A stretch of DNA of 64,000 nucleotides, from positions 1 to 64,000 of the IMG/VR virus record IMGVR_UViG_3300038678_000291. One strand, written 5' to 3'. This DNA is from a virus. The position numbers and the translations under genes were made by a program. Shown here in pieces: positions 1 through 64,000 of the stretch. Within the stretch, counting starts at the first letter, position 1. Every line of letters starts with the position of its first letter. The notes beneath the pieces were generated by a model, which was not told the DNA's origin, searched no databases, and saw nothing but the letters and a program-made list of their open reading frames with translations.

Positions 1-1149
1 ACATTTTTGAAAATTCCCCCAGGAACCTATCTGTTTTCCAATTTGTCACTTGGAGAAAGTTTTGAGGGAAAGGGAATAATCGGATATGGCCGTGAGGCTA
101 CAATTTTAGAGCATACAGGATCAGCACATGCTATTGATATGAACAAGACGGCAGGTGCTGCCATTACTGGAGTAATGTTGAAGGATTTTGAACTTGATGT
201 GGATGCAGACACGGTTCATGGCATTTATCTAAACAAATATTCCAGAACCCTCGTTGAAAATATTTATATCAAAAATGAATCTGGCGATCAGCAAACCGGC
301 GATGCGATAAAATTTAACACCGATTGCTTTAGCAGTATTGTCAGGGAAGTATCCATCGCATATCCCAGTAATTACGGCATTTATATCGGGGATAATTGTG
401 GAAACATAAAAATAACGGCGGATGTGTCACATGCTGGGGTGGCTGGTTTTTATCAAACTGGTACTTCTTACGGAATACGATATATAAGTCCTTCTGCTCA
501 AAGTTGCGATATTGGGTTTTTAATTGACAGCGGGCAGCAAACCAGTTTCATTGCCCCGTATTTTGAGGGCACCGTCAACGAGCTTTTTTATTTCAGGGGG
601 AATGACGCTACCCCCAACAGAAATACCATAATCGGAATAAGTGACTCTAGCACTGATGGGATAAAAATAGATAAGGCCAGTTGGCTGACCATTATAGGGG
701 GAAAGATACATGACCTTCTTATTACGAATACATACCCAGGGAGCGTGGGAGATATATTTTTATTTAATGTGTATATTGCTGGTACTATTACTGATAATCA
801 AGGGGTTTTACAACGATGTAAACGGGGGTTCTTCCTGAAAAACAGCACCCCAACTTCTGGGATTTTAACTTCTAATGTCACAACTGATGCTAACCTTAGA
901 TTCCGAATTGAAGCAGATGGAAAGGTTAAGTGGGGGGATGGATCAGCTGCACAGGATACTAACCTTTATCGTAATGCCGCAAATGTATTAAAAACTGACG
1001 ATAAACTGATAACGAATGTTGGTCTTGGCGTAGGTAATTCTGTAGCAAACACTAATACACCAAGTGGAGCAACCGCAAAGGCAGTTGAAGTTTTTGACGC
1101 CAGCGGTAATTCTATTGGTTATATCCCTGTATATGCAGCCGAATGGTAG
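1..1149 (+). CDS. Tailspike or tail fibre, beta-helix type (5' end missing)
   Basis: The reading frame is open from base 1, so the gene begins before the window. The visible part starts with the IPPGTYLF signature, which in pectate-lyase-like tailspikes follows the GDGVTDDT.AIQAA entry motif. The body is rich in Ile, Gly, Asn and Thr with short strands, as in a right-handed parallel beta-helix. The C-terminus (from about residue 290) has repeat-poor strands ending VYAAEW, like a trimerising tail tip. It probably binds or cleaves host surface polysaccharide. The missing entry motif is found elsewhere in this window, fused to an HTH protein at 11397-11720. Confidence 0.75.
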   Translation, partial: TFLKIPPGTYLFSNLSLGESFEGKGIIGYGREATILEHTGSAHAIDMNKTAGAAITGVMLKDFELDVDADTVHGIYLNKYSRTLVENIYIKNESGDQQTGDAIKFNTDCFSSIVREVSIAYPSNYGIYIGDNCGNIKITADVSHAGVAGFYQTGTSYGIRYISPSAQSCDIGFLIDSGQQTSFIAPYFEGTVNELFYFRGNDATPNRNTIIGISDSSTDGIKIDKASWLTIIGGKIHDLLITNTYPGSVGDIFLFNVYIAGTITDNQGVLQRCKRGFFLKNSTPTSGILTSNVTTDANLRFRIEADGKVKWGDGSAAQDTNLYRNAANVLKTDDKLITNVGLGVGNSVANTNTPSGATAKAVEVFDASGNSIGYIPVYAAEW

Positions 1150-1261
1150 AATGCTTTTGCTGAAGGTGATATTGTCAGCATGGATATTAACCAAATTGCT
1201 ACCAGTGCAGCGGATTTGAATATAATTTGCAGGTAAACCATCTTTAAAAGGAGGTAGAATC

Positions 1262-1723
1262 ATGGCAGGATGGACAAACAAAGGAAAAATGAGGGCTGGG
1301 TTGGAGGGTTATTTTCGGGCAGTGGCTACTCCAACGAATCTGTATGTAGCACTGGTAACTTCGGCTAGTGCTCCTGATGCTGATACAAATACCTTAAGCG
1401 ATCTGACTGAGATTACTGCTGGTAATGGATATACTACTGGTGGGTATCAGCTTACTCCAGGAGCTACTGATTTTGATGTGCTGACCGAGGATGATACTAA
1501 TGATCGGGCATTGATTCAGATTAAAGATATTGTCTGGACAGCCAGTGGAGGGTCAATCCCGTCAGCAGGCGGTGGGGCTAGGTATGCGGTGTTGATTGAT
1601 GATAATGCCACTGTAGCCGACCGTGAGGTACTGGCCTATTGGGATTTGACTTCTGACCGTACCGTCAGTGACGGCCAAACTTTGACCTTACAGGATTGCG
1701 AGTTAAGGCTGAACGAGAGTTAG
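1262..1723 (+). CDS. Tail or virion structural protein
   Basis: 153 residues, preceded by AAGGAGG at a good distance. It starts MAGWTNKGKMR and has a pattern typical of phage tail-associated proteins: an N-terminal basic stretch, a central Thr/Asp-rich part and a C-terminal strand-rich part (AYWDLTSDRTVSDGQTLTL). No enzyme motif is seen. Placement directly after the tailspike supports a structural role, but no family can be named with certainty. Confidence 0.6.
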   Translation: MAGWTNKGKMRAGLEGYFRAVATPTNLYVALVTSASAPDADTNTLSDLTEITAGNGYTTGGYQLTPGATDFDVLTEDDTNDRALIQIKDIVWTASGGSIPSAGGGARYAVLIDDNATVADREVLAYWDLTSDRTVSDGQTLTLQDCELRLNES

Positions 1724-1737
1724 GATTGGGGAAAATG

Positions 1738-1763
1738 GAGGGGGCTGAATTTTCAGTCCCCTC
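1738..1763 (+). terminator. Hairpin after the tail gene, terminator-like
   Basis: GAGGGG pairs with CCCCTC, then a G-T wobble, then CTGAA pairs with TTCAG around a TT loop: 12 pairs. It lies 15 bases after the stop of the upstream gene. The tail after the stem is TCTAAAAG, not U-rich, so it may be a weak terminator or a processing or stability hairpin. A similar hairpin with CAGTCCCC follows the gene ending at 57202. Confidence 0.4.
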
Positions 1764-1785
1764 TAAAAGCAAAGGAATTGTCTAT

Positions 1786-2304
1786 ATGAGAAAAATGAGT
1801 TACGATAGTGTGCAAAAAATTGCCAGGGCAGCCGACGGGAGTCTGCGTGATGCTACTACTATGTTTGAGCAAGTTTTGTCTGGCTGTAGCGATCAAGACA
1901 GAATAGAAGGGAAAGATGTAGATCGGATATTAGGAATAACAGATGGGAAGATGGTGGAAAACATGGCTATTGCCATATTGTCTCAAAACGGAGCCCTGGT
2001 TATTGAACAAACAAAAGAATTAATGAACAAGGGGGAGAATCTGGTTTATTTTGCTCAACAACTAATGAAATATTTTAGAAATTTGTTACTATTAAAACTA
2101 TGCGAAAAAACTGATGATTTGCTGGAAATAACCGACAAGGAGTTGAGGGTGTTGAAGTATCAGGCTGATGAGGTGTCTACCCCAAAATTGATTCAGTTGA
2201 TTGAAATTATGTTGGAAAACGAGGGACTTCTCCGGCAAGCATTAAACACTCAGATAATGCTGGAAGTAATATTACTCAAATTATCGGGATTATCATGTCA
2301 TTAG
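1786..2304 (+). CDS. DnaX (DNA polymerase III gamma/tau) fragment
   Basis: The sequence ARAADGSLRDATTMFEQVL matches the part of bacterial DnaX just after its AAA+ core. The following helices (VDRILGITDG, LIEIMLENEGLLRQA, LEVILLKLSG) match the clamp-loader collar domain. The AAA+ core with Walker A and B is absent, so this is only the middle of a DnaX protein. I start it at the ATG after the 1738 hairpin, with AAAGGA upstream; a longer frame starts at 1696 inside the previous gene. It sits among tail genes, so it is probably a captured host fragment. It could be inert, or could compete for the clamp loader. Confidence 0.6.
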   Translation: MRKMSYDSVQKIARAADGSLRDATTMFEQVLSGCSDQDRIEGKDVDRILGITDGKMVENMAIAILSQNGALVIEQTKELMNKGENLVYFAQQLMKYFRNLLLLKLCEKTDDLLEITDKELRVLKYQADEVSTPKLIQLIEIMLENEGLLRQALNTQIMLEVILLKLSGLSCH

Positions 2305-2361
2305 GATTACCAAATATGGTGGCTGCATAGATCAAGAAAGAAACCTAACAAGGAGAATCTA

Positions 2362-2736
2362 ATGGCCGAACTTCTCATAAAAGCAATAGATGCAACTCAC
2401 TCTGACCCCGTTAAGGATAAAGCTGGATGCTATAAGCGGGGAGATATAGTTGTAATTATGCCTGATGGACACGAGTGGGGTAAAGAAGAGAGGTTGCCCA
2501 AATTTATGGTAGTTAAAATACCTGGTATGTCTGTTGCTGAAGCCCGGAAATACATTGAGGGCGAAATTAATGATACTAACCCTGATAATATAATTACGAT
2601 AACTCGCAGAAAGCATAGTTTTCTCGTTGATGATACCCCGTCAAATATCAAGGATGAGCTCAATACTAAAGGTGAAATAACTGTAACCTGGGATGAGATT
2701 AAGGGTTTTGTTCAGGATAAACTAACAAAAACCTAG
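2362..2736 (+). CDS. Unknown phage protein, tail region
   Basis: 124 residues with a clear ribosome site (AAGGAG). It is strand-rich and contains DGHEWGKEERLPKF and a C-terminal helical part (WDEIKGFVQDKL). No family is recognised. Tight spacing with its neighbours on the same strand suggests co-transcription with the tail genes. Confidence 0.55.
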   Translation: MAELLIKAIDATHSDPVKDKAGCYKRGDIVVIMPDGHEWGKEERLPKFMVVKIPGMSVAEARKYIEGEINDTNPDNIITITRRKHSFLVDDTPSNIKDELNTKGEITVTWDEIKGFVQDKLTKT

Positions 2737-2749
2737 AAAGGGAAATGTT

Positions 2750-3121
2750 ATGGCAATTGCCAAGACAAGAACAGACCTAATTGGTACTTCGGTTTCTAAA
2801 ACTACGATTACTGCGGGTAGTTCCAGTACATCAGCATCAAAGGATTGCTCAACCTTTGTTGGTATTCAGATAGGAGGAGGCATAGATTTTGGGGGAACGC
2901 CAGATGATGATGTATTGGTGGAAGTGCTTAGTTCGCCAGATGATACCAATTTTGATACTATAGCCATGCCACCATTTAAAATTGGTTTTTTGGCCTCTAG
3001 CACAGTGCAAAAAACAATCAGGATCGGGCCGGAGGATAAATACCTGAAGGTAAAAACAACCAATGAGGATTCTACTGATAGTATAGATGCTTGGTTATTT
3101 TTGATGGGGATGACCACTTAG
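2750..3121 (+). CDS. Small virion protein, probable beta-sandwich
   Basis: 123 residues, with GGGAAATGTT just before the ATG. It is Ser/Thr-rich with alternating strands (VQKTIRIGPEDKYLKVKTT) and ends in a hydrophobic strand. This profile resembles the head or tail accessory protein at 56762-57202 in this window (a strand pattern with a local VR.Q/LKVK strand). It is likely a decoration or tail accessory protein; this is inference. Confidence 0.5.
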   Translation: MAIAKTRTDLIGTSVSKTTITAGSSSTSASKDCSTFVGIQIGGGIDFGGTPDDDVLVEVLSSPDDTNFDTIAMPPFKIGFLASSTVQKTIRIGPEDKYLKVKTTNEDSTDSIDAWLFLMGMTT

Positions 3122-3134
3122 GGAGGGAAATGTT

Positions 3135-3515
3135 ATGGCAAAGCTGGATGCACAATGGGAACTAACAGATATAACCAAGGGGAAGGCTAACATTAGCATA
3201 ACCCTTTCTTTTGTTACCGAATTTGGTAGCAAGGGATTTTGTGTTGCTTCTAAACCTGCCGAAGAAAAGGATGGTGTAGAAATACTAACTAATCATTTCG
3301 TGGAGGTAATAAAGGGATATATGAGAAGATGTTGTTTTAGCGAAAAAGATATTAAAAAAGCTCCTCCAGGTAAATATGAATTTATTCAGAAGTTGAGAAC
3401 CATATGGGAAGAGAAGGGATATGTGTTTGGCTTTGATCCTGAGGAAATGCCTATAATACCGCCTGGCGAGATAAGAGAAATTTCTGCACTGCTATCTAAA
3501 GCATTGACTACATAA
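3135..3515 (+). CDS. Unknown phage protein, tail region
   Basis: 126 residues, with GGGAGGGAAATGTT before the start, almost the same leader as the gene before it. The N-terminal half is strand-rich (GKANISITLSFVTEF) and the C-terminal half helical with basic residues (YMRRCCFSEKDIKK). Function unknown. Confidence 0.5.
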   Translation: MAKLDAQWELTDITKGKANISITLSFVTEFGSKGFCVASKPAEEKDGVEILTNHFVEVIKGYMRRCCFSEKDIKKAPPGKYEFIQKLRTIWEEKGYVFGFDPEEMPIIPPGEIREISALLSKALTT

Positions 3516-3525
3516 GGAGACCAAA

Positions 3526-4014
3526 ATGGCAATAACATGGGAACTGGTGAGTTTAACAAAGACAGAGGATATGATTACTTTTGCCATTCATTCAACTGAG
3601 AAGATTGTCAAAAGTATAAGCAGTATAACTTATTCAAACGGTACTGCATTAGTAACCACCGGAACAGATCATGGCCTAAAGACATCCCAAGAAGTAAAAA
3701 TTGCTGGTGCAAACGAGAGTGAGTATAATGGTATATTTCAAGTTACGGTTTTAAGCGTAACCACGTTTGAATATGCCGTGGTTGGAACACCATCAACGCC
3801 TGCTACTGGTACAATTGTTGTAGGATATCAAGAAGTTATCTCTTATGCAGAAAAATTTAATTCTACGGAGGGAGATGGAGATGACAAGGCGAAAGCCCGC
3901 TTAAAGGGTACTATTAATGCCGCCAGGAGTAATAAAACAGATGCCGATACAATTGAATTAGCGGTGAAAACGACTTTAGACTTGGCTAATTTTGAAACTT
4001 ACTTGGGAACATAA
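3526..4014 (+). CDS. Tail protein with FCCH-like beta-barrel repeat
   Basis: 162 residues with AAGGAG upstream. Residues about 33-100 (SNGTALVTTGTDHGL, VKIAGANESEYNGIF, VTVLSVTTFEYAV, PATGTI) match the small barrel repeat seen in many phage virion proteins that aligns with the FCCH domain of ubiquitin-activating enzyme; it is a structural module there, not an enzyme. The rest is Lys/Asp-rich. Likely virion surface or tail. Confidence 0.55.
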   Translation: MAITWELVSLTKTEDMITFAIHSTEKIVKSISSITYSNGTALVTTGTDHGLKTSQEVKIAGANESEYNGIFQVTVLSVTTFEYAVVGTPSTPATGTIVVGYQEVISYAEKFNSTEGDGDDKAKARLKGTINAARSNKTDADTIELAVKTTLDLANFETYLGT

Positions 4015-4016
4015 TC

Positions 4017-4706
4017 ATGCACCCAGACGCATATCCTTTTCAGATACCCTTGCAACATCCATCAGATGATGACTTGGTATTGCATCTGCCATACCAAGAA
4101 GGAACTGGAGGGGTAGTTTTTGATTTATCTGGCAATGAGAACCACGGTATCCTTGAAAGCCCGGCTTGGATGCCTGGCAATGATGGGTGGGCGTTGAATT
4201 TCATTGCTTCTGACCCAGACAATATAACGATTTCGAAAGAAAGCGAAATAATTACAGGGACGCATGATTGGACACTAGCGATATGGGTTAAGCCTACAAC
4301 GAATCCTGCGGTAGCTTGCATGGGACTACAATGGCAATCAGAATCAGGGCGGAATGATTATTTGATGGCAGGGGTGGTGGCAACAATGGTAGTTGCTGTT
4401 TATCATCCAGGCGAGGTCAAACTCGTGTCTGATGTTGCAAATGCAATTGACATTGGTGTTTGGCAGCAATTTGCGCTAACAAGAAATGGTGACAATTATG
4501 CTTTATACAAAAACGGACTTGAAATAAGCACTGGAAATCCGGCGGGAGTAGATTTTGGGTCAGGGCCGCCTTTTACTGATTATAAAATAGGAAGTTACGT
4601 TACCGGTTCTCAGGCTTTTGATGGTTTACATGGTGGGGAGTCTGTTTGGCAGCGTGCACTCTCTGCTGATGAAGTCATGCGACTTTATGAAGAAACCAGA
4701 TCATGA
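4017..4706 (+). CDS. LamG / concanavalin-like virion protein
   Basis: 229 residues. The pattern is that of the laminin-G/pentraxin-like superfamily: LVLHLPYQEGTG near residue 22, FDLSGNENHG, then TISKESEI, DWTLAIWVKP, YALYKNGLEI and a final QRALSADEVMRLYEE. Such domains bind carbohydrate on phage tail fibres and on hydrolases. It overlaps the next gene by four bases, so the two are likely translated together. A receptor-binding or adhesion role is inferred. Confidence 0.7.
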   Translation: MHPDAYPFQIPLQHPSDDDLVLHLPYQEGTGGVVFDLSGNENHGILESPAWMPGNDGWALNFIASDPDNITISKESEIITGTHDWTLAIWVKPTTNPAVACMGLQWQSESGRNDYLMAGVVATMVVAVYHPGEVKLVSDVANAIDIGVWQQFALTRNGDNYALYKNGLEISTGNPAGVDFGSGPPFTDYKIGSYVTGSQAFDGLHGGESVWQRALSADEVMRLYEETRS

Positions 4707-6136
4707 AATATCTTAATCCACAATGGAATTTATTGCCAGCAGTCGCTGAAGAAGAGGGGGTAACTGTAACCCCAAACCCTGTGTCTTGTATTGCAGCTAC
4801 CCTTATTGGCGGCATTATTTTAGGCAGCGTTGCTGTTACCCCCGCCCCCGCCTCAACTATCGCAGAAAGAGTCAATCCTGCCGTTATTCAAAGTAGTATT
4901 TCTGTTACTCCTTCACCTTCCGCATGTATCGCTACTGGTGTTGACCCCATTGTAATTGCGGGTAGCCTTAATATTACTCCAACCCCAGTTAGCCTGGTAG
5001 CTGCTAAGGTTGACCCTATCGTTGTCTTGGGCAGTACATCAGTTACACCATCACCCATTAGTTGTATAGCTTCGGTAGTTGATCCAATTGTAATTGAGGG
5101 TGGAGTAGCCGTAACTCCCGCTCCCGTTAGTTGCATCGCTGAAATAGTTAACCCTACCGTTATTCTTGGTTCAGTCAGCTTAACACCTACACAGTCCTAC
5201 TGCGTTGCTGTTAGCGTTGACCCTACCGTTTTTGCTGGTGTAACCGAGGCAATAAAAACAGTTAAATCATCGGGCGGAGACTATACATCCCTCTCTGCGT
5301 TTGACGCAGGGGAACAGCGCAATCTGGTTACCGCTGATGAGATTGCTGTGGCTGAATGCTACGCTTTTGAGGATGGGACGGCTGTTGATATTAATGGCTG
5401 GACTACAGATTCAACTAGATATATTAAAATCTATACTCCCACTTCGGAGAGACATGACGGGAAATGGGATGCTACTGCATATAGATTGTCGTTATCAAAT
5501 CCCTCTGCATATATTCTGATTTTAAGAGAAGATTATATCAGAGTGGAAGGGTTACAATTATACCAGCAAAGCGATACTGCCTCTGGAATTCTTTTGTTAA
5601 TTGCTAACGCAGGAGAGATACAGATTTCTCACAATATTCTAAGGGGAACACCAGCAACTACATCTGGAAGATATATGTTTAATTTGAGTGGTTTCGGGCC
5701 TAATGGAACAGTTAAGATATGGAATAATTTATTTTACGATGGACGCTATGGAATTCGCCATTCTTTCGGTAGTGCAGGTAATACATACATTGTTTACAAT
5801 AATACCGTTGTAGATGTTGAGGCTATTGGAATACAGTTTAGCGATAGCGTAGGTGATGTAACGCTCTATCTTAAGAATAATTTAGTACAGGGAACGGATA
5901 CTAATTATACGGTTTCTAGTTTTACCAGTTTTACGCATTCTAACAATTTATCCGAAGATGCTACCTCACCGGATGCCACCTATCGCAGTAAAGTTGTAAC
6001 CTTCGAGAATGAGGGGGCCGATGATTTTCATTTAGGGTCTGGGGATACTGAGGCAAGGGATAACGGAACAGATTTATCTACTGATCCTGACGGACAACTT
6101 TCCTTCTCAGATGATATAGACGGGGATACCAGATAA
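4703..6136 (+). CDS. Repeat plus beta-helix virion protein, first part
   Basis: 477 residues. Residues about 19-180 hold seven repeats of about 23 residues with consensus V.VTP.P.SCIA..V.P.V..GS. Residues about 185-460 look like a right-handed beta-helix (YDGRYGIRHSFG, VYNNTVVDV, LYLKNNLVQG). The protein stops right after DIDGDTR. In such helix proteins DGDTR is normally followed closely by WDIGADEY, which starts the next gene in the +1 frame. So this and the next gene look like one split gene. Confidence 0.65.
   Translation: MKYLNPQWNLLPAVAEEEGVTVTPNPVSCIAATLIGGIILGSVAVTPAPASTIAERVNPAVIQSSISVTPSPSACIATGVDPIVIAGSLNITPTPVSLVAAKVDPIVVLGSTSVTPSPISCIASVVDPIVIEGGVAVTPAPVSCIAEIVNPTVILGSVSLTPTQSYCVAVSVDPTVFAGVTEAIKTVKSSGGDYTSLSAFDAGEQRNLVTADEIAVAECYAFEDGTAVDINGWTTDSTRYIKIYTPTSERHDGKWDATAYRLSLSNPSAYILILREDYIRVEGLQLYQQSDTASGILLLIANAGEIQISHNILRGTPATTSGRYMFNLSGFGPNGTVKIWNNLFYDGRYGIRHSFGSAGNTYIVYNNTVVDVEAIGIQFSDSVGDVTLYLKNNLVQGTDTNYTVSSFTSFTHSNNLSEDATSPDATYRSKVVTFENEGADDFHLGSGDTEARDNGTDLSTDPDGQLSFSDDIDGDTR
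4757..5245 (+). repeat. Seven 69-bp coding repeats
   Basis: Seven diverged in-frame units of about 69 bases (23 codons). They encode TP.P.SCIA followed by a V.P.V..GS strand. The units differ at many bases but keep Pro, Cys, Ile-Ala and Pro positions, so they are old repeats under protein-level selection. Confidence 0.75.
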
Positions 6137-6137
6137 C

Positions 6138-7028
6138 ATGGCATGGGATATAGGAGCGGATGAATATGTTGTGGGTGGGGTAACTATAACCCCAAGCCCC
6201 GTATCTTGTATCGCAGCGGTTTTAATCAGTGCTGTTGTGTTAGGCAGCGTTGCTGTTGCCCCCTCTCCGGCCTCAGTTATAGCTTCAAGAGTTAATCCTG
6301 CTGTTCAGCTAGGAAGTATTACTGTAAGCCCTAATTCTGTCAGTTGCGTTGCCGCCGGTGTTGACCCTACTGTAATTGAAGTGGCCATCGTTCCTGCTCC
6401 GGTTAGTTGTATCGCCGCTGTCGTTTCTCCAAGTGTTGTTTTGGGTAGCACGGTTGCTTCCCCCACTCCTGTTGATTGCATCGCTGAAAGAATTAATCCT
6501 ACTGTTCAGATAGGGAGTCTTGTTCTTACCACAACCCCATCTAGTTCAGTAGCCGCTAGAGTTGATCCTGCCATTATATTAGGAGCTGTTTCTGTTACCC
6601 CACAGCCGGTTAGTTGTATAGCTTCGGCAGTTGATCCAACTGTTATTCTTGGTAGTATATCAGTCGCCCCGTCACCAGTTGTATGTATTGCGGGCGTGGT
6701 TAACCCTGTCACTGTTTTAGGTTCAATTTCTGTCTCTCCTTCACCATCCAGTTGCATAGCTTCCATTGTCAATCCTATTGTAATTGAGGGTGGAGATATA
6801 ATCATTACCCCCGCATCCGTTAGTTGTATTTCTGGGAGAGTTAACCCTATCATCGTTTTAGGGCCAATCATCATGACCCCCCAGCCAGCTAGGGCAATTG
6901 CTGCTTCTTATGGCCCGACGGTTATAGCCGGTGCAATCAGAATAACTAAGTTGTTTAATGTTTCAGATAGGGTAACTTCTTTTATAGTATCTGGAAGGCA
7001 AACCATATTTAAAGTTTCAACGAGGTAA
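6138..7028 (+). CDS. Repeat virion protein, second part
   Basis: 296 residues. It starts MAWDIGADEY, the usual end of a beta-helix domain, then carries about eleven copies of the same 23-residue repeat (VTITPSPVSCIA, VNPAVQLGS and so on) and a short C-terminal strand (FNVSDRVTSFIVSGRQT). There is no ribosome site of its own before the ATG, and the stop of the previous gene lies one base upstream. Together with the DGDTR/WDIGADEY split this suggests a frameshifted single gene. Confidence 0.6.
   Translation: MAWDIGADEYVVGGVTITPSPVSCIAAVLISAVVLGSVAVAPSPASVIASRVNPAVQLGSITVSPNSVSCVAAGVDPTVIEVAIVPAPVSCIAAVVSPSVVLGSTVASPTPVDCIAERINPTVQIGSLVLTTTPSSSVAARVDPAIILGAVSVTPQPVSCIASAVDPTVILGSISVAPSPVVCIAGVVNPVTVLGSISVSPSPSSCIASIVNPIVIEGGDIIITPASVSCISGRVNPIIVLGPIIMTPQPARAIAASYGPTVIAGAIRITKLFNVSDRVTSFIVSGRQTIFKVSTR
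6174..6930 (+). repeat. Eleven 69-bp coding repeats
   Basis: About eleven diverged units of about 69 bases, the same type as at 4757-5245. Most keep SCIA and V.P.V.LGS; some lose the Cys (for example the unit with PSSSVAARVDP). Some units are close in sequence to units in the upstream gene, which suggests unequal recombination between them. Confidence 0.75.
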
Positions 7029-7030
7029 CT

Positions 7031-7336
7031 ATGTCACACAAGTTTAGCTTTGACAAACAACCTGCCGAGAAGCTGACCATTGGAGTGGACTTTGATGATG
7101 ACTTGGCTTCGGGGGAAACAATTTCGACCGCTGCGGTTACGGAAATAGATTTAGCAACCGGGATTGCTCCAGTCTCTACAGTCAAGGATGGTTCAGAAAG
7201 TATCAGTGGTTCGGTTGTATCTCAGAAACTCAAGGCCGGTACAAATGGGAGCAGGTACAAAATTACCATCAGGGCCACCACCGATGCCCCCCATATATTT
7301 GAGGCGGATGTGGTGATGAGCGTGACCGAATTGTAG
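7031..7336 (+). CDS. Small tail or virion protein
   Basis: 101 residues, two bases after the previous stop. It is strand-rich and has the pattern of a small Ig-like phage structural protein (KLTIGVDFDDDLASGETI, YKITIRATTD, FEADVVMSV). Its last 68 bases overlap the 3' end of the methyltransferase gene on the other strand, so the two arms of the genome converge here. Confidence 0.55.
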   Translation: MSHKFSFDKQPAEKLTIGVDFDDDLASGETISTAAVTEIDLATGIAPVSTVKDGSESISGSVVSQKLKAGTNGSRYKITIRATTDAPHIFEADVVMSVTEL

Positions 7337-8600
7337 GTCTATCCGGGAATATCCTTCTTTGCCATGAGATACCCTCCAATTTGCCCCATTGCGCTGCGTG
7401 TAGTGGCGTGTAAGCGACCTTAAGCTCTTGCCCTGTACCTAACTCTATCTGTACCCCGTTCATGCGTTTAGCCTGCTGGCCGTGATAGCCTAAATCCAGC
7501 ATTACGGGACGGCGCCGCAGCCTTATGGCTACCCGCCCCGTGGTGCCCGAACCGGCAAAAGGGTCAAGTACCCTATCCCCAGGCTTACTTGAACAAAGCA
7601 TCATACGCTCAACCAGCTTTTCGGGGAATGTGCTGTAATGTGCATCGGGATAAGGTTGGGTGGTTATATCCCAAACATCTCCTGGGTTTTTGCCGAGGGG
7701 GTTTACTAAAAGATCGCCATCTTCTGAATAATATCCCGTATGCCTCTTCCTGCTAAATGTAGTTGGCGATTGCCCCGGTACCTGATTCCACTTTTGTTCA
7801 TATTGTGCAATCTCTTTCTCGCTGGCCCGATATTGGGGGGCTTCCCTGCCTTTTCTTTTGGCATCCCTAACCCTTTGGTTGAAGGGCTTAAAGTTGCCTA
7901 TAGATGGTTCCCTCACCGCATCCAGGTCAAAACAATATTTGCCCTGCTTGGTCAGCATAAATATCTTTTCATGCGCCACCCCAAATCTGTCTTTAACGCT
8001 GCTGGGCATGTGGTTACGCTTATACCAGATAATCGTATTGCGAATTATCCACCCTGCTTCCTGGCAGGCTACCACAAATCGCTCAGGGATCAGGCAAAGG
8101 GATTTGGGTTTAATTCTGGTTTTGCTCTGCCGGTATTTTGGCTGGCCTTCTCGTAAACCACCAGGACTATAATCTCCTCCAGCCCCGCCGCTGCCCGCGT
8201 AGGTATCCCCCAAGTTTATCCAACACACCCCATCGTCTTTCAGCACCCTATAACATTCGGCCATGACTTGCATGAGATGGGAGAGGTAAAGTTCGGGGGT
8301 TTTCTCAAGGCCAAGTGAACCTAACCATGCTTCACATTTAAGGCAAACCCCGTTGTGTTTACCGTGGATGTTTTGAACTCCCGCTTTAGTGGCGCCAACT
8401 TTTGCGGACTTGCCGACATATCCGGATTGGCAGGGCTGTTGATATTCATATTGCTCCCATTGGTGTTCACAATCAATGGTGCCACCCCAAACCATATTGG
8501 GTATATCATAACACCTCAAACCCCAATAGGGAGGGCTGGTGATAATACTTTGCACCGATTTTTCCTTCAATGGCATGTATGCTGCGTTAGCCTTAATCAT
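7269..8600 (-). CDS. DNA methyltransferase (N4/N6, DNA-modifying)
   Basis: 443 residues. The catalytic motif IV is TSPPYWGLR near residue 22 and the SAM-binding motif is DPFAGSGTTGRVA near residue 345; this order (IV before I) is that of the beta class. The middle part (RYSEDGDLLVNPLGKNPGDVWDI) is typical of phage and restriction-type N6-adenine or N4-cytosine methylases. It is the last gene of the long reverse operon and overlaps its upstream neighbour at ATGA. It may protect phage DNA from restriction. No restriction enzyme gene is next to it. Confidence 0.85.
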   Translation of the reverse strand: MIKANAAYMPLKEKSVQSIITSPPYWGLRCYDIPNMVWGGTIDCEHQWEQYEYQQPCQSGYVGKSAKVGATKAGVQNIHGKHNGVCLKCEAWLGSLGLEKTPELYLSHLMQVMAECYRVLKDDGVCWINLGDTYAGSGGAGGDYSPGGLREGQPKYRQSKTRIKPKSLCLIPERFVVACQEAGWIIRNTIIWYKRNHMPSSVKDRFGVAHEKIFMLTKQGKYCFDLDAVREPSIGNFKPFNQRVRDAKRKGREAPQYRASEKEIAQYEQKWNQVPGQSPTTFSRKRHTGYYSEDGDLLVNPLGKNPGDVWDITTQPYPDAHYSTFPEKLVERMMLCSSKPGDRVLDPFAGSGTTGRVAIRLRRRPVMLDLGYHGQQAKRMNGVQIELGTGQELKVAYTPLHAAQWGKLEGISWQRRIFPDRPTIRSRSSPHPPQIYGGHRWWP

Positions 8601-8631
8601 GGCCTCTCTCTATAGCAGCCCCATCCCTCGG

Positions 8632-8766
8632 CTAAGTGGCACTTGACTCCCGGCTGTTCAACGGCAAAGTGGAAGCCCAGGGGATAGATATAGGGCACCG
8701 GTGCGTATACGCATAGCAATCTAAAGGCTTCTCTGTCTTCACTGCTGTATCGGCGGTTTTTCTCAT
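8632..8766 (-). CDS. Small ORF, frame uncertain
   Basis: Starts at an ATGA overlap with the ASCH gene and codes for 44 residues (MRKTADTAVKTEK). A second frame over the same bases is open without a good start codon and reads more like a folded protein (PYIYPLGFHFAVEQPG, EGWGCYRERP), ending in an ATGA overlap with the methyltransferase. One of the two is probably real; a small indel could explain the missing start. Confidence 0.35.
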   Translation of the reverse strand: MRKTADTAVKTEKPLDCYAYTHRCPISIPWASTLPLNSRESSAT

Positions 8767-9137
8767 AATATCTCCACCACCTTAAACCTAATCACCCACA
8801 TGCTACTTCCGTCATTTTGCCAGTCCCTGAATCCGGCCAGGCTCACATCATACGGCATTGATTTGGGCAGCAAGTGCCGATTCTCATTGAGATACCCAAA
8901 TCCCTCTGCCCAGTAATCCGAATTGGGCATCTCAATCATTGGTTCGTATGTGGGATCACAGGTTAACTGAATAATTGCTACCTGCTTACCCCCGAACCGG
9001 GGAGAGCGGTCGTATGCTTTTATCATGTCACCTTTTTTGAACCGGCGAGCGTAATCATCGTTCCATGCTCGGCGGGTACATGTTTTCCGATTAGCAAGCA
9101 AGGCCGGTACTGTATAAGCAAATGATATGATTTTCAT
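8763..9137 (-). CDS. ASCH-domain protein
   Basis: 124 residues. The opening KIISFAYTVPALLANRKTCTRR and the following KKGDMIKAYDRSPRFGG match the phage type of ASCH domain, a PUA-like RNA-binding fold. Family members are thought to bind RNA or modified bases; the exact role in phages is unknown. It overlaps both neighbours by about four bases. Confidence 0.75.
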   Translation of the reverse strand: MKIISFAYTVPALLANRKTCTRRAWNDDYARRFKKGDMIKAYDRSPRFGGKQVAIIQLTCDPTYEPMIEMPNSDYWAEGFGYLNENRHLLPKSMPYDVSLAGFRDWQNDGSSMWVIRFKVVEIL

Positions 9138-9355
9138 GTAGCAGGTTCTCCCGTCTCTGGTTTATCCAGGAATTTTATATATTCAGGAGCATATACATCT
9201 ACCATCCCGTCCTCATGTTCAACAGTTCCCAGACATCCAGCATCGTCACCATCTTGCCATTGAAACCAGCCGTGAAATAATCCTGTTTTGATTTCATATG
9301 ACTCGGCTCTGTTTATAGGTCCCCCCTCACTATATTCTACTCTGCGCAACTCCAT
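9134..9355 (-). CDS. Unknown small phage protein
   Basis: 73 residues from the ATG with GGGGAGG just upstream (MELRRVEYSEGG). A longer frame starts at 9385 but would run through the inverted repeat at 9376-9402. It contains GLFHGWFQWQDGDDAG and acidic C-terminal residues. No family recognised. Confidence 0.5.
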   Translation of the reverse strand: MELRRVEYSEGGPINRAESYEIKTGLFHGWFQWQDGDDAGCLGTVEHEDGMVDVYAPEYIKFLDKPETGEPAT

Positions 9356-9375
9356 AAATCCTCCCCGGCTGAGTT

Positions 9376-9402
9376 CAACCGTCAAGTTCTACTTGACAGT
9401 TG
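9376..9402. promoter_or_regulatory. 27-bp inverted repeat, copy 1
   Basis: Imperfect palindrome CAACCGTCAAG-TTCTA-CTTGACAGTTG. Read on the other strand it agrees at 25 of 27 positions with the palindrome at 27985-28011. It lies between two genes and has no U-run, so it is not a terminator. Probably a binding site for a dimeric protein. Confidence 0.6.
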
Positions 9403-9409
9403 CTCTTAG

Positions 9410-9643
9410 TTATTCACACCACCGCAATGCCACACATGCATTTATCATGGCCACCGTATCTCCCGCCTCCATAACATCCTTAGCGGCGTTTATACCGTTT
9501 TGTATCATTTTCGCACCGAATGATCCGGCAGGGAATTGGTTGTATTCCCTCACCAACTCCAAGCAACGGGAAATCTCCTGTTTCAATCCGTCTATTAGGT
9601 TCATGGCAAGCATCCACTGAAAGGGTGTAGACAGATTGCCCAC
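9410..9643 (-). CDS. Unknown small phage protein
   Basis: Up to 77 residues, helical, with NLIDGLKQEISRCLELVREYNQ. The longest frame uses a GTG start; ATGs at codons 11 and 14 are possible starts too, and no clear ribosome site decides between them. Function unknown. Confidence 0.45.
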   Translation of the reverse strand: MGNLSTPFQWMLAMNLIDGLKQEISRCLELVREYNQFPAGSFGAKMIQNGINAAKDVMEAGDTVAMINACVALRWCE

Positions 9644-9659
9644 TCCCTTGTTTGCCCCT

Positions 9660-9905
9660 GGCAGCAGGGGCGAACTTCCCCAGCCCGCCCCGTTCCCTTA
9701 AAGGTGCTGCCCATGTGTTCTGTGTTAATCTCTGTTCCTGTACTTTGCGTTTCGCATACTTTGGCGTTCGCTACTTTTTCGCCCCGTCCGCTTTAGCTTG
9801 GCTTTCGGTTTCCGTTGGGTGTCCTACTCGCCGTCGCTCCACACTGGGGCTACTTTTCGCTACTTACGGTTTCGCTACTTTGCGTTTCGGCTACTGAGAG
9901 ATTAA
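9660..9905 (-). repeat. Short-word repeat tract (AGTAG/CGAAA words)
   Basis: Read on the - strand the DNA is built from five-base words such as AGTAG, CGAAA, CGCAA and CCGTA in loose order. The end of the gene at 9850-10089 runs into it (its last codons are made of these words). The rest has no gene. Compare 12513-13378. Confidence 0.55.
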
Positions 9906-10089
9906 CGGGAACAGTAATCCTTACATCTGCCACGATTTTCACCTCCTCTTCTGTTATTTTGAAATTGCCAACCTCAAAGCAAATATTAAAATCCTCATAG
10001 CCAAATTCAGCCATACCCTTGTTGATTGAGGTTGCCAACTCTTGATAAGCATTTAAGACTATATTTATTATAGGAGATTTGACTTCCAT
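9850..10089 (-). CDS. Unknown small phage protein
   Basis: 79 residues. The body is one amphipathic domain (NIVLNAYQELATSINKGM, FNICFEVGNFKITEEEV). The last 15 residues (VAETQSSETVSSEK) are encoded by the word-repeat tract and look like a disordered tail. The start overlaps the stop of the gene before it. Confidence 0.5.
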   Translation of the reverse strand: MEVKSPIINIVLNAYQELATSINKGMAEFGYEDFNICFEVGNFKITEEEVKIVADVRITVPVNLSVAETQSSETVSSEK

Positions 10090-10090
10090 T

Positions 10091-10294
10091 TCATGCCTTT
10101 AATAGGCCCGAGGATAGTTCCCATATGCCCAAAGAAAGAGGCCATAGCCATGCCACATAAACCATGTCATTCCTTCCCGGAGCAGTTCCCGTAATATAAT
10201 TTGATTTCATTGGGTCATAATCTTGTACTATCCCCCTGTCATCATTTTTGTCTACCCTTATAACTCTATCACCTGACTCAAGATTCCTTTTCAC
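10091..10294 (-). CDS. Unknown small phage protein, SH3-like N-terminus
   Basis: 67 residues with a GTG start and GGGAGG upstream. The first half (ESGDRVIRVDKNDDRGIVQDYDP) looks like a small KOW/SH3-like barrel strand pattern. The C-terminal half is hydrophobic (WLWPLSLGIWEL). Function unknown. Confidence 0.5.
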   Translation of the reverse strand: MKRNLESGDRVIRVDKNDDRGIVQDYDPMKSNYITGTAPGRNDMVYVAWLWPLSLGIWELSSGLLKA

Positions 10295-10348
10295 TGTAAC
10301 CTCCCATGTTAATATCTTGGTTATATGGTGGGGGTGGGTAGATTTGAA

Positions 10349-10549
10349 CTAAAATTTACTCACGGCTTGTATCATCTTCCCTAATGCCTCAACCTCTTTT
10401 CTGTGATTTTCATAAATCTTCCGTGCATGTAAATACAATTTTTCTGCCTCTTCCCTTTCACCGATTTCCTCTAAATATTTGCCGTGTCGATGAACCAAGC
10501 ATGATAGCAAACTGTCTACCCGAATAAAAAAATCTCTCATTTCCATCAT
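10349..10549 (-). CDS. Unknown small helical protein
   Basis: 66 residues with GAGG before the ATG. Almost all helix, with a likely coiled coil (YLEEIGEREEAEKLYLHARKI) that looks like one tetratricopeptide-type hairpin. It lies directly after the tRNA gene. Confidence 0.5.
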   Translation of the reverse strand: MMEMRDFFIRVDSLLSCLVHRHGKYLEEIGEREEAEKLYLHARKIYENHRKEVEALGKMIQAVSKF

Positions 10550-10578
10550 GACTTACCTCATAAAAGTCATGCTTTTTG

Positions 10579-10653
10579 TGGTGGAGACAGAAGGACTCGA
10601 ACCTTCGCACCTCTGCTTATGGGGCAGATGCTCTACCGCTGAGCTATGTCTCC
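10579..10653 (-). tRNA. tRNA-Met (CAU) with unusual C33
   Basis: 75 bases with all arms: acceptor GGAGACA/TGTCTCC, D stem GCTC/GAGC, anticodon stem TCTGC/GCAGA, T stem GAAGG/CCTTC with loop TTCGAGT, and an encoded ACCA end. The anticodon loop is CCCATAA, giving anticodon CAU with C at position 33 where U is nearly invariant. It could be elongator Met, or Ile if the C is lysidinylated. The tRNA starts seven bases after a structured RNA element (10660-10746). Confidence 0.9.
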
Positions 10654-10659
10654 CGTATT

Positions 10660-10746
10660 ATTCCCTGCGTGGTAGCGAGACCAGGCCATCCATAGGCTAC
10701 ATGCTTAGTGTTCCTGCTCCCAGGGGTGCATCCCACCGCAGGGAAT
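10660..10746 (-). ncRNA. Structured RNA next to the tRNA
   Basis: A perfect 10-bp helix (ATTCCCTGCG with CGCAGGGAAT) closes about 67 bases. Inside are hairpins GGTG/CACC, CCTG-GGAG-CAGG and GTAGC/GCTAC, so the shape is a multi-branch junction. A 20-base stretch on its 5' side (10735-10754 on the + strand) is identical to 20124-20143 within the large RNA of this operon, where it also forms a closing helix. It lies between an HTH gene and the tRNA. Confidence 0.65.
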
Positions 10747-10757
10747 CTTGTCAAGTC

Positions 10758-10964
10758 CTATTCATCAACACCAACGAGAAGCTCTTTCCACGAAACCTTC
10801 AATGCCCTTTTAATCGATCTGAGGGTTAAGAAGGTGGGGTTGAGCAGTCTACCCGTTTCTATTTTTGATAAATATCCCCTCTCCATCCCAGTCTTTCCGC
10901 CTATATCCCCCTGGCTAAGATTCTTGCTTCTCCGTAATTCACCGATCCTCTCGCCGATTTTCAT
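10758..10964 (-). CDS. HTH (XRE/Cro-like) regulator
   Basis: 68 residues, essentially one DNA-binding domain: KIGERIGELRRSKNLSQGDI, then GMERGYLSKIETGRLLNPTFLTL. This is a typical XRE five-helix fold without an extra domain. GGAGGAAAACC lies before the start. Confidence 0.8.
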   Translation of the reverse strand: MKIGERIGELRRSKNLSQGDIGGKTGMERGYLSKIETGRLLNPTFLTLRSIKRALKVSWKELLVGVDE

Positions 10965-11400
10965 GGTTTTCCTCCTTGGTTTGTAGTGAGGGTGGATGGT
11001 CTGTCCACGCCCTCGGATTAAGATTCCTATATGTGTCCATTATATCAGCGGCAACTGTCCAGCTCAATGGATATTCGGGACCGCGCCCTCGCGGGCAATG
11101 CAACCGTTTCAGGCTAAGCATCCCTGCATTACCGGCTCTCAAAACAATATCCGGAGTTTTGCGATTGATTGTACCGTAAATCCGGCAAATCAATGGCCTC
11201 TCCGTATAATTGGAACACCCGGATTCTGTGAGATATTCACAGGCTGGCATGTTGGTCTTGTCACCCACCCCCATCGCTTTACGCTCCCAAAAGGTCATGG
11301 GAACTATCCCGCAGCAATCATGGCAGCCTGCCTTGCACTGCATAGGGGGGATCGCCCGCCTTAGGCCCATGATAATCCTGCGCTGTTTTTTCGGGTTCAT
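10939..11400 (-). CDS. YkgJ-family cysteine-cluster protein
   Basis: 153 residues. The motif CKAGCHDCCGIVPMTFWE near residue 22 and later CEYL..SGCSNY..RPLICRIYG match the YkgJ family (zinc or iron-sulphur binding cysteine cluster). Role unknown; many are encoded in phages. Its 3' end overlaps the HTH gene start and its 5' end overlaps the gene upstream. Confidence 0.75.
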   Translation of the reverse strand: MNPKKQRRIIMGLRRAIPPMQCKAGCHDCCGIVPMTFWERKAMGVGDKTNMPACEYLTESGCSNYTERPLICRIYGTINRKTPDIVLRAGNAGMLSLKRLHCPRGRGPEYPLSWTVAADIMDTYRNLNPRAWTDHPPSLQTKEENHENRREDR

Positions 11401-11720
11401 TTAGATTCCGGGTGGGGGAAAAATAATGTTCCTGGCCTTGCATTAATTGCAGCCTGAATTGCTATGGTATCATCGGTAACCCCATCTCCATAAAGGGTGG
11501 TTGATTCAAGAAAAATATCCTCTACTTTTTTGCCCAACACACCGCAGATTCTCAACGCCAGGGAAACGCTGGGCACAATCCTTCTGTTAATGATGCGGTT
11601 CATATACTCCCTCTTTACACCAACCCTTCTTGCCAATTCTGCCTGGGTCATGTTCATAGAAAGCAATGCCTGGCCGATATTGTTTCCTGGTGGGATTCTC
11701 CTCGTGTCTCTTGTTCCCAT
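11397..11720 (-). CDS. XRE regulator fused to a tailspike entry fragment
   Basis: Residues 1-70 are an XRE HTH domain (GQALLSMNMTQAELARRVGV, YMNRIINRRIVPSVSLAL). From about residue 73 the sequence changes to TLYGDGVTDDTIAIQAAINA and PGTLFFP, the exact entry motif of pectate-lyase-like tailspikes, then stops after PESK. The join is inside one reading frame. This appears to be a recombination product between a regulator and a tailspike gene. The tailspike at the window start lacks just this part because it is cut by the window edge. Confidence 0.7.
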   Translation of the reverse strand: MGTRDTRRIPPGNNIGQALLSMNMTQAELARRVGVKREYMNRIINRRIVPSVSLALRICGVLGKKVEDIFLESTTLYGDGVTDDTIAIQAAINARPGTLFFPHPESK

Positions 11721-11745
11721 GATCTACTCCTTTCTTTTTGTTGTA

Positions 11746-11916
11746 TGGTGGCTGGCAGGATTCTCACCTACAGCTTTGTATCATTTTAACCCTTTAATGG
11801 CTATAACCCACTTTGCGTTACAGGGAGTGGTTATGCCTCCCATCTCATCTAAGAGTTTAGAAAGGCGCGAAGAAGGCCAGTCTCCGCAAGTTTTATAGAG
11901 CTAAACCGCAGCCACC
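11746..11916 (-). ncRNA. tRNA-like element A
   Basis: GGTGGCTG at the 5' side pairs with CAGCCACC at the 3' side, followed by A. Just inside the 3' side is a T-arm-like hairpin (GTAGG-TGAGAAT-CCTGC). The middle, about 130 bases, has helices GTTTAG/CTAAAC and GGGAG/CTCCC in place of normal D and anticodon arms. It is too long for a tRNA and shows no group I intron core that I can recognise. It shares its 5' and 3' boxes with elements B and C. Confidence 0.5.
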
Positions 11917-11960
11917 ACACAATTCCATGTTACTCTATGGGCAGGTTCTCCAGCAGGCGG

Positions 11961-12512
11961 TCATGCTATTTTGGTCTCCTGCCCTTTGTATATTATTGGG
12001 CTGGAAACGCCGTTTTCTTGCTTCAGCTTTTCCATTTTTTTCACAAAATCCGTGACTGGTTTTAATCCTACTGGTTCAAGGGGCAGCTCCCCCTGTATCC
12101 TTTCCATCTTCACGGTGATTATCTTACCCGTATTATGAAATAGCCAGCTAGCAAGCTCTTCACTGGTGTTTACATCCTCCAGGGTAAGCTGGAGAATGGC
12201 GACCACTTGATCATCCAGCTTCTTAACGACAACCACGGCTTTAGATAATCGCCTTGCCCCCAAGGGTATCCAATTACCTTCGCCTTCGCCAACCAAGCGA
12301 ATATCGTATACTTCGTTGAGCAACGGAATATTGCTATACTCAACCTTCTTTTCCTCAGCAAATGCAGGGTCAAGAAACCTCTCCAGCCGTATACCCATGT
12401 CGGCCATCTCTGCCGGACAATCATCAATTCTGGTCGCAAAACTAAACTTAGCGGATTTACAAACCGTTCCGCCCTCAATTGTATACTTTCCTAATTCTAC
12501 CTGTAGTTCCAT
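11961..12512 (-). CDS. Unknown early phage protein
   Basis: 183 residues from the ATG with AAAGGAGGG upstream (MELQVELGKYTIEGG). Mixed strands and helices with a basic end (FVKKMEKLKQENG). It is followed by tRNA-like element A and preceded by a long non-coding tract. In many phages a gene at this spot accompanies RecT-type recombination genes, but no family is recognised here. Confidence 0.5.
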   Translation of the reverse strand: MELQVELGKYTIEGGTVCKSAKFSFATRIDDCPAEMADMGIRLERFLDPAFAEEKKVEYSNIPLLNEVYDIRLVGEGEGNWIPLGARRLSKAVVVVKKLDDQVVAILQLTLEDVNTSEELASWLFHNTGKIITVKMERIQGELPLEPVGLKPVTDFVKKMEKLKQENGVSSPIIYKGQETKIA

Positions 12513-13378
12513 TTCAGCCCTCCTTTTGTTAATATTCACAACAATCGACTGCCGCCCTTAGTTAACAGTTGCAACACCTCACATTACTTTACCTCTCCTT
12601 GCTTTTACAATTCGGCACTGCACAACACTTCACTTCACATTGACTTAACCCTACGAAAGCGCATTCTGCCCTCGCTATGCTAAACGGGACCAGACTTTTG
12701 CTCTGCCGCCACAGTACCATACATCGCCAGGCTCTTACTGGACTTATCCTCGCTCTGCACCACCACTACCTCTCCTTACCATACAATACATATACTTTGC
12801 TTAACACTTCTCTGTTGTGCCTCTACCATATCTAACCCTTCTACACACAAACAAAACTAGACCGCTCCCTACATCACAGATACCTTGATCCACCTTGCCG
12901 TGCCCTTGCTTAACGTTTCCATACTAAACAAAACCCCCACGTATCCATACCATACAGCACTCTACGGAACTATACCCTTACCTCGCTGATCTTTGCCCTG
13001 CTGTGACTCTGCTACTCGGTACATCACTGCGCCCCGCCGTTACCTTACCCGACTGCACCTCGCAAATACTCGGCGGTACTCACGCCCAACCAAACCGAAC
13101 CTTACCCGACCTTGCCATCACTTGACTTCACATGACAGCACCGCGCTTTACTTAGACCCTACTCAACAGTACACTACACTTGCCTTACTAGACTTCACTA
13201 CACCGTAACCAAACCACACAGCACACATCAACACCCTGCCTTACCACAACCGTACCTTACCTGTCTGCACTATCACCTTACCTTGCTTTACCTTTCAACA
13301 CCCGACACTAGCTTTGATTTTCCCCACTTGGCCTGACCGTACATTGGCCTTTCTGTACTTTACCGGGCTACCACAAGA
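12513..13378 (-). repeat. 866-bp non-coding tract with five-base phasing
   Basis: There is no convincing gene here. On the - strand (the transcribed strand of this operon) it is G-rich and C-poor, and long parts can be cut into five-base words ending in GG or GT (for example CAAGG TCGGG TAAGG TTCGG TTTGG TTGGG). It separates two genes of the same operon. No long hairpin was found by eye. Confidence 0.6.
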
Positions 13379-14083
13379 CTATTTTTTGGCATAAACATTG
13401 GTGGTGGTCATTTGGAAATAATCGCTTTTCTCCTTTTTCCAAAGCTCATACGAAAACGATCCATAGCGGGCTGTCCGCCACTGGGCAAGTCCAATGAACT
13501 GTCCATAGAGCAGCAATAGCCTCAATTGCTGTTCGCTGAGCAATCCCAATAATACGGTAATCTCAAGCTCCAATGAGCTTCCGGCCAGAATCTTATCTGA
13601 TCGGGCCACAAAAACCCGGGGGCCCTGCTTGGTTTGCCCGCGGAGGGGTCTTTCCAGGTTCCCGTCAGGCACCTTGATAAAATACCCCTCCCTGCTCTTG
13701 ACATGAAGCCGCCTTGGGCCTACCTGTACCAGGTTTGAGATATGGTGCCGGAGGTTGGTGATCCCTATCCCCTTGTTGGTTTTCAGGGTGTTACCTGCGT
13801 GCTTCAGGTACCCCCTTATCATATAATCATAGAAAAACAGCCCCTTATCGTCCTGGTGAAATCCTGTCCAACCCTTTTCCTCTTCGTTGAACTCCGACAA
13901 TGTATCCGTCTCATTATCCGTGACAGTTTGGGGTTTCTTGCTTTCTATGAACGCCTTGTAGACTTCCGGGTCCTTGGGGGCGGTTCCCAGGACATCCTCC
14001 AAGAAAGTCAATTTGGTGCCATAGACTGCACTGTCGAAAGTCAAGACCGCCGCTTCATCCTTCTTCTTTTTTTTCTCCGTCAT
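13379..14083 (-). CDS. Phage early protein, possible RAMP-like fold
   Basis: 234 residues. Proteins of this type (KGWTGFHQDDKGLFFYDYMIRG, RPLRGQTKQGPRV, LAQWRTARYGSFSYE) recur near phage recombination genes, with unknown role. The ending GLAQWRTARYGSF resembles the glycine-rich loop of RAMP proteins (Cas5/6/7 folds), but this is only a local likeness. It begins with a Lys-rich segment. It is followed by the long phased tract. Confidence 0.5.
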   Translation of the reverse strand: MTEKKKKKDEAAVLTFDSAVYGTKLTFLEDVLGTAPKDPEVYKAFIESKKPQTVTDNETDTLSEFNEEEKGWTGFHQDDKGLFFYDYMIRGYLKHAGNTLKTNKGIGITNLRHHISNLVQVGPRRLHVKSREGYFIKVPDGNLERPLRGQTKQGPRVFVARSDKILAGSSLELEITVLLGLLSEQQLRLLLLYGQFIGLAQWRTARYGSFSYELWKKEKSDYFQMTTTNVYAKK

Positions 14084-14101
14084 TTGTTTACCTCCTCCCG
14101 T

Positions 14102-15445
14102 TTAGTTAATCTTTGTGATCCTGCCACCTTCAATGACGATCCCGACATTGCCGGTCTCGTCAACTACTTCCATTAAGACGGTTAGGTCGTTCTCCCCGGC
14201 GAATTCATCTATAATCTTCATGTTGTCGCTATCCAGTGAGCTTCCCTCGTATATCCGGATCAGGCTTGCTTTTGGATTCATCTTCGCCGATATTGCCAGT
14301 CCAACCTTTATCCTTTCGGATTGGCTGCCCTGTGCCAGGGGTAACCCATTGAATCTGATCCCGGTCTCGTCAACACTTAATCCATGTATGGGGAATTTTG
14401 CCCCTTGCAATGCTCCGTCTTTTTGGTTATCTAGTTCTCCTATGTCATGGGTTAGATTGTTTGAATCATCGTGCAACGATTCAATCACCATTTTTAATGT
14501 AATTCTTTTTGACTGTTGGTTTTGGGCTTCCCTGATTTCCCTGTTCGTTTCCTCCGCCTCTGCTATTTTGAGTCCAATAGCATCGAAATCAGGATCGATT
14601 AAACCATCAAGTTGTTGCTGGAGACTATCCCGTAAGAAACTTTTTTTCTTGAATGATTCTTGTAATCCTGATAATTGTCTTTTATTGTCTTCAATGGCAA
14701 GCTCTAGTTCTACTATCTCGTTTTTAGTGACAGTAATTTCATCGTTATAATGCAGAACATCCTTGTTTGCTGCATCCAAGTCTTTCCGTATCTTGTCGTT
14801 ATTGGTTTTGATTTCTGATGCCTCACCATATTTTTGCGTAAGTTCGATTATACAAACCTCATCAACCAGCAAGTCGGGATTAGGCAGCTCTATCCCCGCC
14901 AACTCACCGTTTTTGTCTTTGGCGTTTCTGTTTACCCGGGTTCTCTCGTCATATAGAACTTGCCTGTCCCGCGCCAATTCATCAAGATCGATTTCCACCC
15001 CGGCCAGCTTCAATAATATATCCCTAGCCTTTTTGGGTTCTTTTAGCATCTTGCGAGTAAACTCAAGTGGATCGATTGTCAATGGCCCCAGTATATTGTC
15101 AAGCATTGTTTTGGGGCTTTTAAACTCAGCCCCATTTTTGCTTGTTAAGATTAGTTTAGATGCAAGCACATCGCCCTTCAGCAGCCAAAATTTCCTGGTG
15201 GCTGTATATCCCTCCATCTCAACTACGACATACCCCTTTTTCTCGCCCCTGCTAATCGGTTCTGCCGGGCAGAGCGCAGTGCCCCCCACTACTATCGCAA
15301 AAAGATCAAGGGCAGTGGACTTCCCGGCATCATTTCTCCCCGATATCTTCACCACGTGTTTGCCTTGCAGGTCAATCTTTACCGCTTTGAGCTGCATGAT
15401 ATTGTGGGCTTCCAGTCCAATAACCCTACCGCCGCCGTCTTTCAT
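14102..15445 (-). CDS. SMC/RecF-like AAA ATPase
   Basis: 447 residues. Walker A is GRNDAGKST near residue 35 of a RecF/Rad50-like N-terminus (LEAHNIMQLKAVKIDLQGKH). A coiled-coil region follows (about residues 160-320), and the C-terminal lobe has GSQSERIKVGLAISA as the ABC signature. The Walker B region reads SLIRIYEGSSLD, with Glu but without the usual double acid, as in several phage ATPases of this type. Likely works with the exonuclease and RecT in recombination or replication. Confidence 0.75.
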   Translation of the reverse strand: MKDGGGRVIGLEAHNIMQLKAVKIDLQGKHVVKISGRNDAGKSTALDLFAIVVGGTALCPAEPISRGEKKGYVVVEMEGYTATRKFWLLKGDVLASKLILTSKNGAEFKSPKTMLDNILGPLTIDPLEFTRKMLKEPKKARDILLKLAGVEIDLDELARDRQVLYDERTRVNRNAKDKNGELAGIELPNPDLLVDEVCIIELTQKYGEASEIKTNNDKIRKDLDAANKDVLHYNDEITVTKNEIVELELAIEDNKRQLSGLQESFKKKSFLRDSLQQQLDGLIDPDFDAIGLKIAEAEETNREIREAQNQQSKRITLKMVIESLHDDSNNLTHDIGELDNQKDGALQGAKFPIHGLSVDETGIRFNGLPLAQGSQSERIKVGLAISAKMNPKASLIRIYEGSSLDSDNMKIIDEFAGENDLTVLMEVVDETGNVGIVIEGGRITKIN

Positions 15446-15651
15446 TTTAATCCCTCCATGTTTTCAATTAATTCTTGGATTTCATTGCCCAGGTCTAAAA
15501 AGCTATCATCGTCATAAGATTGACCCTCTTCTCTGATTGCAATGAGTTGGTTTGCCGCTATCATGGCCTCCCTGCGGCAGAGAATATATTCTAGTTCCAG
15601 CCTGGTCGCCAATAGCTTGATTGACAATAATTCATGCTCGTTCAATTTCAC
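15442..15651 (-). CDS. Small helical protein
   Basis: 69 residues, GTG start in a GTGA overlap with the upstream gene and GGGAGGTAAG before it. Almost all helix (LLSIKLLATRLELEYILC). Similar in length and style to the gene at 23444-23632 (both have RLATE/RLELE followed by I.CRREA or ICLREG), so the two may be distant paralogues. Confidence 0.5.
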   Translation of the reverse strand: MKLNEHELLSIKLLATRLELEYILCRREAMIAANQLIAIREEGQSYDDDSFLDLGNEIQELIENMEGLK

Positions 15652-15797
15652 CTTACCTCCCTCGTTTCAGGGTAATGCCAGGTTTTACATCCATGTTTTT
15701 CACAACATATAATCTTACAAATCGTTGGATTTTTTTCTGGAATATCTGATGGTTTACACCATTCACATATATACTTAATTTTTTCGCTGTCTTTCAT
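15648..15797 (-). CDS. Cysteine-rich microprotein
   Basis: 49 residues (MKDSEKIKYICEWCKPSDI) with C..C, C...CC and C pairs and a His, a likely zinc knuckle. GGAGGTAAA lies before the ATG. It overlaps the next gene by four bases. Confidence 0.55.
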   Translation of the reverse strand: MKDSEKIKYICEWCKPSDIPEKNPTICKIICCEKHGCKTWHYPETREVR

Positions 15798-15798
15798 T

Positions 15799-16101
15799 TT
15801 ACCTCCTTCTTTCTTGGGCGAATTTCAACATCTGTTCACTGGAAATCAGCTTTTTCGTTAATAAATTGCCAAGAATGCTGTGCCGTTTTCTCCACCACTT
15901 TTCCCTTCTTTTTTCAAAAATGATTCCGTCTGAGGGATTAATTAAGCGGAATAAATCTTTAAACACTCTTAGCGTTGCCACATCTCCTGCTTTCACATAT
16001 GCCTTGTTTCCTGAAAGAATAGTCAACACCATCCCGGGCTTTTTTTGATAAACTTCGTTAAGAAAATCAAAATATTCGGTCGCTTTGCTTTCTGTTGTCA
16101 T
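15799..16101 (-). CDS. Unknown small phage protein
   Basis: 100 residues, basic and helical, with EKRREKWWRKRHSILGNLL in the second half. Could bind nucleic acid. No family recognised. Confidence 0.5.
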   Translation of the reverse strand: MTTESKATEYFDFLNEVYQKKPGMVLTILSGNKAYVKAGDVATLRVFKDLFRLINPSDGIIFEKRREKWWRKRHSILGNLLTKKLISSEQMLKFAQERRR

Positions 16102-16111
16102 TCTATTACAC

Positions 16112-16294
16112 TTACCATTCTATGTGATCGGTAAACCCGCATTCAGGGCAGGTTACCGTGTCAGGGGGGTCTGTTGAATTATCCTCCGGGTCTGGCCCGC
16201 CGCCGCCTTGCAGCCTTAAACGCTCGCCGCATACCGGGCAAAAGAATTCTGGAGTTTTGTCGCCGTTTGTTTCTATCCAGTGAGTTGGCTTCAT
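16112..16294 (-). CDS. Zinc-ribbon microprotein
   Basis: 60 residues with two CxxC pairs (CPVCGERL and CPECGFTDH) separated by a Gly/Pro/Asp linker. This is a typical small zinc ribbon. It overlaps the start of the HTH gene before it by four bases. Confidence 0.6.
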   Translation of the reverse strand: MKPTHWIETNGDKTPEFFCPVCGERLRLQGGGGPDPEDNSTDPPDTVTCPECGFTDHIEW

Positions 16295-16608
16295 TCCACG
16301 TATCTCCCTGTTCTGCCAGTTTCGTGGTCATAAAACTGTCCTCTCGCAAGTTTTATCGCAGGTTTTATGCCACTTGGCCGTGCCACCTCTCTGTATTTGG
16401 CATCCTCCCATTTCCCAATGATTTTCGCTAGGGGCACCCCTATTGCCCCTGCAATCTTGTTCATTGTGGATAAAGTAGGATTTGGAAGCCTACCCAATTC
16501 TATCCGGTTATAATAATCCCTGGTCAGTCCTGCTCGGAGAGCAACCTCAACCTGCTTCAGGTTAAGGTCAAGCCTGACTTTCCTGAAAAGTGATCCTATG
16601 TGCGTCAT
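16291..16608 (-). CDS. HTH (XRE) regulator
   Basis: 105 residues. Residues 5-62 form an XRE domain (LFRKVRLDLNLKQVEVALRAG, YYNRIELGRLPNPTLSTMNKI). A basic C-terminal tail follows. It overlaps both neighbours, forming a run of two HTH genes. Confidence 0.8.
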   Translation of the reverse strand: MTHIGSLFRKVRLDLNLKQVEVALRAGLTRDYYNRIELGRLPNPTLSTMNKIAGAIGVPLAKIIGKWEDAKYREVARPSGIKPAIKLARGQFYDHETGRTGRYVE

Positions 16609-16847
16609 GATTTTTTCTCCCCATCATAAATAATAATCAACCTACAGTTTAGCGCCTTCAAAATCCTCTTTATCGTTTTTACCCCTGGATTTGGTGTTAG
16701 CCCTTTCTCAATATAAGATATTCCACGCGGTGCTATACCAGCTTTTTTCCCTAATTGTTCTATGGACAGACCGACATGCTCCCTATATATCCGGATTGCC
16801 TTGCCCACAGAGATTACTGGCGTTGAGGTTGTTTTGTCGTCTGTCAT
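16605..16847 (-). CDS. HTH (XRE) regulator
   Basis: 80 residues. XRE domain over residues 14-70 (GKAIRIYREHVGLSIEQLGK, GISYIEKGLTPNPGVKTIKRI). ATGA overlaps on both sides tie it to its neighbours. Confidence 0.8.
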   Translation of the reverse strand: MTDDKTTSTPVISVGKAIRIYREHVGLSIEQLGKKAGIAPRGISYIEKGLTPNPGVKTIKRILKALNCRLIIIYDGEKKS

Positions 16848-17047
16848 GGTTTATCCTCTCCTATCTGAAAGTAATGCTTGTTGCAATCACAAGGCTGCCA
16901 AAAACCGGCTTTGCAATCCAGCACACCTTCACCCCCGCAGGGATACAAGTCATCTATCCCGCAGGCACATAGCTTTGGATTAAATAACCCGTCGTAGCCG
17001 TTGGAGACAAGGTATTCTTTTATAATTTCTCTTCCCGTTAATGCCAT
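16844..17047 (-). CDS. Cysteine-rich phage protein
   Basis: 67 residues, with the pattern KEYLVSNGYDGLFNPKLCAC then C, C and CDC, seen in many small phage proteins that start with a helix and carry a C-terminal cysteine cluster. Role unknown. GGAGATTATT precedes the start; tRNA-like element B is just upstream. Confidence 0.6.
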   Translation of the reverse strand: MALTGREIIKEYLVSNGYDGLFNPKLCACGIDDLYPCGGEGVLDCKAGFWQPCDCNKHYFQIGEDKP

Positions 17048-17068
17048 AATAATCTCCTAAGTTAATGC

Positions 17069-17220
17069 GGTGGCTGGACAGGATTCGAACCTGCTGTTTA
17101 ATGGGAACTTGGATAATATTACGGTCGTGGTAACCGTAGGCCATTATCACTTTTTACCCAACTTAACCCATCCTTTCTCTTCGTAAAGAGAGAGCGTTAG
17201 CCCACACGCCGCCGGCCACC
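17069..17220 (-). ncRNA. tRNA-like element B
   Basis: Has a fully standard T arm (GCAGG-TTCGAAT-CCTGT) followed by CCAGCCACC, which pairs with GGTGGCCGG at the 5' end with one mismatch. A D-like hairpin (GCGT/ACGC) and a small hairpin (TCTCTT-TACG-AAGAGA) follow. The middle then has a long stepped helix (TGGG..TTGG with CCAA..CCCA) capped by TACGGT/ACCGTA. About 150 bases in all, so not a normal tRNA. Confidence 0.55.
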
Positions 17221-17245
17221 ACAAGTCTGTGTTTCCCGCCGTGTG

Positions 17246-17304
17246 CTCGCCCCGCCTCGTTACAACACTCCCTGCACCCATGCCTGGGCACCCCCAACGG
17301 CGAG
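17246..17304 (-). ncRNA. Hairpin region before tRNA-like element B
   Basis: CTCGCC pairs with GGCGAG over about 47 bases; inside is a TGCCCA/TGGG hairpin. A similar CTCGCC/GGCGAG hairpin lies before element C (about 19860-19895). It follows the recT stop directly. Confidence 0.4.
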
Positions 17305-17309
17305 TTGGT

Positions 17310-18365
17310 TTATTTTTGTAGCTTATCTACGGCTGCACTAATCCTTTTGGACAGTGCCTCAAGCTGGCCCAACTCTGCCGTCTCAAGGTTTATGCTTTTG
17401 CTGTCCGCTTCCACAGAAACCGTATCGCTTCCTGTGGGAGCCTCGCTCAGCAATATTTCTCTGCCTTCCCCAATGGATGCCAGCAAGGTTTCTCGCTGCT
17501 GGCTGTCGGCGTCCTCCTGGGTTGCTGGCTGTTTTGGTGGAGGGGTAAAAGATGATTTGGCCTTCTTCAGTTTTTCTCCCAAGCCATTGGCCTTCCGTGC
17601 AGTCTTATCTGCTACCGCCTCACTCTCTACCTCAATGATATCCCCATCCCCACCAAAGACCTCCCGTTGGGAAATGCCCAAATCGCCCAGGGTGTCCACT
17701 GCCGCCACCTTCTGTAGCCGTGGGCATTGGGGGAGGGTCTTTGCCAGTCGCCGGATAACAGTCTTTTTTATCATTTCGGGTTCATGCTTGTTCCACGGGG
17801 ACTCAGGGGCTTTTATAGATGCTGAATTTTTCTTGATCTTATCGACTTCCTCAATCCACATGAATTCAAACTTTTTAATACCCCCGACAAGCTCGGCTAT
17901 GGCATATGCCCCGATTATTGCCTCTCCTCTTTTGCCTGGCGGTAATGGGGTATGCCTAAGTTCCTGGTTGGTTCCATATTCTAAGTTAAAGGGTTCGCTT
18001 TCATATACCAGCCGGGCATAAATATCTACCACCTTCTCTGACCGCCGGGCCAGTTCAATCAATCCCCTGTAGCCCGGAATCAACTGCACCCTCAAGACAC
18101 CCCTGACACGGTAAGGCACCAGGTAGGCATGCCCCAAAATACTATCGGGCACAAGGCGCAAAATGGCACATTCCAGCAAGCTGGCAATCAACGAACCCCT
18201 ATCACACTCCAGTAGCTTGGGGTTGCGCTGGACGGTTATCATGGCCACCCGGATAAAATAATCAACGGGGATCACCTTCCCCAGTGCTTCGCTAAGCGCT
18301 CCTTGCCTTGCATCCAACAAGTTCCTGACATTGTTAACCTGAACTACTAAGTCTTTGCTTCCCAT
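17310..18365 (-). CDS. recT: RecT single-strand annealing protein
   Basis: 351 residues. The core matches RecT: RVAMITVQRNPKLLECDRGSL, LECAILRLVPDSILGHAYLVPY, then VQLIPGYRGLIELARRS and KAPESPWNKHEPEMIKKTVIRRLAK. It anneals complementary single strands in phage recombination together with the exonuclease encoded just upstream. The C-terminus (after about residue 240) is low-complexity and probably disordered. Confidence 0.92.
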   Translation of the reverse strand: MGSKDLVVQVNNVRNLLDARQGALSEALGKVIPVDYFIRVAMITVQRNPKLLECDRGSLIASLLECAILRLVPDSILGHAYLVPYRVRGVLRVQLIPGYRGLIELARRSEKVVDIYARLVYESEPFNLEYGTNQELRHTPLPPGKRGEAIIGAYAIAELVGGIKKFEFMWIEEVDKIKKNSASIKAPESPWNKHEPEMIKKTVIRRLAKTLPQCPRLQKVAAVDTLGDLGISQREVFGGDGDIIEVESEAVADKTARKANGLGEKLKKAKSSFTPPPKQPATQEDADSQQRETLLASIGEGREILLSEAPTGSDTVSVEADSKSINLETAELGQLEALSKRISAAVDKLQK

Positions 18366-18376
18366 GTATTACCTCC

Positions 18377-18751
18377 TTAATCGGTTATTGGTTGAATAAC
18401 TGAATGGCTTGTGATTTCCGGTTCCACATAGTCATCTTCCCCAAAAGATATTTCTACCCAGTCTACGGGGGTTGAATTATCTTTATATTTATATTCATCT
18501 AAAATTGCTTTTATCTTTTCCCTGACACCATCAAGCAAGTCACTAAGCACCCATCCTTCCTTGCTGCCATCAGGGGCAACAAGGAAACTGCTATAAGAAT
18601 TTATTAAAGCGGGGACAGTGTCCGAAACCGGTATCTCCCTTTTTTCGCCCTCGTCCATTACTCTAATTGCTTTAATTCTTTTGTGAATTTCTTTTAAGAC
18701 ATCAGGGTTCCAGCTACAGATTACGATTGCATGGTGTTTCATGTATCCCAC
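18377..18751 (-). CDS. Unknown protein between exonuclease and RecT
   Basis: 124 residues. It has KHHAIVICSWNPDVLKEIHKRI at the start, a profile shared by many small phage proteins sitting between exonuclease and recT genes. Function unknown; a link to recombination is suggested by position only. Confidence 0.55.
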   Translation of the reverse strand: MGYMKHHAIVICSWNPDVLKEIHKRIKAIRVMDEGEKREIPVSDTVPALINSYSSFLVAPDGSKEGWVLSDLLDGVREKIKAILDEYKYKDNSTPVDWVEISFGEDDYVEPEITSHSVIQPITD

Positions 18752-18762
18752 AACATTCCTCC

Positions 18763-19710
18763 TTAAATTGCGTAAATTCTTAGTGGCCTGGATACGCTTT
18801 CCTTGAGATATTTCTGGGCGATTTCCGGCTCATCGTGTTTTAATGCCCCGGTATCCAGCCGGTTTGATACTACAGGTTTATAATAAATCCTTGAGCCAAT
18901 TGTCTCGGCCACTCCCCATTTCCCCATCTTTTCCTTGATGCGGGTTTTTACACCTTCCAACAACTCTCCCGCCTCATCGGCGATCTCTTTGGCTCTCCAG
19001 TATTCAATCATCAACGAATCAAATTCAAGAGAGATTATATCAGGCCATTCAGGGGCATCCTTCACGCTTGCCAAGAGATGCTTGCCCTGACAACTCGTGC
19101 GCCAATTGCATTTAGGGCATCGCTTATCTGTGGGCTTAAGCCGATCCGGTTCCTTGCCCACGGTCATCTCATCCCAAAACAAGGTGCAGGCCGAAACAAT
19201 CTCTTTGATGATTGATTCATCCCTCTCTACATCGGGAGCCAAGAACCCCACATTGTCAGGGCAAAAAACCCCAAAGCCTCCCACTTCAGACCCCCAAATA
19301 GCTATCTGGTCTTGTAATTGCAAAATATAGGCATCGGGGATACCGTTCCGCCTTATTTCGTTGAACATCCGCTCTCCTGGAACTTTTATTTCTAAAGGCA
19401 CCCTGTCTTTTACGATCACCGTCAATCTATCCAGGTGACAAAACATTGGGGAGGTTTCCATCCTAATTGTTTCTTTGTGCTCCTCTACCAGCCTTCCTGT
19501 CTTATCCGCATATAGATCGGCCACAATAGGTTCAAAGAAGTTTCCCCGCTCCATTGCCACGGTCGGTATAAGGGCATAATCCGGTGCCACTTGTTTTTTG
19601 CGGTAGAACAGCCGCCTCCGGCATCCATAGGGTTCCAGGTTGAATACATCTCCAATCTCAGATGCTCCAATGCCAAGGTGACGCCTAGCAAGTTGTTCTT
19701 CTGTTAGCAT
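18763..19710 (-). CDS. YqaJ-type exonuclease with C-terminal cysteines
   Basis: 315 residues from the ATG with AAGGAGAAATA upstream (a longer frame runs back into element C). GIGASEIGDVFNLEPYGCRRRLFYRKK and VAMERGNFFEPIVADLYADKTG, then FCHLDRLTVI and PLEIKVPG, give the PD-(D/E)xK active site of lambda-type exonucleases. CPKCNWRTSCQGK near residue 205 resembles a Cas4/AddB-like metal cluster region. It makes 3' tails for RecT. Confidence 0.88.
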   Translation of the reverse strand: MLTEEQLARRHLGIGASEIGDVFNLEPYGCRRRLFYRKKQVAPDYALIPTVAMERGNFFEPIVADLYADKTGRLVEEHKETIRMETSPMFCHLDRLTVIVKDRVPLEIKVPGERMFNEIRRNGIPDAYILQLQDQIAIWGSEVGGFGVFCPDNVGFLAPDVERDESIIKEIVSACTLFWDEMTVGKEPDRLKPTDKRCPKCNWRTSCQGKHLLASVKDAPEWPDIISLEFDSLMIEYWRAKEIADEAGELLEGVKTRIKEKMGKWGVAETIGSRIYYKPVVSNRLDTGALKHDEPEIAQKYLKESVSRPLRIYAI

Positions 19711-19740
19711 TATTTCTCCTTTCTTGATTGGTGGTAAGTG

Positions 19741-19844
19741 GTGGCTGGCAGGACTTTCATCTCCCTGCCTGGAACGGTTCCCCGCTACTCGCTTCGCCCC
19801 GATCGGAAAAGAAGCTCTTGGTGCATGCCAAAACCGCAGCCACC
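19741..19844 (-). ncRNA. tRNA-like element C
   Basis: GTGGCTGCGG at the 5' side and CCTGCCAGCCACC at the 3' side, as in element A. GTGGCT pairs with AGCCAC, and GGCAGG pairs with CCTGCC around an 11-base loop in place of a T loop. Inside are TTGG-CATGCA-CCAA, GCTTC/GAAGC and GGAA-CCG-TTCC hairpins. It lies between the large RNA and the exonuclease start. Confidence 0.5.
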
Positions 19845-19854
19845 ACATCGTTCA

Positions 19855-20465
19855 CCAGCCCCTCGCCTCGATCCCGGTTGCAGTCGGCGAGCCCACCCTG
19901 TGATTCCCCGCTGGCATAATTAGTTTGTCCCCCGCCCCCCTGGTTCCCTGTATTTCCCCACCCAGAGGATTAGGCCGCCCAATGTCACATCACCTCGGCC
20001 AGCGGGGAGCATTAGGTTCCCTGCGGGCAGCTTGCTCATGTACGCTGCGGATAGCCTCCAGCCTTGACAAGTGGAATGCAAAGGCACTGTCTGGCTATTT
20101 TCCCCTATCTGTCCACCACTGATACCGCAGGGAATCTTGTCAAAATGTGGATGGGCATGCGCTAGCCTTTGTCAACGCCGTTAACTCTCCCGAAGGATAC
20201 AAAGGCGGGCCGACGCCACCCCAGAACCATGGGCGTACTCAGCATTTCTGCCTATCCGTTTCCCTGTTTAATGTGCGGGCTTACACATATACCCAAGTCG
20301 GTATTTGCCCATCCACATTGTCAAAGTGCAGTTTGTTTGCCTAGCTCTCCTCTCTCCAGGCTTGGCAGCCCCTAGGTCGTACTCACCACCGCTGCTACCC
20401 TTCCATTTCCTGTTTGCTCTAGCCTTACCACATCCTCAGCTTGGGCAAGCTTCAGTCGTTACTGG
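19855..20465 (-). ncRNA. Large structured RNA (about 600 nt), class unknown
   Basis: No gene fits here, but long-range pairings are dense. A 13-bp helix joins 20306-20318 with 20145-20157. A 10-bp helix joins 20125-20134 with 20017-20026. An 8-bp helix joins 20136-20143 with 20064-20071 and crosses the previous one (a pseudoknot). A 10-bp helix joins 19998-20007 with 19906-19915. The domain closed by the 13-bp helix holds a three-way junction with a UCC-UUCG-GGA hairpin and smaller hairpins (ATACC/GGTAT, ATGTG/CACAT). Size, phage setting and nearby tRNA-like elements recall the GOLLD and ROOL classes, but I cannot assign it. Confidence 0.75.
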
Positions 20466-20864
20466 CTATTGCCTGGACTGGTTGCCCGGTGCTGGTGGAT
20501 GGGTTAGCAAGTGCTCATGCTCGTAAATATTGCCAAGTATTTCCCAATCAAGTGTTACGTGCCCTCTAAAATATCGGCTCCATGTTTTTTGACTTGCAAA
20601 AGGATAGAAACCTGTCTTGCCTTTTAGCCAGCTCACTATTTCCGTTTCGCCCCAGTTATTTAAAACAATATCCCCCTCATATATTTCTCGGCCATTCTTG
20701 TCTATGAGGCCAGTGTATTGCATAAGCTCAACCTTGTCTCCACCGAGGTCATGAAAAATTAGTTCATTTTTGCCTAGCCATTTTCCAATTGTGTGGTTTG
20801 ATGTAGGGAAAACATCAAATCTCATTTCTTGTTTATCCCATGCTCTAAACTTAAACTCCCTCAT
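20466..20864 (-). CDS. YopX-family phage protein
   Basis: 132 residues. REFKFRAWDKQEMRFDV, VELMQYTGLIDKNGREIYEGDIV and GNIYEH are the standard landmarks of the YopX family. Role unknown; common in phage early regions. Its tail (THPPAPGNQSRQ) reads into the start of the large RNA. Confidence 0.85.
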   Translation of the reverse strand: MREFKFRAWDKQEMRFDVFPTSNHTIGKWLGKNELIFHDLGGDKVELMQYTGLIDKNGREIYEGDIVLNNWGETEIVSWLKGKTGFYPFASQKTWSRYFRGHVTLDWEILGNIYEHEHLLTHPPAPGNQSRQ

Positions 20865-21454
20865 GATTCTTCTCCATGTTCGGCTCTCTCTTTGTATAAC
20901 TCAATAATTTGCTTTCTCACCTTAAGGTTTTGGGGGCGTGCTCCCTCTAACCAGCCCCTCACTCCCATTTCAGACACTCCCGTCTCTATGGCAAGTTCTC
21001 TCAATGTCATCCGGTTGGGAGTTGTTGGGTTAGTAATGAGAACTACCATTTCTTTCATTGTCATTACGGTTAAATTCTTATCAATCCCGCATCTGGGGTG
21101 GTTCTTTTCTGATAATAAATGGGTTTGGGGTTTGTGGGCAAGCCGCCTAAAATATTCACATCGCACGTCTCTGCTGTTTTTGTATTCGCTCCCGTCAGGA
21201 TTTACGACCTTGAATTTAATGTCAGGGCGTATTTTCCTCAACAGCTTTATTTTCTTAATGCTTTGATGATATGCCTGTCTGTTGGCACTTACCTCGTAAT
21301 ATGTATCGTTGCTAGGGCAATAAAAATCTGGTTTATAGGTTTGATTGCCTCCCCTTTTGGGGCAGGGAGTATCTAACTGGAGCACTGGCTCGTAGATGTA
21401 GGTTTTGCCCTGAGCGGTTAGAAAATCTGCGAATTGTTGTTCAGATGGATACAT
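20861..21454 (-). CDS. Putative PD-(D/E)xK nuclease with C-terminal HTH
   Basis: 197 residues. YKPDFYCPSNDTYYEVSANRQ has the spacing of a PD-(D/E)xK site (PDF then YEV), followed by VVNPDGSEY as in small endonucleases. Residues about 145-185 (MTLRELAIETGVSEMGVRGWLEG) are an HTH. It may be a site-directed nuclease or a regulator built on a nuclease fold; the third catalytic residue is not certain. Confidence 0.55.
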   Translation of the reverse strand: MYPSEQQFADFLTAQGKTYIYEPVLQLDTPCPKRGGNQTYKPDFYCPSNDTYYEVSANRQAYHQSIKKIKLLRKIRPDIKFKVVNPDGSEYKNSRDVRCEYFRRLAHKPQTHLLSEKNHPRCGIDKNLTVMTMKEMVVLITNPTTPNRMTLRELAIETGVSEMGVRGWLEGARPQNLKVRKQIIELYKERAEHGEES

Positions 21455-21596
21455 TTTCTTTTTTTTTGCTCTTTTTTGTTTTTTCCTTGATTAGCTCAAC
21501 AAGCAGGTCTTGCAAGCTCTTCCCTTCTAATGCAGCAATTGCCTTAATTTCTCTGTGGACTTGCTCATTAAGGTCTCTTAAGTTTATATTGGCCAT
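21441..21596 (-). CDS. Ribbon-helix-helix protein
   Basis: 51 residues starting MANINLRDLNEQVHREIKAI with GGAGATTAAAC upstream. NINLRDL forms the strand and the rest two helices, as in Arc/CopG regulators. The Lys-rich tail suggests DNA binding. It overlaps the nuclease gene. Confidence 0.75.
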   Translation of the reverse strand: MANINLRDLNEQVHREIKAIAALEGKSLQDLLVELIKEKTKKSKKKENVSI

Positions 21597-21729
21597 GTTT
21601 AATCTCCTTGTGTGTTGAGTTAGTATATTGTGTTTGCATTGTAGCACAAGATACAAAAGATTGTCAAGAGAAATCGCATCCTAAACCCAACTTTTCCCAA
21701 TAAATTACAAACCATAATTATATTCTCGG

Positions 21730-22323
21730 CTATGGGTTCACTTTATGGGTTAATCCACCACAGAGAATATCTACAAACCAGAATTTATCCACCTTGCGAA
21801 TATCTATTAAGCCTATATTCTCCTTGATAAAATTCTGTATATTCTTCTCTTTTATCCACCACATGTCTCCGCCTTGTTTTTCCGTTCTTAATGTCCCCCT
21901 CTTTTTCGCTTTCAAATAGCCCAGGTTTATCCATCTGGTAATGGTTTTCACATCACATCCAAAACATTCTGCAAGTTGACGGGCTGTGTATCCGGAAAGG
22001 TTTTTTAATAGCCTGAGCCTTCTCCGTTTTAAATGGATTCCGGTAAAACTTCTGGTAAATCCCCTTTTCTTGAGATGTTTTCGTATTATTTGAAGGGATT
22101 TATGTGCATTTTTCGTTAAAATCTCTATTTCTTTTGATGACCACCGAGATTCTTTTATTTTAGGCTCATATGCGTTAATTTCTCTGGCTCTCCGTGAGAT
22201 CGTATAGCTTGGCATGCCAAGCCTCTGGGCAAGTTCGGTTACCTCACTGTTCCCGGTTTTATGGCGATAAACCCTCCTGATCCTTTCGTCAATTTCGGGG
22301 GTAAAAAAATATTTGCGGCGCAT
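21730..22323 (-). CDS. Multi-HTH DNA-binding protein
   Basis: 197 residues with at least two HTH parts: residues 25-48 (EVTELAQRLGMPSYTISRRA) and residues 110-140 (YTARQLAECFGCDVKTITRWINLGYLKAKK), the second like the MerR/excisionase type. A SANT-like WSSKEIEIL lies between. Very basic middle. Possibly a transcription regulator of this operon. Confidence 0.65.
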   Translation of the reverse strand: MRRKYFFTPEIDERIRRVYRHKTGNSEVTELAQRLGMPSYTISRRAREINAYEPKIKESRWSSKEIEILTKNAHKSLQIIRKHLKKRGFTRSFTGIHLKRRRLRLLKNLSGYTARQLAECFGCDVKTITRWINLGYLKAKKRGTLRTEKQGGDMWWIKEKNIQNFIKENIGLIDIRKVDKFWFVDILCGGLTHKVNP

Positions 22324-22325
22324 CT

Positions 22326-22478
22326 TTAACCATGAGTCCTTTTTGTTTTAAGCCTTCTCACCAAAAAAGGACAGTTTGGGTTTTTAGGGATACAGTATCT
22401 AAGATATTTCCATTTGGGAATTAGCTTGGGCTTTCGCTTGCTGTTTTTCCGGCAATAATAGTTGAGCAGGATTTTCAT
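22326..22478 (-). CDS. Basic microprotein
   Basis: 50 residues (MKILLNYYCRKNSKRKPKLI), over a quarter Lys or Arg, with three Cys. It fills the gap between two genes with a few bases to spare. The ribosome site is weak (GGGAG far upstream). Confidence 0.45.
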   Translation of the reverse strand: MKILLNYYCRKNSKRKPKLIPKWKYLRYCIPKNPNCPFLVRRLKTKRTHG

Positions 22479-22488
22479 GGCCAATCTA

Positions 22489-22695
22489 CTAATTCAAACT
22501 CCCAGTCAAACTCTTGTGTTTCTTGGCCGGCGGCGGCTTAGCATCCAACAGGCCTGCCAACATCTTGTGTTGGGCGGCCAGCGTATCTCTCAAGGAAACG
22601 GCTTTTCTTACATCTTCGTTAGCTTGCCGCATATCTGCTTCATAGGCTGCCAGTAATTTTTCTATCTTAATGCGTTCCGCGCTCTTTTTGCTCAT
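22489..22695 (-). CDS. Small coiled-coil protein
   Basis: 68 residues, helical with heptad-like spacing (EKLLAAYEADMRQANEDVRKA), then a Pro/Lys linker. GGAGAGAG precedes the start. Function unknown. Confidence 0.5.
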   Translation of the reverse strand: MSKKSAERIKIEKLLAAYEADMRQANEDVRKAVSLRDTLAAQHKMLAGLLDAKPPPAKKHKSLTGSLN

Positions 22696-22704
22696 GACTC
22701 TCTC

Positions 22705-22905
22705 CTAAATTGGTTGGATTGAATCCAGCAATAGCTTATAATACCAAGAATGTTCCCCTGTTTTACTGCCATCGCTTTTGCGATATTTAATTCCACCTTC
22801 GCTAATCCAGTATAATTGAGTTTCTCTTAATTTGGCTGTGTAGCCACTTTCGCCATGTCCCCTTGATTGTTCGATCCCAGTATGCGTAAACTTAGGATTG
22901 CCCAT
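22705..22905 (-). CDS. Unknown small protein
   Basis: 66 residues with GGAGATGAAATA upstream. Strand-rich (ETQLYWISEGGIKYRKSDG). It reads like a small beta domain. No family recognised. Confidence 0.5.
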   Translation of the reverse strand: MGNPKFTHTGIEQSRGHGESGYTAKLRETQLYWISEGGIKYRKSDGSKTGEHSWYYKLLLDSIQPI

Positions 22906-22934
22906 GATTATTTCATCTCCTTAAGTTTATCCGG

Positions 22935-23180
22935 CTACCCTGACAATTCAAAGCTCCCATCAAACCCAATGCCGCGGTAATCAACAGCATGTTTTACGGC
23001 TATCGGTTCCTGCCCAAAACCAATATAGACAGAATTTCCACAAGAGGGACACTCCCACTCATCTGCCATAACTTTGTAGTAGGGCTTCCCCTCGTTCAAT
23101 GCCTGCAAAACCACTCCGTTCTTTTTAGGGCGCATTTTTACCATGCAGCAACCACAGACCACTTTAGGTATTTCTGGCAT
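22935..23180 (-). CDS. Zinc-ribbon protein
   Basis: 81 residues with CGCC near residue 9 and CPSC near residue 44, so a likely zinc ribbon. GGAGGGAGTTAA lies before the ATG. Role unknown. Confidence 0.55.
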   Translation of the reverse strand: MPEIPKVVCGCCMVKMRPKKNGVVLQALNEGKPYYKVMADEWECPSCGNSVYIGFGQEPIAVKHAVDYRGIGFDGSFELSG

Positions 23181-23426
23181 TTAACTCCCTCCTCTCTGTT
23201 TAAATCGTTCCTTTTTAAATTTTGATAGTTCATTAAGAAATCTTCTTATGGTATGCTCTTCGCTTATAATTATATCTTCATCGTCAAGGCTATCGGCTTC
23301 TCCTGTGATACAAGGAGCACACCCAACCCACCCAACAGCTAGTGATAATAAATAGCTTGCAGGGTTATCGCAGTTATCGCAGAGAACTAAAAAAGTATCT
23401 ATTCTTAACCCTTTTTTGTTTGCCAT
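23181..23426 (-). CDS. Small cysteine-containing protein
   Basis: 81 residues from the ATG that follows CACGGAGAACAACA (MANKKGLRIDTF). CDNC and CAPC pairs suggest metal binding. The C-terminus is basic. It ends right at the start of the next gene. Confidence 0.5.
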   Translation of the reverse strand: MANKKGLRIDTFLVLCDNCDNPASYLLSLAVGWVGCAPCITGEADSLDDEDIIISEEHTIRRFLNELSKFKKERFKQRGGS

Positions 23427-23443
23427 TGTTGTTCTCCGTGTTT

Positions 23444-23632
23444 TCACAATTCAACAGACAAGTGCTCAATAAACCATGTCCGCATAGATGATAAATCGTT
23501 TGCCAGGCCGAATAATTCTCTCCTGTCAAAACCGTCCTTCGCCAAGATTCCCTCACGCAGGCAGATTATCCTTTGTAAGTCTATCTCGGTAGCCAGCCTC
23601 ACCGCTTTATCCTTGTCCCGGCTTCTATCCAC
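23444..23632 (-). CDS. Small helical protein
   Basis: 62 residues (AVRLATEIDLQRIICLREGI). Shares length and the RLATE..L..I.C.RE pattern with the gene at 15442-15651. Unknown role. Confidence 0.5.
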   Translation of the reverse strand: MDRSRDKDKAVRLATEIDLQRIICLREGILAKDGFDRRELFGLANDLSSMRTWFIEHLSVEL

Positions 23633-23668
23633 AACCCACCCCTCCTGTATAATACATAGTACGCCTAA

Positions 23669-23953
23669 TTAAGCCTCCTCTTTATATTCAGCATCTTCAA
23701 GCATCTGGTCAACGGTATAGTGGTTTGGGTATTTGGCCTCATATTCATCTGCTGTAAGGGCTTTGGGCACTGTCAATGCCTCAACTAGGATCATCAACTC
23801 CATCCGGTTTAGCCTTTTGATGGGGGTGAGCCTGAATTTTTCTCCGGCCTCACTGCAAAGCTGATCGAACCGTTCATACATCTTGGCGCTACCACCAAAC
23901 CGATCACAAAGTAAATCAAAAAACTGGTTGAAAATTACCTCTTTGCTGTCCAC
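23669..23953 (-). CDS. Unknown small protein
   Basis: 94 residues, acidic and helical. It overlaps the next gene upstream by 19 bases, so its start may be translationally coupled. No family recognised. Confidence 0.5.
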   Translation of the reverse strand: MDSKEVIFNQFFDLLCDRFGGSAKMYERFDQLCSEAGEKFRLTPIKRLNRMELMILVEALTVPKALTADEYEAKYPNHYTVDQMLEDAEYKEEA

Positions 23954-24165
23954 TGTTTTTTCTCCTTTGCAAATTTCAGCATTTCCTGTAAGGTTTCGCT
24001 TAAAGTGTTTGTGTTGAATCGCTTGGTCTCATAGCTGTTTCGGTGTATCCAGCCCGTATACCATGTTTCGCCTCTACTTGTAGTGGTTTGGCCAATATCC
24101 CAGATATGGAACTTCCCCTGTTTGCACAAACGCTGGAGTTCTTTAATTGATTGGAGTATCGTCAC
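23935..24165 (-). CDS. Unknown small protein
   Basis: 76 residues with GGAGGGGAACAGTG upstream. KFHIWDIGQTTTSRGETWYTGW suggests a small beta domain, with a helical end (LQEMLKFAKEKKQ). Function unknown. Confidence 0.5.
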   Translation of the reverse strand: MTILQSIKELQRLCKQGKFHIWDIGQTTTSRGETWYTGWIHRNSYETKRFNTNTLSETLQEMLKFAKEKKQWTAKR

Positions 24166-24177
24166 TGTTCCCCTCCT

Positions 24178-24483
24178 TTACAATTCTGTGTCTATGCTGA
24201 TTATTTCCCAGTTCCCACGCCTTGTCCATCCCTCCCAGCCCAGGGTAGCCTCCGCCCGGCCTGAAGGTGTATGAGCAGGATCGTTGTCGTCTGGATGCCG
24301 TTTATACTCCCCGCAGATAATTACTCTAAACGCCCCCTTGCATATATCTATCACGGCCTGATTCAAGCTTATGCGGTCTGGATAGAAACCCCCTTCCTTT
24401 TGCAAATCCCAATGTGCCTGGTTGGGATAGACATTAAGTTTCCATTGCTCTACAAATCGGTTTGCTCTGTCTTGGGCATCCAC
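24178..24483 (-). CDS. Unknown small protein
   Basis: 101 residues. YPDRISLNQAVIDICKGAFRVII and GWEGWTRRGNWEI show a compact mixed fold. GGGGAGGTAGCC precedes the start. No family recognised. Confidence 0.5.
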   Translation of the reverse strand: MDAQDRANRFVEQWKLNVYPNQAHWDLQKEGGFYPDRISLNQAVIDICKGAFRVIICGEYKRHPDDNDPAHTPSGRAEATLGWEGWTRRGNWEIISIDTEL

Positions 24484-24497
24484 GAGGCTACCTCCCC

Positions 24498-24707
24498 TTA
24501 AGAGAAAATCCAGGAACTTAGATAATAAAACGCAATCACAACAGAAACAAATGAAGCAATTATGATAATACCTAGCCTCTCTTGGTTTTTCTTTAATATC
24601 CCATAATCATATTTATTATCTGGCAGACTATTACACCAGATTATCCCTACCCGGAACACTAAAAATGAAATAAAAAACCACAATACAGTTGCTTTTAAGT
24701 CATTCAT
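24498..24707 (-). CDS. Small membrane protein
   Basis: 69 residues from the ATG after GAAAGGCAGAGCA (MNDLKATVLWFF). Two membrane segments: about residues 8-22 (WFFISFLVFRVGIIW) and 47-66 (IIIIASFVSVVIAFYYL). Role unknown; could act in superinfection exclusion or host takeover, but nothing shows this. Confidence 0.55.
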   Translation of the reverse strand: MNDLKATVLWFFISFLVFRVGIIWCNSLPDNKYDYGILKKNQERLGIIIIASFVSVVIAFYYLSSWIFS

Positions 24708-24720
24708 TGCTCTGCCTTTC

Positions 24721-24782
24721 ATGTTAAGGTTAACTGCCTGGCCCAACCTACCACAAGGCGATAAGCTGGATAGAAAGTTAAA
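24721..24782 (-). promoter_or_regulatory. Structured leader, copy 1
   Basis: On the - strand: TTTAACT, a hairpin (AGCTTATC with GGTAGGTT, including G-U pairs), then GGTTGGGCCAGGCAGTTAACCTTAACATG. TTAACT also pairs with AGTTAA. Compared with copies 2 and 3 the hairpin bases differ but pairing is kept. It lies right before the membrane protein start. Confidence 0.6.
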
Positions 24783-24987
24783 CATGGATAACCTTAATGT
24801 CATTGTTAAAGGCATTGGCCTTGTGTAATTCACTTATCCAGCCAGAGGGATACTTATGCTCAACTCCTTCGCTGGTAACTAAGTAATAATGCTTCCCATT
24901 TTGATATACCTTGCTGCCCCGGTCTATCTTAATCAGCTTCCCCTGAACTACTATCTTCGCTATACGCTTGAGTAATTTTTTTTGCAT
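24778..24987 (-). CDS. Unknown small basic protein
   Basis: 69 residues from the ATG that follows GGGGGGCAGTATC (MQKKLLKRIAKIVVQGK). Basic helix at the start, then a strand-rich part (YQNGKHYYLVTSEG). Its start follows structured leader copy 2. Confidence 0.5.
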   Translation of the reverse strand: MQKKLLKRIAKIVVQGKLIKIDRGSKVYQNGKHYYLVTSEGVEHKYPSGWISELHKANAFNNDIKVIHV

Positions 24988-25000
24988 GATACTGCCCCCC

Positions 25001-25060
25001 ATGTTAAGGTTAACCGCCTATCCCAACCCACCCGGTGGATGGGCTGAAGAGGGAGTTAAG
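25001..25060 (-). promoter_or_regulatory. Structured leader, copy 2
   Basis: On the - strand: CTTAACTCCC, hairpin CCCATCC-ACC-GGGTGGG, then TTGGGATAGGCGGTTAACCTTAACATGG. TTAACT pairs with GGTTAA. It joins the stop of one gene to the ribosome site (GGGGGG) of the next. Confidence 0.6.
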
Positions 25061-25283
25061 CTTCTTGAAATTGGTTGCAGTTTCCCTCTTTATTACAATC
25101 CCTGCAGACGCTAAACCCCTGATTGGCATAAACCCCCACGCCCAAAGCGTTTTTTTTGTAACTTTGCGTAATTCCCGTAACGGGATTGGTTTTTTTAGGT
25201 AATGGATTTGCCTCGCAAAGCTGGGTATACCACATACCTTCTCGTGTTCCCCTAAAGTTCCTACATAAGCAACAAATCGTCAT
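25056..25283 (-). CDS. Cysteine-rich small protein
   Basis: 75 residues. CCLCRNF at the start and CRDCNKEGNC near the end, with one Cys between, form a likely zinc-binding fold common in phage proteins of this length. AAGGAGGG precedes the start. Confidence 0.55.
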   Translation of the reverse strand: MTICCLCRNFRGTREGMWYTQLCEANPLPKKTNPVTGITQSYKKNALGVGVYANQGFSVCRDCNKEGNCNQFQEA

Positions 25284-25334
25284 TTTCCTTCCCTCCTTGT
25301 TAAGGCATTCCCAAGTATTTCTTGGCCTGACATC

Positions 25335-25616
25335 TTAATCCTCATCATCAACAAAATAAAATCCTGAATTCTCCAATGCGGCACGGTATATCGAAGCCAC
25401 ATAATTACACTCAAAGTTTCCTGCGTCACCAAACCATTTGTCGTGTTTGGAGCTATAGCGTGCAGATACAATTTGGTTGTTGCCAAACATATCGTGCCTG
25501 CTTGCAATATTGGCGGCAAAAGCAATTCGTTCCCTGTATCCAGCCCTGTTGTTAATCTGCCGGAGGTGGATAGTTTTTCCGGTCTCTCCCTTGTGGCCTT
25601 TGTGGATGATTTTCAT
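25335..25616 (-). CDS. Duplicated small protein, copy 1
   Basis: 93 residues (KIIHKGHKGETGKTIHLRQI), identical at DNA level to the gene at 27031-27312. It is a mixed fold with basic start and acidic end (FVDDED). Just after its stop lies a remnant (codes for QAKKYLGMP) of the gene that follows the other copy, so the duplicated block once held two genes. Confidence 0.65.
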   Translation of the reverse strand: MKIIHKGHKGETGKTIHLRQINNRAGYRERIAFAANIASRHDMFGNNQIVSARYSSKHDKWFGDAGNFECNYVASIYRAALENSGFYFVDDED

Positions 25617-25624
25617 GGTTGGTT
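25335..25624. repeat. 290-bp exact direct repeat, copy 1
   Basis: Identical to 27031-27320 over the whole coding sequence and eight bases upstream of it. The flank at about 25300-25330 also resembles 26850-26880, with a few differences. Confidence 0.9.
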
Positions 25625-25628
25625 CTTT

Positions 25629-25687
25629 TTTAAGGTTAACCGCCTATCTCAACCCACCCCGGCGGATGGGTTGAGGAGGAAGTTAAG
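25629..25687 (-). promoter_or_regulatory. Structured leader, copy 3
   Basis: On the - strand: CTTAACTTCC, hairpin AACCCATCC-GCCG-GGGTGGGTT (9 pairs), then GAGATAGGCGGTTAACCTTAA. Same layout as copies 1 and 2, here before the duplicated gene. Confidence 0.6.
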
Positions 25688-25691
25688 AGCT

Positions 25692-25877
25692 TTACCCGTA
25701 AATTGTCAGGGTGATGCCTGCTGCTAGGTTGAATAGACTCTCAGACATACAGCTGCTTCTGAATGTGCTATTAGCACCATAAAAGAAGCTCGTTACCTTG
25801 TACCCTAGGTGTCCTGATGTCAACCAAATGCAACGGTATTCCTTATAGTCTTGATATTTAATTGCGTCCATTTCCAT
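25692..25877 (-). CDS. Unknown small protein
   Basis: 61 residues from MEMDAIKYQ, chosen because GGAGG lies 8 bases upstream; five codons of a longer frame would contain that site. IWLTSGHLGYKVTSFFYG suggests a small beta domain. Its leader ends TTAACCTTAAACATGGAGG, matching the shared leader pattern. Confidence 0.5.
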   Translation of the reverse strand: MEMDAIKYQDYKEYRCIWLTSGHLGYKVTSFFYGANSTFRSSCMSESLFNLAAGITLTIYG

Positions 25878-25900
25878 CTTCCTGTCCTCCATGTTTAAGG

Positions 25901-26122
25901 TTAATTGTTGATTCTATCTATCAATTTCTTAATTCGCTTCGCTTTAGCCTGGGCATCGGCGGCTAGTGTTTGTAATTCTTGTTCTACACGATAAGCTATA
26001 TTGAGTAATCTGGCTTGGCCTTCAAAACCGAATTCCCCATTTGATTCATAATAATTCGGGTCCCATTCAATCCCTTCGCCAAATAGTTCCGCTAGTCTGT
26101 CGGCCTTTTGCTGATCGTTCAT
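25901..26122 (-). CDS. Small helical protein
   Basis: 73 residues from MNDQQKADRL, preceded by CACGGAGGGCAGCAAA. C-terminal half is a coiled coil (ARLLNIAYRVEQELQTLAAD, AKRIKKLIDRI). Function unknown. Confidence 0.5.
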   Translation of the reverse strand: MNDQQKADRLAELFGEGIEWDPNYYESNGEFGFEGQARLLNIAYRVEQELQTLAADAQAKAKRIKKLIDRINN

Positions 26123-26218
26123 TTTGCTGCCCTCCGTGTTTAGGTTGTTTCGCAAACCGTAACACTGATTGTCCCGCTTTTTGTCCTGCTTCCTAGTGGA
26201 AATAGTTGCTGGCCGTAA

Positions 26219-26416
26219 CTAAGGATTGACCGCCTCGGCCTCGTTCAGTTTCTTTTCTATCTTCCTCAGTTTTTTCTCATATACCTGATGGGGCACCGCG
26301 GCTCCCCTTTCCCACCGGTAAATTGTTGCCTCAGATTTCAATCCCACATTAAGTGCCAGTTCAAGGCGGCCCCCGACCTTTTTCCTGATTGCTTTAATTT
26401 CCTTCGGTGTTATCAT
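26219..26416 (-). CDS. HTH regulator
   Basis: 65 residues. ITPKEIKAIRKKVGG then LALNVGLKSEATIYRWERGAAVPHQVY is an HTH of the XRE type, with a Lys-rich C-terminal helix. CGGAGGTTGCAGCA lies before the ATG. Confidence 0.7.
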   Translation of the reverse strand: MITPKEIKAIRKKVGGRLELALNVGLKSEATIYRWERGAAVPHQVYEKKLRKIEKKLNEAEAVNP

Positions 26417-26451
26417 TGCTGCAACCTCCGTGACTACTCCGTGATTGTGTT

Positions 26452-26673
26452 TTATAGTAAGTAGAATCCGATGCCCTTTTTTGTAATGCCATACATGCGG
26501 TCACTTCCACCACCATCAAATACTATAAGGCAGAAATTACCCCATCCTGACCGTAGTTTTTCGGTTACCTTCCCTTCACGGCAAAAACCCGATTGGGGAA
26601 ATTCCCCGGGACCGCAAACAGCACCTACCCGCTGCCCGGTTTTTATGTCTCGAAATTCTTGGTCGGTAAACAT
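26452..26673 (-). CDS. Unknown small protein, SH3-like
   Basis: 73 residues. GQRVGAVCGPGEFPQSGF and WGNFCLIVFDGGG give a small barrel pattern like KOW/SH3 proteins. It starts inside the end of the gene upstream (31-base overlap). Confidence 0.5.
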   Translation of the reverse strand: MFTDQEFRDIKTGQRVGAVCGPGEFPQSGFCREGKVTEKLRSGWGNFCLIVFDGGGSDRMYGITKKGIGFYLL

Positions 26674-26816
26674 GCCGTTTCCTTTTTATCTATCAAGTGA
26701 AATAACGCCTTGTGTGAGCGATTAAGCCGATAAGCATCTCTAATTGCCCTAGCACTTGATTTCCCTGTTAAAAATTGCTGGAGCTTGATATAGTCAATAT
26801 CAATTTCTTGGGTCAT
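26643..26816 (-). CDS. Small HTH-like protein
   Basis: 57 residues (MTQEIDIDYIKLQQFL) with a strong site, TTTGGAGGTAACATT, before the ATG. GKSSARAIRDAYRLNRSHKALFHLI may be a helix-turn-helix or a basic helical hairpin. Not identified as a family. Confidence 0.5.
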   Translation of the reverse strand: MTQEIDIDYIKLQQFLTGKSSARAIRDAYRLNRSHKALFHLIDKKETACLPTKNFET

Positions 26817-26848
26817 AATGTTACCTCCAAATTAAATCAATTCTATTG

Positions 26849-27010
26849 TTAGGGCATTCCCAAGCATTTTTTGGCCTGATACCGCCTTATTAACCAGATG
26901 GTGTTACCAGCATCAAACCAATACTCATCTTTGCGGCTCCCATAAAACAACGCATTCTCAATGTAAGACTTGAAGTTGAAAACAGAATCAGGATACTCAC
27001 TGTATAACAT
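26849..27010 (-). CDS. Unknown small protein
   Basis: 53 residues (MLYSEYPDSVFNFKSYIENA), with AAAAAGGGGGGGATAATACC before the ATG. Aromatic-rich, compact. Its last nine codons have a near copy at about 25303-25330, a remnant of a duplicated partner gene. Confidence 0.55.
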   Translation of the reverse strand: MLYSEYPDSVFNFKSYIENALFYGSRKDEYWFDAGNTIWLIRRYQAKKCLGMP

Positions 27011-27030
27011 GGTATTATCCCCCCCTTTTT

Positions 27031-27312
27031 TTAATCCTCATCATCAACAAAATAAAATCCTGAATTCTCCAATGCGGCACGGTATATCGAAGCCACATAA
27101 TTACACTCAAAGTTTCCTGCGTCACCAAACCATTTGTCGTGTTTGGAGCTATAGCGTGCAGATACAATTTGGTTGTTGCCAAACATATCGTGCCTGCTTG
27201 CAATATTGGCGGCAAAAGCAATTCGTTCCCTGTATCCAGCCCTGTTGTTAATCTGCCGGAGGTGGATAGTTTTTCCGGTCTCTCCCTTGTGGCCTTTGTG
27301 GATGATTTTCAT
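27031..27312 (-). CDS. Duplicated small protein, copy 2
   Basis: Same 93-residue protein as at 25335-25616, with no base changes. Here it is the second gene of the operon after the ParB-like gene and is followed by its intact partner gene (26849-27010), so this is probably the original locus. Confidence 0.65.
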   Translation of the reverse strand: MKIIHKGHKGETGKTIHLRQINNRAGYRERIAFAANIASRHDMFGNNQIVSARYSSKHDKWFGDAGNFECNYVASIYRAALENSGFYFVDDED

Positions 27313-27320
27313 GGTTGGTT
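27031..27320. repeat. 290-bp exact direct repeat, copy 2
   Basis: Pairs with 25335-25624; the copies are 1696 bp apart in the same orientation. Recombination between them would delete five small genes. Confidence 0.9.
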
Positions 27321-27332
27321 TCCATGTTTAGG

Positions 27333-27713
27333 TTATGAAATATCAATGCCGTATTTGATTTTTGTTTTATATGGCAGGTCTTGGGTTAATCTTAAAATCA
27401 TTGTTTCGGTGTCTGTGAGTTCGATCATTATTTCTTCATAGTTTTGGGGCATTTCAAACTCTCCATAAATCTCCTTCATTGTGATCGTTGGGAGTTCATA
27501 ATCTGCCAACCAATCAGCATCTATTTTGCCATCTTCCCATTGGATTATTAATTGTTTCAGAGCCCTTATCCTGTGGCTTCCCGTAATGGCTTGAGCCTCA
27601 TCCAACATTACAAGGGACGGCCCAACCCAACCCTCATTTTCCGTCATAGCTTTTTTAAGCTCTTTCACTTTGTTTTCATCGTCTGCCGGGTGGTATTGAT
27701 ATATGTTATTCAT
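27333..27713 (-). CDS. ParB/sulfiredoxin-like nuclease-domain protein
   Basis: 126 residues, first gene of the reverse operon. YQYHPADDENKVKELKKAM, then GWVGPSLVM and the box AITGSHRIRAL, match the ParB N-terminal fold (GxHR motif), which binds CTP or acts as a nuclease in relatives. There is no HTH or dimer domain, so it is not a full partition protein. Likely a phage regulator or nuclease. Confidence 0.65.
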   Translation of the reverse strand: MNNIYQYHPADDENKVKELKKAMTENEGWVGPSLVMLDEAQAITGSHRIRALKQLIIQWEDGKIDADWLADYELPTITMKEIYGEFEMPQNYEEIMIELTDTETMILRLTQDLPYKTKIKYGIDIS

Positions 27714-27760
27714 TTTTTTGCATCCGTGTTCGGGTTATTGTTTATCCTTATCATGTCTAA

Positions 27761-27789
27761 AGTATACCCAAAGACATGGTCTTTGTCAA
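27761..27789 (-). promoter_or_regulatory. Early promoter with palindromic operator
   Basis: TTGACA (27784-27789), 17-base spacer, TATACT (27761-27766), all on the - strand. The spacer and part of -35 hold a 17-bp palindrome, CAAAGAC-CAT-GTCTTTG (27769-27785), placed where a bound dimer would block polymerase. This drives the long reverse operon. The promoter at 42016-42044 has the same plan. Confidence 0.85.
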
Positions 27790-27984
27790 GCCTTGTCTTG
27801 AATTATTTATTTTAAATTAACCATATAAAATCAAACAATTAGCTGTTCACGCTAAAAATAATGTAAGATAATTTAGGGTGTGGGTGTGAAAACAGAGGAG
27901 ATTTGGAGAGGGATAATGATGGGTTGTGGATAACTTTGTGGGAAAGTATAGCGGGGAAGGATCGTGGTCATTATCAGTTATAAG

Positions 27985-28011
27985 CAACTGTCAAGTAAAA
28001 TTTGACGGTTG
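27985..28011. promoter_or_regulatory. 27-bp inverted repeat, copy 2
   Basis: CAACTGTCAAG-TAAAA-TTTGACGGTTG between the two divergent promoters. Nearly the same (25 of 27, reverse orientation) as at 9376-9402. The rest of 27790-28053 is AT-rich with no gene. Confidence 0.6.
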
Positions 28012-28053
28012 AGTAGATATTAGTAGAAAAATAGTATTTGGGGCAGAAAAAAC

Positions 28054-28082
28054 TTGACAGATTACTTTGGGTGTGTTAATCT
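28054..28082 (+). promoter_or_regulatory. Forward promoter for the replication module
   Basis: TTGACA (28054-28059), 17 bases, TAATCT (28077-28082). It points at the HTH gene 24 bases downstream, whose site is AAGGAG. Confidence 0.7.
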
Positions 28083-28105
28083 TAGGTCTAAAATAAGGAG
28101 TGAGT

Positions 28106-28291
28106 ATGACTGCCCAGGAAATTAAAGGGATAAGAATAAGCTTAGGACTTACCCAGGACAAGTTTGCTTATAAACTTGGTGTATCTTCTTCTACTATTAA
28201 TTTTTGGGAAACTGGCAGGGTTTCACCATCCCCCCTTGCCTTAGAAAAATTATATCAAGCACAGATTGAAGCTAGTGATTCTTGTTATTAA
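28106..28291 (+). CDS. HTH (XRE) protein
   Basis: 61 residues from ATG with AAGGAG five bases upstream (a GTG at 28100 lies inside that site). MTAQEIKGIRISLGLTQDKF then GVSSSTINFWETGRVSPSPLAL is an XRE domain close to the type found in NadS/HigA-like antitoxins. First gene of the forward arm; likely a regulator of the divergent promoters. Confidence 0.8.
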   Translation: MTAQEIKGIRISLGLTQDKFAYKLGVSSSTINFWETGRVSPSPLALEKLYQAQIEASDSCY

Positions 28292-28311
28292 AATCTTCTG
28301 AGACAGGACAC

Positions 28312-28773
28312 ATGAAATCAATTTATTTCGCTTCCTCTTTTTGGGATGATGACTTTATTTTTGACCTAAGCATTACCGCAAAACTTTTTTATATTTTTTT
28401 AATCACAAACAAAAATGTTTCACCAAGTGGGCTTTATAAATTGGGGAAAATTGAAAAACTAAAAGCTGGATTAACGCAAGCTCAAATCAATAAAGCATTT
28501 CAAGAACTTAATGGTAAGGTATATGTGTTTGGTGAGTGGATTTTTATAAAAAATTTACTTTTTAAGTCGTTTTTAGATAACAGCACAGAAGAAAAATTTC
28601 TAAAATCAAACATTTTTACAATGATAAAAGACCAATTTTCCAAAAATAGTTTTTCGCCAGAACTAATTGAAATATTTCTTAAAACCTATCCTTTCTTTGC
28701 CCCTTATAAGCCCCTTATAAGCCCCTTACTAGCCCCTTATAAGGGGGGGGGGGGGTACCCTTCTCCATACTGA
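28312..28773 (+). CDS. Replisome organiser, N-terminal part (frame broken at G13)
   Basis: 153 residues in this frame. KSIYFASSFWDDDFIFDLSI and SPSGLYKLGKIEKLKAG, FGEWIFIKNLLFKSF match the winged-helix start of phage replication initiators of the DnaD-like group. The frame runs into 13 G (28743-28755) and stops at PSPY. With 12 G it would continue through TLLHTDTDTD into the frame that ends at 29206, giving one protein of about 300 residues. Phase variation, slippage or a base error could all explain this. Confidence 0.65.
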   Translation: MKSIYFASSFWDDDFIFDLSITAKLFYIFLITNKNVSPSGLYKLGKIEKLKAGLTQAQINKAFQELNGKVYVFGEWIFIKNLLFKSFLDNSTEEKFLKSNIFTMIKDQFSKNSFSPELIEIFLKTYPFFAPYKPLISPLLAPYKGGGGYPSPY

Positions 28774-28802
28774 TACTGATACTGATACTGATACTGATAC
28801 TG
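28700..28802 (+). repeat. 11-bp repeats, G13 run and ACTGAT repeats in a coding linker
   Basis: Four copies of CCCCTTATAAG (28700-28743; the third has one change plus shift), then 13 G, then about five and a half copies of ACTGAT (28769-28802), followed by two copies of a GAAAAAGATATT unit. All lie in the linker between two domains of the replication protein. Confidence 0.85.
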
Positions 28803-29206
28803 AAAAAGATATTGAAAAAGATATTGCTCAGCGCGATAAAAAGACATCGCTCCAAGCCGAAGCTTCGCAACCTGAAATTATCTTATCAATCCCATTAATC
28901 AAGAGAGATGGTGAATTTCGCATCTATCAGCCAGACATTAATCAATGGCAGGATACTTTTCCCGGTGTGGATGTGAGGCAAAAACTAAGGGAAATTAGGC
29001 AGTGGAACATTGACAACCCAACAAACCGCAAAACTAAAAGCGGTATTTGTAAACATATATCAGTATGGTTGAGCGGGGAGCAAAACAAGATGGGTAATTA
29101 TAAACAACCACAAAAAAAAGATTGGAATGTGAAGGAAAAATTGGCGCAGGCGGAGAGATTTTTAAATCAAGAAGGGGAATATAGCGATGAAGATCAAACA
29201 AATTAA
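28757..29206 (+). CDS. Replisome organiser, C-terminal part
   Basis: Open in the frame shifted from the N-terminal part, from just after the G run. It codes for a Thr-Asp repeat linker, then WQDTFPGVDVRQKLREIRQW and NRKTKSGICKHISVWLSGEQN, the usual C-terminal end of such replication proteins. A separate start at 28967 is possible but would give only a fragment of 79 residues. Confidence 0.6.
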   Translation, partial: TLLHTDTDTDTDTDTEKDIEKDIAQRDKKTSLQAEASQPEIILSIPLIKRDGEFRIYQPDINQWQDTFPGVDVRQKLREIRQWNIDNPTNRKTKSGICKHISVWLSGEQNKMGNYKQPQKKDWNVKEKLAQAERFLNQEGEYSDEDQTN

Positions 29207-29753
29207 TTTATTTATTGATGAACTTAAAAAAACCTTTATCAGCAAAGAAGAACCAGGGTTGTTTCTTATAGGCAGTTGGCAAAAATTTCTCAAAGGTGTT
29301 AATTATGGTGATGCCAGTGAAGCTGTATTAACTATGTTAGCAGATGAGAATAAGGAGGTTTATGGTTTCCCAACTCCCGGCGACCTTAAGCCATATTTAT
29401 CCGAAGAGGAGATGCGCGGGGAAAGGAAACAATGTCCATGTTGTAATAACACCACTTTTATACAGTTTTGGAAAGATAAATCTAAGGGGATAACCACCCC
29501 TGTATTTAAATGCCAATGCACACCACTTGGGAAAAAGAAATGGTGGGAAAGAGATGGACATGATATTTGTAATAACAATTTTTGTCAAAATCCTTACCAC
29601 CTATCCAGGATTTATGTGCCGCCGGGTTGGGGCCAACATGAAAAATTATTACTGGCTGGGTGTAAATTTAGTCCAACCATCACGGAAAGTAGAGACTGGC
29701 AGACAATTGATCGGGATAATTATAACAAAAAACATGGAGTAACCACAGCATGA
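29187..29753 (+). CDS. Replication-associated zinc protein
   Basis: 188 residues, overlapping the end of the replication gene. Helical N-terminus (NLFIDELKKTFISKEEP), then CPCC near residue 83 and CQC near residue 109, a zinc ribbon, then CNNNFCQNPYH. The position right after a replisome organiser suggests a helicase loader or primase-accessory role, but no family is clear. Confidence 0.5.
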   Translation: MKIKQINLFIDELKKTFISKEEPGLFLIGSWQKFLKGVNYGDASEAVLTMLADENKEVYGFPTPGDLKPYLSEEEMRGERKQCPCCNNTTFIQFWKDKSKGITTPVFKCQCTPLGKKKWWERDGHDICNNNFCQNPYHLSRIYVPPGWGQHEKLLLAGCKFSPTITESRDWQTIDRDNYNKKHGVTTA

Positions 29754-29968
29754 GCACCCAAAGGGAAGATGAACAAAGAGAGTCCCGCGCCGTACTATCC
29801 CGCATAGGCCAAAAAATTGGGAAAAAGCCACAATGCAAGGATTTCCCAGAATGTCCCTGTAGCCAGCTAACGGAAGCATTGAGCCTGGTAGAACAATTAA
29901 GCCAACAAAACAGGACCATGAAATCGGATATCAAGGAGCTTGTAGATTTACACCGTGGAGGTGAATAA
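29750..29968 (+). CDS. Small coiled-coil protein with CxxxxxxCxC
   Basis: 72 residues. KKPQCKDFPECPCSQL is a small metal site and the rest forms a coiled coil (ALSLVEQLSQQNRTMKSDIKE). It overlaps the previous gene by four bases. Confidence 0.5.
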   Translation: MSTQREDEQRESRAVLSRIGQKIGKKPQCKDFPECPCSQLTEALSLVEQLSQQNRTMKSDIKELVDLHRGGE

Positions 29969-30709
29969 ATGAGCACCGGAATCCCATATTGTGATGAGAC
30001 AATAAATCCAATCCGAACACGTGACGGCGGATACCACTGCACCAAAGTGAGCACGGGGTGTACCCATTGTTTTGGGGAGGGGTTTAATAAGCGATTCGGT
30101 AATCATAAGCCTTATGACAACAGCCCTGCCGAATTCGTGATCAATCAAAAAGCCCTAGATAAACTTTTGAAATGGAAAAAACCACGCCAGGTATTTGTTC
30201 AAGATATGAGCGATTTACTCCATACAGGGATACCATTTTGGATGATTGATGACGTATTTTCTTTTTTTGTAAGATGGCAAAAACGACATACCTATTTAAT
30301 TTTGACAAAATATACACAAAGAATGTTTGAATATTTTAATAGCATTGAAACTAGGAACATTGAGTATCTTCAAAAAACCAGAGCATGGCTCGGCGTATCA
30401 GCAGAAAACCAAAAATGTTTTGACAAGCGGTGGTATTATTTAAAACAGATTCCGGCTGCCCAATACTGGGTGTCTTACGAACCCGCTCTCGGTCCCCTAA
30501 TTTTGCCCCCGGATTTCTTAAGATTGGGGAAAAGGGCGTGGGTAGTCTGTGGGGCTGAGACCGGCCCCGGTGCCCGGCCCATGGATTTGGCTTGGGCTAG
30601 GGATTTGAGAGACCAATGCAAGGCTGCTGGCGTGCCTTATTTTTTTAAATCTGCGGGGACAAGGAAGCCTATCCCCCCGGACTTGATGATTAGGGAATCA
30701 ATAGCTTGA
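29969..30709 (+). CDS. Phage Gp37/Gp68-like protein (DUF5131)
   Basis: 246 residues. NPIRTRDGGYHCTKVSTGCTHC, VFVQDMSDLLH, YLILTKYTQRM, WLGVSAENQ and WVVCGAETGPGARPM are the hallmark blocks of the Gp37/Gp68 family, with the CxxxxxGCxxC set resembling a radical-SAM-like site. Biochemical role unknown. CGTGGAGGTGAATAA precedes the start. Confidence 0.88.
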   Translation: MSTGIPYCDETINPIRTRDGGYHCTKVSTGCTHCFGEGFNKRFGNHKPYDNSPAEFVINQKALDKLLKWKKPRQVFVQDMSDLLHTGIPFWMIDDVFSFFVRWQKRHTYLILTKYTQRMFEYFNSIETRNIEYLQKTRAWLGVSAENQKCFDKRWYYLKQIPAAQYWVSYEPALGPLILPPDFLRLGKRAWVVCGAETGPGARPMDLAWARDLRDQCKAAGVPYFFKSAGTRKPIPPDLMIRESIA

Positions 30710-30734
30710 CAATTTTACGCAAACTTAGTATACT
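30706..30734 (+). promoter_or_regulatory. Consensus promoter for a small RNA
   Basis: TTGACA (30706-30711), exactly 17 bases, TATACT (30729-30734). Transcription should start near 30741, just at the 5' strand of the pseudoknot. -35 overlaps the stop of the Gp37/Gp68 gene. Confidence 0.85.
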
Positions 30735-30739
30735 GGCCA

Positions 30740-30830
30740 TATCGGTGAGGTCACAAATTATGAGAATATCAAGCCCGTACAGGAAAGTTACAAAGTGGCT
30801 TTCACCGATACTGTACGGGCTTTCTGTTTG
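30740..30830 (+). ncRNA. Small RNA with perfect H-type pseudoknot
   Basis: Helix 1: TATCGGTGA (30740-30748) with TCACCGATA (30802-30810). Helix 2: AGCCCGTACAG (30772-30782) with CTGTACGGGCT (30811-30821). The order a-b-a'-b' makes a crossing fold with 9 and 11 perfect pairs stacked end to end. TTTCTGTTTG follows, so helix 2 can also act as a terminator. Promoter, fold and end fit a free RNA of about 85-90 nt. It could instead be a leader of the HNH gene at 30848. Confidence 0.75.
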
Positions 30831-30847
30831 TAGGGGAGAATTGTCAA

Positions 30848-31339
30848 ATGCGTAAGAAATTAGCTGTTAGTAAAACTACTCATTACAGGAGAATTAGGCA
30901 AGCAAAAGAACTCGGCTGTATAGTAGAACAGCTACCAGACAACAGGGGAAAGCACGGCATGGTTCCCATGGCATCAGATAATTATAGGTGGAACAAGGGC
31001 AAACTTTTAACTAAAGATGGATATGTGTTGGTTAGAATTGGGAAAAGCCATCCATTGGCAGACCAAAATGGATATATTAAAGAGCACTTGTTGGTGGTTA
31101 TATCCTCGAGGTCGCCAGGTGCATGGCTATTAGAGCATGGCAAATGTAATTGGGTTGTTCACCATAAAAACGGAGACCGTACAGACAACCGTATTGAAAA
31201 CTTGGAAGTAATTAAAGCGGGTGATCATAACAAGATACATAACAAGACAGACAGGTCACGGGGTGGTGATGGTAGATTTGTCGGCAAAAAGACCGCCGGT
31301 AGCCGGCTGGACGGGCAAACATGGGAGCAATTACCATGA
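30848..31339 (+). CDS. HNH homing-type endonuclease
   Basis: 163 residues. Basic HTH-like start (KTTHYRRIRQAKELG), then KEHLLVVI and WVVHHKNGDRTDNRIENLEVI, the HNH core, then HNKIHNKTDRSRGG. Such free-standing genes spread within phage genomes. GGGGAGAATTGTCAA precedes the start. Confidence 0.85.
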   Translation: MRKKLAVSKTTHYRRIRQAKELGCIVEQLPDNRGKHGMVPMASDNYRWNKGKLLTKDGYVLVRIGKSHPLADQNGYIKEHLLVVISSRSPGAWLLEHGKCNWVVHHKNGDRTDNRIENLEVIKAGDHNKIHNKTDRSRGGDGRFVGKKTAGSRLDGQTWEQLP

Positions 31340-31530
31340 ATTCATACCTCAAAAATCACGGATCGTCTACCACCTTGTATGGGGTTGGGATTATAACCAC
31401 TACAGGCGAAGGCTGCTTTGTAAAATACAACGACAGGGAGATTTGGATAGACAACCATCATGAAATAGCCAAGGGCCGGGACTGGATTCGCATACCAACC
31501 TGGTTGGCAAAACGGAAAGGATTTCTATGA
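31336..31530 (+). CDS. Unknown small protein
   Basis: 64 residues (MNSYLKNHGSSTTLYG), starting at the end of the HNH gene (ATGA overlap) with GGGAG upstream. Strand-rich (IITTTGEGCFVKYNDREIWI) and ending in a basic patch. Unknown role. Confidence 0.5.
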   Translation: MNSYLKNHGSSTTLYGVGIITTTGEGCFVKYNDREIWIDNHHEIAKGRDWIRIPTWLAKRKGFL

Positions 31531-31583
31531 AAACTAGCGGCGGTCTTGTAGGTGGTTTGTTGAGGGATAACAATGCTTTGTAA
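31527..31583 (+). CDS. Possible 18-residue peptide
   Basis: MKTSGGLVGGLLRDNNAL, in an ATGA overlap with the previous gene. It may only serve to couple translation to the next gene, whose start lies inside its end. Confidence 0.3.
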   Translation: MKTSGGLVGGLLRDNNAL

Positions 31584-31794
31584 TTCGTGTTCCTATGGTG
31601 GGTTTAGTGCTATATCAAGACCACATCCCCAGGGGCACCTGGTTCAGCAGATAAAGAGATGGTGTGCCAAATCGAAGTATCCGATTGAACGGGCACCAAA
31701 AACATGTCAGGGATATAAATCAAATAAACAAAAAATATTCCCAAAATATTCCAATAACGAAAGGAGAAAAACCAATGTATTTTATAGGTGTTGA
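31573..31794 (+). CDS. Small cysteine protein
   Basis: 73 residues with GAGGGATAAC upstream. LCNSCSYGGFSAISRPHPQG and W.CAK and KTCQGYK give a small zinc-knuckle style common in phage replication regions. It overlaps the RuvC-like gene by 20 bases. Confidence 0.5.
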   Translation: MLCNSCSYGGFSAISRPHPQGHLVQQIKRWCAKSKYPIERAPKTCQGYKSNKQKIFPKYSNNERRKTNVFYRC

Positions 31795-32323
31795 TCCAGG
31801 CCAGACCGGAGCAATTGCAGTGTTGAACGAGAGTGGACAATGTCAGTTTTTAAGTGATTGGCCGGGAGATGAGATTGGAGTAGCTCACTGTGTAAAAACC
31901 CAAACAATCGGCCCGCTTTCAGGTGCTCAGTTTATGGCAGCCATTGAGGATGTTCACGGGATGCCTAAAATGAGCGTTACGAGTATTTCCAAGTTTATGA
32001 TTAACTTCGGTATTTGGCGGTGTGCGTTTGCGATGGTAGATATACCCTGTTGGCTAGTAAAGCCCCGTCAATGGCAGAAAGGAGCTTTGAGAATAGAAGA
32101 CGGAAGTAAAATTAAAATAAACAGAAGGGGGGAATCAATTAGGGTAATAGATACCAAGATAGCCAGCCTGATGGGGGCCCGCCGTCAATGGCCAAAGGCT
32201 AACTTGCAGTTCAAAAAACATCATGGCCGGGCAGACGCTTTATGGATTGCGGAATGGTTAAGACGGGCACGGCAGGGAGAATCCCCCACGGAAGGCACTG
32301 GGAATATCATTTCTACGCACTAA
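31775..32323 (+). CDS. RuvC-like Holliday-junction resolvase
   Basis: 182 residues from the ATG after AAAGGAGAAAAACC. FIGVDPGQTGAIAVL is the RNase H-fold first strand with the first catalytic Asp; AAIEDVHGM and the C-terminal HHGRADALWIAEWL carry the other acids. Phage resolvases of this type cut branched DNA before packaging. Confidence 0.8.
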   Translation: MYFIGVDPGQTGAIAVLNESGQCQFLSDWPGDEIGVAHCVKTQTIGPLSGAQFMAAIEDVHGMPKMSVTSISKFMINFGIWRCAFAMVDIPCWLVKPRQWQKGALRIEDGSKIKINRRGESIRVIDTKIASLMGARRQWPKANLQFKKHHGRADALWIAEWLRRARQGESPTEGTGNIISTH

Positions 32324-32495
32324 GCGCTTACCAGGAGGGTAGTTTGGAGATTAGCGGGGTAAAGACATAGAGCAGTGGGTTGGGCTTTCTGAATGCGAAA
32401 ATGAGGCTGTGGTGAAGCTAGAGAGGTAAACCATGGTTTACCAAGGATGGTTGAAAAATGGACAATGAAATTAGAAAATTAAGGGACGGCAGAAA
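32324..32495 (+). other. Leader region before the csf operon
   Basis: 172 bases without a clear gene. It holds the palindrome at 32425-32442, an 11-codon ORF starting in it (MVYQGWLKNGQ, with GAGAGG upstream) and a 13-codon ORF (MDNEIRKLRDGRK) whose stop overlaps the csf1 start at ATGA. The short ORFs may couple translation. No consensus promoter was seen here. Confidence 0.4.
32425..32442. promoter_or_regulatory. Perfect 18-bp palindrome before csf1
   Basis: GGTAAACCATGGTTTACC, a perfect palindrome 53 bases before csf1. Likely a site for a dimeric regulator, or in RNA a hairpin that hides the ATG inside it. Confidence 0.55.
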
Positions 32496-33101
32496 ATGAT
32501 CACCCATCTTTGCGTCCAAAATCCTGTTGCAGGTGAACTTAAAGGGGTTTGCGTTGTTTGTGGCCAACAAACCCTTACTGGATATAAATTACCTTTTTCG
32601 GATAATTTCACAGGATATTCCTATTTGTCTCATGGGGACTTAACCTGTCCCCGTTGTTATACCTTTTTCAAAACCCCTGAGTTTAGGCGAAAATCATGGA
32701 TAGCTTCTCAAGACGGAGTCCTATATCTGAAGCGCCTTGAATGCAGGCAGCATATTCTTAATCCCCCAACTCCACCGTTTTTTCTTTATATTACCAAAAC
32801 CGGACAAAGACAAGGGTGGTTATCTGCTTTGAAACTTATGAATTATAGTCAAGGCAGATTTTATATTTCAACGGATTGGGTGGGGCATTTTTTGGTTGAA
32901 AGGAGCGAAGCACTGATAATGGCTACTCAAATTGCATTTCTTAGGGAACGGGAAATTTCAAAAACTACTCTTTTAACTGGCAATCCTAGCATGAAACAAT
33001 ATAGGCTTGCCATAGAGGGTGGGTGGGAAGGAGAGTTTGGAAAAATTAGAAAATATGTTAAACAACCACTTTGGGAGGTGATGGTATATGTCTCTGAATG
33101 A
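32496..33101 (+). CDS. csf1: Csf1, type IV CRISPR large subunit
   Basis: 201 residues. A four-cysteine zinc finger (C19, C22, C51, C54: GVCVVCGQQ and LTCPRCYTFFK) opens the protein, as in Csf1 (the reduced Cas8-like subunit of type IV). The second half is helical (EALIMATQIAFLREREI). It should sit at one end of the complex. The start overlaps a 13-codon leader ORF, and the end overlaps cas11 by 14 bases. The call relies on the zinc finger plus operon order; sequence identity to any one Csf1 cannot be stated. Confidence 0.8.
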   Translation: MITHLCVQNPVAGELKGVCVVCGQQTLTGYKLPFSDNFTGYSYLSHGDLTCPRCYTFFKTPEFRRKSWIASQDGVLYLKRLECRQHILNPPTPPFFLYITKTGQRQGWLSALKLMNYSQGRFYISTDWVGHFLVERSEALIMATQIAFLREREISKTTLLTGNPSMKQYRLAIEGGWEGEFGKIRKYVKQPLWEVMVYVSE

Positions 33102-33435
33102 GGCACAAGAAAAGGCCCTGGTTGAATTTCTGGCTATAGTTTATGGCCGCATTCCCTGGGGAAAAATGCGGACATCAAAAAACCCCCATGATATTTTCAA
33201 TCATCGGGTGCGGGCAGCTACCAGAAGGGCGACTCTTTATGGGTTTGCCTCAAAACTGTGTAATTATTTTGGGCTTCAAACATTACCCCTTGAGGCTCAA
33301 GCGTTGCTTGATTTGCTGAGGCCAGAGGAGCAGCGAATATTAAGCACCTTATCCTCAGAACATATTCCCTGGTGTGTTAGGGGGATAATCAGATCAAAAG
33401 AGATGAAACTCAAAAACAAGGAGGCCGGCAAATGA
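33088..33435 (+). CDS. cas11: Cas11, type IV small subunit
   Basis: 115 residues, all helix (EAQEKALVEFLAIVYG, HRVRAATRRATLYGFASKL, EEQRILSTLSSEHI), basic at both ends. Small size, helical make-up and place between csf1 and csf2 match Cas11 of type IV-B operons. GGGAGG precedes the start. It should line the inner side of the Cas7 filament. Confidence 0.72.
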   Translation: MSLNEAQEKALVEFLAIVYGRIPWGKMRTSKNPHDIFNHRVRAATRRATLYGFASKLCNYFGLQTLPLEAQALLDLLRPEEQRILSTLSSEHIPWCVRGIIRSKEMKLKNKEAGK

Positions 33436-34268
33436 TTGAGAAATATGATGGCTGGATATTAGCCAAAAGCACCATTCATCATGGCGGGAACGAGAAAACC
33501 GGCAGCACCCCCGTACTTAGAACAATCTATCTGTATGTTGAAGGCCAGGGGGAAATACCCTTCCCATATATCAACGGTAATGCTATTAGAGGTAAACTGC
33601 GAAGGCTGCTGATGCGGGAGTTTTTTCAGCTTATAGGATTAGAGCCGGAAAATCTCAAAACCAAACTATATCATATTTTTTTCACCGGGGGAGTATTAAC
33701 AAGTACCGAATCTTCCTATGCTACAGTGGACTTGGAATTAAGGAAAGAAATCCGTCGGTTGCTACCCCCGCTTGCTTTGCTTGGCGGTGCCATTGGAAAC
33801 CAGATGATACCGGGAAAGCTGAAGGTGGGCCACGCTTTTCCTGTTTGCCAGGAATATGCTCAATATCTTCCTGAAAGGCTAAAAGCAGATAAACGGGTTG
33901 GCATGTCGGTACGAAGCTTCACCGATGAGTCGTTCAATACCAGAAAAGATGATTTGCGGGCAGGTCGGGCAGAAGATGAACAGGCGACCCAAATGAAAAT
34001 AGAGTTTGAATGTTTCATTCCTGGCACAAAATTCTATCACTGGTGGGTGCTGGAGTGGCCCACAGAAATAGAAAAAGCCTGTTTCGGCAGATTGATTGAG
34101 GTCTTTCAATCATCTCCTTTTGTTGGGGGGAAGTTGTCTTCCGGCAACGGAGATGTGATGTTTGAGTATCAACCAAAAACACCTTCAGCACAACCGTATT
34201 TGGAGTTTGTGCTGAAACACAAAACGGACATCCTTCCACTTCTTCAGACCATTGAGGACAAGTTATGA
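33432..34268 (+). CDS. csf2: Csf2 (Cas7), RNA-binding backbone subunit
   Basis: 278 residues. A RAMP protein: GWILAKSTIHHGGNEKTGSTPVLR, YINGNAIRGKLRRLLMREFF, HIFFTGGVLTS, LPPLALLGGAIGNQMIPGKL and GGKLSSGNGDV are the ordered blocks of Csf2/Cas7. It should polymerise along RNA. GGAGGCCGGCAA lies before the ATG, which overlaps cas11 by four bases. Confidence 0.92.
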   Translation: MIEKYDGWILAKSTIHHGGNEKTGSTPVLRTIYLYVEGQGEIPFPYINGNAIRGKLRRLLMREFFQLIGLEPENLKTKLYHIFFTGGVLTSTESSYATVDLELRKEIRRLLPPLALLGGAIGNQMIPGKLKVGHAFPVCQEYAQYLPERLKADKRVGMSVRSFTDESFNTRKDDLRAGRAEDEQATQMKIEFECFIPGTKFYHWWVLEWPTEIEKACFGRLIEVFQSSPFVGGKLSSGNGDVMFEYQPKTPSAQPYLEFVLKHKTDILPLLQTIEDKL

Positions 34269-35005
34269 TTGAGCAAGAAATGACCTATTTCCTTGATTCT
34301 TTCCTTTTGGGGACATCAAGAAGATATAGACCAATGAAATACGAGTCATTAAAAATCACCTTTTGGCTTTCGGCCCCCATATCTCTTACCCACCCCTGGA
34401 TGCACTTTGATGGGCTTATAGGACATCTCTTGACGATAGATGCTCTTGGGCAGGATTTTTATTTACTGCCCAGAAAATTCCCGCTTTCTCGTATGCTTCG
34501 GCAAGTAAAGATTCCACCGTTTCCCATCAAACATACCAGGGGAATGTATCACGCCTCGGCATCCATTTTTGATACCGGCAGGAAGTCTCTTGAAATTATG
34601 TATAAAAAATTTGAGGATCGGTGGGCAGGCGGCAGAAGAAAAGTATCTAAGGGAATGGGATATTTTCGGGACTATATGATCCAACACATCTATATTCCCA
34701 CAAAAACCGTAATATTCTATGTAATGGGAGACAGAAAAACTTTGGAGCAACTTTGTCACTTGGTAACAGGGTTAGGAGACAATACCCGCGTAGGGTGGGG
34801 AGCGGTGAGAAGACATGAGATAGAAGACATGCAACAAGATTGGAGTATTATAAAAAATGGGATTGCTATGCGCCCTATCCCCGAAAAATTGATTGAATAC
34901 ACTTCCTTAAAAGTTGCTGTGGCCTGGAAACCCCCATATTGGGCGCCAGAATGTGTTGGAATATGTGCACCACCTGGTGCAGAGGTGAAACTGAAAAATG
35001 GATAA
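34265..35005 (+). CDS. csf3: Csf3 (Cas5)
   Basis: 246 residues. Opens with a RAMP strand (LKITFWLSAPISLTHPWMHFDG) and has the glycine-rich loop GLGDNTRVGWGAV near residue 170, followed by RRHEIE. It caps the 5' end of the bound RNA in Cas5-type complexes. Four-base overlap with csf2 and eight-base overlap with cysH. Confidence 0.9.
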   Translation: MIEQEMTYFLDSFLLGTSRRYRPMKYESLKITFWLSAPISLTHPWMHFDGLIGHLLTIDALGQDFYLLPRKFPLSRMLRQVKIPPFPIKHTRGMYHASASIFDTGRKSLEIMYKKFEDRWAGGRRKVSKGMGYFRDYMIQHIYIPTKTVIFYVMGDRKTLEQLCHLVTGLGDNTRVGWGAVRRHEIEDMQQDWSIIKNGIAMRPIPEKLIEYTSLKVAVAWKPPYWAPECVGICAPPGAEVKLKNG

Positions 35006-35690
35006 ACAGTGGAGGGAAACATTTTTGCTTCATGCCAGAAGCGAAGAATATATCCAAAAAATTCAGGAAGCAGAGTACAATATTTTAACTACCCTTCTGC
35101 GATATAAAAAACCCTATGTGGCCTTTTCTGGGGGTAAGGATTCAACCTGTATGTTACATTTAGTATTGCAGCAAGCTTTAAATACGATGATTTTACATTG
35201 GGATTATGGCAGATTTTATATTCCTTACTACCTACACAACGAATTAATAGAAAACGCACGCAGATGTGGAGCAAAAAATCTTCGGATAGAAACATCTAGT
35301 CTATATGAAAAACTTGGCCGAAAGGCAATTAATGTATTGGGTAAAGAAATGATGGAAAAACTTATCCCTCAACTGATAAAAGAAGGCTACGATGTTGTTT
35401 TTGTTGGCTTACGAATACAAGAATCAGTTAAACGGAAACTAAGAATCAAAGCAGGGAGAAGCCTTACAAATATTTTTGAAGTATGGCCATTAAAAAACTG
35501 GTCATGGCTTGATGTATGGGCATATATCATCTCCAGTAAAATTCCTTATCTTTCTTATTATGATAAATATGCTCCTGTTGTGGGATGGGATAAAGCTAGG
35601 TTCACTACTTTGTTTGATCCCGAATTTGATAAATTTGGCTGTTCTAATGTTGATGGAATATTGTCTTGGAAATATAGGAATTTAATATGA
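34998..35690 (+). CDS. cysH: CysH-like PP-loop protein of type IV-B
   Basis: 230 residues. The PP-loop FSGGKDSTCMLHL (residues about 35-47), then VVFVGLRIQESVKRKLR and a C-terminal WSWLDVWAYI and FGCSN. It belongs to the PAPS-reductase/adenylyl-transferring family that marks type IV-B operons. The paired cysteines that hold a 4Fe-4S cluster in APS reductases are absent; only one Cys (FGC) remains at the end. Substrate unknown. Last gene of the csf operon. Confidence 0.9.
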   Translation: MDKQWRETFLLHARSEEYIQKIQEAEYNILTTLLRYKKPYVAFSGGKDSTCMLHLVLQQALNTMILHWDYGRFYIPYYLHNELIENARRCGAKNLRIETSSLYEKLGRKAINVLGKEMMEKLIPQLIKEGYDVVFVGLRIQESVKRKLRIKAGRSLTNIFEVWPLKNWSWLDVWAYIISSKIPYLSYYDKYAPVVGWDKARFTTLFDPEFDKFGCSNVDGILSWKYRNLI

Positions 35691-35700
35691 GCCGAACCAA

Positions 35701-35729
35701 TTGACAAAAATCCTTATCCGTGATAAACT
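35701..35729 (+). promoter_or_regulatory. Forward promoter after the csf operon
   Basis: TTGACA (35701-35706), 17 bases, TAAACT (35724-35729), eleven bases after the cysH stop. It serves the next gene, so the csf operon and the following region are transcribed from different promoters. Confidence 0.75.
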
Positions 35730-35753
35730 TTAACCAGTTTAGGAACAACGAAG

Positions 35754-36413
35754 ATGCAAACTCACGCCTTGCAAGACTTTCAATCCAGTAGGATTAGCGT
35801 TACTGGCCTGTTTAATGCTCCCCAAGAGCAAGCATTACGGGACTGGAACAATGTCCTTGCGAAAATAAATCTCACTAATCTCCCCCATACCCCCCAACAG
35901 GTTGCCGAAAACCGCCAGGCAGCCCTTCAAATATATCGAATTAGGTTTGACGAAAATGCCCTGAATGCCTTATCGCAAGCATTTAGTCAGTTACATGTGT
36001 GCTGGGTAAATGGTGACCCCCCGTTTGAAATTATCCAGCAAATTATTTCCCACCTAAACCAAGACTTACTTAACCCTTTCTCTGGGCTTGTACATTATCG
36101 TAGCAGCTTCGCTAGCATGGAGTCCCGTTCTATAGATATATCTAAAGACAGATCAAGAGGTCGGGGTTTGTGTTTAGTACATCCGCAAAAGCAGGCATTA
36201 TGTAAAGGATTATGTAATAATTGCTATGAAAAAGCACGGAGACTAAATCTGTTGCACCTTGATTTGGGAGTCTGGCTATCGGTATTGTTGAAAAGGCGCA
36301 AGCCCAGAGATGTTTCTCAGTGCGTTAACCACGCAAAGATACAATCTTATGCTGACGGCCTGTGTGTGGAGTGCCTACATAGGTTGGGAAAGCTGAATAA
36401 GAATCTACTATGA
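35754..36413 (+). CDS. Unknown protein with two zinc-knuckle repeats
   Basis: 219 residues. The N-terminal 120 residues are helical and Gln/Asn-rich. The C-terminal part holds two similar units: CLVHPQKQALCKGLCNNCY and CVNHAKIQSYADGLCVECL, each C..H..(7-9)..GLC..C. These look like paired zinc knuckles. Own promoter directly upstream. It may be a transcription factor or accessory protein; nothing more can be said. Confidence 0.6.
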   Translation: MQTHALQDFQSSRISVTGLFNAPQEQALRDWNNVLAKINLTNLPHTPQQVAENRQAALQIYRIRFDENALNALSQAFSQLHVCWVNGDPPFEIIQQIISHLNQDLLNPFSGLVHYRSSFASMESRSIDISKDRSRGRGLCLVHPQKQALCKGLCNNCYEKARRLNLLHLDLGVWLSVLLKRRKPRDVSQCVNHAKIQSYADGLCVECLHRLGKLNKNLL

Positions 36414-36556
36414 ACCCTGGGGCATTATTAAGTAGTTTTTTTGTTGCTTCTGTATTTAGTGAGGAAAATACAGGAGTTGGGGCTGTGTCTGAAAGGGGTT
36501 GCCTGCAGAAAAGTTATTCAAGAAAAACCACATTATCCAATAGAGAATTTCGATAA
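36410..36556 (+). CDS. 48-residue microprotein
   Basis: MNPGALLSSFFVASVFSEEN, starting in an ATGA overlap. The N-terminus is hydrophobic, possibly a short membrane or signal-like segment. Coupled to the gene before it. Confidence 0.45.
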   Translation: MNPGALLSSFFVASVFSEENTGVGAVSERGCLQKSYSRKTTLSNREFR

Positions 36557-36568
36557 AAGGAAAGGGCT

Positions 36569-37063
36569 ATGCGCAAAATTAATAAGCTGATTTTACATTG
36601 TTCAGATTCCTCCTGGGGTAATGCTTTGGTAATTAATCAATGGCATTTAGCACGAGGGTGGCATGGCAGAGAATCTAAGATTTCTTGTGGTTATCATTTT
36701 ATAGTTCAAAACGGATATCCTTATTATTTGGAACACCAGAGTATTCTTGATGGTATGATAGAATCGGGCCGCCCAGTGAAAGAAATTGGGGCGCATGTTA
36801 GAGGGCACAATCAGAACAGTATTGGTATTTGTCTTATTGGCAAGCCAGGACATTTTACACATAAACAACTAGGACATTCTTTGCGAGCATTGTTTTTATC
36901 TCTTCTGCAAGAATTTAATTTATCTACAGCAGATATTTATGGACACTATGAGTTTGATTCAAAAAAAACCTGCCCAGGGTTGAACATGGATGCTTTTCGG
37001 TTATACATCGAGAACGGCGGAGAGGCTTTTTTGAGAGAGACGGTGGAGCTTACACCGATGTAA
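36569..37063 (+). CDS. Endolysin: N-acetylmuramoyl-L-alanine amidase
   Basis: 164 residues, T7-lysozyme type. KLILHCSDSSWGN, CGYHFIVQNGYPYYLEH, GAHVRGHNQNSIGICLIG and IYGHYEFDSKKTCPGLNMD hold the zinc ligands (H10, a later H and a Cys) and the KTCPG site. It cuts the amide bond between sugar and peptide in cell wall. AAAGGAAAGGGCT precedes the start. Confidence 0.93.
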   Translation: MRKINKLILHCSDSSWGNALVINQWHLARGWHGRESKISCGYHFIVQNGYPYYLEHQSILDGMIESGRPVKEIGAHVRGHNQNSIGICLIGKPGHFTHKQLGHSLRALFLSLLQEFNLSTADIYGHYEFDSKKTCPGLNMDAFRLYIENGGEAFLRETVELTPM

Positions 37064-37075
37064 GGTGTTGGAATT

Positions 37076-37168
37076 ATGAATTCTGTTTTTTTGGAACACC
37101 CTTTTAGTAAACGGAATATTGATATAGGATTGGTACTGTGGTGGCTTCATAGAACTAAAAAGAGGTGA
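37076..37168 (+). CDS. 30-residue microprotein
   Basis: MNSVFLEHPFSKRNIDIGLV, with a short hydrophobic part (IDIGLVLWWLH). Its 3' end carries the AGAGGTGATAGG site of the next gene. Could be a tiny membrane peptide of the lysis region. Confidence 0.35.
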   Translation: MNSVFLEHPFSKRNIDIGLVLWWLHRTKKR

Positions 37169-37175
37169 TAGGATT

Positions 37176-38099
37176 ATGATTAAAACACTTGCTATTCACG
37201 GAGGCGGAATTAGGGGGATTATTCCAGCGGTAATATTAAATTGGATGGAAAAACATGTCGGTAAGCCAATTGCGGAAATATTTGATTTAGTCGCAGGCAC
37301 TTCCACCGGTGGGATTCTAGGGGCAGCCTTAAGTATTGGGTTCACCGCCGAAGATATAATTGGGATGTACGAATATGAAGGAGAGCAAATTTTCCCTCAA
37401 TCTGTATGGCGAAGTTTACACACCATTGGCGGTGCCGCCGAGGAGAAATACCCGTCGGGAGGAATTGAGGCAGTGCTACAAAAGTATTTTGGTACCCACA
37501 AACTATCTGATGCCGAAACAAATCTTATCATTCCCACCTATGACATAGAGCGCAGACGCCCAATTTTTTTCAAATCGTATAAAGAAAAATTTAAGACTAT
37601 TTTGATGTGGCAAGTGGCTCGGGCTACCTCCGCAGCCCCCACATTTTTTGAACCGTACAAATGGTATATGCCCAACGGCGATTATTTTTCTCTTATAGAC
37701 GGGGGGATGTTTGCTAACAACCCGGCCATGTGCGCCTATGTAGAGGCATTGGCTGAGTTTGATGCAACTGATTATATGGTAGTCTCATTGGGTACTGGGT
37801 CAGCAACACAACCAATTCTACATGAAGACGCACAGGGTTGGGGGTTGGTTGGGTGGGCACCGCATATTCTTGATATTAACTTTGATGGCCAATCAGACAC
37901 AGCAGACTATCAACTTAATCGGCTTTTGCCATTGAATAGATTCTATAATTTTCAGCCCATGTTAGTTGGCGTAAATGAGGCAATGGATGATGCCAGCCCT
38001 GAGAACATCCGGGCATTGAAGCTGCTGGCCGAAAACTATATTGAAGACAATAAGTCAATGCTGGAGGCTCTTTGCGATATTCTGGCATATCAAGTTTAG
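37176..38099 (+). CDS. Patatin-like phospholipase
   Basis: 307 residues. HGGGIRGIIPAVI (oxyanion loop), GTSTGGILGAAL (nucleophile Ser in GxSxG) and LIDGGMFANNPA (catalytic Asp in DGG) are complete, so it should be active on lipids. The C-terminal lobe resembles bacterial CapV-type patatins. It lies between the endolysin and envelope proteins, which would fit membrane attack during lysis. A defence or anti-defence role is also possible. Confidence 0.88.
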   Translation: MIKTLAIHGGGIRGIIPAVILNWMEKHVGKPIAEIFDLVAGTSTGGILGAALSIGFTAEDIIGMYEYEGEQIFPQSVWRSLHTIGGAAEEKYPSGGIEAVLQKYFGTHKLSDAETNLIIPTYDIERRRPIFFKSYKEKFKTILMWQVARATSAAPTFFEPYKWYMPNGDYFSLIDGGMFANNPAMCAYVEALAEFDATDYMVVSLGTGSATQPILHEDAQGWGLVGWAPHILDINFDGQSDTADYQLNRLLPLNRFYNFQPMLVGVNEAMDDASPENIRALKLLAENYIEDNKSMLEALCDILAYQV

Positions 38100-38117
38100 C
38101 GGAAAGGAGAGTGAGTG

Positions 38118-38312
38118 ATGGGAAAAACACTGATAATAATTTTGATTGCTTTTAGTTTAACGGGCTGCGCGTGGTGGAGTTTAGTCTCGCCCAGCCTGGA
38201 GTTGGCAGATGGTATTGAAGAGTTAAGCCAGCCGGCAGAGAAAACAGAGAAAAAGGAGACACAACACTATATTCTGGTTCCGATTAATGGCGGCGTGACG
38301 GAGGGTATTTAA
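38118..38312 (+). CDS. Small lipoprotein
   Basis: 64 residues. GKTLIIILIAFSLTGCAWW holds a signal peptide ending in the lipobox LTGC. The mature part is short and charged. An outer-membrane spanin (Rz1-like) is possible given the neighbouring endolysin, but it is not Pro-rich. AAAGGAG upstream. Confidence 0.7.
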   Translation: MGKTLIIILIAFSLTGCAWWSLVSPSLELADGIEELSQPAEKTEKKETQHYILVPINGGVTEGI

Positions 38313-38351
38313 ACGGAAGCGCACGCGCACCGCAGAACACGCGGAAAACTT

Positions 38352-38462
38352 TTGAGAAAACGGCCTGGCTGCGTTTGGCTAGAAATCAAATTGGAGGGCC
38401 GAACTGTTTTTTATTGCAATGATGAGTGCCAGGAAATTTATGAGCGGGGTAAGGGGAAATGA
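38352..38462 (+). CDS. Short cysteine protein, TTG start or readthrough
   Basis: 36 residues (LRKRPGCVWLEIKLEGRTVF then YCNDECQEIYERGKGK). It is in frame with the lipoprotein after that gene's TAA, with no in-frame ATG. A TTG with GGAAAAC upstream could start it. The stop overlaps the next ATG. Confidence 0.45.
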   Translation: MRKRPGCVWLEIKLEGRTVFYCNDECQEIYERGKGK

Positions 38463-38839
38463 AAAAGCTAGCCTGTCTAATTATGGCTTTTATCATGCTT
38501 AGCCCGGTCATTGCTAATGCTGAAACTTATACCCCCTCCCCAGATATTGTGGTTACGAATGCCATGACAGACGAGAGTTCTGGCATGGGGGAGATGAAGT
38601 TCAGCTTGGACAACCCAATCTGGACTGAACCCGAACCAAACGCAACCGAAAAGAAACAGACCCTTGTTGGCGGTGATGGCCAACATTGTATCTGGGCGAT
38701 GTTTAGTGACCGGGCTGGTAATTGGACAGAGTCCCTGAGGGCCTGTGCCATCCTTGATTCTACAGCCCCAGGCGGAGACATACAAATACAGGGACCGGAG
38801 ATAATAATTAACTTTGTTTCCGTAGAAAGCGGGGGATAA
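38459..38839 (+). CDS. Secreted Ig-like protein
   Basis: 126 residues. Signal peptide ACLIMAFIMLSPVIANA, then a single domain with FSLDNPIWTEPEPNATEKKQ, MFSDRAGNWTESLRACAILD and TAPGG, as in bacterial Ig-like surface domains (which end LD.TAP). It would act outside the inner membrane. Confidence 0.65.
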   Translation: MKKLACLIMAFIMLSPVIANAETYTPSPDIVVTNAMTDESSGMGEMKFSLDNPIWTEPEPNATEKKQTLVGGDGQHCIWAMFSDRAGNWTESLRACAILDSTAPGGDIQIQGPEIIINFVSVESGG

Positions 38840-38870
38840 CATAAAAGGCCGCAAGCCTAGTCTCATCGGC

Positions 38871-38999
38871 ATGTTGCTGATGGTCTTTATAAAAAATAAA
38901 GTAACGAGGATGGTGGTCGAGTCCGAAATCGTTGACCATCGCAAGGGTTACGGCAGCATTAGCTACGCCGGAAGATGCCGACCACCATCTGACATTTAA
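38871..38999 (+). CDS. Possible 42-residue protein over a long hairpin
   Basis: MLLMVFIKNKVTRMVVESEI and so on; no clear ribosome site. The same bases form an 11-bp helix (38909-38919 with 38979-38989), so the region may be structured RNA instead of, or besides, a gene. Confidence 0.3.
   Translation: MLLMVFIKNKVTRMVVESEIVDHRKGYGSISYAGRCRPPSDI
38909..38989 (+). ncRNA. 11-bp helix closing 59 bases
   Basis: GATGGTGGTCG pairs perfectly with CGACCACCATC. GCTGATG upstream could also pair with CATTAGC inside the loop, a possible pseudoknot. No U-run follows, so not a plain terminator. Confidence 0.45.
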
Positions 39000-39026
39000 C
39001 AGAGAAGGGAAAGGGGATGGAAGGGC

Positions 39027-39638
39027 ATGAAAAAGTTAATTATTACTTTAAGTATTCTTTCCTGGCTCGTTGTTAACACGGCTTATGCCCAAGAGAAGCA
39101 CCGGGAATGGTTGGGGGAAGTTGCTGTTTCAACTCGTTACTCCCTCTTCGAAAAAAGCATTGGAATAATGACCGGTCTTGGGTTGGGATTTTCGCTTCAC
39201 GAGGGCGCCCACCGACTTCAAGCCGAAATAGAAAACGTAGATGTTTCCAATGAAAGCCTTACCTCTCTTAAGTTTAATGGCAACAACAGAGAAGAGAGAA
39301 ACATTGCCTTAGCCGGCTTTATCCCAGGAATTGTTGGATCGGAAATTGTCCTGGGGGTAGACGCTATTCCCAAAGACAATTCTATCGTTATTGGGTTTAT
39401 GTTGTGGAATATTTCACACCCATTGTTGTATATAATCAGACATGAGATTGTATACGATGACGGATATGGTGATTTGAAAACCGTTGAAGATTCTGGTTGG
39501 GATAGCAGATATGTAGAAGCTGGGCTTTTGGCTCACTCCCTCTTAAGCGCCTACCGACTTTATTCAAAAAAGGAGGTGCCTGTGTTTATTGGGGCGACTT
39601 ATAATGAGATTGTAATTGGCGTGTGTGGGAGCTTTTAG
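39027..39638 (+). CDS. Membrane protein with HEGAH motif
   Basis: 203 residues. Signal peptide (KKLIITLSILSWLVVNTAYA), then a segment GIMTGLGLGFSLHEGAHRL, an HExxH zinc-protease signature at a membrane helix, then further hydrophobic segments (IALAGFIPGIVGSEIVLGV, FMLWNISHPLLYII). It could be a membrane protease of the site-2 style, but a third ligand is not proven. Confidence 0.55.
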   Translation: MKKLIITLSILSWLVVNTAYAQEKHREWLGEVAVSTRYSLFEKSIGIMTGLGLGFSLHEGAHRLQAEIENVDVSNESLTSLKFNGNNREERNIALAGFIPGIVGSEIVLGVDAIPKDNSIVIGFMLWNISHPLLYIIRHEIVYDDGYGDLKTVEDSGWDSRYVEAGLLAHSLLSAYRLYSKKEVPVFIGATYNEIVIGVCGSF

Positions 39639-39640
39639 TC

Positions 39641-39895
39641 TTGGCAGAATTTGAAGCTGAAATCAGAGACAGGTTAGGTAATATTGAAGGCAAGCTGAAC
39701 CTTCTTGTGCCAGCCATTCAAGAGATAAGAAAAGGCTTATATGGTGAAGTTGGCATTGATCCCCGTCTCAGAAAAGTAGAGGAAGTTCAGGCAAGCCAAA
39801 AAGGCTTTATCGCTTTCGCCGCCCTTATAGGCAGCTTTGTTGGCGGGCTAATGACCATAATAGCTCAATTTTGGTGGAGTAAGGGGGGTAGGTAA
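39641..39895 (+). CDS. XhlA-like coiled-coil membrane protein
   Basis: 84 residues from a TTG with GGGAG upstream. Coiled coil (EAEIRDRLGNIEGKLNLLV), then one membrane segment near the end (FIAFAALIGSFVGGLMTIIAQF). This layout is that of XhlA-type holin partners; it lies near the endolysin. A GTG at 39623 inside the previous gene is an alternative start. Confidence 0.55.
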   Translation: MAEFEAEIRDRLGNIEGKLNLLVPAIQEIRKGLYGEVGIDPRLRKVEEVQASQKGFIAFAALIGSFVGGLMTIIAQFWWSKGGR

Positions 39896-39897
39896 GA

Positions 39898-39987
39898 TTG
39901 AAACTAGAAATAATTAAAGTTGGTTATGTGAAAACCATTGACAGGAAGACTTATGTTTTGGAGCCTCCATGGAAACAAAAAAAATAA
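39898..39987 (+). CDS. 29-residue microprotein
   Basis: TTG start with GGGGGGTAGG upstream; MKLEIIKVGYVKTIDRKTYV. It overlaps the next gene by 19 bases. Confidence 0.35.
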   Translation: MKLEIIKVGYVKTIDRKTYVLEPPWKQKK

Positions 39988-40157
39988 AGTTGGACTGGGA
40001 ATGTATAGGAGCCAAGCCGTCAAGGTTGTTTCAAACAGAAGCAGAAGTTCGCAAGTTCAGGGCAGACCTAGAGGACGCCACAAGAGAAGCATTTAAGAAA
40101 TACGCCCTAGCCAGACAGAAGGCGTGGGCAATGGCAGATCACATGATACTGGATTAG
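39969..40157 (+). CDS. Unknown small protein
   Basis: 62 residues, helical with charge alternation (ADLEDATREAFKKYALARQ), GGAGCCTCC before the start. Function unknown. Confidence 0.45.
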   Translation: METKKIKLDWECIGAKPSRLFQTEAEVRKFRADLEDATREAFKKYALARQKAWAMADHMILD

Positions 40158-40159
40158 CG

Positions 40160-40342
40160 GTGAATATCACTGAAGTAAACTGCGGAGCTTGTGGCGGTAG
40201 TGGACATACCACGGCTGGAGTTTGTGAAACATGTTTGGGGTCGGGATATAGCTTTTTCCCTGGCGATGGGCTAATGGTGATAAAGAGGTTTCCTGTTTAC
40301 TGGGTTGATGACTATGGGGAGGTTAGCGATGTCAATAGGTGA
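40160..40342 (+). CDS. DnaJ-type zinc-finger small protein
   Basis: 60 residues, GTG start just after the previous stop. CGACGGSGHTTAGVCETCLGSG is one pair of CxxCxGxG motifs as in the DnaJ central domain. No J domain here. Possibly a small RNA or protein-binding adaptor. Confidence 0.55.
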   Translation: MNITEVNCGACGGSGHTTAGVCETCLGSGYSFFPGDGLMVIKRFPVYWVDDYGEVSDVNR

Positions 40343-40469
40343 GGGCCGGGAGTTTGCGTTTGGGTTTACCACTGGCGGGATGGTAGTTTCGATGGGCCTG
40401 CTGGCATGGGATGCCCTTAGCATATGGTGGAACGAAAGAATAGCAAAGAAATCCAGGAACTTTAGCTAA
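40329..40469 (+). CDS. Small membrane protein
   Basis: 46 residues (MSIGEGREFAFGFTTGGMVV) with one membrane segment in the middle. It starts inside the end of the zinc-finger gene; holin-like size but no proof. Confidence 0.45.
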   Translation: MSIGEGREFAFGFTTGGMVVSMGLLAWDALSIWWNERIAKKSRNFS

Positions 40470-40494
40470 CACTTGAATCCCGGAGGGCAGGAGA

Positions 40495-40668
40495 ATGATA
40501 AAGTTTTGGGTGTTTTTGGTAGGGATCGGGATAGGCATGGCAATATGGGCGGCACTGCCTAAAGTTTCGGAGCGAATATTTAGTTGGATGGACGAGACTG
40601 TGATTGTCGTTGCCCCCGAAGACAAAGCGGAGGAAATTGAGCAATGTTTATGGGGGCAAGGACGATGA
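40495..40668 (+). CDS. Small membrane protein
   Basis: 57 residues with GGAGGGCAGGAGA before the ATG. One N-terminal membrane segment (FWVFLVGIGIGMAIWAAL), then a charged tail. ATGA overlap with the next gene. Confidence 0.55.
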   Translation: MIKFWVFLVGIGIGMAIWAALPKVSERIFSWMDETVIVVAPEDKAEEIEQCLWGQGR

Positions 40669-41018
40669 CGCCGAAGCAAATAAAAAAAGAGCTAGTTCAG
40701 ACTAGGGCATACTTTTCTCTTGGCCTGCCCCGATTATATGCAGACTATGAAGCTAAAATAACCGCAGTGGATAAGTTAGACGAAATGGTTGATTTTGTGG
40801 TTAGCTTTCTTAAGATTCCAAAAGAACGGATACAATTAGAATGGCGCCCTAGCATGGAGAGTGAATATCCAGATTCTATTTGGATTGAAGTCATTTTTGA
40901 TACGGCAGAGGAAGCTAAAGTGATTCACGACGATACAGACATGGGGATAACTGGCCAGTTAGAGAAAAAATTCCCGATTGAGTCTCAAAGTGTTAGCCTT
41001 AACGCAGAGTTTAGGTAA
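40665..41018 (+). CDS. Unknown phage protein
   Basis: 117 residues from the ATG in the ATGA overlap (MTPKQIKKELVQTRAYF). Helical start, then a mixed fold (WIEVIFDTAEEAKVI). Last gene before the reverse cassette. No family recognised. Confidence 0.5.
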   Translation: MTPKQIKKELVQTRAYFSLGLPRLYADYEAKITAVDKLDEMVDFVVSFLKIPKERIQLEWRPSMESEYPDSIWIEVIFDTAEEAKVIHDDTDMGITGQLEKKFPIESQSVSLNAEFR

Positions 41019-41080
41019 CACGGAAACCATAACCAAAAAATTATCTGAGAAAAAATACGTTTCAAAAACTAGCCTTTGAT

Positions 41081-41224
41081 TTATTCGCCTAACCCGGATT
41101 TGGCATATTCGGTTAAGATTACTCGTTGGAAGCTAGCGAGAGTCTTAAATCCTTTACTCGCTTTTAGTAATTGGAGGCTTTCCCATAATTCTTTTGGGAT
41201 TGTGACAAGAATGGTTTTATCCAT
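41081..41224 (-). CDS. Ribbon-helix-helix protein
   Basis: 47 residues (MDKTILVTIPKELWESLQLL), CCAGGAGAATATC before the ATG. Strand TILVTIP followed by two helices, as in CopG-type regulators. Last gene of the small reverse cassette; a likely repressor of the promoter at 42016-42044. Confidence 0.65.
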   Translation of the reverse strand: MDKTILVTIPKELWESLQLLKASKGFKTLASFQRVILTEYAKSGLGE

Positions 41225-41264
41225 GATATTCTCCTGGTTGTGTGGTGTAAAAATGAAACTTAAA

Positions 41265-41447
41265 TTATCTTACATACCCGTCCTGGCGCATGTAGAGGGA
41301 ATCCTCAACTTGAAGACACCATCTGTCATCATAGTTTCCCAATTCATTAGGCAAATAACGTTTAACTGGCCTAGCCTTGCTCCAGCCCATCAATTGCTCA
41401 ACCGCATCCAGCGCCGCTTGGCGGCTTGGATAAGTTTGGTGATCCAT
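41265..41447 (-). CDS. Unknown small protein
   Basis: 60 residues with CGGAGGGCACC upstream. TYPSRQAALDAVEQLMGWSKA suggests a small alpha-beta fold. Unknown. Confidence 0.5.
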   Translation of the reverse strand: MDHQTYPSRQAALDAVEQLMGWSKARPVKRYLPNELGNYDDRWCLQVEDSLYMRQDGYVR

Positions 41448-41471
41448 GGTGCCCTCCGGAGTTTAGTTTGC

Positions 41472-41717
41472 CTACATGCTAAAATAGCCGCCACCCCATT
41501 CTTTATCAGCTTGCCCGTCAAACGGGCCAGTGAATTCCTTTATGGCTTCTGGCGTGGCCTGGCCCATGTTGCAGAAGACACCATTGCCGCTATCCTCATA
41601 TATGTAGCCATCTTCGGTCATTATGTTGCCGCCACCAGCTCCAGGGTCATAAATACTACCACCAGCAAGCAGAATACCATCACAATCTCTCAGGTTCCAG
41701 TAGCACTGAGTTTTCAT
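41472..41717 (-). CDS. Unknown small protein
   Basis: 81 residues from MKTQCYWNLRDCDG, which follows GGAGGGCGGGAAA. Gly-rich and acidic (DPGAGGGNIMTEDGYIYEDSG). Possibly a small beta protein; no family recognised. Confidence 0.5.
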   Translation of the reverse strand: MKTQCYWNLRDCDGILLAGGSIYDPGAGGGNIMTEDGYIYEDSGNGVFCNMGQATPEAIKEFTGPFDGQADKEWGGGYFSM

Positions 41718-41746
41718 TTTCCCGCCCTCCATATTGATGTTAAGGA

Positions 41747-41968
41747 TTATGACCGAAACCACTCAATTCTTGGTCGGTCAGCGAAATATTGCTTTCTGAC
41801 TATTTTCCCTAGTGCCAGCATTAAATCTACTGGGTCTATGTCGCCATACAACTCTATGTATTTTTGGCTGGAATGGTATGGCAGGGAATCAACCGCCTTT
41901 TCTACTTCAGACTTGGTTTTTGGGTTTTTTTCATTGAAAAGCTTTTCTGCAATTTCATTGATGTCCAT
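41747..41968 (-). CDS. Unknown small protein
   Basis: 73 residues from MDINEIAEKLFNEKN with AAAGGAGGAAAAGGAA upstream. Helical, acidic. First gene of the reverse cassette. Confidence 0.5.
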   Translation of the reverse strand: MDINEIAEKLFNEKNPKTKSEVEKAVDSLPYHSSQKYIELYGDIDPVDLMLALGKIVRKQYFADRPRIEWFRS

Positions 41969-42015
41969 TTCCTTTTCCTCCTTTGGTTTGTGGTTTGCTC
42001 TCTCCATCTGTTTAA

Positions 42016-42044
42016 AGTATACCAAAACGCTAATGTTTTGTCAA
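42016..42044 (-). promoter_or_regulatory. Promoter of the reverse cassette with operator-like repeat
   Basis: TTGACA (42039-42044), 17 bases, TATACT (42016-42021) on the - strand. The spacer carries CAAAAC-ATTAGC-GTTTTG, an inverted repeat in the same place as the operator of the main early promoter. Confidence 0.8.
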
Positions 42045-42118
42045 GCTTTTTTTAAAGAAATATGCAGGAAAAGTGCAATTATTTTTCCTTGTAACAAAAT
42101 ACTAGGATGCTGTAGCCA

Positions 42119-42787
42119 ATGTTAACCGCAACCATTGACCACAAAAGCAAGTCAGATATTCTTAAAGAAATTAGGGATGTTTCGGTAGGCGAACGACATA
42201 CTTTTTTCTCAAATGGGATCGTATCTGCGATTGATGTTTTGCGGGCATTAATGACCAATAGCGGCAATCAACAAACCGACATAATGATAGCCACTTGGCA
42301 GCTAGGTATACGGGATGCCGGAAATTTAGAAGTTCTTGCCAGAAGCGATAACATTAATCTCAAAATTTTGTTGGATGTTTCGTATAAAGATCGGAACCCA
42401 CAATATTTTGAGCGTGTCAAGTCCAGCATGGGAAAGATAATTTGGCTCACATCGAATCATACAAAAGTTATGACAATTGGCGGGAAAAACAAGAAATTTA
42501 CGGTATTATCGTCAGCTAATTTTAACAGGAACTTCAGGTTTGAATTTTTTGATATTACTGAATCAACAGAATTATATGACATGGTTTTACAAAATTATGA
42601 GCCATTTTTTCAGGGCAAGCCGATTAATGTTGATGTCAATAACAGGCCAGTCGTGAGGGATAGATTTAAGACTATTTTTATCTCTGACAATGAAAACAAC
42701 AGGACTATTGAGACAATTTTTGATAAAGATACCGTTTTGGATTTTGAACTTGAATTGCCCGAAATAGAGTGGGGGGAACTAAGGTGA
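42119..42787 (+). CDS. PLD-like domain protein
   Basis: 222 residues. HTKVMTIGGKNKKFTVLSSANFNRNFRFE near residue 118 is a phospholipase-D-type HxK...SxN site; only one such site is present, so it would need to dimerise. N-terminal half has LRALMTNSGNQQTDIMIATWQ. Probably a nuclease-type phage protein. Confidence 0.7.
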   Translation: MLTATIDHKSKSDILKEIRDVSVGERHTFFSNGIVSAIDVLRALMTNSGNQQTDIMIATWQLGIRDAGNLEVLARSDNINLKILLDVSYKDRNPQYFERVKSSMGKIIWLTSNHTKVMTIGGKNKKFTVLSSANFNRNFRFEFFDITESTELYDMVLQNYEPFFQGKPINVDVNNRPVVRDRFKTIFISDNENNRTIETIFDKDTVLDFELELPEIEWGELR

Positions 42788-42794
42788 GTTTATT

Positions 42795-43373
42795 TTAGGG
42801 CTGTTTTTTTAATCTTTTATGTAAAAACGAATGGTAGGATTTGGAACAAATTAGCAGATTTGCTCGTCTGTTGTCGTGTTTGTTAAGATTTCTGTGGTGG
42901 ACTATTTCGGGGGGTTTGAGGGGTCGGCCAAGAGTTTTTTCGGCAACCATTCTATGTAAAGCCCGTTTAGTTTCTTTGTCAATTAAATACTCTTTGTCGG
43001 GATAAGAACCAGGGGTTCTTGGGATATGCTTTATCAGTTTTGTCTGCTTCCAATTATTGGATAACGAGTAAGTATTGGAATATTGCCCATGTCCCCCTTT
43101 TGCTCTGGTAACTATTATGAAGCCAACTCCTTCCAGTTCTTTTGTACCCTTAAGCCAAGAATGTGAAGATAATTTGCAGACCAATTTACTACGAGGGCAT
43201 TTGATGTTTTTAGAATTATATCCGGTGAAACTATATCGGATGTTAATATAAGAAAGTTGAGCAGATTTACTAAGATTATGCCACTGAGAAGATTTCAGGA
43301 GATTGCGGGGTATGGCAATGAAGTTTTTGCCGAGATCGTTAAAATCAGATTTAACCGTTTTTTTGCGTCCCAT
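42795..43373 (-). CDS. Winged-helix protein with C-terminal HNH
   Basis: 192 residues. Residues 15-100 look like a replication-initiator winged helix (IPRNLLKSSQWHNLSKSAQLSYINI). The C-terminal part (HRMVAEKTLGRPLKPPEIVHH then NLNKHDNRRANLLICSKSYH) is an HNH core. This join of a DNA-binding domain and HNH is likely a mobile endonuclease that took its binding domain from a replication gene. It faces the PLD-like gene tail to tail. Confidence 0.7.
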   Translation of the reverse strand: MGRKKTVKSDFNDLGKNFIAIPRNLLKSSQWHNLSKSAQLSYINIRYSFTGYNSKNIKCPRSKLVCKLSSHSWLKGTKELEGVGFIIVTRAKGGHGQYSNTYSLSNNWKQTKLIKHIPRTPGSYPDKEYLIDKETKRALHRMVAEKTLGRPLKPPEIVHHRNLNKHDNRRANLLICSKSYHSFLHKRLKKQP

Positions 43374-43454
43374 GATGCCCCTGAATCATCATGGTAAAGG
43401 AGGGCAGGAAGTTCAGGGCAACCCACCCTCCCGTACCAGTTTGCGGTCACTCTT

Positions 43455-43483
43455 TTGAGTTTCCGCTTATATTGTGCTATACT
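43455..43483 (+). promoter_or_regulatory. Forward promoter of the packaging region
   Basis: TTGAGT (43455-43460), 17 bases, TATACT (43478-43483). It points into the small genes before the terminase. Confidence 0.65.
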
Positions 43484-43531
43484 ATAACAATGGACATGGA
43501 AAAGCAAGCTAAAACGGGAGGAGGTAAGTGG

Positions 43532-43699
43532 ATGCCCGAAAAGTATGTCTTAAAGCCCCTTAAGGTGGATGTACGGCCCTATGGCCACAACTTGACAGTG
43601 GAACACTTAATGCCAGATGGGAGTTTGCTTAGGGTTAGGCTTGGTGTGCCCCCCCCCGAATCATTTATGCCCACTCTACCAGTAAAAAACAATGTCTGA
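43532..43699 (+). CDS. Unknown small protein
   Basis: 55 residues from the ATG after GGGAGGAGGTAAGTGG (MPEKYVLKPLKVDVRP). Strand-rich, Pro-rich end. Unknown. Confidence 0.5.
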   Translation: MPEKYVLKPLKVDVRPYGHNLTVEHLMPDGSLLRVRLGVPPPESFMPTLPVKNNV

Positions 43700-43925
43700 A
43701 CTCTGCACAAACATTCATGAAGAGCTTGGCATGAACAAGCCCAGTGATTACGAATATCGTTACGCTTTGTCTGGACAGCTTGAGAAATATAGACAGGAAG
43801 GATGGGAGCTAATAGCTTATGCTGGCCACGGAGTTGATCATGCGCCGGTATTATTCATAAGAAGGCGGCTTGGGTGGTATGCAAGGATAAAACGGTACCT
43901 AAATGCTTCTGCCAGGTACCACTGA
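43692..43925 (+). CDS. Unknown small protein
   Basis: 77 residues, eight-base overlap with the previous gene. YRYALSGQLEKYRQEGWELIAYAG is a pattern of small DUF-type domains with EGWE near a strand. Basic end. Confidence 0.5.
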   Translation: MSELCTNIHEELGMNKPSDYEYRYALSGQLEKYRQEGWELIAYAGHGVDHAPVLFIRRRLGWYARIKRYLNASARYH

Positions 43926-44041
43926 TCACCGATTCGGGGAAATGTGCACAGTGTATTTGTTTTCTTAAATGCATGTCGGTAATTAAAGATAAGGCGAGCC
44001 GGAAATGGCAAAAGCCCCCCATATGCGAAAACAGACAATAA
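43874..44041 (+). CDS. Possible cysteine-rich small protein
   Basis: 55 residues, GTG start inside the previous gene; KCFC then KCAQCICFLKC gives a dense cysteine cluster. It overlaps the next gene start. It may be a real overlapped gene or chance. Confidence 0.35.
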   Translation: MVCKDKTVPKCFCQVPLITDSGKCAQCICFLKCMSVIKDKASRKWQKPPICENRQ

Positions 44042-44364
44042 ACTTAATGGAATTAATATCAACCTTAGAACTGCCTGCCAGGTGCATGGATTGGGTTAAG
44101 CTGGATTACTGTGGAGCCTTGGCCGGTTTGCGGGAATTCAAGAAAATCATAGAAAACCAGCGGCGTGTATTGGCGCTTAAGTACCACCCGGATAAAGATG
44201 GTGGTAGCTTGGAGCGAATGAAGATAATCAACGGAGCGATTGACTTTTTGCTGGCCCTGAGAATTCAATTACCACAGAGGCAGGTAGTTGTGTTCAGGTC
44301 GTTTAGGGGAGACGCTTCCAGCGTATCAACGAATTCAACCGCAACGAGCTCGGGATACTGGTAA
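44005..44364 (+). CDS. J-domain protein
   Basis: 119 residues. ENQRRVLALKYHPDKDGGSLERMKIINGAIDFL holds the HPD motif and flanking helices of a J domain near residues 50-85. Helix I is short. It would recruit host DnaK, perhaps for capsid assembly or terminase folding. Confidence 0.8.
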   Translation: MAKAPHMRKQTINLMELISTLELPARCMDWVKLDYCGALAGLREFKKIIENQRRVLALKYHPDKDGGSLERMKIINGAIDFLLALRIQLPQRQVVVFRSFRGDASSVSTNSTATSSGYW

Positions 44365-44380
44365 GGGAGATTGACTAGGT

Positions 44381-46165
44381 GTGGCTAAAAACAAATCAAC
44401 AACACCGCAAATCGCCGCAGAGACGCAACCCGACAATCCCGCTATGCGGGAATTAATATTTGAATATGTTACAAATATTGACAATGTTCACCTTAAAACC
44501 GAGGCGATTGCTAAAGCGGTTGGTCTCCAGGACAGACAAACCAGGGAGTATCTCACCACTGAATTCTGGGAGGCCGTCCGGGATGAGCGGCGCAAAAGAT
44601 ATGCTAAGCACTCGGTTTTCGTAGATGAGGGGTTGGTTAGGAGTGCGGTTAAAGGCAATCCGGCTGCCGCCAAACTGTTTTATGAGAAATATGAAAAATG
44701 GAGCAGTGACAAGGAAGAGACCGACCCTCAGTCTGCTGGTTGGGTTGAGCGAGCAAAAGAGCAAGCACTCCATAATGTTACATATCATCGCAAAATACTT
44801 TACAATTCACCGTTGTACCCTCCAGAAATTAAAGCTATTCAGCTTGTTGAAAAGCATATTGATCAAAAATCTGGCAAAATCATTACCATACGCAGTGCCC
44901 GTCAGACCATGAAAAATGAGTGCTCGGCTATGATTGCAACCAGGGTGCTTGAACGATACAAAGACAAGGGAGGAACTTATATCCGTACCGCCCCTACATG
45001 GAAGCCGCAAATCATCAACTCTAAGATGCGCCTGGAGAGGTTTTTGATGGCTGACCCTTTAATCCGGGATAACTATCGCCGCCGTGAGGGATTTATTTTT
45101 CAGTGCGGGCTTGCTCAAATACATTTTTTGTCTACTGATACCTCGGCCAAGGTGGTAGGAGATACTGCCGACATCTGCTTAGACATTGACGAGGCGCACA
45201 AAGTAGACAAGGGCAAATTTGAGGAGGACTTTAGCCCCATGACGGCCTCCAGCAACGCTCCGGTGGTAATGTGGGGTGTTGCGGCGGATAAACAGGATTT
45301 GCTATATGAGTACCTACAATTCAACCTGGAGCATAATCCCGGTTGCGTCCTCCAGTATCCGGCGAGCATCTGGTGTGAGCTGCTACCACAATATGCTAAG
45401 CATTATGAGGAGCGAGTGGCTAAGCTAGGGGCCGACCACCCGGTAATCCTAACTCAATACGACTTGATAGACGTGGACGCCATTGGGGGATATTTTACCA
45501 AGGCCCAGCAGACCAGCCTGCTCACCGGCGACCATGAGCAGTATTCAGCACCTAAAGACGGTAGAAGCTATGTTGTCACCATAGATATTGGTGGAGAGGC
45601 AGAGGAGGAGGAATCTGACCCACTGGTGAAGGCCGAGGGAGCCAGGGACAGCACGGTGGCGCTTGTGTTTGAGGTTGACCACAAGGACGAGGTAAACGGT
45701 TACCCTATGTGTCGGCTGGTGGATATACACTGGTGGACTGGTAAGAGCCTGGGGGACGAGCCGAGCGGACTCCCCGGTCAGCAGACCATATTGCTGAAAC
45801 TACTCAGGGCATGGCAACCACATTATGTGGTAGTTGATGCGCGGGGGGTAGGGGAGCAGATTGCGAATTACCTTGACACTAACTGGGGCGTGGAAGCCTA
45901 TAAGGCTTCGGCCCTTTCGGTAAGCGATGACTGTTATGGTTTGAAAGCCATGGTGAATAATGATAGAGTTAAGGTGTTCAGAGATGATCAGTCGCCGGAA
46001 TATGCCGAACTGGCGAGACAGATTAAGCATACCAGCTATGAGATAAGGCAACATGACCGAATGAGGATAATCAAGCCCCACGGCAAGGGGCACATTGATA
46101 TGGTGAAGGCCATGACTTATTTGTATCAGGCTGCCTTGACAGGCGGTGCGCCGGAGATATATTGA
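44381..46165 (+). CDS. terL: Terminase large subunit
   Basis: 594 residues, GTG start. ATPase part: SARQTMKNECSAMIATRVL (Walker A-like), TYIRTAPTWKPQI, then DICLDIDEAHKVDK (Walker B). Nuclease part: VVTIDIGGEAEE, HYVVVDARGVGEQIANYL and GHIDMVKAMTYLYQA carry the metal-binding acids. The Walker A is degenerate, lacking the GKT triad. It packages DNA into the prohead. No clear small subunit is seen; the genes just upstream are candidates. Confidence 0.88.
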   Translation: MAKNKSTTPQIAAETQPDNPAMRELIFEYVTNIDNVHLKTEAIAKAVGLQDRQTREYLTTEFWEAVRDERRKRYAKHSVFVDEGLVRSAVKGNPAAAKLFYEKYEKWSSDKEETDPQSAGWVERAKEQALHNVTYHRKILYNSPLYPPEIKAIQLVEKHIDQKSGKIITIRSARQTMKNECSAMIATRVLERYKDKGGTYIRTAPTWKPQIINSKMRLERFLMADPLIRDNYRRREGFIFQCGLAQIHFLSTDTSAKVVGDTADICLDIDEAHKVDKGKFEEDFSPMTASSNAPVVMWGVAADKQDLLYEYLQFNLEHNPGCVLQYPASIWCELLPQYAKHYEERVAKLGADHPVILTQYDLIDVDAIGGYFTKAQQTSLLTGDHEQYSAPKDGRSYVVTIDIGGEAEEEESDPLVKAEGARDSTVALVFEVDHKDEVNGYPMCRLVDIHWWTGKSLGDEPSGLPGQQTILLKLLRAWQPHYVVVDARGVGEQIANYLDTNWGVEAYKASALSVSDDCYGLKAMVNNDRVKVFRDDQSPEYAELARQIKHTSYEIRQHDRMRIIKPHGKGHIDMVKAMTYLYQAALTGGAPEIY

Positions 46166-46201
46166 TGTATGAGAGTAAACCCATACAGGAAAGGAGAAAA
46201 G

Positions 46202-46321
46202 ATGCTTTTATCCGACAGGGAGCGCCAAGCCCGTGTGAATATTGTGGTAGAACAACCTGCCGTTTTTCGGGTGCATAAACAGGCTCGCATGATGGGGTAC
46301 ACGGGGAAAGATGCCCAATAA
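46202..46321 (+). CDS. 39-residue microprotein
   Basis: MLLSDRERQARVNIVVEQPA with GGAAAGGAGAAAAG before the ATG; basic. It overlaps the next gene by eleven bases. Confidence 0.5.
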   Translation: MLLSDRERQARVNIVVEQPAVFRVHKQARMMGYTGKDAQ

Positions 46322-46490
46322 ACCCTCACAGCAGATAAGGCGTGAGCAGGCCATTGACCAGCTTATCCAGCGCTTAAGAGATCATTGGACAAAACCTGGT
46401 TTTTTTGCTACAATTACACTAACGGTACAGAATGGCATTATTGGGAACGATGTGCATGTAGCTAAGAATGAGAAGTTGGGGGAGATATAA
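46311..46490 (+). CDS. DUF2292-like small protein
   Basis: 59 residues. QAIDQLIQRLRDHWTKPGFFATITLTVQNG: a helix then a beta hairpin, similar to the gene at 52900-53055 (both have GFF, T..F/VQNG). Such small proteins are common in phages and bacteria; role unknown. Confidence 0.5.
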   Translation: MPNKPSQQIRREQAIDQLIQRLRDHWTKPGFFATITLTVQNGIIGNDVHVAKNEKLGEI

Positions 46491-46792
46491 TGTCTAATAA
46501 TTGTATATATTTAATACAGGAATACAAAAGAGACCTCCTTGATATTTATCCTGCTGAACGCCTTCTGCATGGGGAAAGACATATAAATTATGGGCACGGT
46601 TGTAAAACTAGGAATGGAACAAAGGTTAAGTTTCCCAACATGATGACAATGTGTGGGGAAATTATTAGAGCGGATTTGGATTTTTGTTATGAACTGTATC
46701 CAAGCGGTATGGAGATAGCAGGAGAAACTCAATATCCAAAAGAACCCACATGCAAAGAATGCAAAGAAGCTTTTATGCCGGGGGAAATGTGA
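46490..46792 (+). CDS. Unknown small protein
   Basis: 100 residues, TAATG overlap with the previous gene. It has six Cys including CKECKEAF, so possibly metal-binding. Unknown. Confidence 0.5.
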   Translation: MSNNCIYLIQEYKRDLLDIYPAERLLHGERHINYGHGCKTRNGTKVKFPNMMTMCGEIIRADLDFCYELYPSGMEIAGETQYPKEPTCKECKEAFMPGEM

Positions 46793-47040
46793 GCAAAGAA
46801 GAGGCAGAAATTAGAGCACATTGTCTGGCATTATGCGAGTTGGTTTGGGGGCCAAGCCTTAAGGAAAATTGCCAGGGGCATGCAGAATGTATGTCATTTT
46901 ACAGGAATGTCGTACAACCCAGCCAGACCGAGTATATATGTAAATGCAAGCCTTATGGGATATCGCCCATCCAGGCAATATCAACTGATACCATAGCATC
47001 GAGTTACTTAAGGTGTAATCCTGTTTTGGGAGAGCGATGA
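46789..47040 (+). CDS. Cysteine-rich small protein
   Basis: 83 residues, GTG start in a GTGA overlap. HCLALCELVWGPSLKENCQG and YICKCKP; seven Cys. Likely zinc or iron-sulphur site. Unknown. Confidence 0.5.
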   Translation: MSKEEAEIRAHCLALCELVWGPSLKENCQGHAECMSFYRNVVQPSQTEYICKCKPYGISPIQAISTDTIASSYLRCNPVLGER

Positions 47041-47318
47041 GCCAATCAAAATTAATACACAGAAAACTGATTGACGATAAGGTTCGTGGTGGTTATTCTG
47101 AGCGAAATTGGCCGATAGAACGTAACAGGGAATACTGGGATAAACCTGGCATGCCACATCGCCGATGTATTCTTTTGCCTGTTGATGAGCAGGGCGAGTA
47201 TTCACGATGCGAGCCGGGATTTGTTGTAAAAGAATCACATGTTGAAGATGATGTTCGGAAGGGTGTTCTCCTTGTCGTTGACAAGGCAGAGCTTGTGGAT
47301 GTTTCTCTCTGTTCGTGA
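47037..47318 (+). CDS. Unknown small protein
   Basis: 93 residues, ATGA overlap. NREYWDKPGMPHRRCILLPV and FVVKESHVEDDVRKG; mixed fold. Unknown. Confidence 0.5.
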   Translation: MSQSKLIHRKLIDDKVRGGYSERNWPIERNREYWDKPGMPHRRCILLPVDEQGEYSRCEPGFVVKESHVEDDVRKGVLLVVDKAELVDVSLCS

Positions 47319-47330
47319 TATGGGGAAGAC

Positions 47331-47606
47331 ATGAGCTATAGAGACACAGAAAATCATTGCATTAAGTTGGTAACGGATTTTACATTCTCTGATGCTAATT
47401 GGAACGATAAACTCATTGGCATTGAACTTGGACGCAAAGAAATTGAAGAGATTCAATTTTCAACCGGCTGTTTCATGTTTTCTTCTTATGTGGCAGCGTT
47501 GAGAGGAGAAAAAAGATTATCTCCCGAAGAGTGGACTTTCCGTGGAGACAAAATTATTCCAGTAAATAAAGAAAGCCACATAAGTCTTTCTATTAGAGGG
47601 GCATAA
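47331..47606 (+). CDS. Unknown small protein
   Basis: 91 residues. CIKLVTDFTFSDANWNDKLIG; mixed fold, with GGGGAAGAC before the start. Unknown. Confidence 0.45.
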   Translation: MSYRDTENHCIKLVTDFTFSDANWNDKLIGIELGRKEIEEIQFSTGCFMFSSYVAALRGEKRLSPEEWTFRGDKIIPVNKESHISLSIRGA

Positions 47607-47620
47607 TTTCTCAATCGGGA

Positions 47621-47827
47621 ATGCCGAAGATGAGCAAAACCTTTAAGCAAAAAATTGATACACTAAGGCAGCAGATGGGTACATATGGGTGTGATTTATC
47701 AAACCTTACAGATCAAGAAGTAGCTGACGGAGTCAGAAGTGTTTGTGCTGTATTAATTGAGAAGGGTGGAGGACTTAAAGAGTTTTTTGAAGGTATGGCG
47801 ACGATTAATAAATTAAAAACAACCTAG
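47621..47827 (+). CDS. Unknown small helical protein
   Basis: 68 residues; the ATG at 47630 is an alternative start. KQKIDTLRQQMGTYGCDLSNL then a helix. Last gene before a terminator. Confidence 0.45.
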   Translation: MPKMSKTFKQKIDTLRQQMGTYGCDLSNLTDQEVADGVRSVCAVLIEKGGGLKEFFEGMATINKLKTT

Positions 47828-47867
47828 CCTAGTCAAATTGAGGGTCTTGGCGACCTTGTCATGCTGA

Positions 47868-47930
47868 GGGCTGGATATGGAAGGCAACCACACACTGTGG
47901 CAACCCCTTCCCGTCCAGCCCTTTTTCTTT
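47868..47930 (+). terminator. Nested intrinsic terminator
   Basis: GGGCTGGA pairs with TCCAGCCC, inside it GGAAGG with CCTTCC, inside that CCACA with TGTGG. TTTTTCTTT follows. This is a strong terminator 12 bases before the portal gene, so the portal gene must be reached by readthrough, antitermination or a separate start. Confidence 0.8.
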
Positions 47931-47941
47931 GTAGGGTTTTA

Positions 47942-50107
47942 ATGTTAACCAATCTAATCCAAAACATAGGCCACGGCTTCGGGAACGCCCGTGGCGCATT
48001 CTTGGCTGGCTATCAGAAGGCAAGTGGTGGCTGGAGAGACCTGGAAGCTATCTGGTCAAGTGTCTTGGGTGAATCTACCACTAACAGGAAAAGAACCGCC
48101 GCCCTTCAACTCAGGGAATTTCAGTCCTGGATTTACATTATCCTGACTACCATTTATGGGCGCACATCTACAGTCCCTTGGAACCTCAAGGTACAGCGGC
48201 CAGACAATACGCTAGAAAACTTGAATAACCAGCATGACCACCCGCTCCACAAGCTTCTCACCAAACCAAATCCGTTTATGACAGGTACCTTCTTTCAGCA
48301 AATTATTCAGACACAACTTGACCTTACCGGCATGGCCATGATCTGGAAAATTAGGAACGGCTTGCGCCGCCCCGCCGAACTATGGCCACTTAATATTTCC
48401 GAGTTTATGGATTTTATTCCCGGCACCACCACTAAAGATTTTATCAAAGGCTATCGCTTTACCAATATGGAGTTTCCTGTTGAAGATATTATTTATCTCT
48501 ATTATCCTAATCCTAACCCCACCTTTTTCTCCACACTTGCATCCCAACAGACAACCAATTTGTTTGCCAGCCTTGCGGGGATGTCGCCTATTCAGGCTAT
48601 GGCCCGGACAGTAGATATTGAGAAATATATTGAGGTTTATGAGCGGGATTTCTTTGAAAACTCCGCCAGGCCCGATGTAATCCTGACAATGAACGAGAAA
48701 AAGAATCTTGGCGAACCAGAGAGGGAAAGGATATTAACAAAATGGAAGCAAAAACACCAAGGCCCAAGGAAATTTTGGGAGCCGACGATTCTGAAGGATA
48801 TGACCGCAGAGATTCTCAAAACCAATAACAAGGATTTCCAACTTGCCAAAACAGCTAACTGGACCAAAGACATGTTGTTTGCTACCTACAGTGTACCGGA
48901 GGGGAAGGCGGGGCTGGTCAAGGATATAAACAGAGCCAATCAGATCGGGGTAGATATAACCTTCAACGAGGAATGTATTCAGCCTCGGCTAAATTTATGG
49001 GATGAGACATTCACCAACCAGCTTGCCCATGAATTTGACGAGAAGCTGGTAATCCAGCACGATAACCCGGTACCATCAGACAAGGAATTTATCCTCAAGC
49101 GGCAGGAGTTTGAGGTTAAGAATTATATTAAGTCTATCAATCAAATTCGTGATGAGTCGGGCTTGGATAATGTTGATTGGGGGGATAAGCCCTGGATGCC
49201 GCTTAACCTAGTACAGGCTGGTAGTAGCCCTGTAGGTGAAGGTGAACCGGGAAAGCTTTATACCGTCCCCGTGCAACTGGAAACCAAAAACTGGCTGGAC
49301 GATCCTGAGCGCAGGAAAGCATACTGGAAACGATTTGATGCGCGGGCAAAGAAACATGAGTTACTGTTTATCAAGGTAATGCGGAAGCTATTTGCCGATC
49401 AGCAAAGGGAGGTGCTGGCGAACTTAGCACGGCTTGCGCCACAGATAGAGTCGCAATTTGCTGGCTGGCATAAGGGTAAGGTGGCTCGGTATATCAAGAA
49501 AAATCCCCGCCTGGTGGCCGGAATATTATTTGACGAAAAGGAGCAGATTAAAGTATTTGAAAAGGCTGGTAAGCCGCTAATCAGCGATGCCTTTGAAGAT
49601 GCTGGCACCGAGATGTTTAGCGACCTGGATATTGAGTTTAGTTTTGATCTGCATAACGCCAGGGCGGATAAGTTTATTAAGGGCCGGGCTGGTAAATATG
49701 CAGGGCAGGTAGTAGGCACCACACACAAAACACTGAGAGAGACCCTTCTGGAAGGCTTCAGAGAGGGGGAGTCTGTCTCACAGCTTGCTAAGCGCATAAG
49801 GCATGAGTTTGACATAGCAGACCGCCACAGGGCGATTGTCATTGCCCGCACTGAGGTAATAGGCGCATCCAATGCTGGCAGTCTTGAGGGGATGAGGCAG
49901 TCGGGGGTGGTGAAAAAAAAGGAGTGGCTGGCTTCCCTGGATGATAGGGTACGGGATAGTCATGTTTCAATGGATGGGCAGGTAGTGGGGATTAACGAAC
50001 TATTCACATCTGGCGATGGTAATACGGCGCAACACCCCGGTGGGTTCGGGGTGGCAGAAGAGGATATTCAGTGCCGATGTACCACAGTGCCCGTGATTGA
50101 GGTGTAA
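47942..50107 (+). CDS. Portal fused to MuF-type head protein
   Basis: 721 residues from the ATG at the terminator edge (MLTNLIQNIGHGFG). Residues 1-430 are an HK97-type portal (FQSWIYIILTTIYG, HPLHKLLTKPNPFMTG, LTGMAMIWKI, RPAELWPLN, FATYSVPEGKAGLV). Residues about 600-721 are the SPP1 gp7/Mu F domain (ARTEVIGASNAGSLEGMRQSG, DDRVRDSHVSMDGQV, DIQCRCTTVPV). Two proteins that are usually separate are here one chain. The portal forms the DNA entry ring; MuF proteins ride on it. Confidence 0.88.
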   Translation: MLTNLIQNIGHGFGNARGAFLAGYQKASGGWRDLEAIWSSVLGESTTNRKRTAALQLREFQSWIYIILTTIYGRTSTVPWNLKVQRPDNTLENLNNQHDHPLHKLLTKPNPFMTGTFFQQIIQTQLDLTGMAMIWKIRNGLRRPAELWPLNISEFMDFIPGTTTKDFIKGYRFTNMEFPVEDIIYLYYPNPNPTFFSTLASQQTTNLFASLAGMSPIQAMARTVDIEKYIEVYERDFFENSARPDVILTMNEKKNLGEPERERILTKWKQKHQGPRKFWEPTILKDMTAEILKTNNKDFQLAKTANWTKDMLFATYSVPEGKAGLVKDINRANQIGVDITFNEECIQPRLNLWDETFTNQLAHEFDEKLVIQHDNPVPSDKEFILKRQEFEVKNYIKSINQIRDESGLDNVDWGDKPWMPLNLVQAGSSPVGEGEPGKLYTVPVQLETKNWLDDPERRKAYWKRFDARAKKHELLFIKVMRKLFADQQREVLANLARLAPQIESQFAGWHKGKVARYIKKNPRLVAGILFDEKEQIKVFEKAGKPLISDAFEDAGTEMFSDLDIEFSFDLHNARADKFIKGRAGKYAGQVVGTTHKTLRETLLEGFREGESVSQLAKRIRHEFDIADRHRAIVIARTEVIGASNAGSLEGMRQSGVVKKKEWLASLDDRVRDSHVSMDGQVVGINELFTSGDGNTAQHPGGFGVAEEDIQCRCTTVPVIEV

Positions 50108-50108
50108 A

Positions 50109-50333
50109 ATGGCCTTTATACAAGACGACACAAAAATACAATTGATAAGGTTGTATGGGATTTTTTTGATTATTTGTGCTTGTATAAGTATCCCAATAAG
50201 GATAATAGAAATAACCTATGGAGAAGCCGAGCTTTTAAACAAGGCTCTGAGCTTAAATTTTTATGAGCTTGCCTGTGGGATGTTTTTAAAAAGCAAGCAT
50301 ATTAATTGTTTAGAGATATTTAGAAGGATGTAA
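50109..50333 (+). CDS. Small membrane protein
   Basis: 74 residues (MAFIQDDTKIQLIRLYG), with a membrane segment GIFLIICACISIPIRII. The start lies just after the portal stop. Unknown. Confidence 0.45.
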   Translation: MAFIQDDTKIQLIRLYGIFLIICACISIPIRIIEITYGEAELLNKALSLNFYELACGMFLKSKHINCLEIFRRM

Positions 50334-50361
50334 ACAGGGCAAATCAGCTTGGGGTGGAGAC

Positions 50362-50682
50362 ATGATATTTAAACCAACAGACATAGACCTAATCGTGAAT
50401 TCATATGAACATGGCGAGCAACTTGGCTTTCGTGCTGGGATGGCAATGGCGCTAAACGATGATTGGATACAAAGAGCCATGAACGAGGCCGTGCAATCAG
50501 ACCACTGGCTTAACGGAAATACTACAACCGCAAGCAACGAAGGAACCACGCAAGTAACGCAACAGGACGTAAGAAACGCTATTATTTTAGCTAAAGGCGA
50601 AAAACTTACGCCAAAACTTAGCTGTTTATATAACTGGGAATCTGTTCCTGTTGAATCGGTGGTTAGGCTAGCATTAACTTAA
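50362..50682 (+). CDS. Unknown protein, head region
   Basis: 106 residues with GGGGTGGAGAC upstream. IDLIVNSYEHGEQLGFRAGM, then a Thr-rich linker. Unknown. Confidence 0.45.
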   Translation: MIFKPTDIDLIVNSYEHGEQLGFRAGMAMALNDDWIQRAMNEAVQSDHWLNGNTTTASNEGTTQVTQQDVRNAIILAKGEKLTPKLSCLYNWESVPVESVVRLALT

Positions 50683-50689
50683 TCAGACC

Positions 50690-50986
50690 ATGAGACCAAT
50701 AGCTTACCTTAAGTCAATAATTTTCAATTTGCGGATAGCTTGGCACAATTGGCGATACCGCCGCATGTGGGATAAAGAGCAGTGGGCTAACTGGGCAACC
50801 ATTGCGGATATGCCACTCAGCAAAAAAGAACTCAAGAAGGCAGCCCGCCGAGGCATAGTGGAGACAAGACAGACACGAGGGGCGGGGACCGGTATGCTCA
50901 CCACGCAATATCGGTTTAACAGGGGTGTCCTGGGAGAATATTATCTTAAGGGTAGTTTGATTAAGGCTGCATTAAAACGAGGTTAA
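50690..50986 (+). CDS. Basic protein, head region
   Basis: 98 residues, strongly basic (LRIAWHNWRYRRMWDKEQWAN, KKELKKAARRG). May bind DNA or act in the head. Unknown family. Confidence 0.5.
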   Translation: MRPIAYLKSIIFNLRIAWHNWRYRRMWDKEQWANWATIADMPLSKKELKKAARRGIVETRQTRGAGTGMLTTQYRFNRGVLGEYYLKGSLIKAALKRG

Positions 50987-50988
50987 TC

Positions 50989-51387
50989 ATGGCATTAATA
51001 AACGGAAAAGATAGAGGCGGTCAAGCAGTATATAGATTAGCCGACGGCAAAATTATCCCCGTTGCGATATTGTTAGATACTGATGGAAATGTGATCCCGG
51101 TTCCAATAAGAAAAGACATGGAGGGAGGCGGGAAAATATCTGTTGGAACTACCGCCGTAGAAGTTACTTTTACCGGAACAACAACAACGATAATCATTAG
51201 CGCCGACCCAGAAAACACAGGGACACTATATGTTGGAAAATCAGACATTGATAGCAGCGGTAATAATTCTTTAACATTCCTGGAAGCCGGAGAAGATATA
51301 GCAATAAGATACGATGACAGCGAAAATCCTATTTATATCGTTGCTTCTGTTGCCAGCCAAAATTATTTTAAAGGAGCTTTGCTTTAG
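50989..51387 (+). CDS. Virion surface protein
   Basis: 132 residues. It starts INGKDRGGQAVYRLADGKII, a short motif also found in the broken gene at 52303-52470, then a beta-sandwich pattern (TAVEVTFTGTTTTIIISADP, TLYVGKSDIDSSGN). Likely decoration or fibre protein. Confidence 0.55.
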   Translation: MALINGKDRGGQAVYRLADGKIIPVAILLDTDGNVIPVPIRKDMEGGGKISVGTTAVEVTFTGTTTTIIISADPENTGTLYVGKSDIDSSGNNSLTFLEAGEDIAIRYDDSENPIYIVASVASQNYFKGALL

Positions 51388-51825
51388 ATGCAAATAATTA
51401 AAAACGCAAAAACAAGAATCTTTCCCGGTGGGCAAAAGTTTAAAGCTGAAAAGAATCTTACATTTTCCAATGATACGGGAACATTGACACTTTTCAACGT
51501 CACTGGGGATGTGATTGTAGAAATTATTCCAATTGTCATTACTGCAGTAGTATCCGCAGCGGCAGCAAATATTAGGTTAGGTATTGTTGGTTCTACCAAT
51601 GCCATGATTGCGGATACACTGGCAACCGACTTAGGTCTTGGGTTGTTATGGGTATCCTCCGAAGTTGATAGCAAAATAGAACCATATGATGCTGCTAGGC
51701 GTTTTATGGTTACAAGGGGGACTGATATTGTATTAACCCTATCAGCACAAGTTGATTCTGGCGCAATTACTTTTTATTGTTTTTGGACACCGTTATCTAA
51801 CGATGGAAAAGTTGTTGCAACTTAA
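51388..51825 (+). CDS. Virion protein, beta-rich
   Basis: 145 residues, immediately after the previous stop. ITFYCFWTPLSNDGKV, VIVEIIPIVITAV; a beta-rich single domain likely on the capsid or tail surface. No enzyme motif. Confidence 0.5.
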   Translation: MQIIKNAKTRIFPGGQKFKAEKNLTFSNDTGTLTLFNVTGDVIVEIIPIVITAVVSAAAANIRLGIVGSTNAMIADTLATDLGLGLLWVSSEVDSKIEPYDAARRFMVTRGTDIVLTLSAQVDSGAITFYCFWTPLSNDGKVVAT

Positions 51826-51840
51826 GGACGGTAAAAGAAC

Positions 51841-52278
51841 ATGTCACACATAGCGGAAAAAGAAACAGCTTATGATAAGGCTAAAGTAGGGGACGAGCAT
51901 TTTCATTCCGCTTCTAAGGTATACCCAACGGGTACAACAGGTGCGGTAATAACATCGGCTTCAGATGCCTGGACGCTAGGAAACTTTACTGAAATTGTAC
52001 CCGTGAACACCATTACAGAAGATTTTGACATTCATTGGGTAAACATTGAAGGCGTGAGTGCTGACGGTATTTACGAAATTGTTTTATATGCGGCTACCAC
52101 AGAGATCGGGAGAATGAGGTTTACGGCGACCGATATAGCCAATGCAACTTTTTTGGCAGAAAGAAAAATGCAGACGAAAATACTGTTTAAAAACACACAA
52201 ATCCAAGCAAAAGTTATGACTGATAACGGAGGGCAGCAAGATACCGTAACGATCTCTTTGCATTATCACACATATTAG
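51841..52278 (+). CDS. Virion protein, beta-rich
   Basis: 145 residues. SHIAEKETAYDKAKVGDEHF then strands (DGIYEIVLYAATTEIGRMRF, DTVTISLHYHTY). Probable capsid-associated structural protein. Confidence 0.5.
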   Translation: MSHIAEKETAYDKAKVGDEHFHSASKVYPTGTTGAVITSASDAWTLGNFTEIVPVNTITEDFDIHWVNIEGVSADGIYEIVLYAATTEIGRMRFTATDIANATFLAERKMQTKILFKNTQIQAKVMTDNGGQQDTVTISLHYHTY

Positions 52279-52302
52279 CAATTATGGCCGAGGGGCAAAA
52301 CA

Positions 52303-52470
52303 ATGACATTTCTGGAATGCGGACAGGATAAAGGCGGACAGACGGTGAAATAAGTACCCGGGGGGCTTGTTGTGCCAGCTACAATTGCAGTTGACCAATA
52401 CGGCAATCCACTAGAGCAGCAATTGGCGGGTGCTTCGGTAAATTTTGTTTTAGCACAGGCGGTTTTGTAA
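52303..52470 (+). pseudogene. Broken paralogue of the 50989 gene
   Basis: With GAGGGG upstream, MTFLECGQDKGGQTVK is followed by TAA (52351-52353), and the same frame goes on as VPGGLVVPATIAVDQYGNPL to 52470. The whole resembles the N-terminal part of the protein at 50989-51387 (GKDRGGQAVYRLADGKIIPV, DTDGNVIPV). So a point change or readthrough stop splits it. Too short to be complete. Confidence 0.55.
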
Positions 52471-52482
52471 AGGGGCGTTGCA

Positions 52483-52656
52483 ATGGAGAAACAAGACGAA
52501 AAGCAAGCGGAAAAAGATTTTCCCAAGTGGTTTAGATTTATGTTTATTTTGTTTGGATTTATATATCCCAAGAAAAGCGTGAGGCTTGCTGCTGTGCAGG
52601 CTTGGAATAATAATTTTGGTTATATTTGTAAGATGACAGAAAAGGACGTTAACTGA
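52483..52656 (+). CDS. Small protein with hydrophobic segment
   Basis: 57 residues (MEKQDEKQAEKDFPKWFRFM), AAGGGGCGTTGCA before the ATG; FMFILFGFIYP is a short hydrophobic part, then amphipathic helix. Unknown. Confidence 0.5.
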   Translation: MEKQDEKQAEKDFPKWFRFMFILFGFIYPKKSVRLAAVQAWNNNFGYICKMTEKDVN

Positions 52657-52671
52657 AGGAGGTTGTTCTAA

Positions 52672-52833
52672 GTGGAAAAAGACCAAATACCTAGCATCAA
52701 AATCACGGTAGACAAAAAAGCCATGAAGGCAGTTGTTGCTACCGCAAAAACATTTAAAAAAGTAGAAAGGCTTTTAAAGTCAAACGGCGAATTACTTGCC
52801 GAAATTCTTGAGGGCACTCTGAAAGGAGTCTAA
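52672..52833 (+). CDS. Small basic helical protein
   Basis: 53 residues, GTG start with AAGGAGG upstream (MEKDQIPSIKITVDKKAM). Helical second half. TAATG overlap with the next ORF. Confidence 0.5.
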   Translation: MEKDQIPSIKITVDKKAMKAVVATAKTFKKVERLLKSNGELLAEILEGTLKGV

Positions 52834-52898
52834 TGCCCTTTTCTGTCAGGGAGTTTATGGTAGGAGCAGAAAAGTTCCCGCTTCCCAAAAGCATATAA
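52833..52898 (+). CDS. 21-residue peptide
   Basis: MPFSVREFMVGAEKFPLPKS plus Ile, in a TAATG overlap. May only couple translation to the next gene. Confidence 0.3.
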   Translation: MPFSVREFMVGAEKFPLPKSI

Positions 52899-52899
52899 T

Positions 52900-53055
52900 A
52901 TGCAACTTAAACAATCAACGGTACTGGAAAACTTAAAGACCAGGATTGACCGCTTGGCAAAGGAAGGATTTTTTGGTATACTAAAGATAACCTTTGTCAA
53001 GGGGGAGATAAGCGTGGTAAAGCAGGAGGCACTTTTTAAGCCGGAGGAAGTATGA
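52900..53055 (+). CDS. DUF2292-like small protein
   Basis: 51 residues. VLENLKTRIDRLAKEGFFGI then ITFVKGEISVVKQE: helix and beta hairpin like the gene at 46311-46490. Unknown role. Confidence 0.55.
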   Translation: MQLKQSTVLENLKTRIDRLAKEGFFGILKITFVKGEISVVKQEALFKPEEV

Positions 53056-53147
53056 ATAATTCTGAGCTAGCAGGTTGGATTGTGTGTCTCATAATATTCG
53101 TTGTAGGATTGGTTGCGGGCGGAAATTTACAGTACAAAATCAATTAA
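53052..53147 (+). CDS. 31-residue membrane peptide
   Basis: MNNSELAGWIVCLIIFVVGL, one membrane segment. ATGA overlap with the gene before it, whose end carries GGAGGAAGT. Conserved style, unknown role. Confidence 0.5.
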   Translation: MNNSELAGWIVCLIIFVVGLVAGGNLQYKIN

Positions 53148-53196
53148 TTAAGATAACCAACATAACATAATCTGACTGACCTGGTCAGGGAAACTG

Positions 53197-53245
53197 AAGG
53201 GTCGGGTATAGGAGCTAACCACTTCTTGCCCGACCCTTTTTGCGT
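53197..53245 (+). terminator. Intrinsic terminator before the prohead protease
   Basis: AAGGGTCGGG pairs with CCCGACCCTT, 22-base loop, followed by TTTGCGTTTG. As at 47868-47930, a terminator sits directly before a head gene. Confidence 0.75.
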
Positions 53246-53273
53246 TTGTGGAGAAAAAGAGGAGACCGTTGCA

Positions 53274-55442
53274 ATGGCTTATTTCATAGGGAAAACAGAG
53301 GACGGACAAGACATTTACGGAATGGATTTTGATATAGAGGTTAAGGAGGCTAAGCAGACCGAGGACGGTAAGCGTGTAATTTCTATGATTGGCTCTACCC
53401 CCAGCGTGGACAGGGATGGGGATACCATCAACCAGTCCGGGTGGGATTTAAGGGCATTTAGAAGCAATCCCGTGGTTCAGTGGGCACATAGCCACGCCAT
53501 TCCCGCCATAGGCCGAGCCAACAAGTTTATCAAAAGCAAGGAATCTCTGGATTTCCAGGAGATAGAATTTCCCAAAGAAGGGATACATCCATTCGCCGAC
53601 ATGATTTATGCGCTGCTCAAGGATAAATTTATCAGGATGTGCAGTGTCGGGTTTATTCCTCTCAAGCATGAAAAACGGGAAGTTGAGGATGACGAAAAAG
53701 ACCGTTTCTGGTCACCTCGTAATTTTATCAAGCAGGAGCTTTTGGAACTTTCCATCTGCAATGTGGGTAGCAATAGAGATGCCTTAGTCTACCTCCAGGG
53801 CAAGGGATTCAAGGGTGATGATGTGAACAAGCTGTTTGACTCCATGATGATCCAAGAGAAGCGGGTTATCCCCTATAAGCAGACCCCCAAAGACCCAGAG
53901 GATGCCACTTGGAACGGCCCCAAAGAGGTAGCTGCTGCCGAGGTTAGCGATCTTAAGATTATGTGCACCTGGGTTGATCCTGATAACGACGAGATTAAGT
54001 CAGGCTACAAGCTGCCCCACCATCGGGCAAGCGGTCATAACACTGTCTGGAAGGGTGTGGCTGCTGCTATGGCTGCATTGCTGGGGGCCAGGGGTGGGGT
54101 GGAGATACCCGAAGGCGAGCGCAAAAGAGTTCACGGACATTTGGCAAAACACTATAAAGAATGGGATAAGCCCGTGCCTGATTTTAAAGAATATTCTGAG
54201 GCAGAACTTGAAAAGATATTTCCTGATGCTGAAAGCTGTGTGGAATGCGATAAGACCCTCAGTATTAAGCCTAGCGAAAAATTTGTCTACGAAAGCAAAC
54301 AACACCTATGTCGGAGTTGTCTTGATAATCTTAGCCTGGATTGGCCGAGCCTAGTTACCAAAGAACTCGCCGAGAAACCCTATGCCAACGAGCATGCCTG
54401 CCGCCTGAAATCCCCCGATCAATACGATAGCTTTGCCCGCAAAAACTGTGCTGTCAAGCATGACGGCAAATGCATTGACCATATCTACGGCATCAAAGAT
54501 GGTAAATCCGATTTACAAGCCATGAGATACCCGAGGGATGTATGGTCTGCTACCGACGCCCGTGCCCATTGCAAAGACAAGGGTGGAGCCTTTGAGGCAG
54601 CTAAGGAGGCGGCAAGCGAATGTCTTGAGTGTGGTAAGGCTGTCAGCCTTGAAAGCGGTGAACAGTTTACCTGCGAGGGCAAGTGCCCACTGTGTGAGGG
54701 ATGCTTTGATAAGGCGAAGGGCACGGCCAAAATTGACCTTTCTGGCCTAACCAGGAGGTTTTGTGTTGAGTGTAACAAGGAAATTGATTTTATGAAAAAG
54801 GATACATTTGAAATCAATGATGACATAAAGGTCGTATGTATTGAGTGTGTCGACATTGGAATCAAGGCTGGGGCTGAAATTGAGCCATGTGCTTTTTGTG
54901 GAAACGATGTTACAAGCAAACTCGTTTGCGAATCATGTGTCAAGGCCGGTGCAGTCCTAAACCGTGCCAACAAAAAGAAACTAAGGGACGCTATGCGTCT
55001 TATCGGTGAAGTCCTTGCCTCTTCCGAACCGGCGGTAGAGGACGGAAGGGATGCCACTGACACTAAATCGCAACCCCCGGAAGAGGTCGATTTTCAAACC
55101 CTCAACGTCGAACAGCGATTGGCTGCCTTTGAAGTGAGTTTCGCGGAGGGGATAAGGCAACTCAGAGCAGATATTGCTGCTTATGCCAAGTTTACGGGCC
55201 AATCACAGACCGCAGACAAAGACGAGATTGACCTTGACGATGATTCCGAAGCTCCTGACGAAATCAATCTGGAGGAACTGGAGCTGTCCTCCAATCCCGA
55301 AAAGGACAAAGACGAGATTGATTTGGGCACCACTTTAGTTGACGGTAAGCAATTCCTGGAAGAGCTTGGCAAGGAAATCAACCAGTCGGTTACAAATGTA
55401 GTGACCCAGGAATTTAACCGTGTAACCGGCAAAGTAGACTAA
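53274..55442 (+). CDS. HK97 prohead protease fused to zinc-ribbon and scaffold-like parts
   Basis: 722 residues. Residues 20-190 are the S78 protease: ISMIGSTPSVDRDGDTIN, VQWAHSHAIPAIGR (His) and RMCSVGFIPLKHE (Ser). Then a KLPHHRASGHNTVWKGVAAA / VHGHLAKHYKEW domain often attached in phages, one zinc pair set (CVECDKTL, CRSC), a YANEHACRLKSPDQYDSF domain, and more CxxC pairs (CLECGK, CPLCEGC, CVECNK, CIECVD, CAFCGN, CESCVK). The acidic helical tail resembles a scaffold. So one chain joins protease and possibly scaffold, with at least three zinc ribbons between. Confidence 0.85.
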   Translation: MAYFIGKTEDGQDIYGMDFDIEVKEAKQTEDGKRVISMIGSTPSVDRDGDTINQSGWDLRAFRSNPVVQWAHSHAIPAIGRANKFIKSKESLDFQEIEFPKEGIHPFADMIYALLKDKFIRMCSVGFIPLKHEKREVEDDEKDRFWSPRNFIKQELLELSICNVGSNRDALVYLQGKGFKGDDVNKLFDSMMIQEKRVIPYKQTPKDPEDATWNGPKEVAAAEVSDLKIMCTWVDPDNDEIKSGYKLPHHRASGHNTVWKGVAAAMAALLGARGGVEIPEGERKRVHGHLAKHYKEWDKPVPDFKEYSEAELEKIFPDAESCVECDKTLSIKPSEKFVYESKQHLCRSCLDNLSLDWPSLVTKELAEKPYANEHACRLKSPDQYDSFARKNCAVKHDGKCIDHIYGIKDGKSDLQAMRYPRDVWSATDARAHCKDKGGAFEAAKEAASECLECGKAVSLESGEQFTCEGKCPLCEGCFDKAKGTAKIDLSGLTRRFCVECNKEIDFMKKDTFEINDDIKVVCIECVDIGIKAGAEIEPCAFCGNDVTSKLVCESCVKAGAVLNRANKKKLRDAMRLIGEVLASSEPAVEDGRDATDTKSQPPEEVDFQTLNVEQRLAAFEVSFAEGIRQLRADIAAYAKFTGQSQTADKDEIDLDDDSEAPDEINLEELELSSNPEKDKDEIDLGTTLVDGKQFLEELGKEINQSVTNVVTQEFNRVTGKVD

Positions 55443-55452
55443 GGAGCATAAA

Positions 55453-56661
55453 ATGACAAAAGAAGACCTGTTGGGCTTCATCAAAGCCTCAACGGACGCC
55501 GCTGTGAAGGAAGCTCTAGCCATACAGCTTAAGTCTCTGTTGGAGGTTGAAGCAAAGGAACTTAAGGCCAGCGTTGGGGCTGGTTACCAGGCTGCGGAGA
55601 GATACAATTCGCAGTTTGTGCCCACTAAGGGCGGGGACCTGATTAATCCCCTAGCTGCAAAAAATTCCCTCCAGTACAATGAGTTCGGGAATTACTGGAT
55701 TAAGCTAGCCCCAGATGGGGAAATTGAGAATTGGGTTAAGTCGTTTGTGGCAACCATTAAGGATCAGACCGTATCATCTAATACCGGGAGTGGGTTCTTG
55801 GTGCCAGAAGAGTTCGAGGCTTCTGTCATTCAGTACCGAGAGCCAAATAATATTGTATGGCCCCGTGCCACCATTGTTCCAATGAACACGGACACCAAAA
55901 AACACCCAAAGTTGGCGCAGGTTAGCGTTGGGACGGTAAATCATTTTGGCGGAGTGGTGTTTAATTGGACTGAGGAAACCGGAACCAAAATCGAAACGGA
56001 ACCTAAATGGGAGCAGGTCGTGTTACAGGCTAAAGAACTTTCGGCCTATACCCAGATTAGCGACACACTGTTGGCTGATAGTCCTATCAACCTGATCAAC
56101 TTTATGACTGATCTCTTCCGGCGGGCCTGGATGTGGACTACCGATAAGGTTTATATTGATGGTGATGCTGCCGGTAAACCTCTGGGCGTGATTGAAGACC
56201 CGGCCATCATTACTGTAGCTCGTCAGACTGCCGGTGCAGTGGTGCTAACTGACATCAGCAACATGTATGAGCAGCACCCGGTTCACTTCATGAACGGGGC
56301 TGTGTGGTTCATGAGCAAGCAGATTGAGGCTCGGTTGCTCAATGAGCGGTCAACCACCAATGACCTGCTGTTGCGGAACATGCTGTCAGTTAAAGACGGC
56401 AGAATTTCAACCCTGAAGGGGCATCCCATTGCCCTGTCCGATAACAAGACCCCAACCCTGGGTACTAAGGGCGATGTAATCCTCGGCAACTGGAGGGAAG
56501 GTTACTACATCGGGCGCAGACAGGGCTTGAAGTTGAATCGTAGTGAGCATGTAGCCTTTCTGCAAAACATGCTTACCCTCCGGGCTACTGGCCGGGTGGC
56601 CGGTGTTCCGGCTCAGCCGAAGGCATTTGTAGTGTTGGATGTAGCTGAGGGTGGCAGCTAA
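55453..56661 (+). CDS. Major capsid protein, HK97 fold
   Basis: 402 residues. N-terminal helical delta-like region (residues 1-110), then VSSNTGSGFLVPEEFEASVIQ, IVWPRATIVPM, KELSAYTQISDTLLADS, NFMTDLFRRAWMWTTDKVYIDGDAAGKPLGV and a C-terminal HVAFLQNMLTLRATGRV: the order of blocks of HK97-type capsids. GGAGCATAAA upstream. The N-terminal part may be cut off by the protease. Confidence 0.93.
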   Translation: MTKEDLLGFIKASTDAAVKEALAIQLKSLLEVEAKELKASVGAGYQAAERYNSQFVPTKGGDLINPLAAKNSLQYNEFGNYWIKLAPDGEIENWVKSFVATIKDQTVSSNTGSGFLVPEEFEASVIQYREPNNIVWPRATIVPMNTDTKKHPKLAQVSVGTVNHFGGVVFNWTEETGTKIETEPKWEQVVLQAKELSAYTQISDTLLADSPINLINFMTDLFRRAWMWTTDKVYIDGDAAGKPLGVIEDPAIITVARQTAGAVVLTDISNMYEQHPVHFMNGAVWFMSKQIEARLLNERSTTNDLLLRNMLSVKDGRISTLKGHPIALSDNKTPTLGTKGDVILGNWREGYYIGRRQGLKLNRSEHVAFLQNMLTLRATGRVAGVPAQPKAFVVLDVAEGGS

Positions 56662-56686
56662 AAACTAGCTGACCGTTTAACCATTT

Positions 56687-56741
56687 ACCGTTTTGGTGGT
56701 CGGTAGCTGCGTAACCAACGGTTGCTGACCACCAAAGTCAA
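56687..56741 (+). ncRNA. Hairpin or pseudoknot between capsid and accessory gene
   Basis: TTTGGTGGTC (56692-56701) pairs with GACCACCAAA (56727-56736). ACCGTT just before it can pair with AACGGT (56717-56722) in the loop, giving a-b-a'-b' order. GTCAATTTTT follows, so it can act as a partial terminator lowering expression after the capsid gene. Confidence 0.5.
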
Positions 56742-56761
56742 TTTTTACCAAGGAGGTTGAA

Positions 56762-57202
56762 ATGGCTCAAACACGGGATTTAACCAGTGTTTTGAAGATG
56801 ATTGATTTCCTGCTGCGGGGTAGCCTGTCAGCAGCAACCCATATCACCAAACCAGTAGACTTGCGGGCTGCTATTACCAATAGCGACCTCACGGAAGTCG
56901 TGACCCGCATCATACTCGGTATGGCAGTTGAATTTGGCGGTGCCGGTACCATCGACATTGAGGTGCTGCATTCCGATGATGTTTCTTTCGGTTGGGTAAG
57001 GGTTGGCACAATTGCCCAAGCATCCGCTGCTGATGGTGCCAACTTCTACCATTCGGAATTCTATAACCTGAAGCGGTATGTCAGGCTACAGATTACCGTG
57101 ACAGGTGTGGTTGCAGCAATTTGCATTATCGGTGCTGGCGATCATGGGTTGAGAGAGCCTGTGGTACAGACGGGCACTCAGTTGGTCTATACCGCTGCGT
57201 AA
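56762..57202 (+). CDS. Head accessory (decoration-like) protein
   Basis: 146 residues with AAGGAGG upstream. AAITNSDLTEVVTRIILGMAVEF, DIEVLHSDDVSFGW and LKRYVRLQITVTG form a beta-sandwich pattern. Directly after the capsid gene, so likely on the capsid surface. The gene at 2750-3121 shares the strand pattern. Confidence 0.6.
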   Translation: MAQTRDLTSVLKMIDFLLRGSLSAATHITKPVDLRAAITNSDLTEVVTRIILGMAVEFGGAGTIDIEVLHSDDVSFGWVRVGTIAQASAADGANFYHSEFYNLKRYVRLQITVTGVVAAICIIGAGDHGLREPVVQTGTQLVYTAA

Positions 57203-57215
57203 GAAAAAAGGAATG

Positions 57216-57241
57216 GGGGACTGGTGATATTGCCAGTCCCC
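57216..57241 (+). terminator. Hairpin after the accessory head gene
   Basis: GGGGACTGG pairs with CCAGTCCCC around TGATATTG; nine GC-rich pairs. TAAACCCC follows, no U-run. It resembles the hairpin at 1738-1763. Weak terminator or stabiliser; it sits just before the first glycosyltransferase. Confidence 0.5.
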
Positions 57242-57252
57242 TAAACCCCACC

Positions 57253-58326
57253 ATGGACACAATTAAAATCAAATTTATCAACACAGACTTGATGAACCAT
57301 TTTGGGGCGGTAGCAGAGGTTCCCTATGATTGGGGAATGAAAAGAATAAGCAAGGGTCACGCTATCCTTTACCAGCCCCAAAAAAATACATATACACCGT
57401 TATATTTTGCATCTCCCCAAAAGATAGTTTCCCCTAAAACAAGCGCAGTAATGGGTTTGCGCAAATATCCCGAAATAGTCTGGGTGCAAGATAATAACAT
57501 CATGGGGGGGGCGGAGCTTAGCAGCCGCCAAGTCATTAATGTTGGCAGGAGATTAGGGTTTGAAATTCATGTTTTAACCCCACAAAACTTTGATTTTAGT
57601 ATATTGAGGAATGCAAAATTGCTTATCCTCAATAATATTTTTACATTCAACTCTACTCAGATGGTAGAGATCAAGCGGGCAATCTTTGAATTCCAGATTC
57701 CCTATATCAAATATGAGCATGATATGAGAGAGGCATATGATAATAGACTCAGCTTTTCCCGGCGTCTATTCAAACACTCTAAGCTAAACATGTTTATCTC
57801 ACCTCTACATCTACAGGAATATCAAACCAAGATTTACGACATGAGTCCTTCCTATACTTTCCCCCTTGCCATTGATGTAGACAGGTTCAAACCAAACCCT
57901 AAAATCAAGCGGGATATAAAAAAAGTAGTGCATACCTCTGGAAACCTGCATAACAAAGGATTGGTGTCTTTGTTTGCTATGACTAAGCAGCGCAAGGATT
58001 TAAGATTTGAAATCTATGTGGGCGACAATAATCTCATTGCCCAGATGTTTGCTAAGGCTAAGAATGTTAGGCTGATGCCCAGGATTGACAACGACAAGAT
58101 GCCAGATGTCTATAGTGGAGCGGGCTATTTGGTGCATCTGCCGACAGGGGCTTGGGCAGGGGAGCGGGTGGTATTGGAAGCTGCTCTCTGTGGCTGTAAG
58201 CTAATAATCAATGACAATGTAGGGCATAAATCCTGGGGCTGGGATTTAGAGGACATAGGTGCTCTCAGGGATAAGCTGAAGGTAGCGCCTTATGACTTTT
58301 GGCATAGGGTTGAGGAGGTAATGTGA
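57253..58326 (+). CDS. Glycosyltransferase, GT-B type
   Basis: 357 residues from the ATG at 57253 (a longer frame runs back through the previous gene). IMGGAELSSRQVINVGRRLGF is the donor/acceptor N-domain entry of GT4-type enzymes; HTSGNLHNKGLVSLFAMTKQR and PTGAWAGERVVLEAALCGCKLII carry the sugar-nucleotide site with the E..LE motif. An unusual N-terminal 80 residues (FINTDLMNHFGAVAEVPYDW) look like a virion-type module. Confidence 0.8.
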   Translation: MDTIKIKFINTDLMNHFGAVAEVPYDWGMKRISKGHAILYQPQKNTYTPLYFASPQKIVSPKTSAVMGLRKYPEIVWVQDNNIMGGAELSSRQVINVGRRLGFEIHVLTPQNFDFSILRNAKLLILNNIFTFNSTQMVEIKRAIFEFQIPYIKYEHDMREAYDNRLSFSRRLFKHSKLNMFISPLHLQEYQTKIYDMSPSYTFPLAIDVDRFKPNPKIKRDIKKVVHTSGNLHNKGLVSLFAMTKQRKDLRFEIYVGDNNLIAQMFAKAKNVRLMPRIDNDKMPDVYSGAGYLVHLPTGAWAGERVVLEAALCGCKLIINDNVGHKSWGWDLEDIGALRDKLKVAPYDFWHRVEEVM

Positions 58327-58553
58327 AATATAGGCTAAAAGTTTTAGAGAAAACTACTGACATTGAGATTGACGGGGAAATTTCTAGCCTTACAAATAAG
58401 ATAAAGATTTGCAGATTATCCAATAATCTAAAATCGGTTGAGGCAATAGAACAAGTGGGATGAAAGCTTGAAAGTGAATTCCCAGAATTTAAGTGGATTT
58501 TTTTGCGTGGAAACGACATTGAAATTTTGGAATTGGAACAAATTGAAAACTGA
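58323..58553 (+). pseudogene. Small gene with in-frame TGA
   Basis: GTG start in a GTGA overlap. KYRLKVLEKTTDIEIDGEIS, then TGA at 58461-58463 after EAIEQVG, then KLESEFPEFKWIFLRGNDIE to 58553 in the same frame. Both halves read as one sensible protein of 76 residues. Either a recent nonsense change, a readthrough stop or a base error. Confidence 0.55.
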
Positions 58554-58573
58554 GGGGATATTGTAATTTTAAG

Positions 58574-58589
58574 TTTAGGTGCGTACCGT
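58574..58589. repeat. 16-bp inverted repeat, left arm
   Basis: TTTAGGTGCGTACCGT; exact reverse complement at 58976-58991. The two arms flank one gene. Confidence 0.8.
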
Positions 58590-58624
58590 TAAATCAAGTA
58601 AAGCCAAGAAAGGAGAGTAAAGTC

Positions 58625-58963
58625 ATGGAAGGTAAGGAAACAGTGCCCCCTACAGAAAACACACAGGGGGAAAAACAAGCTGAGGATTACTTGGATTGGT
58701 TGCCAGTTGCAATGCAAGCCATCAAAGAAGAGCACAATGTTCTGATTGCCAGGATATGTACACTTCTGGAGGCAACAATATCCAGCAATCTCGGTTCACA
58801 GCTTACGGCAATCAAACGAACCATGAAGGATATTGTGCGTGAGGAGCAGGACAGAATGAATGATTATTTGGATTTACGGGCATATCCTAATCATATTCAT
58901 TGTGAACCTGCCACATATAAGCGGTTTTGGGTAGGCAGCAATAATGGAGTGAAGAACGATTAA
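58625..58963 (+). CDS. Unknown protein inside an inverted repeat
   Basis: 112 residues with AAAGGAGAG upstream. Coiled-coil middle (LVIARICTLLEATISSNLGS-like, IKRTMKDIVREEQDRMNDYL) and a His/Cys-containing end (HIHCEPATYKRFW). It is the only gene between the two 16-bp arms. Confidence 0.5.
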   Translation: MEGKETVPPTENTQGEKQAEDYLDWLPVAMQAIKEEHNVLIARICTLLEATISSNLGSQLTAIKRTMKDIVREEQDRMNDYLDLRAYPNHIHCEPATYKRFWVGSNNGVKND

Positions 58964-58975
58964 TTTCTAACCAAC

Positions 58976-58991
58976 ACGGTACGCACCTAAA
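58976..58991. repeat. 16-bp inverted repeat, right arm
   Basis: ACGGTACGCACCTAAA, perfect partner of 58574-58589. The pair encloses 386 bases. Confidence 0.8.
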
Positions 58992-59007
58992 TCATGAGGG
59001 AAATGTA

Positions 59008-59187
59008 ATGAGCAGGAAAAAGGGAAGCAACCCCCCGCCACCCGGCTTTAAGTATCGACCAAAGCCACCACCATCTCCTCCACACAACCGAGGGTGCAAG
59101 TGCGGGCAATGCCTAAACAATAGCCACCAATCTTTTCGGACAATGGCAGTGAGAAAAAATGAGGCTGGCGGATTCTTAGTGGGGTAA
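59008..59187 (+). CDS. Proline-rich microprotein with CxCxxC
   Basis: 59 residues: KGSNPPPPGFKYRPKPPPSP then CKCGQC. Similar in make-up to the genes at 59754 and 59931 (Pro-rich stretch plus cysteine pair), so a small family. Confidence 0.5.
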   Translation: MSRKKGSNPPPPGFKYRPKPPPSPPHNRGCKCGQCLNNSHQSFRTMAVRKNEAGGFLVG

Positions 59188-59189
59188 CC

Positions 59190-59741
59190 ATGACCTGTAT
59201 AGTGGGATATGTAGAAAAAGAAAGGGTTTATATAGGCGGTGATTCGGCAGGATTGGCGGGCTGGAGCAGTCTTGCTAGGGCAGATGAAAAAGTGTTCGTG
59301 AAACCCAACAATGGGAATCCCATGATATTTGGTTTTACATCTTCATTTAGGATGGGGCAAATAATTAGATATTCGTTTAAGTTGCCGGAGCAATCAAGCA
59401 AATCATCAGACTATGAATATTTATGCTCAGTGTTTGTAGATGAACTTAGAAAAAGTTTCAAGGACAAGGGTTACTGTGAAGTAAAAGACAACAAAGAAAG
59501 AGGCGGGACTTTCCTGATGGGATATAAGGGGGCTTTGTATCAGATAAATCCTGATTTTCAGGTTGGTCAATCACTGAAAAATTATGAAGCTGTTGGGTGC
59601 GGGCAGGATTTGGCACTAGGAGCTTTGTTTGCTCTTGAGAATAATCAAGCATCTCCAGACCATAAGATAAAAGTAGCATTACAGGCCGCCACTGAGTTTT
59701 CTGGTGCCGTGAGACCCCCATATAACATTTTGAGCATTTAG
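59190..59741 (+). CDS. Ntn hydrolase, HslV/proteasome-like
   Basis: 183 residues. TCIVGYVEKERVYIGGDSAG at the start is the proteasome-beta/HslV entry: after Met removal Thr2 would be the catalytic residue, with the Asp in GGDSAG. KVFVKPNNGNPMIFGFTSSF, FLMGYKGALYQINPDF and AVGCGQDLALGALFAL follow in proper order. No HslU partner is seen. It could process virion or host proteins. Confidence 0.8.
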   Translation: MTCIVGYVEKERVYIGGDSAGLAGWSSLARADEKVFVKPNNGNPMIFGFTSSFRMGQIIRYSFKLPEQSSKSSDYEYLCSVFVDELRKSFKDKGYCEVKDNKERGGTFLMGYKGALYQINPDFQVGQSLKNYEAVGCGQDLALGALFALENNQASPDHKIKVALQAATEFSGAVRPPYNILSI

Positions 59742-59753
59742 TGAGGTGACAAG

Positions 59754-59897
59754 ATGATTAGGTTTATCAAAAACTTGAAACAAGAATTTGGTAGGGTTGG
59801 CTATAACCCCCCGCCCACCAAAGATTATACCCGGCCAGCGAAGCCCCCACCGGCACCGCCAGCAATACGCAAGGTTAGTTGCAATTGCCCACTTTAG
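59754..59897 (+). CDS. Proline-rich microprotein
   Basis: 47 residues: MIRFIKNLKQEFGRVGYNPP, then PAKPPPAPPAIRK and CNCPL. Basic start, Pro-rich middle, cysteine pair at the end. GAGGTGACAAG upstream. Confidence 0.5.
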   Translation: MIRFIKNLKQEFGRVGYNPPPTKDYTRPAKPPPAPPAIRKVSCNCPL

Positions 59898-59930
59898 GCA
59901 AATGTGTTGTCTTGAAGGAGGTTTAATATT

Positions 59931-60104
59931 ATGCACTGCGTGACAGACAGATCGGGGAAAATGTTTGTTCCCAATGAACCGAATCGACATAATCCACCAG
60001 AAGGCATGGTCGCCCGTGAAACCAGTAAGCATGGCTACCGGTGCAAGTGCTTTCTGTGCATTAAGCGCCGCCCAACCTTTAGGGAAAAGATGGTGATAAA
60101 ATGA
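59931..60104 (+). CDS. Cysteine microprotein
   Basis: 57 residues with AAGGAGGTTTAATATT upstream. HGYRCKCFLCIKRRPTF is similar in style to the C-terminus of the gene at 59008 (C.C..C, then a basic RPTF or SFRT segment). Likely zinc knuckle. Confidence 0.5.
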   Translation: MHCVTDRSGKMFVPNEPNRHNPPEGMVARETSKHGYRCKCFLCIKRRPTFREKMVIK

Positions 60105-60226
60105 CAGTAGATAATATACTCTTCGTTCATTCAATTCTGCTGGCAATTGGGTTTATTCTGCAATGCGTGTGTTTTAAGCTAATAATAACAGGTTGGAAAC
60201 TGCTTAAATCAGAAGCGAGACGGTGA
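60101..60226 (+). CDS. Small membrane protein
   Basis: 41 residues, ATGA overlap; one membrane helix (ILFVHSILLAIGFILQCVCF) and a basic end. Confidence 0.5.
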   Translation: MTVDNILFVHSILLAIGFILQCVCFKLIITGWKLLKSEARR

Positions 60227-60233
60227 TTAAGCG

Positions 60234-60311
60234 ATGAACATAGGAAGCTTTTTGGATGGGATGTTAACTGCGTGTATGATTTTAATTATTTTAGGTATGA
60301 TTTTTGATTGA
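60234..60311 (+). CDS. 25-residue membrane peptide
   Basis: MNIGSFLDGMLTACMILIIL and five more residues; one membrane helix. Short gap after the previous gene. No clear ribosome site, so uncertain. Confidence 0.35.
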   Translation: MNIGSFLDGMLTACMILIILGMIFD

Positions 60312-60323
60312 GGATAAACCTAC

Positions 60324-61319
60324 ATGCGACTCATCTTCAACCTCCTCAATTGCGGTTTGGCCAATAACGGTGGTAGTGACACCATTATCAGGTCGGCAAA
60401 CACCTTGATGGACTTAGGCCATAAAGTTACAATAGTTGACAACATAAACTGTAGCTATACCTGGGGGGAGATAAGGGCAGAGCACAGGAAAATCAGGAAT
60501 CCAGCCGACATTCCCGATGCCGATGCAGTCATCTCTACCGGGTTCAAAACGGTAATTGAATCTTTATCGTTTCCTGCCCGGTGCGGTAAGCGATTCCATT
60601 GGATTAGGGGGTGGGAGACTTGGACTTACCCGGGGCAGTACATAAGATCAACTATATTGGGCTATCCGGTAACAAGAATGGTTAATGGTGTTCAGCTACA
60701 GCAAAAGCTGGCTGGTTATGGAGTTGCCTCACACCTTGTAAGGCCAGGCTATGATTTTGATAAATTCTTTTTTTCTGAAGCGAATATGAGAAGTTCCGGC
60801 TGTGTTGTTGTCGGGGGCCTTTATAATACTGGCAAAAAGAGGGGCAGCAAACGCACAGAGTGGATATTAGAAACAGCCGCAAGGCTAAAGCGTGAATACA
60901 ACAATGTCAATCTTACAATATTTGGGGTTCACGAAAACCCAAAGATTGATGTTATTGATACTTACCATCAGTTGCCACCGCAAAATCTGACAAACACTAT
61001 ATACAACCTGATTCATATCTGGCTGGCTCCCACAATGCTTGAGGGGTTGCACAAGCCCCCCGCTGAGGCGATGCTCACTGAATGTCCAGTGGTAGGAACT
61101 GATGCTGAACTGAGTGGAATGAGTGATTACCTGGTGCATAACAAGACAGGGCTGGTAGCTGAAAATAACCTGGACTCTTTTGTTGAGCATGTCAGTCTTT
61201 TGGTGGCAGATAAGGAATTGAGAAGGCGGCTGGGTAAGCAGGCTCGGCAGGCAGTCCTGGCATTGGGGAACAGACAGGATAATATGCAGAAGATGGTTGA
61301 GGTATTGGAAAATGGCTAA
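60324..61319 (+). CDS. Glycosyltransferase, GT4-like
   Basis: 331 residues. NCGLANNGGSDTIIRSANTLMDLGHKV is the N-domain glycine loop; WLAPTMLEGLHKPPAEAMLTECPVVG has the E...P.EAM donor-binding motif of GT4. Transfers a sugar from a nucleotide donor. Confidence 0.85.
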   Translation: MRLIFNLLNCGLANNGGSDTIIRSANTLMDLGHKVTIVDNINCSYTWGEIRAEHRKIRNPADIPDADAVISTGFKTVIESLSFPARCGKRFHWIRGWETWTYPGQYIRSTILGYPVTRMVNGVQLQQKLAGYGVASHLVRPGYDFDKFFFSEANMRSSGCVVVGGLYNTGKKRGSKRTEWILETAARLKREYNNVNLTIFGVHENPKIDVIDTYHQLPPQNLTNTIYNLIHIWLAPTMLEGLHKPPAEAMLTECPVVGTDAELSGMSDYLVHNKTGLVAENNLDSFVEHVSLLVADKELRRRLGKQARQAVLALGNRQDNMQKMVEVLENG

Positions 61320-61497
61320 AAATGGTATTTGTACCGCTGGGATAGTTTGTGGATGGATGGTTATCGGGACAGGCACAATAGGGGTTTTTAATCCCAAAAT
61401 GGTTGCACAGGAACCACGGTTGGTTGCAGTTATGTTGATGGCGACAGGGCTAATTATGATATTGGCCTTATTGCTATTGCTAAGTGGGTCAAAATGA
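61312..61497 (+). CDS. Small two-helix membrane protein
   Basis: 61 residues starting in the end of the GT gene (MAKNGICTAGIVCG). Two membrane segments (GIVCGWMVIGTGTIGVF and MLMATGLIMILALLLLLS). Could anchor or flip sugars near the GTs; holin-like size too. Confidence 0.5.
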   Translation: MAKNGICTAGIVCGWMVIGTGTIGVFNPKMVAQEPRLVAVMLMATGLIMILALLLLLSGSK

Positions 61498-62966
61498 GTA
61501 AAATGTCTAACTTAAAATTCCCTCAGTTGAGCATAGTTACGGCCTGCTATAACGCAGCCCCCTTTATAGGGGACTTATTTAAAAGTCTTGTATGCCAAGA
61601 TTACCAGAATTGGGAGCTGGTGATCATTGATGACTGCTCAACCGATAATTCCATTGAAACCATCAAGCTGGCTATCAAGGCATTTGATATAGAGGGTAAG
61701 GTCAACCTGCTAACTCAAAACAAAAACAGGGGGTATGGCTACACACTGTGGAATGCTATCAGACACAGTAGGGGGCCGTTAATTGCCGTGGTGGACGCCG
61801 ACGACGCCCTAGCCGGGCATAAAGCCTTATCTGAAACTGTTAAAACTCACAACAAGTATCCAGATGTTGCACTGACATACAGCGATTACATAGAGTGTAA
61901 CAATAGACTAGAACAACGGTCGGTTTATCATACACGGCAACTTAAAAGCTGCGAACAATATATCAATACTAAGATAAGATTAAACCATCTAAAATGTTTT
62001 AAGAGAAGCTTTTATGATGCCACAGAGGGGGTAAACAAGAAACTGCGGCGATCTGTAGATAAGGATTTAGTATTGAAGTTTGAAGAGGTTGGCAGGTTGT
62101 TATATATTCCCACACCACTTTACTTATATCGCAAACACAGGAATGGTGTCTCCCGCACCGACCATAAAAAAGGCAAAGAATATATCGCTCAGATAAACAG
62201 GACCAGAAAACAGATATATGAAGATGCTTGGATGAGGCGGCAACAATCTCTTACATGGTTAAACCCCGAAAAGTGTCAGGCATTACAGAATAAATGGGGT
62301 AATTATAACAGTTTTGGTAAATGCCCAAATCAGGGAAACAAGAAGGATGTTATAAAAGTCTTAAAACAAGTTATCAGTACATTTGGCAAAGAAAAGCCAA
62401 GCGTATTGGATGTAGGATGCGGTGCAGGCCATTTTATGTGGGTAATAAAAGACAGAGTATCCAAGTTAATTGGCCTTGACTTTTCGCCTGAGATGCTCAA
62501 ACTAACCAGAAAACAATTTGCCAAAACAATGATAATACCAGAACTTCTTTATGAGTCATGCTGGAAAATCCCGTTGCCCGATAACTCTGTTGATATTGTG
62601 TATCAGGTTGATGTGGCTATGCACATAGGGGGAAGTTGGGAATCAATCCAAGAGATGATGCGGGTCAGCAGGAAATATATAATTTTTACCGGCCCATCGT
62701 TTGAGTCAAACCTTACAACTGAAATGGATATGCCGATGGGATCAGGAAAAAGGTGGGCAGTTAGCATCCCACTTTTAAAGCGGAAGCTGGGAAAATTAGA
62801 GTCTAATGGTGAAATCAAATCATATGATTTTAGAAAAAGAGTGCCAACATCGGTTTATAACCATAAAATTCTTGTGATAGAAAAACCAACGGAATGCCCG
62901 GAAAGCTCAAAGATGTTCTCCTTGCTTACCCCGCAAGTATGTAGGCGGGAGGCAGTTGCGCTATGA
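61494..62966 (+). CDS. GT2 glycosyltransferase fused to SAM methyltransferase
   Basis: 490 residues. Residues 10-250: GT-A fold (LSIVTACYNAAPFIGDLFKSL, IIDDCSTDNS, VVDADDALAG with the DxD metal site). Residues about 295-470: class I methyltransferase (VLDVGCGAGHFMWVI, IGLDFSPEML, VDIVYQVDVAMHIG). The enzyme may add a sugar and then methylate it. Four-base overlap with both neighbours. Confidence 0.87.
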   Translation: MSKMSNLKFPQLSIVTACYNAAPFIGDLFKSLVCQDYQNWELVIIDDCSTDNSIETIKLAIKAFDIEGKVNLLTQNKNRGYGYTLWNAIRHSRGPLIAVVDADDALAGHKALSETVKTHNKYPDVALTYSDYIECNNRLEQRSVYHTRQLKSCEQYINTKIRLNHLKCFKRSFYDATEGVNKKLRRSVDKDLVLKFEEVGRLLYIPTPLYLYRKHRNGVSRTDHKKGKEYIAQINRTRKQIYEDAWMRRQQSLTWLNPEKCQALQNKWGNYNSFGKCPNQGNKKDVIKVLKQVISTFGKEKPSVLDVGCGAGHFMWVIKDRVSKLIGLDFSPEMLKLTRKQFAKTMIIPELLYESCWKIPLPDNSVDIVYQVDVAMHIGGSWESIQEMMRVSRKYIIFTGPSFESNLTTEMDMPMGSGKRWAVSIPLLKRKLGKLESNGEIKSYDFRKRVPTSVYNHKILVIEKPTECPESSKMFSLLTPQVCRREAVAL

Positions 62967-63751
62967 ACCAAGAATATATACCCAAAATCAGTGTGGCAAT
63001 GGCTTGCTACAACTCGGCTAAATACCTTAAAGCAGCCATTAAGAGCATATTGAGGCAGACATATACAAACTGGGAGATTGTTTTTGTAGAAGATATGTCA
63101 ACAGATAATACAGCGCATCTGCTTAAAAAATATATCGTAAAATATTCTTTAAAGGAGAAGGAAATTGTAATTCGGCACAATGAAAACCTGGGGTATGGTA
63201 CCAGCCTACATGATGCCATTAAGTACGGCACAGGTGAACTTGTGGCCGTGGTAGATTCAGATGATGCGCTGGCCGGTAAATATGCCTTCGCTAAAATGGT
63301 TGAAGCACACAGGACGCATCCCGATGCATCACTGTGTTACAGTACATATTATTTTTGCCGGAACAAACTAAGCACAAGATTTGTTAAAGATGTTATCCCT
63401 ATTCCCGCCGGGCAAACTTATCTGTATACATTGCTAAACCCAGGAACAAGGGGGAACGGAAAGGGGTTATATCATAGGGTTAGCCACCTGAAAGTATTTA
63501 AGCGGGCTTGCTATGATAGAACCGAAGGGTTGATGCGGGGGTTAAGGAAGGCAGTTGATCGGGATTTGGTGCTGAAGCTAGAGGAAGTGGGGCAATTGAT
63601 ATTCATAAACGAGCCGTTATACATCCACCGCAAACATGACGGGAATATTACGAACTTGTGGGGGGAGATGTCTAAAGCAGAGAGGGCTGAGATTATAGCT
63701 GCTAAAAAACAGATAATAAGAAATGCCCAGGTACGGAGGGGGATGGTATGA
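62963..63751 (+). CDS. GT2 glycosyltransferase
   Basis: 262 residues. ISVAMACYNSAKYLKAAIKSIL, FVEDMSTDNT and VVDSDDALAGKYAF (DxD) define a GT-A family 2 enzyme. It is clearly related to the first domain of the upstream gene (both have DDALAG, HLK.FKR, LRKAVDRDLVLK.EEVG), so the pair arose by duplication. Confidence 0.88.
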   Translation: MNQEYIPKISVAMACYNSAKYLKAAIKSILRQTYTNWEIVFVEDMSTDNTAHLLKKYIVKYSLKEKEIVIRHNENLGYGTSLHDAIKYGTGELVAVVDSDDALAGKYAFAKMVEAHRTHPDASLCYSTYYFCRNKLSTRFVKDVIPIPAGQTYLYTLLNPGTRGNGKGLYHRVSHLKVFKRACYDRTEGLMRGLRKAVDRDLVLKLEEVGQLIFINEPLYIHRKHDGNITNLWGEMSKAERAEIIAAKKQIIRNAQVRRGMV

Positions 63752-63773
63752 AATTTACTTTATTTGAGCGGAT

Positions 63774-64000
63774 ATGAAAATATATTTAGATAAGGTAAAA
63801 AAAGAGGCTGTTCTGCGCCTAGTGCCTTATTGGGAAAAAGTTGGCTGTGAAATGGTTGACAGTTCCAATAAAGCAGATATTCACCTATCGTCGGCAAGCA
63901 TAAAAAGCTCTGTAGAATCAAAATTAATATTAAGGCTGGATAGCATTAAATGGGATAAAAACGAGAATTATGAGAGACAAAACCAAGTTATAGGCCATGC
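63774..64000 (+). CDS. Glycosyltransferase N-terminus (3' end missing)
   Basis: At least 75 residues, open to the window end. LILRLDSIKWD followed by NENYERQNQVIG is the start pattern of GT-B phage glycosyltransferases, which use LRxD and a long helix here. GAGCGGAT upstream. Confidence 0.6.
   Translation, partial: MKIYLDKVKKEAVLRLVPYWEKVGCEMVDSSNKADIHLSSASIKSSVESKLILRLDSIKWDKNENYERQNQVIGH

Follow-up and report, generated by a model that had tools for sequence, protein, structure and literature searches.

The window analysed here, a stretch of 64,000 nt, corresponds to positions 1–64000 of an 83,017-bp virus record. The presence of portal/head-morphogenesis, terminase, RecT, YqaJ, YopX and several XRE-type ORFs indicates that it derives from a tailed bacterial virus. 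Public phage records provided distant relatives only (YqaJ, ≤28%; AAA ATPase, ≤35%; RecT, ≤41%), and searches via the YqaJ, XRE, ATPase and RecT proteins retrieved none closer than ~36–44% identity. Between 7 and 22 kb, genes are mostly encoded on the minus strand, as are all elements considered below, and several XRE-type ORFs share this region with two sets of putative structured RNAs. One of these comprises a small element adjacent to a tRNA gene (module A) and two tRNA-like leaders (t1, t2); the other is a larger, compound structure at 20319–19738:

10349–10549, minus strand: 66-aa ORF after tRNA-Met, no family assigned
10579–10653, minus strand: tRNA-Met (CAT), CCA encoded, 71.2 bits
10660–10746, minus strand: module A, closed by ATTCCCTGCG/CGCAGGGAAT (10 bp), interior of 67 nt
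10735–10754, minus strand: shared 20-mer TTGACAAGATTCCCTGCGGT, copy 1, consisting of unpaired TTGACAAG and the 5′ strand of the module A closing helix
10758–10964, minus strand: XRE-type HTH ORF, its stop codon 3 nt before the shared 20-mer
11039–11067, minus strand: candidate promoter (consensus match only), TTGAGC-17-TATAAT, its -10 preceded by TG
11741–11922, minus strand: tRNA-like leader t1, upstream of a second XRE ORF that starts at 11720
17066–17238, minus strand: tRNA-like leader t2, preceding an ORF that starts at 17047, T-arm canonical (GCAGG-TTCGAAT-CCTGT)
19738–19846, minus strand: module t3, 10-bp closing helix and T-arm-like hairpin
19905–20008, minus strand: module M3, 11-bp perfect closing helix
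20017–20134, minus strand: module B, closed by TTCCCTGCGG/CCGCAGGGAA (10 bp), minimum-free-energy (MFE) structure three-armed and cloverleaf-like
20124–20143, minus strand: shared 20-mer, copy 2, exact match to TTGACAAGATTCCCTGCGGT
20144–20319, minus strand: module M1, 14-bp perfect closing helix

The same region also contains ~800 bp without a long ORF at 12560–13378, with C strongly depleted on the minus strand, a plus-strand GC skew of ~-0.5 and GTAAGGT-like repeats, and an intergenic stretch at 9724–9906 with imperfect GTAGCGAAA/CTACTTTGCG-type repeats.

Module A, together with its 20-mer, begins 3 nt past the stop codon of the XRE ORF. The sequence-only reading had placed the element directly in front of tRNA-Met, and on the minus strand this is the case, with 6 nt separating the end of the helix from the tRNA. 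The tRNA itself has the anticodon loop CCCATAA, i.e. a C at position 33, which is near-universally U in tRNAs. Folding of module A was more favorable on the minus strand (z -2.65) than on the plus strand (z -1.78), and its interior, folded alone, did not exceed shuffles in stability (z +0.7). The closing helix is predicted to be paired in both 400- and 900-nt contexts, nine of its ten pairs reaching a probability of ~0.9 or more in the latter, and by inspection of the sequence it extends further through GGUGG/CCAC, in which a single G is bulged. Only the tRNA at 10579–10653, and not module A, was called as tRNA by ARAGORN and the Rfam model RF00005. Elements closed by 9 bp occurred just upstream of 2 of the 52 tRNA genes in fetched loci, presumably by chance. 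A coding reading of module A was discarded: the 36-aa ORF with a TTG start overlaps the tRNA, and module B has no comparable ribosome site. Likewise rejected was the TTGACA of the 20-mer as a promoter. At neither A nor B does a -10 element follow 16–18 nt downstream, unlike at other TTGACAA sites of this phage, where the motif recurs as a -35 with a TATACT-like -10 ~17–18 nt further on (30706+, 35701+, 42044-, 27789-, 21667-). The candidate promoter at 11067–11039, with its extended -10, lies upstream of the XRE ORF, module A and tRNA-Met and could drive these as one unit, its identification resting on a consensus scan that gave 30 matches in the region as compared to 20.5 expected. That module A is transcribed as RNA is a plausible prediction.

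The 20-base identity reported between 10735–10754 and 20124–20143 is exact, and in both places the minus-strand TTGACAAGATTCCCTGCGGT (10754–10735 and 20143–20124) provides the 5′ arm of a 10-bp helix. Helix A joins 10660–10669 to 10737–10746 (ATTCCCTGCG) and helix B joins 20017–20026 to 20125–20134 (TTCCCTGCGG). The common closing helix claimed in the sequence-only reading thus holds for a 9-bp core, the tenth pair differing between A and B. Also the 3′ flanks are similar, namely CGCAGGGAA-TAAT in A and CGCAGGGAA-CC-TAAT in B or, equally, GCAGGGAA-TAAT and GCAGGGAA-CC-TAAT. Allowing up to three mismatches, the 19-mer TTGACAAGATTCCCTGCGG still returned these two sites alone (0.02 matches expected from shuffles). 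TTCCCTGCG is present exactly four times in the 64-kb window, every copy being an arm of helix A or B, as compared to 0.56 expected copies, and none of 100 shuffles reached four. Exact 20-mer repeats arose 0.075 times per shuffled window, and nearly all other real ones belong to a 290-bp duplication or to short local repeats. (The duplication, ~290 bp and exact, relates 25335–25624 to 27031–27320 and contains two identical 93-aa minus-strand ORFs.) Recurrence of the 20-mer plus helix at two remote, same-strand intergenic sites is therefore far above chance. The rest of the two modules differs, as had been stated: a forced full-length alignment of A and B yields scattered identities between the ends, and similarity of the interiors does not exceed chance. 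The ends hence appear to have been selected. "Shared strand, separate loops" was in this respect an apt description, the ends being identical and the interiors diverged, and it hints that one factor recognizes or processes both RNAs. The closing-helix pairs themselves hardly vary between A and B.

What had been treated as one large RNA resolves, at 20319–19738, into four consecutive modules with perfect closing helices of 14, 10, 11 and 10 bp, the second of which (B) has the ends of module A. The last module, the tRNA-like t3, ends 28 nt before the start codon of the YqaJ exonuclease, directly before its ribosome site. It resembles t1 and t2 in that all three combine long closing helices with T-arm-like hairpins and lie ~20–28 nt before a start codon, an arrangement by which they may punctuate a leftward transcript. 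In addition, t1 and t3 agree in 17 consecutive bases of one closing strand and in almost the entire opposite strand. Thus, with A matching B and t1 matching t3, two unrelated closing helices link the 10.6–11.9 kb region with the large RNA.

Helices of this kind are concentrated in this part of the phage. Counting perfect helices of ≥10 bp that close 50–220 nt, the region of 9–22.5 kb contains 11, as compared to ~1–2 in shuffles; other parts of the window contain 3–5, close to expectation. Among 325 windows of 10–13.5 kb, the majority taken from fetched phage and bacterial loci, only two exceed the region in helix excess, one of them being a tandem repeat. For five of seven modules, the folding z-score was better on the minus strand, i.e. 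the strand of the tRNA and the genes. Neighboring modules differ in arm sequence and keep the geometry, which argues for function as RNA and renders a DNA-level role of the shared element less likely.

Searches of 2.9 million viral contigs, of 50,697 phage records and of Rfam yielded no homologue, so that covariation does not contribute to the support for the helices. The exact 19-mer is absent from the same 2.9 million contigs. The looser pattern TTCCCTGCGG...CGCAGGGAA occurred there in nine stretches, mostly within ORFs, none of them A-like or adjoining a tRNA gene, and the single match to a tRNA-like end pattern proved on inspection to contain no tRNA-like element. In 4.06 Mb of fetched loci, the motifs of A and t1/t3 were not found with two to three mismatches allowed. 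Short perfect blastn matches of t1 or t2 to some of these loci looked chance-like; the one inspected, in contig L211, lies within an ORF. Two distant loci show a geometry comparable to the modules described here, as analogies rather than homologues. A Desulfobacterales MAG contig, which encodes the nearest relative of the 13379–14083 ORF (50% over 76 aa), has in the gap after RecT (1990–2153) a leader that lies just upstream of a ribosome site and is closed by the 8-bp helix GCGCCCCT/AGGGGCGC. L211, an unrelated 93.7-kb phage contig, features six consecutive modules at 1571–3224 with perfect closing helices of 10–17 bp and z-scores of about -3 to -9 in a stretch that is largely ORF-free. At least two of these modules contain GGTTCGA T-arm hairpins, and one includes an apparent complete cloverleaf (with C at position 33) that neither ARAGORN nor RF00005 calls.

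Among known RNAs, ROOL and GOLLD are closest in kind. ROOL forms a homo-oligomeric RNA nanocage. It is a large structured phage or prophage RNA of ~600–700 nt, often encoded near tRNA genes; GOLLD is likewise a phage RNA often near tRNAs, which can lie in its linker, and a member with a solved structure was found downstream of a Met-tRNA (PMC12286853). The function of these large, near-tRNA phage RNAs is unknown (PMC12286853). The four-module RNA at 20319–19738 is similar in kind to ROOL, but is built of consecutive helix-closed modules, the last of them tRNA-like, and module A stands alone; compared with GOLLD, the RNA described here is shorter and modular, and module A lies upstream of its tRNA. 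Scanning of 9000–22000 with cmscan (E up to 5) gave no match to the Rfam covariance models of ROOL or GOLLD, and at gathering threshold the whole window matched tRNA only; we therefore do not claim membership in either family. Another precedent comes from Y RNA and YrlA, bound by Ro60/Rsr, in which a conserved closing stem surrounds a variable, sometimes tRNA-like interior. Here, too, the 5′ and 3′ ends are predicted to pair with each other and to enclose an interior that varies, and this Y-RNA-like architecture may serve as a lead; the same cmscan returned no Y RNA or YrlA match. TROVE (PF05731), the domain of the Ro60/Rsr partner, was not matched anywhere in the 83-kb record (0 hits), although this record may be incomplete, and no known end-binding factor was found to be encoded by the phage. 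Finally, the put sites of phage HK022 are two related, cis-acting antitermination RNA elements that a single phage carries in separate leaders. Elements of the put type are promoter-proximal and mediate read-through of terminators, whereas module A is preceded by a stop codon, not by a promoter, and lies within a presumed transcription unit.

The repeat, the two helices, the four-module layout, the t1/t3 end pair and the adjacency to tRNA-Met are direct observations. As a working explanation, to which we give somewhat less than an even chance, module A would form a structured leader within a transcript of the XRE ORF and tRNA-Met; RNase P would release it, and its end-helix would serve for recognition or stability, as a module also present in the large RNA. 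Here, we infer that one minus-strand transcript covers the XRE ORF, module A and, after it, tRNA-Met. Cleavage by RNase P at 10654/10653 would then free tRNA-Met, with module A remaining as a 3′ end that is capped by its hairpin and has a short AAUACG tail. The closing helix plus the unpaired UUGACAAG before it would constitute a portable end-module, used in both A and B, and a single phage or host factor, be it an RNA-binding protein or a nuclease, might recognize these ends and stabilize or process both RNAs, leaving interiors free to differ between RNAs with the same ends. Of the roles that had been envisaged for a common module, recognition is the best-supported, given that ends are kept and interiors are not in two end types (A/B and t1/t3); dimerization is not specifically supported by cofolding. 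A related possibility is pairing between module A and the large RNA by strand exchange of the shared helix, for trans regulation or dimerization, since the 5′ strand of either RNA could pair with the other's 3′ strand as well as with its own. In RNA–RNA prediction, the A+B cofold indeed lay 9.8 kcal/mol below the sum of the monomers, but the homodimers gained nearly as much (A+A, 7.5; B+B, 6.2 kcal/mol) and the intramolecular helix of A is already formed with a probability near 1, so that we deem such pairing highly improbable.

Common descent might account for the shared ends if A and t1 were old copies of B and t3, their identity being a leftover or kept by gene conversion and devoid of present function. 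That the same pair of regions is connected by two different shared stretches would fit such a relic, as would the scattered identities across the A/B alignment. Yet, plain divergence would not give 20 of 20 identical end positions around interiors at chance level, and the order of modules is not the same in the two regions, making this explanation unlikely. Alternatively, the inverted TTCCCTGCG arms or the 20-mer could bind a protein as DNA, e.g. an XRE-type regulator or a recombination protein, and the arms might be brought together by looping. Several XRE-type ORFs in the region, confinement of the motif to the two inverted pairs, and use of TTGACAA as a -35 of phage promoters are consistent with a DNA site. 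However, neither copy has the matching -10, the arm centers are 77 and 108 bp apart with no common helical spacing, the 20-mer is non-palindromic, and the recurrence of one geometry with unrelated arms in neighboring modules fits RNA folding better than a single operator; we regard a DNA site as rather unlikely. A and B may also be degenerate tRNA-like cloverleaves of one class with t1–t3, either mimicking tRNAs or providing signals for RNase P/Z cleavage by which the leftward transcript is punctuated. In t1–t3, the T-arm-like hairpins adjoin the 3′ strand of the closing helix, the three-armed MFE structure of B has a 5-bp hairpin at the T-arm position, A is able to form the corresponding GUAGC/GCUAC hairpin, and every tRNA or tRNA-like element lies just before an ORF. 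Against this, the cloverleaf of A is 4.2 kcal/mol worse than its MFE structure, a 5-bp Watson–Crick hairpin at the T-arm position arises in 13–18% of shuffles, and the tRNA callers accept tRNA-Met only, which leaves the cloverleaf reading decidedly doubtful.

The locus thus presents a known kind of arrangement, a putative structured phage RNA next to a tRNA, in which a small, lone module has the ends of a large-RNA module. By extension, some phages might encode helix-clamped RNA modules with conserved, factor-recognized ends and with interiors that are exchangeable and often tRNA-like. Such modules would occur alone, as in the leaders A, t1 and t2, or in series within large RNAs (20319–19738 and, independently, the six-module array in L211), a generalization that we consider unlikely at present. 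Should a factor bind the shared helix, an RNA of just 95 nt would offer a handle on that factor and on the role of the large RNA, and such RNAs would seem to evolve by shuffling helix-closed modules.
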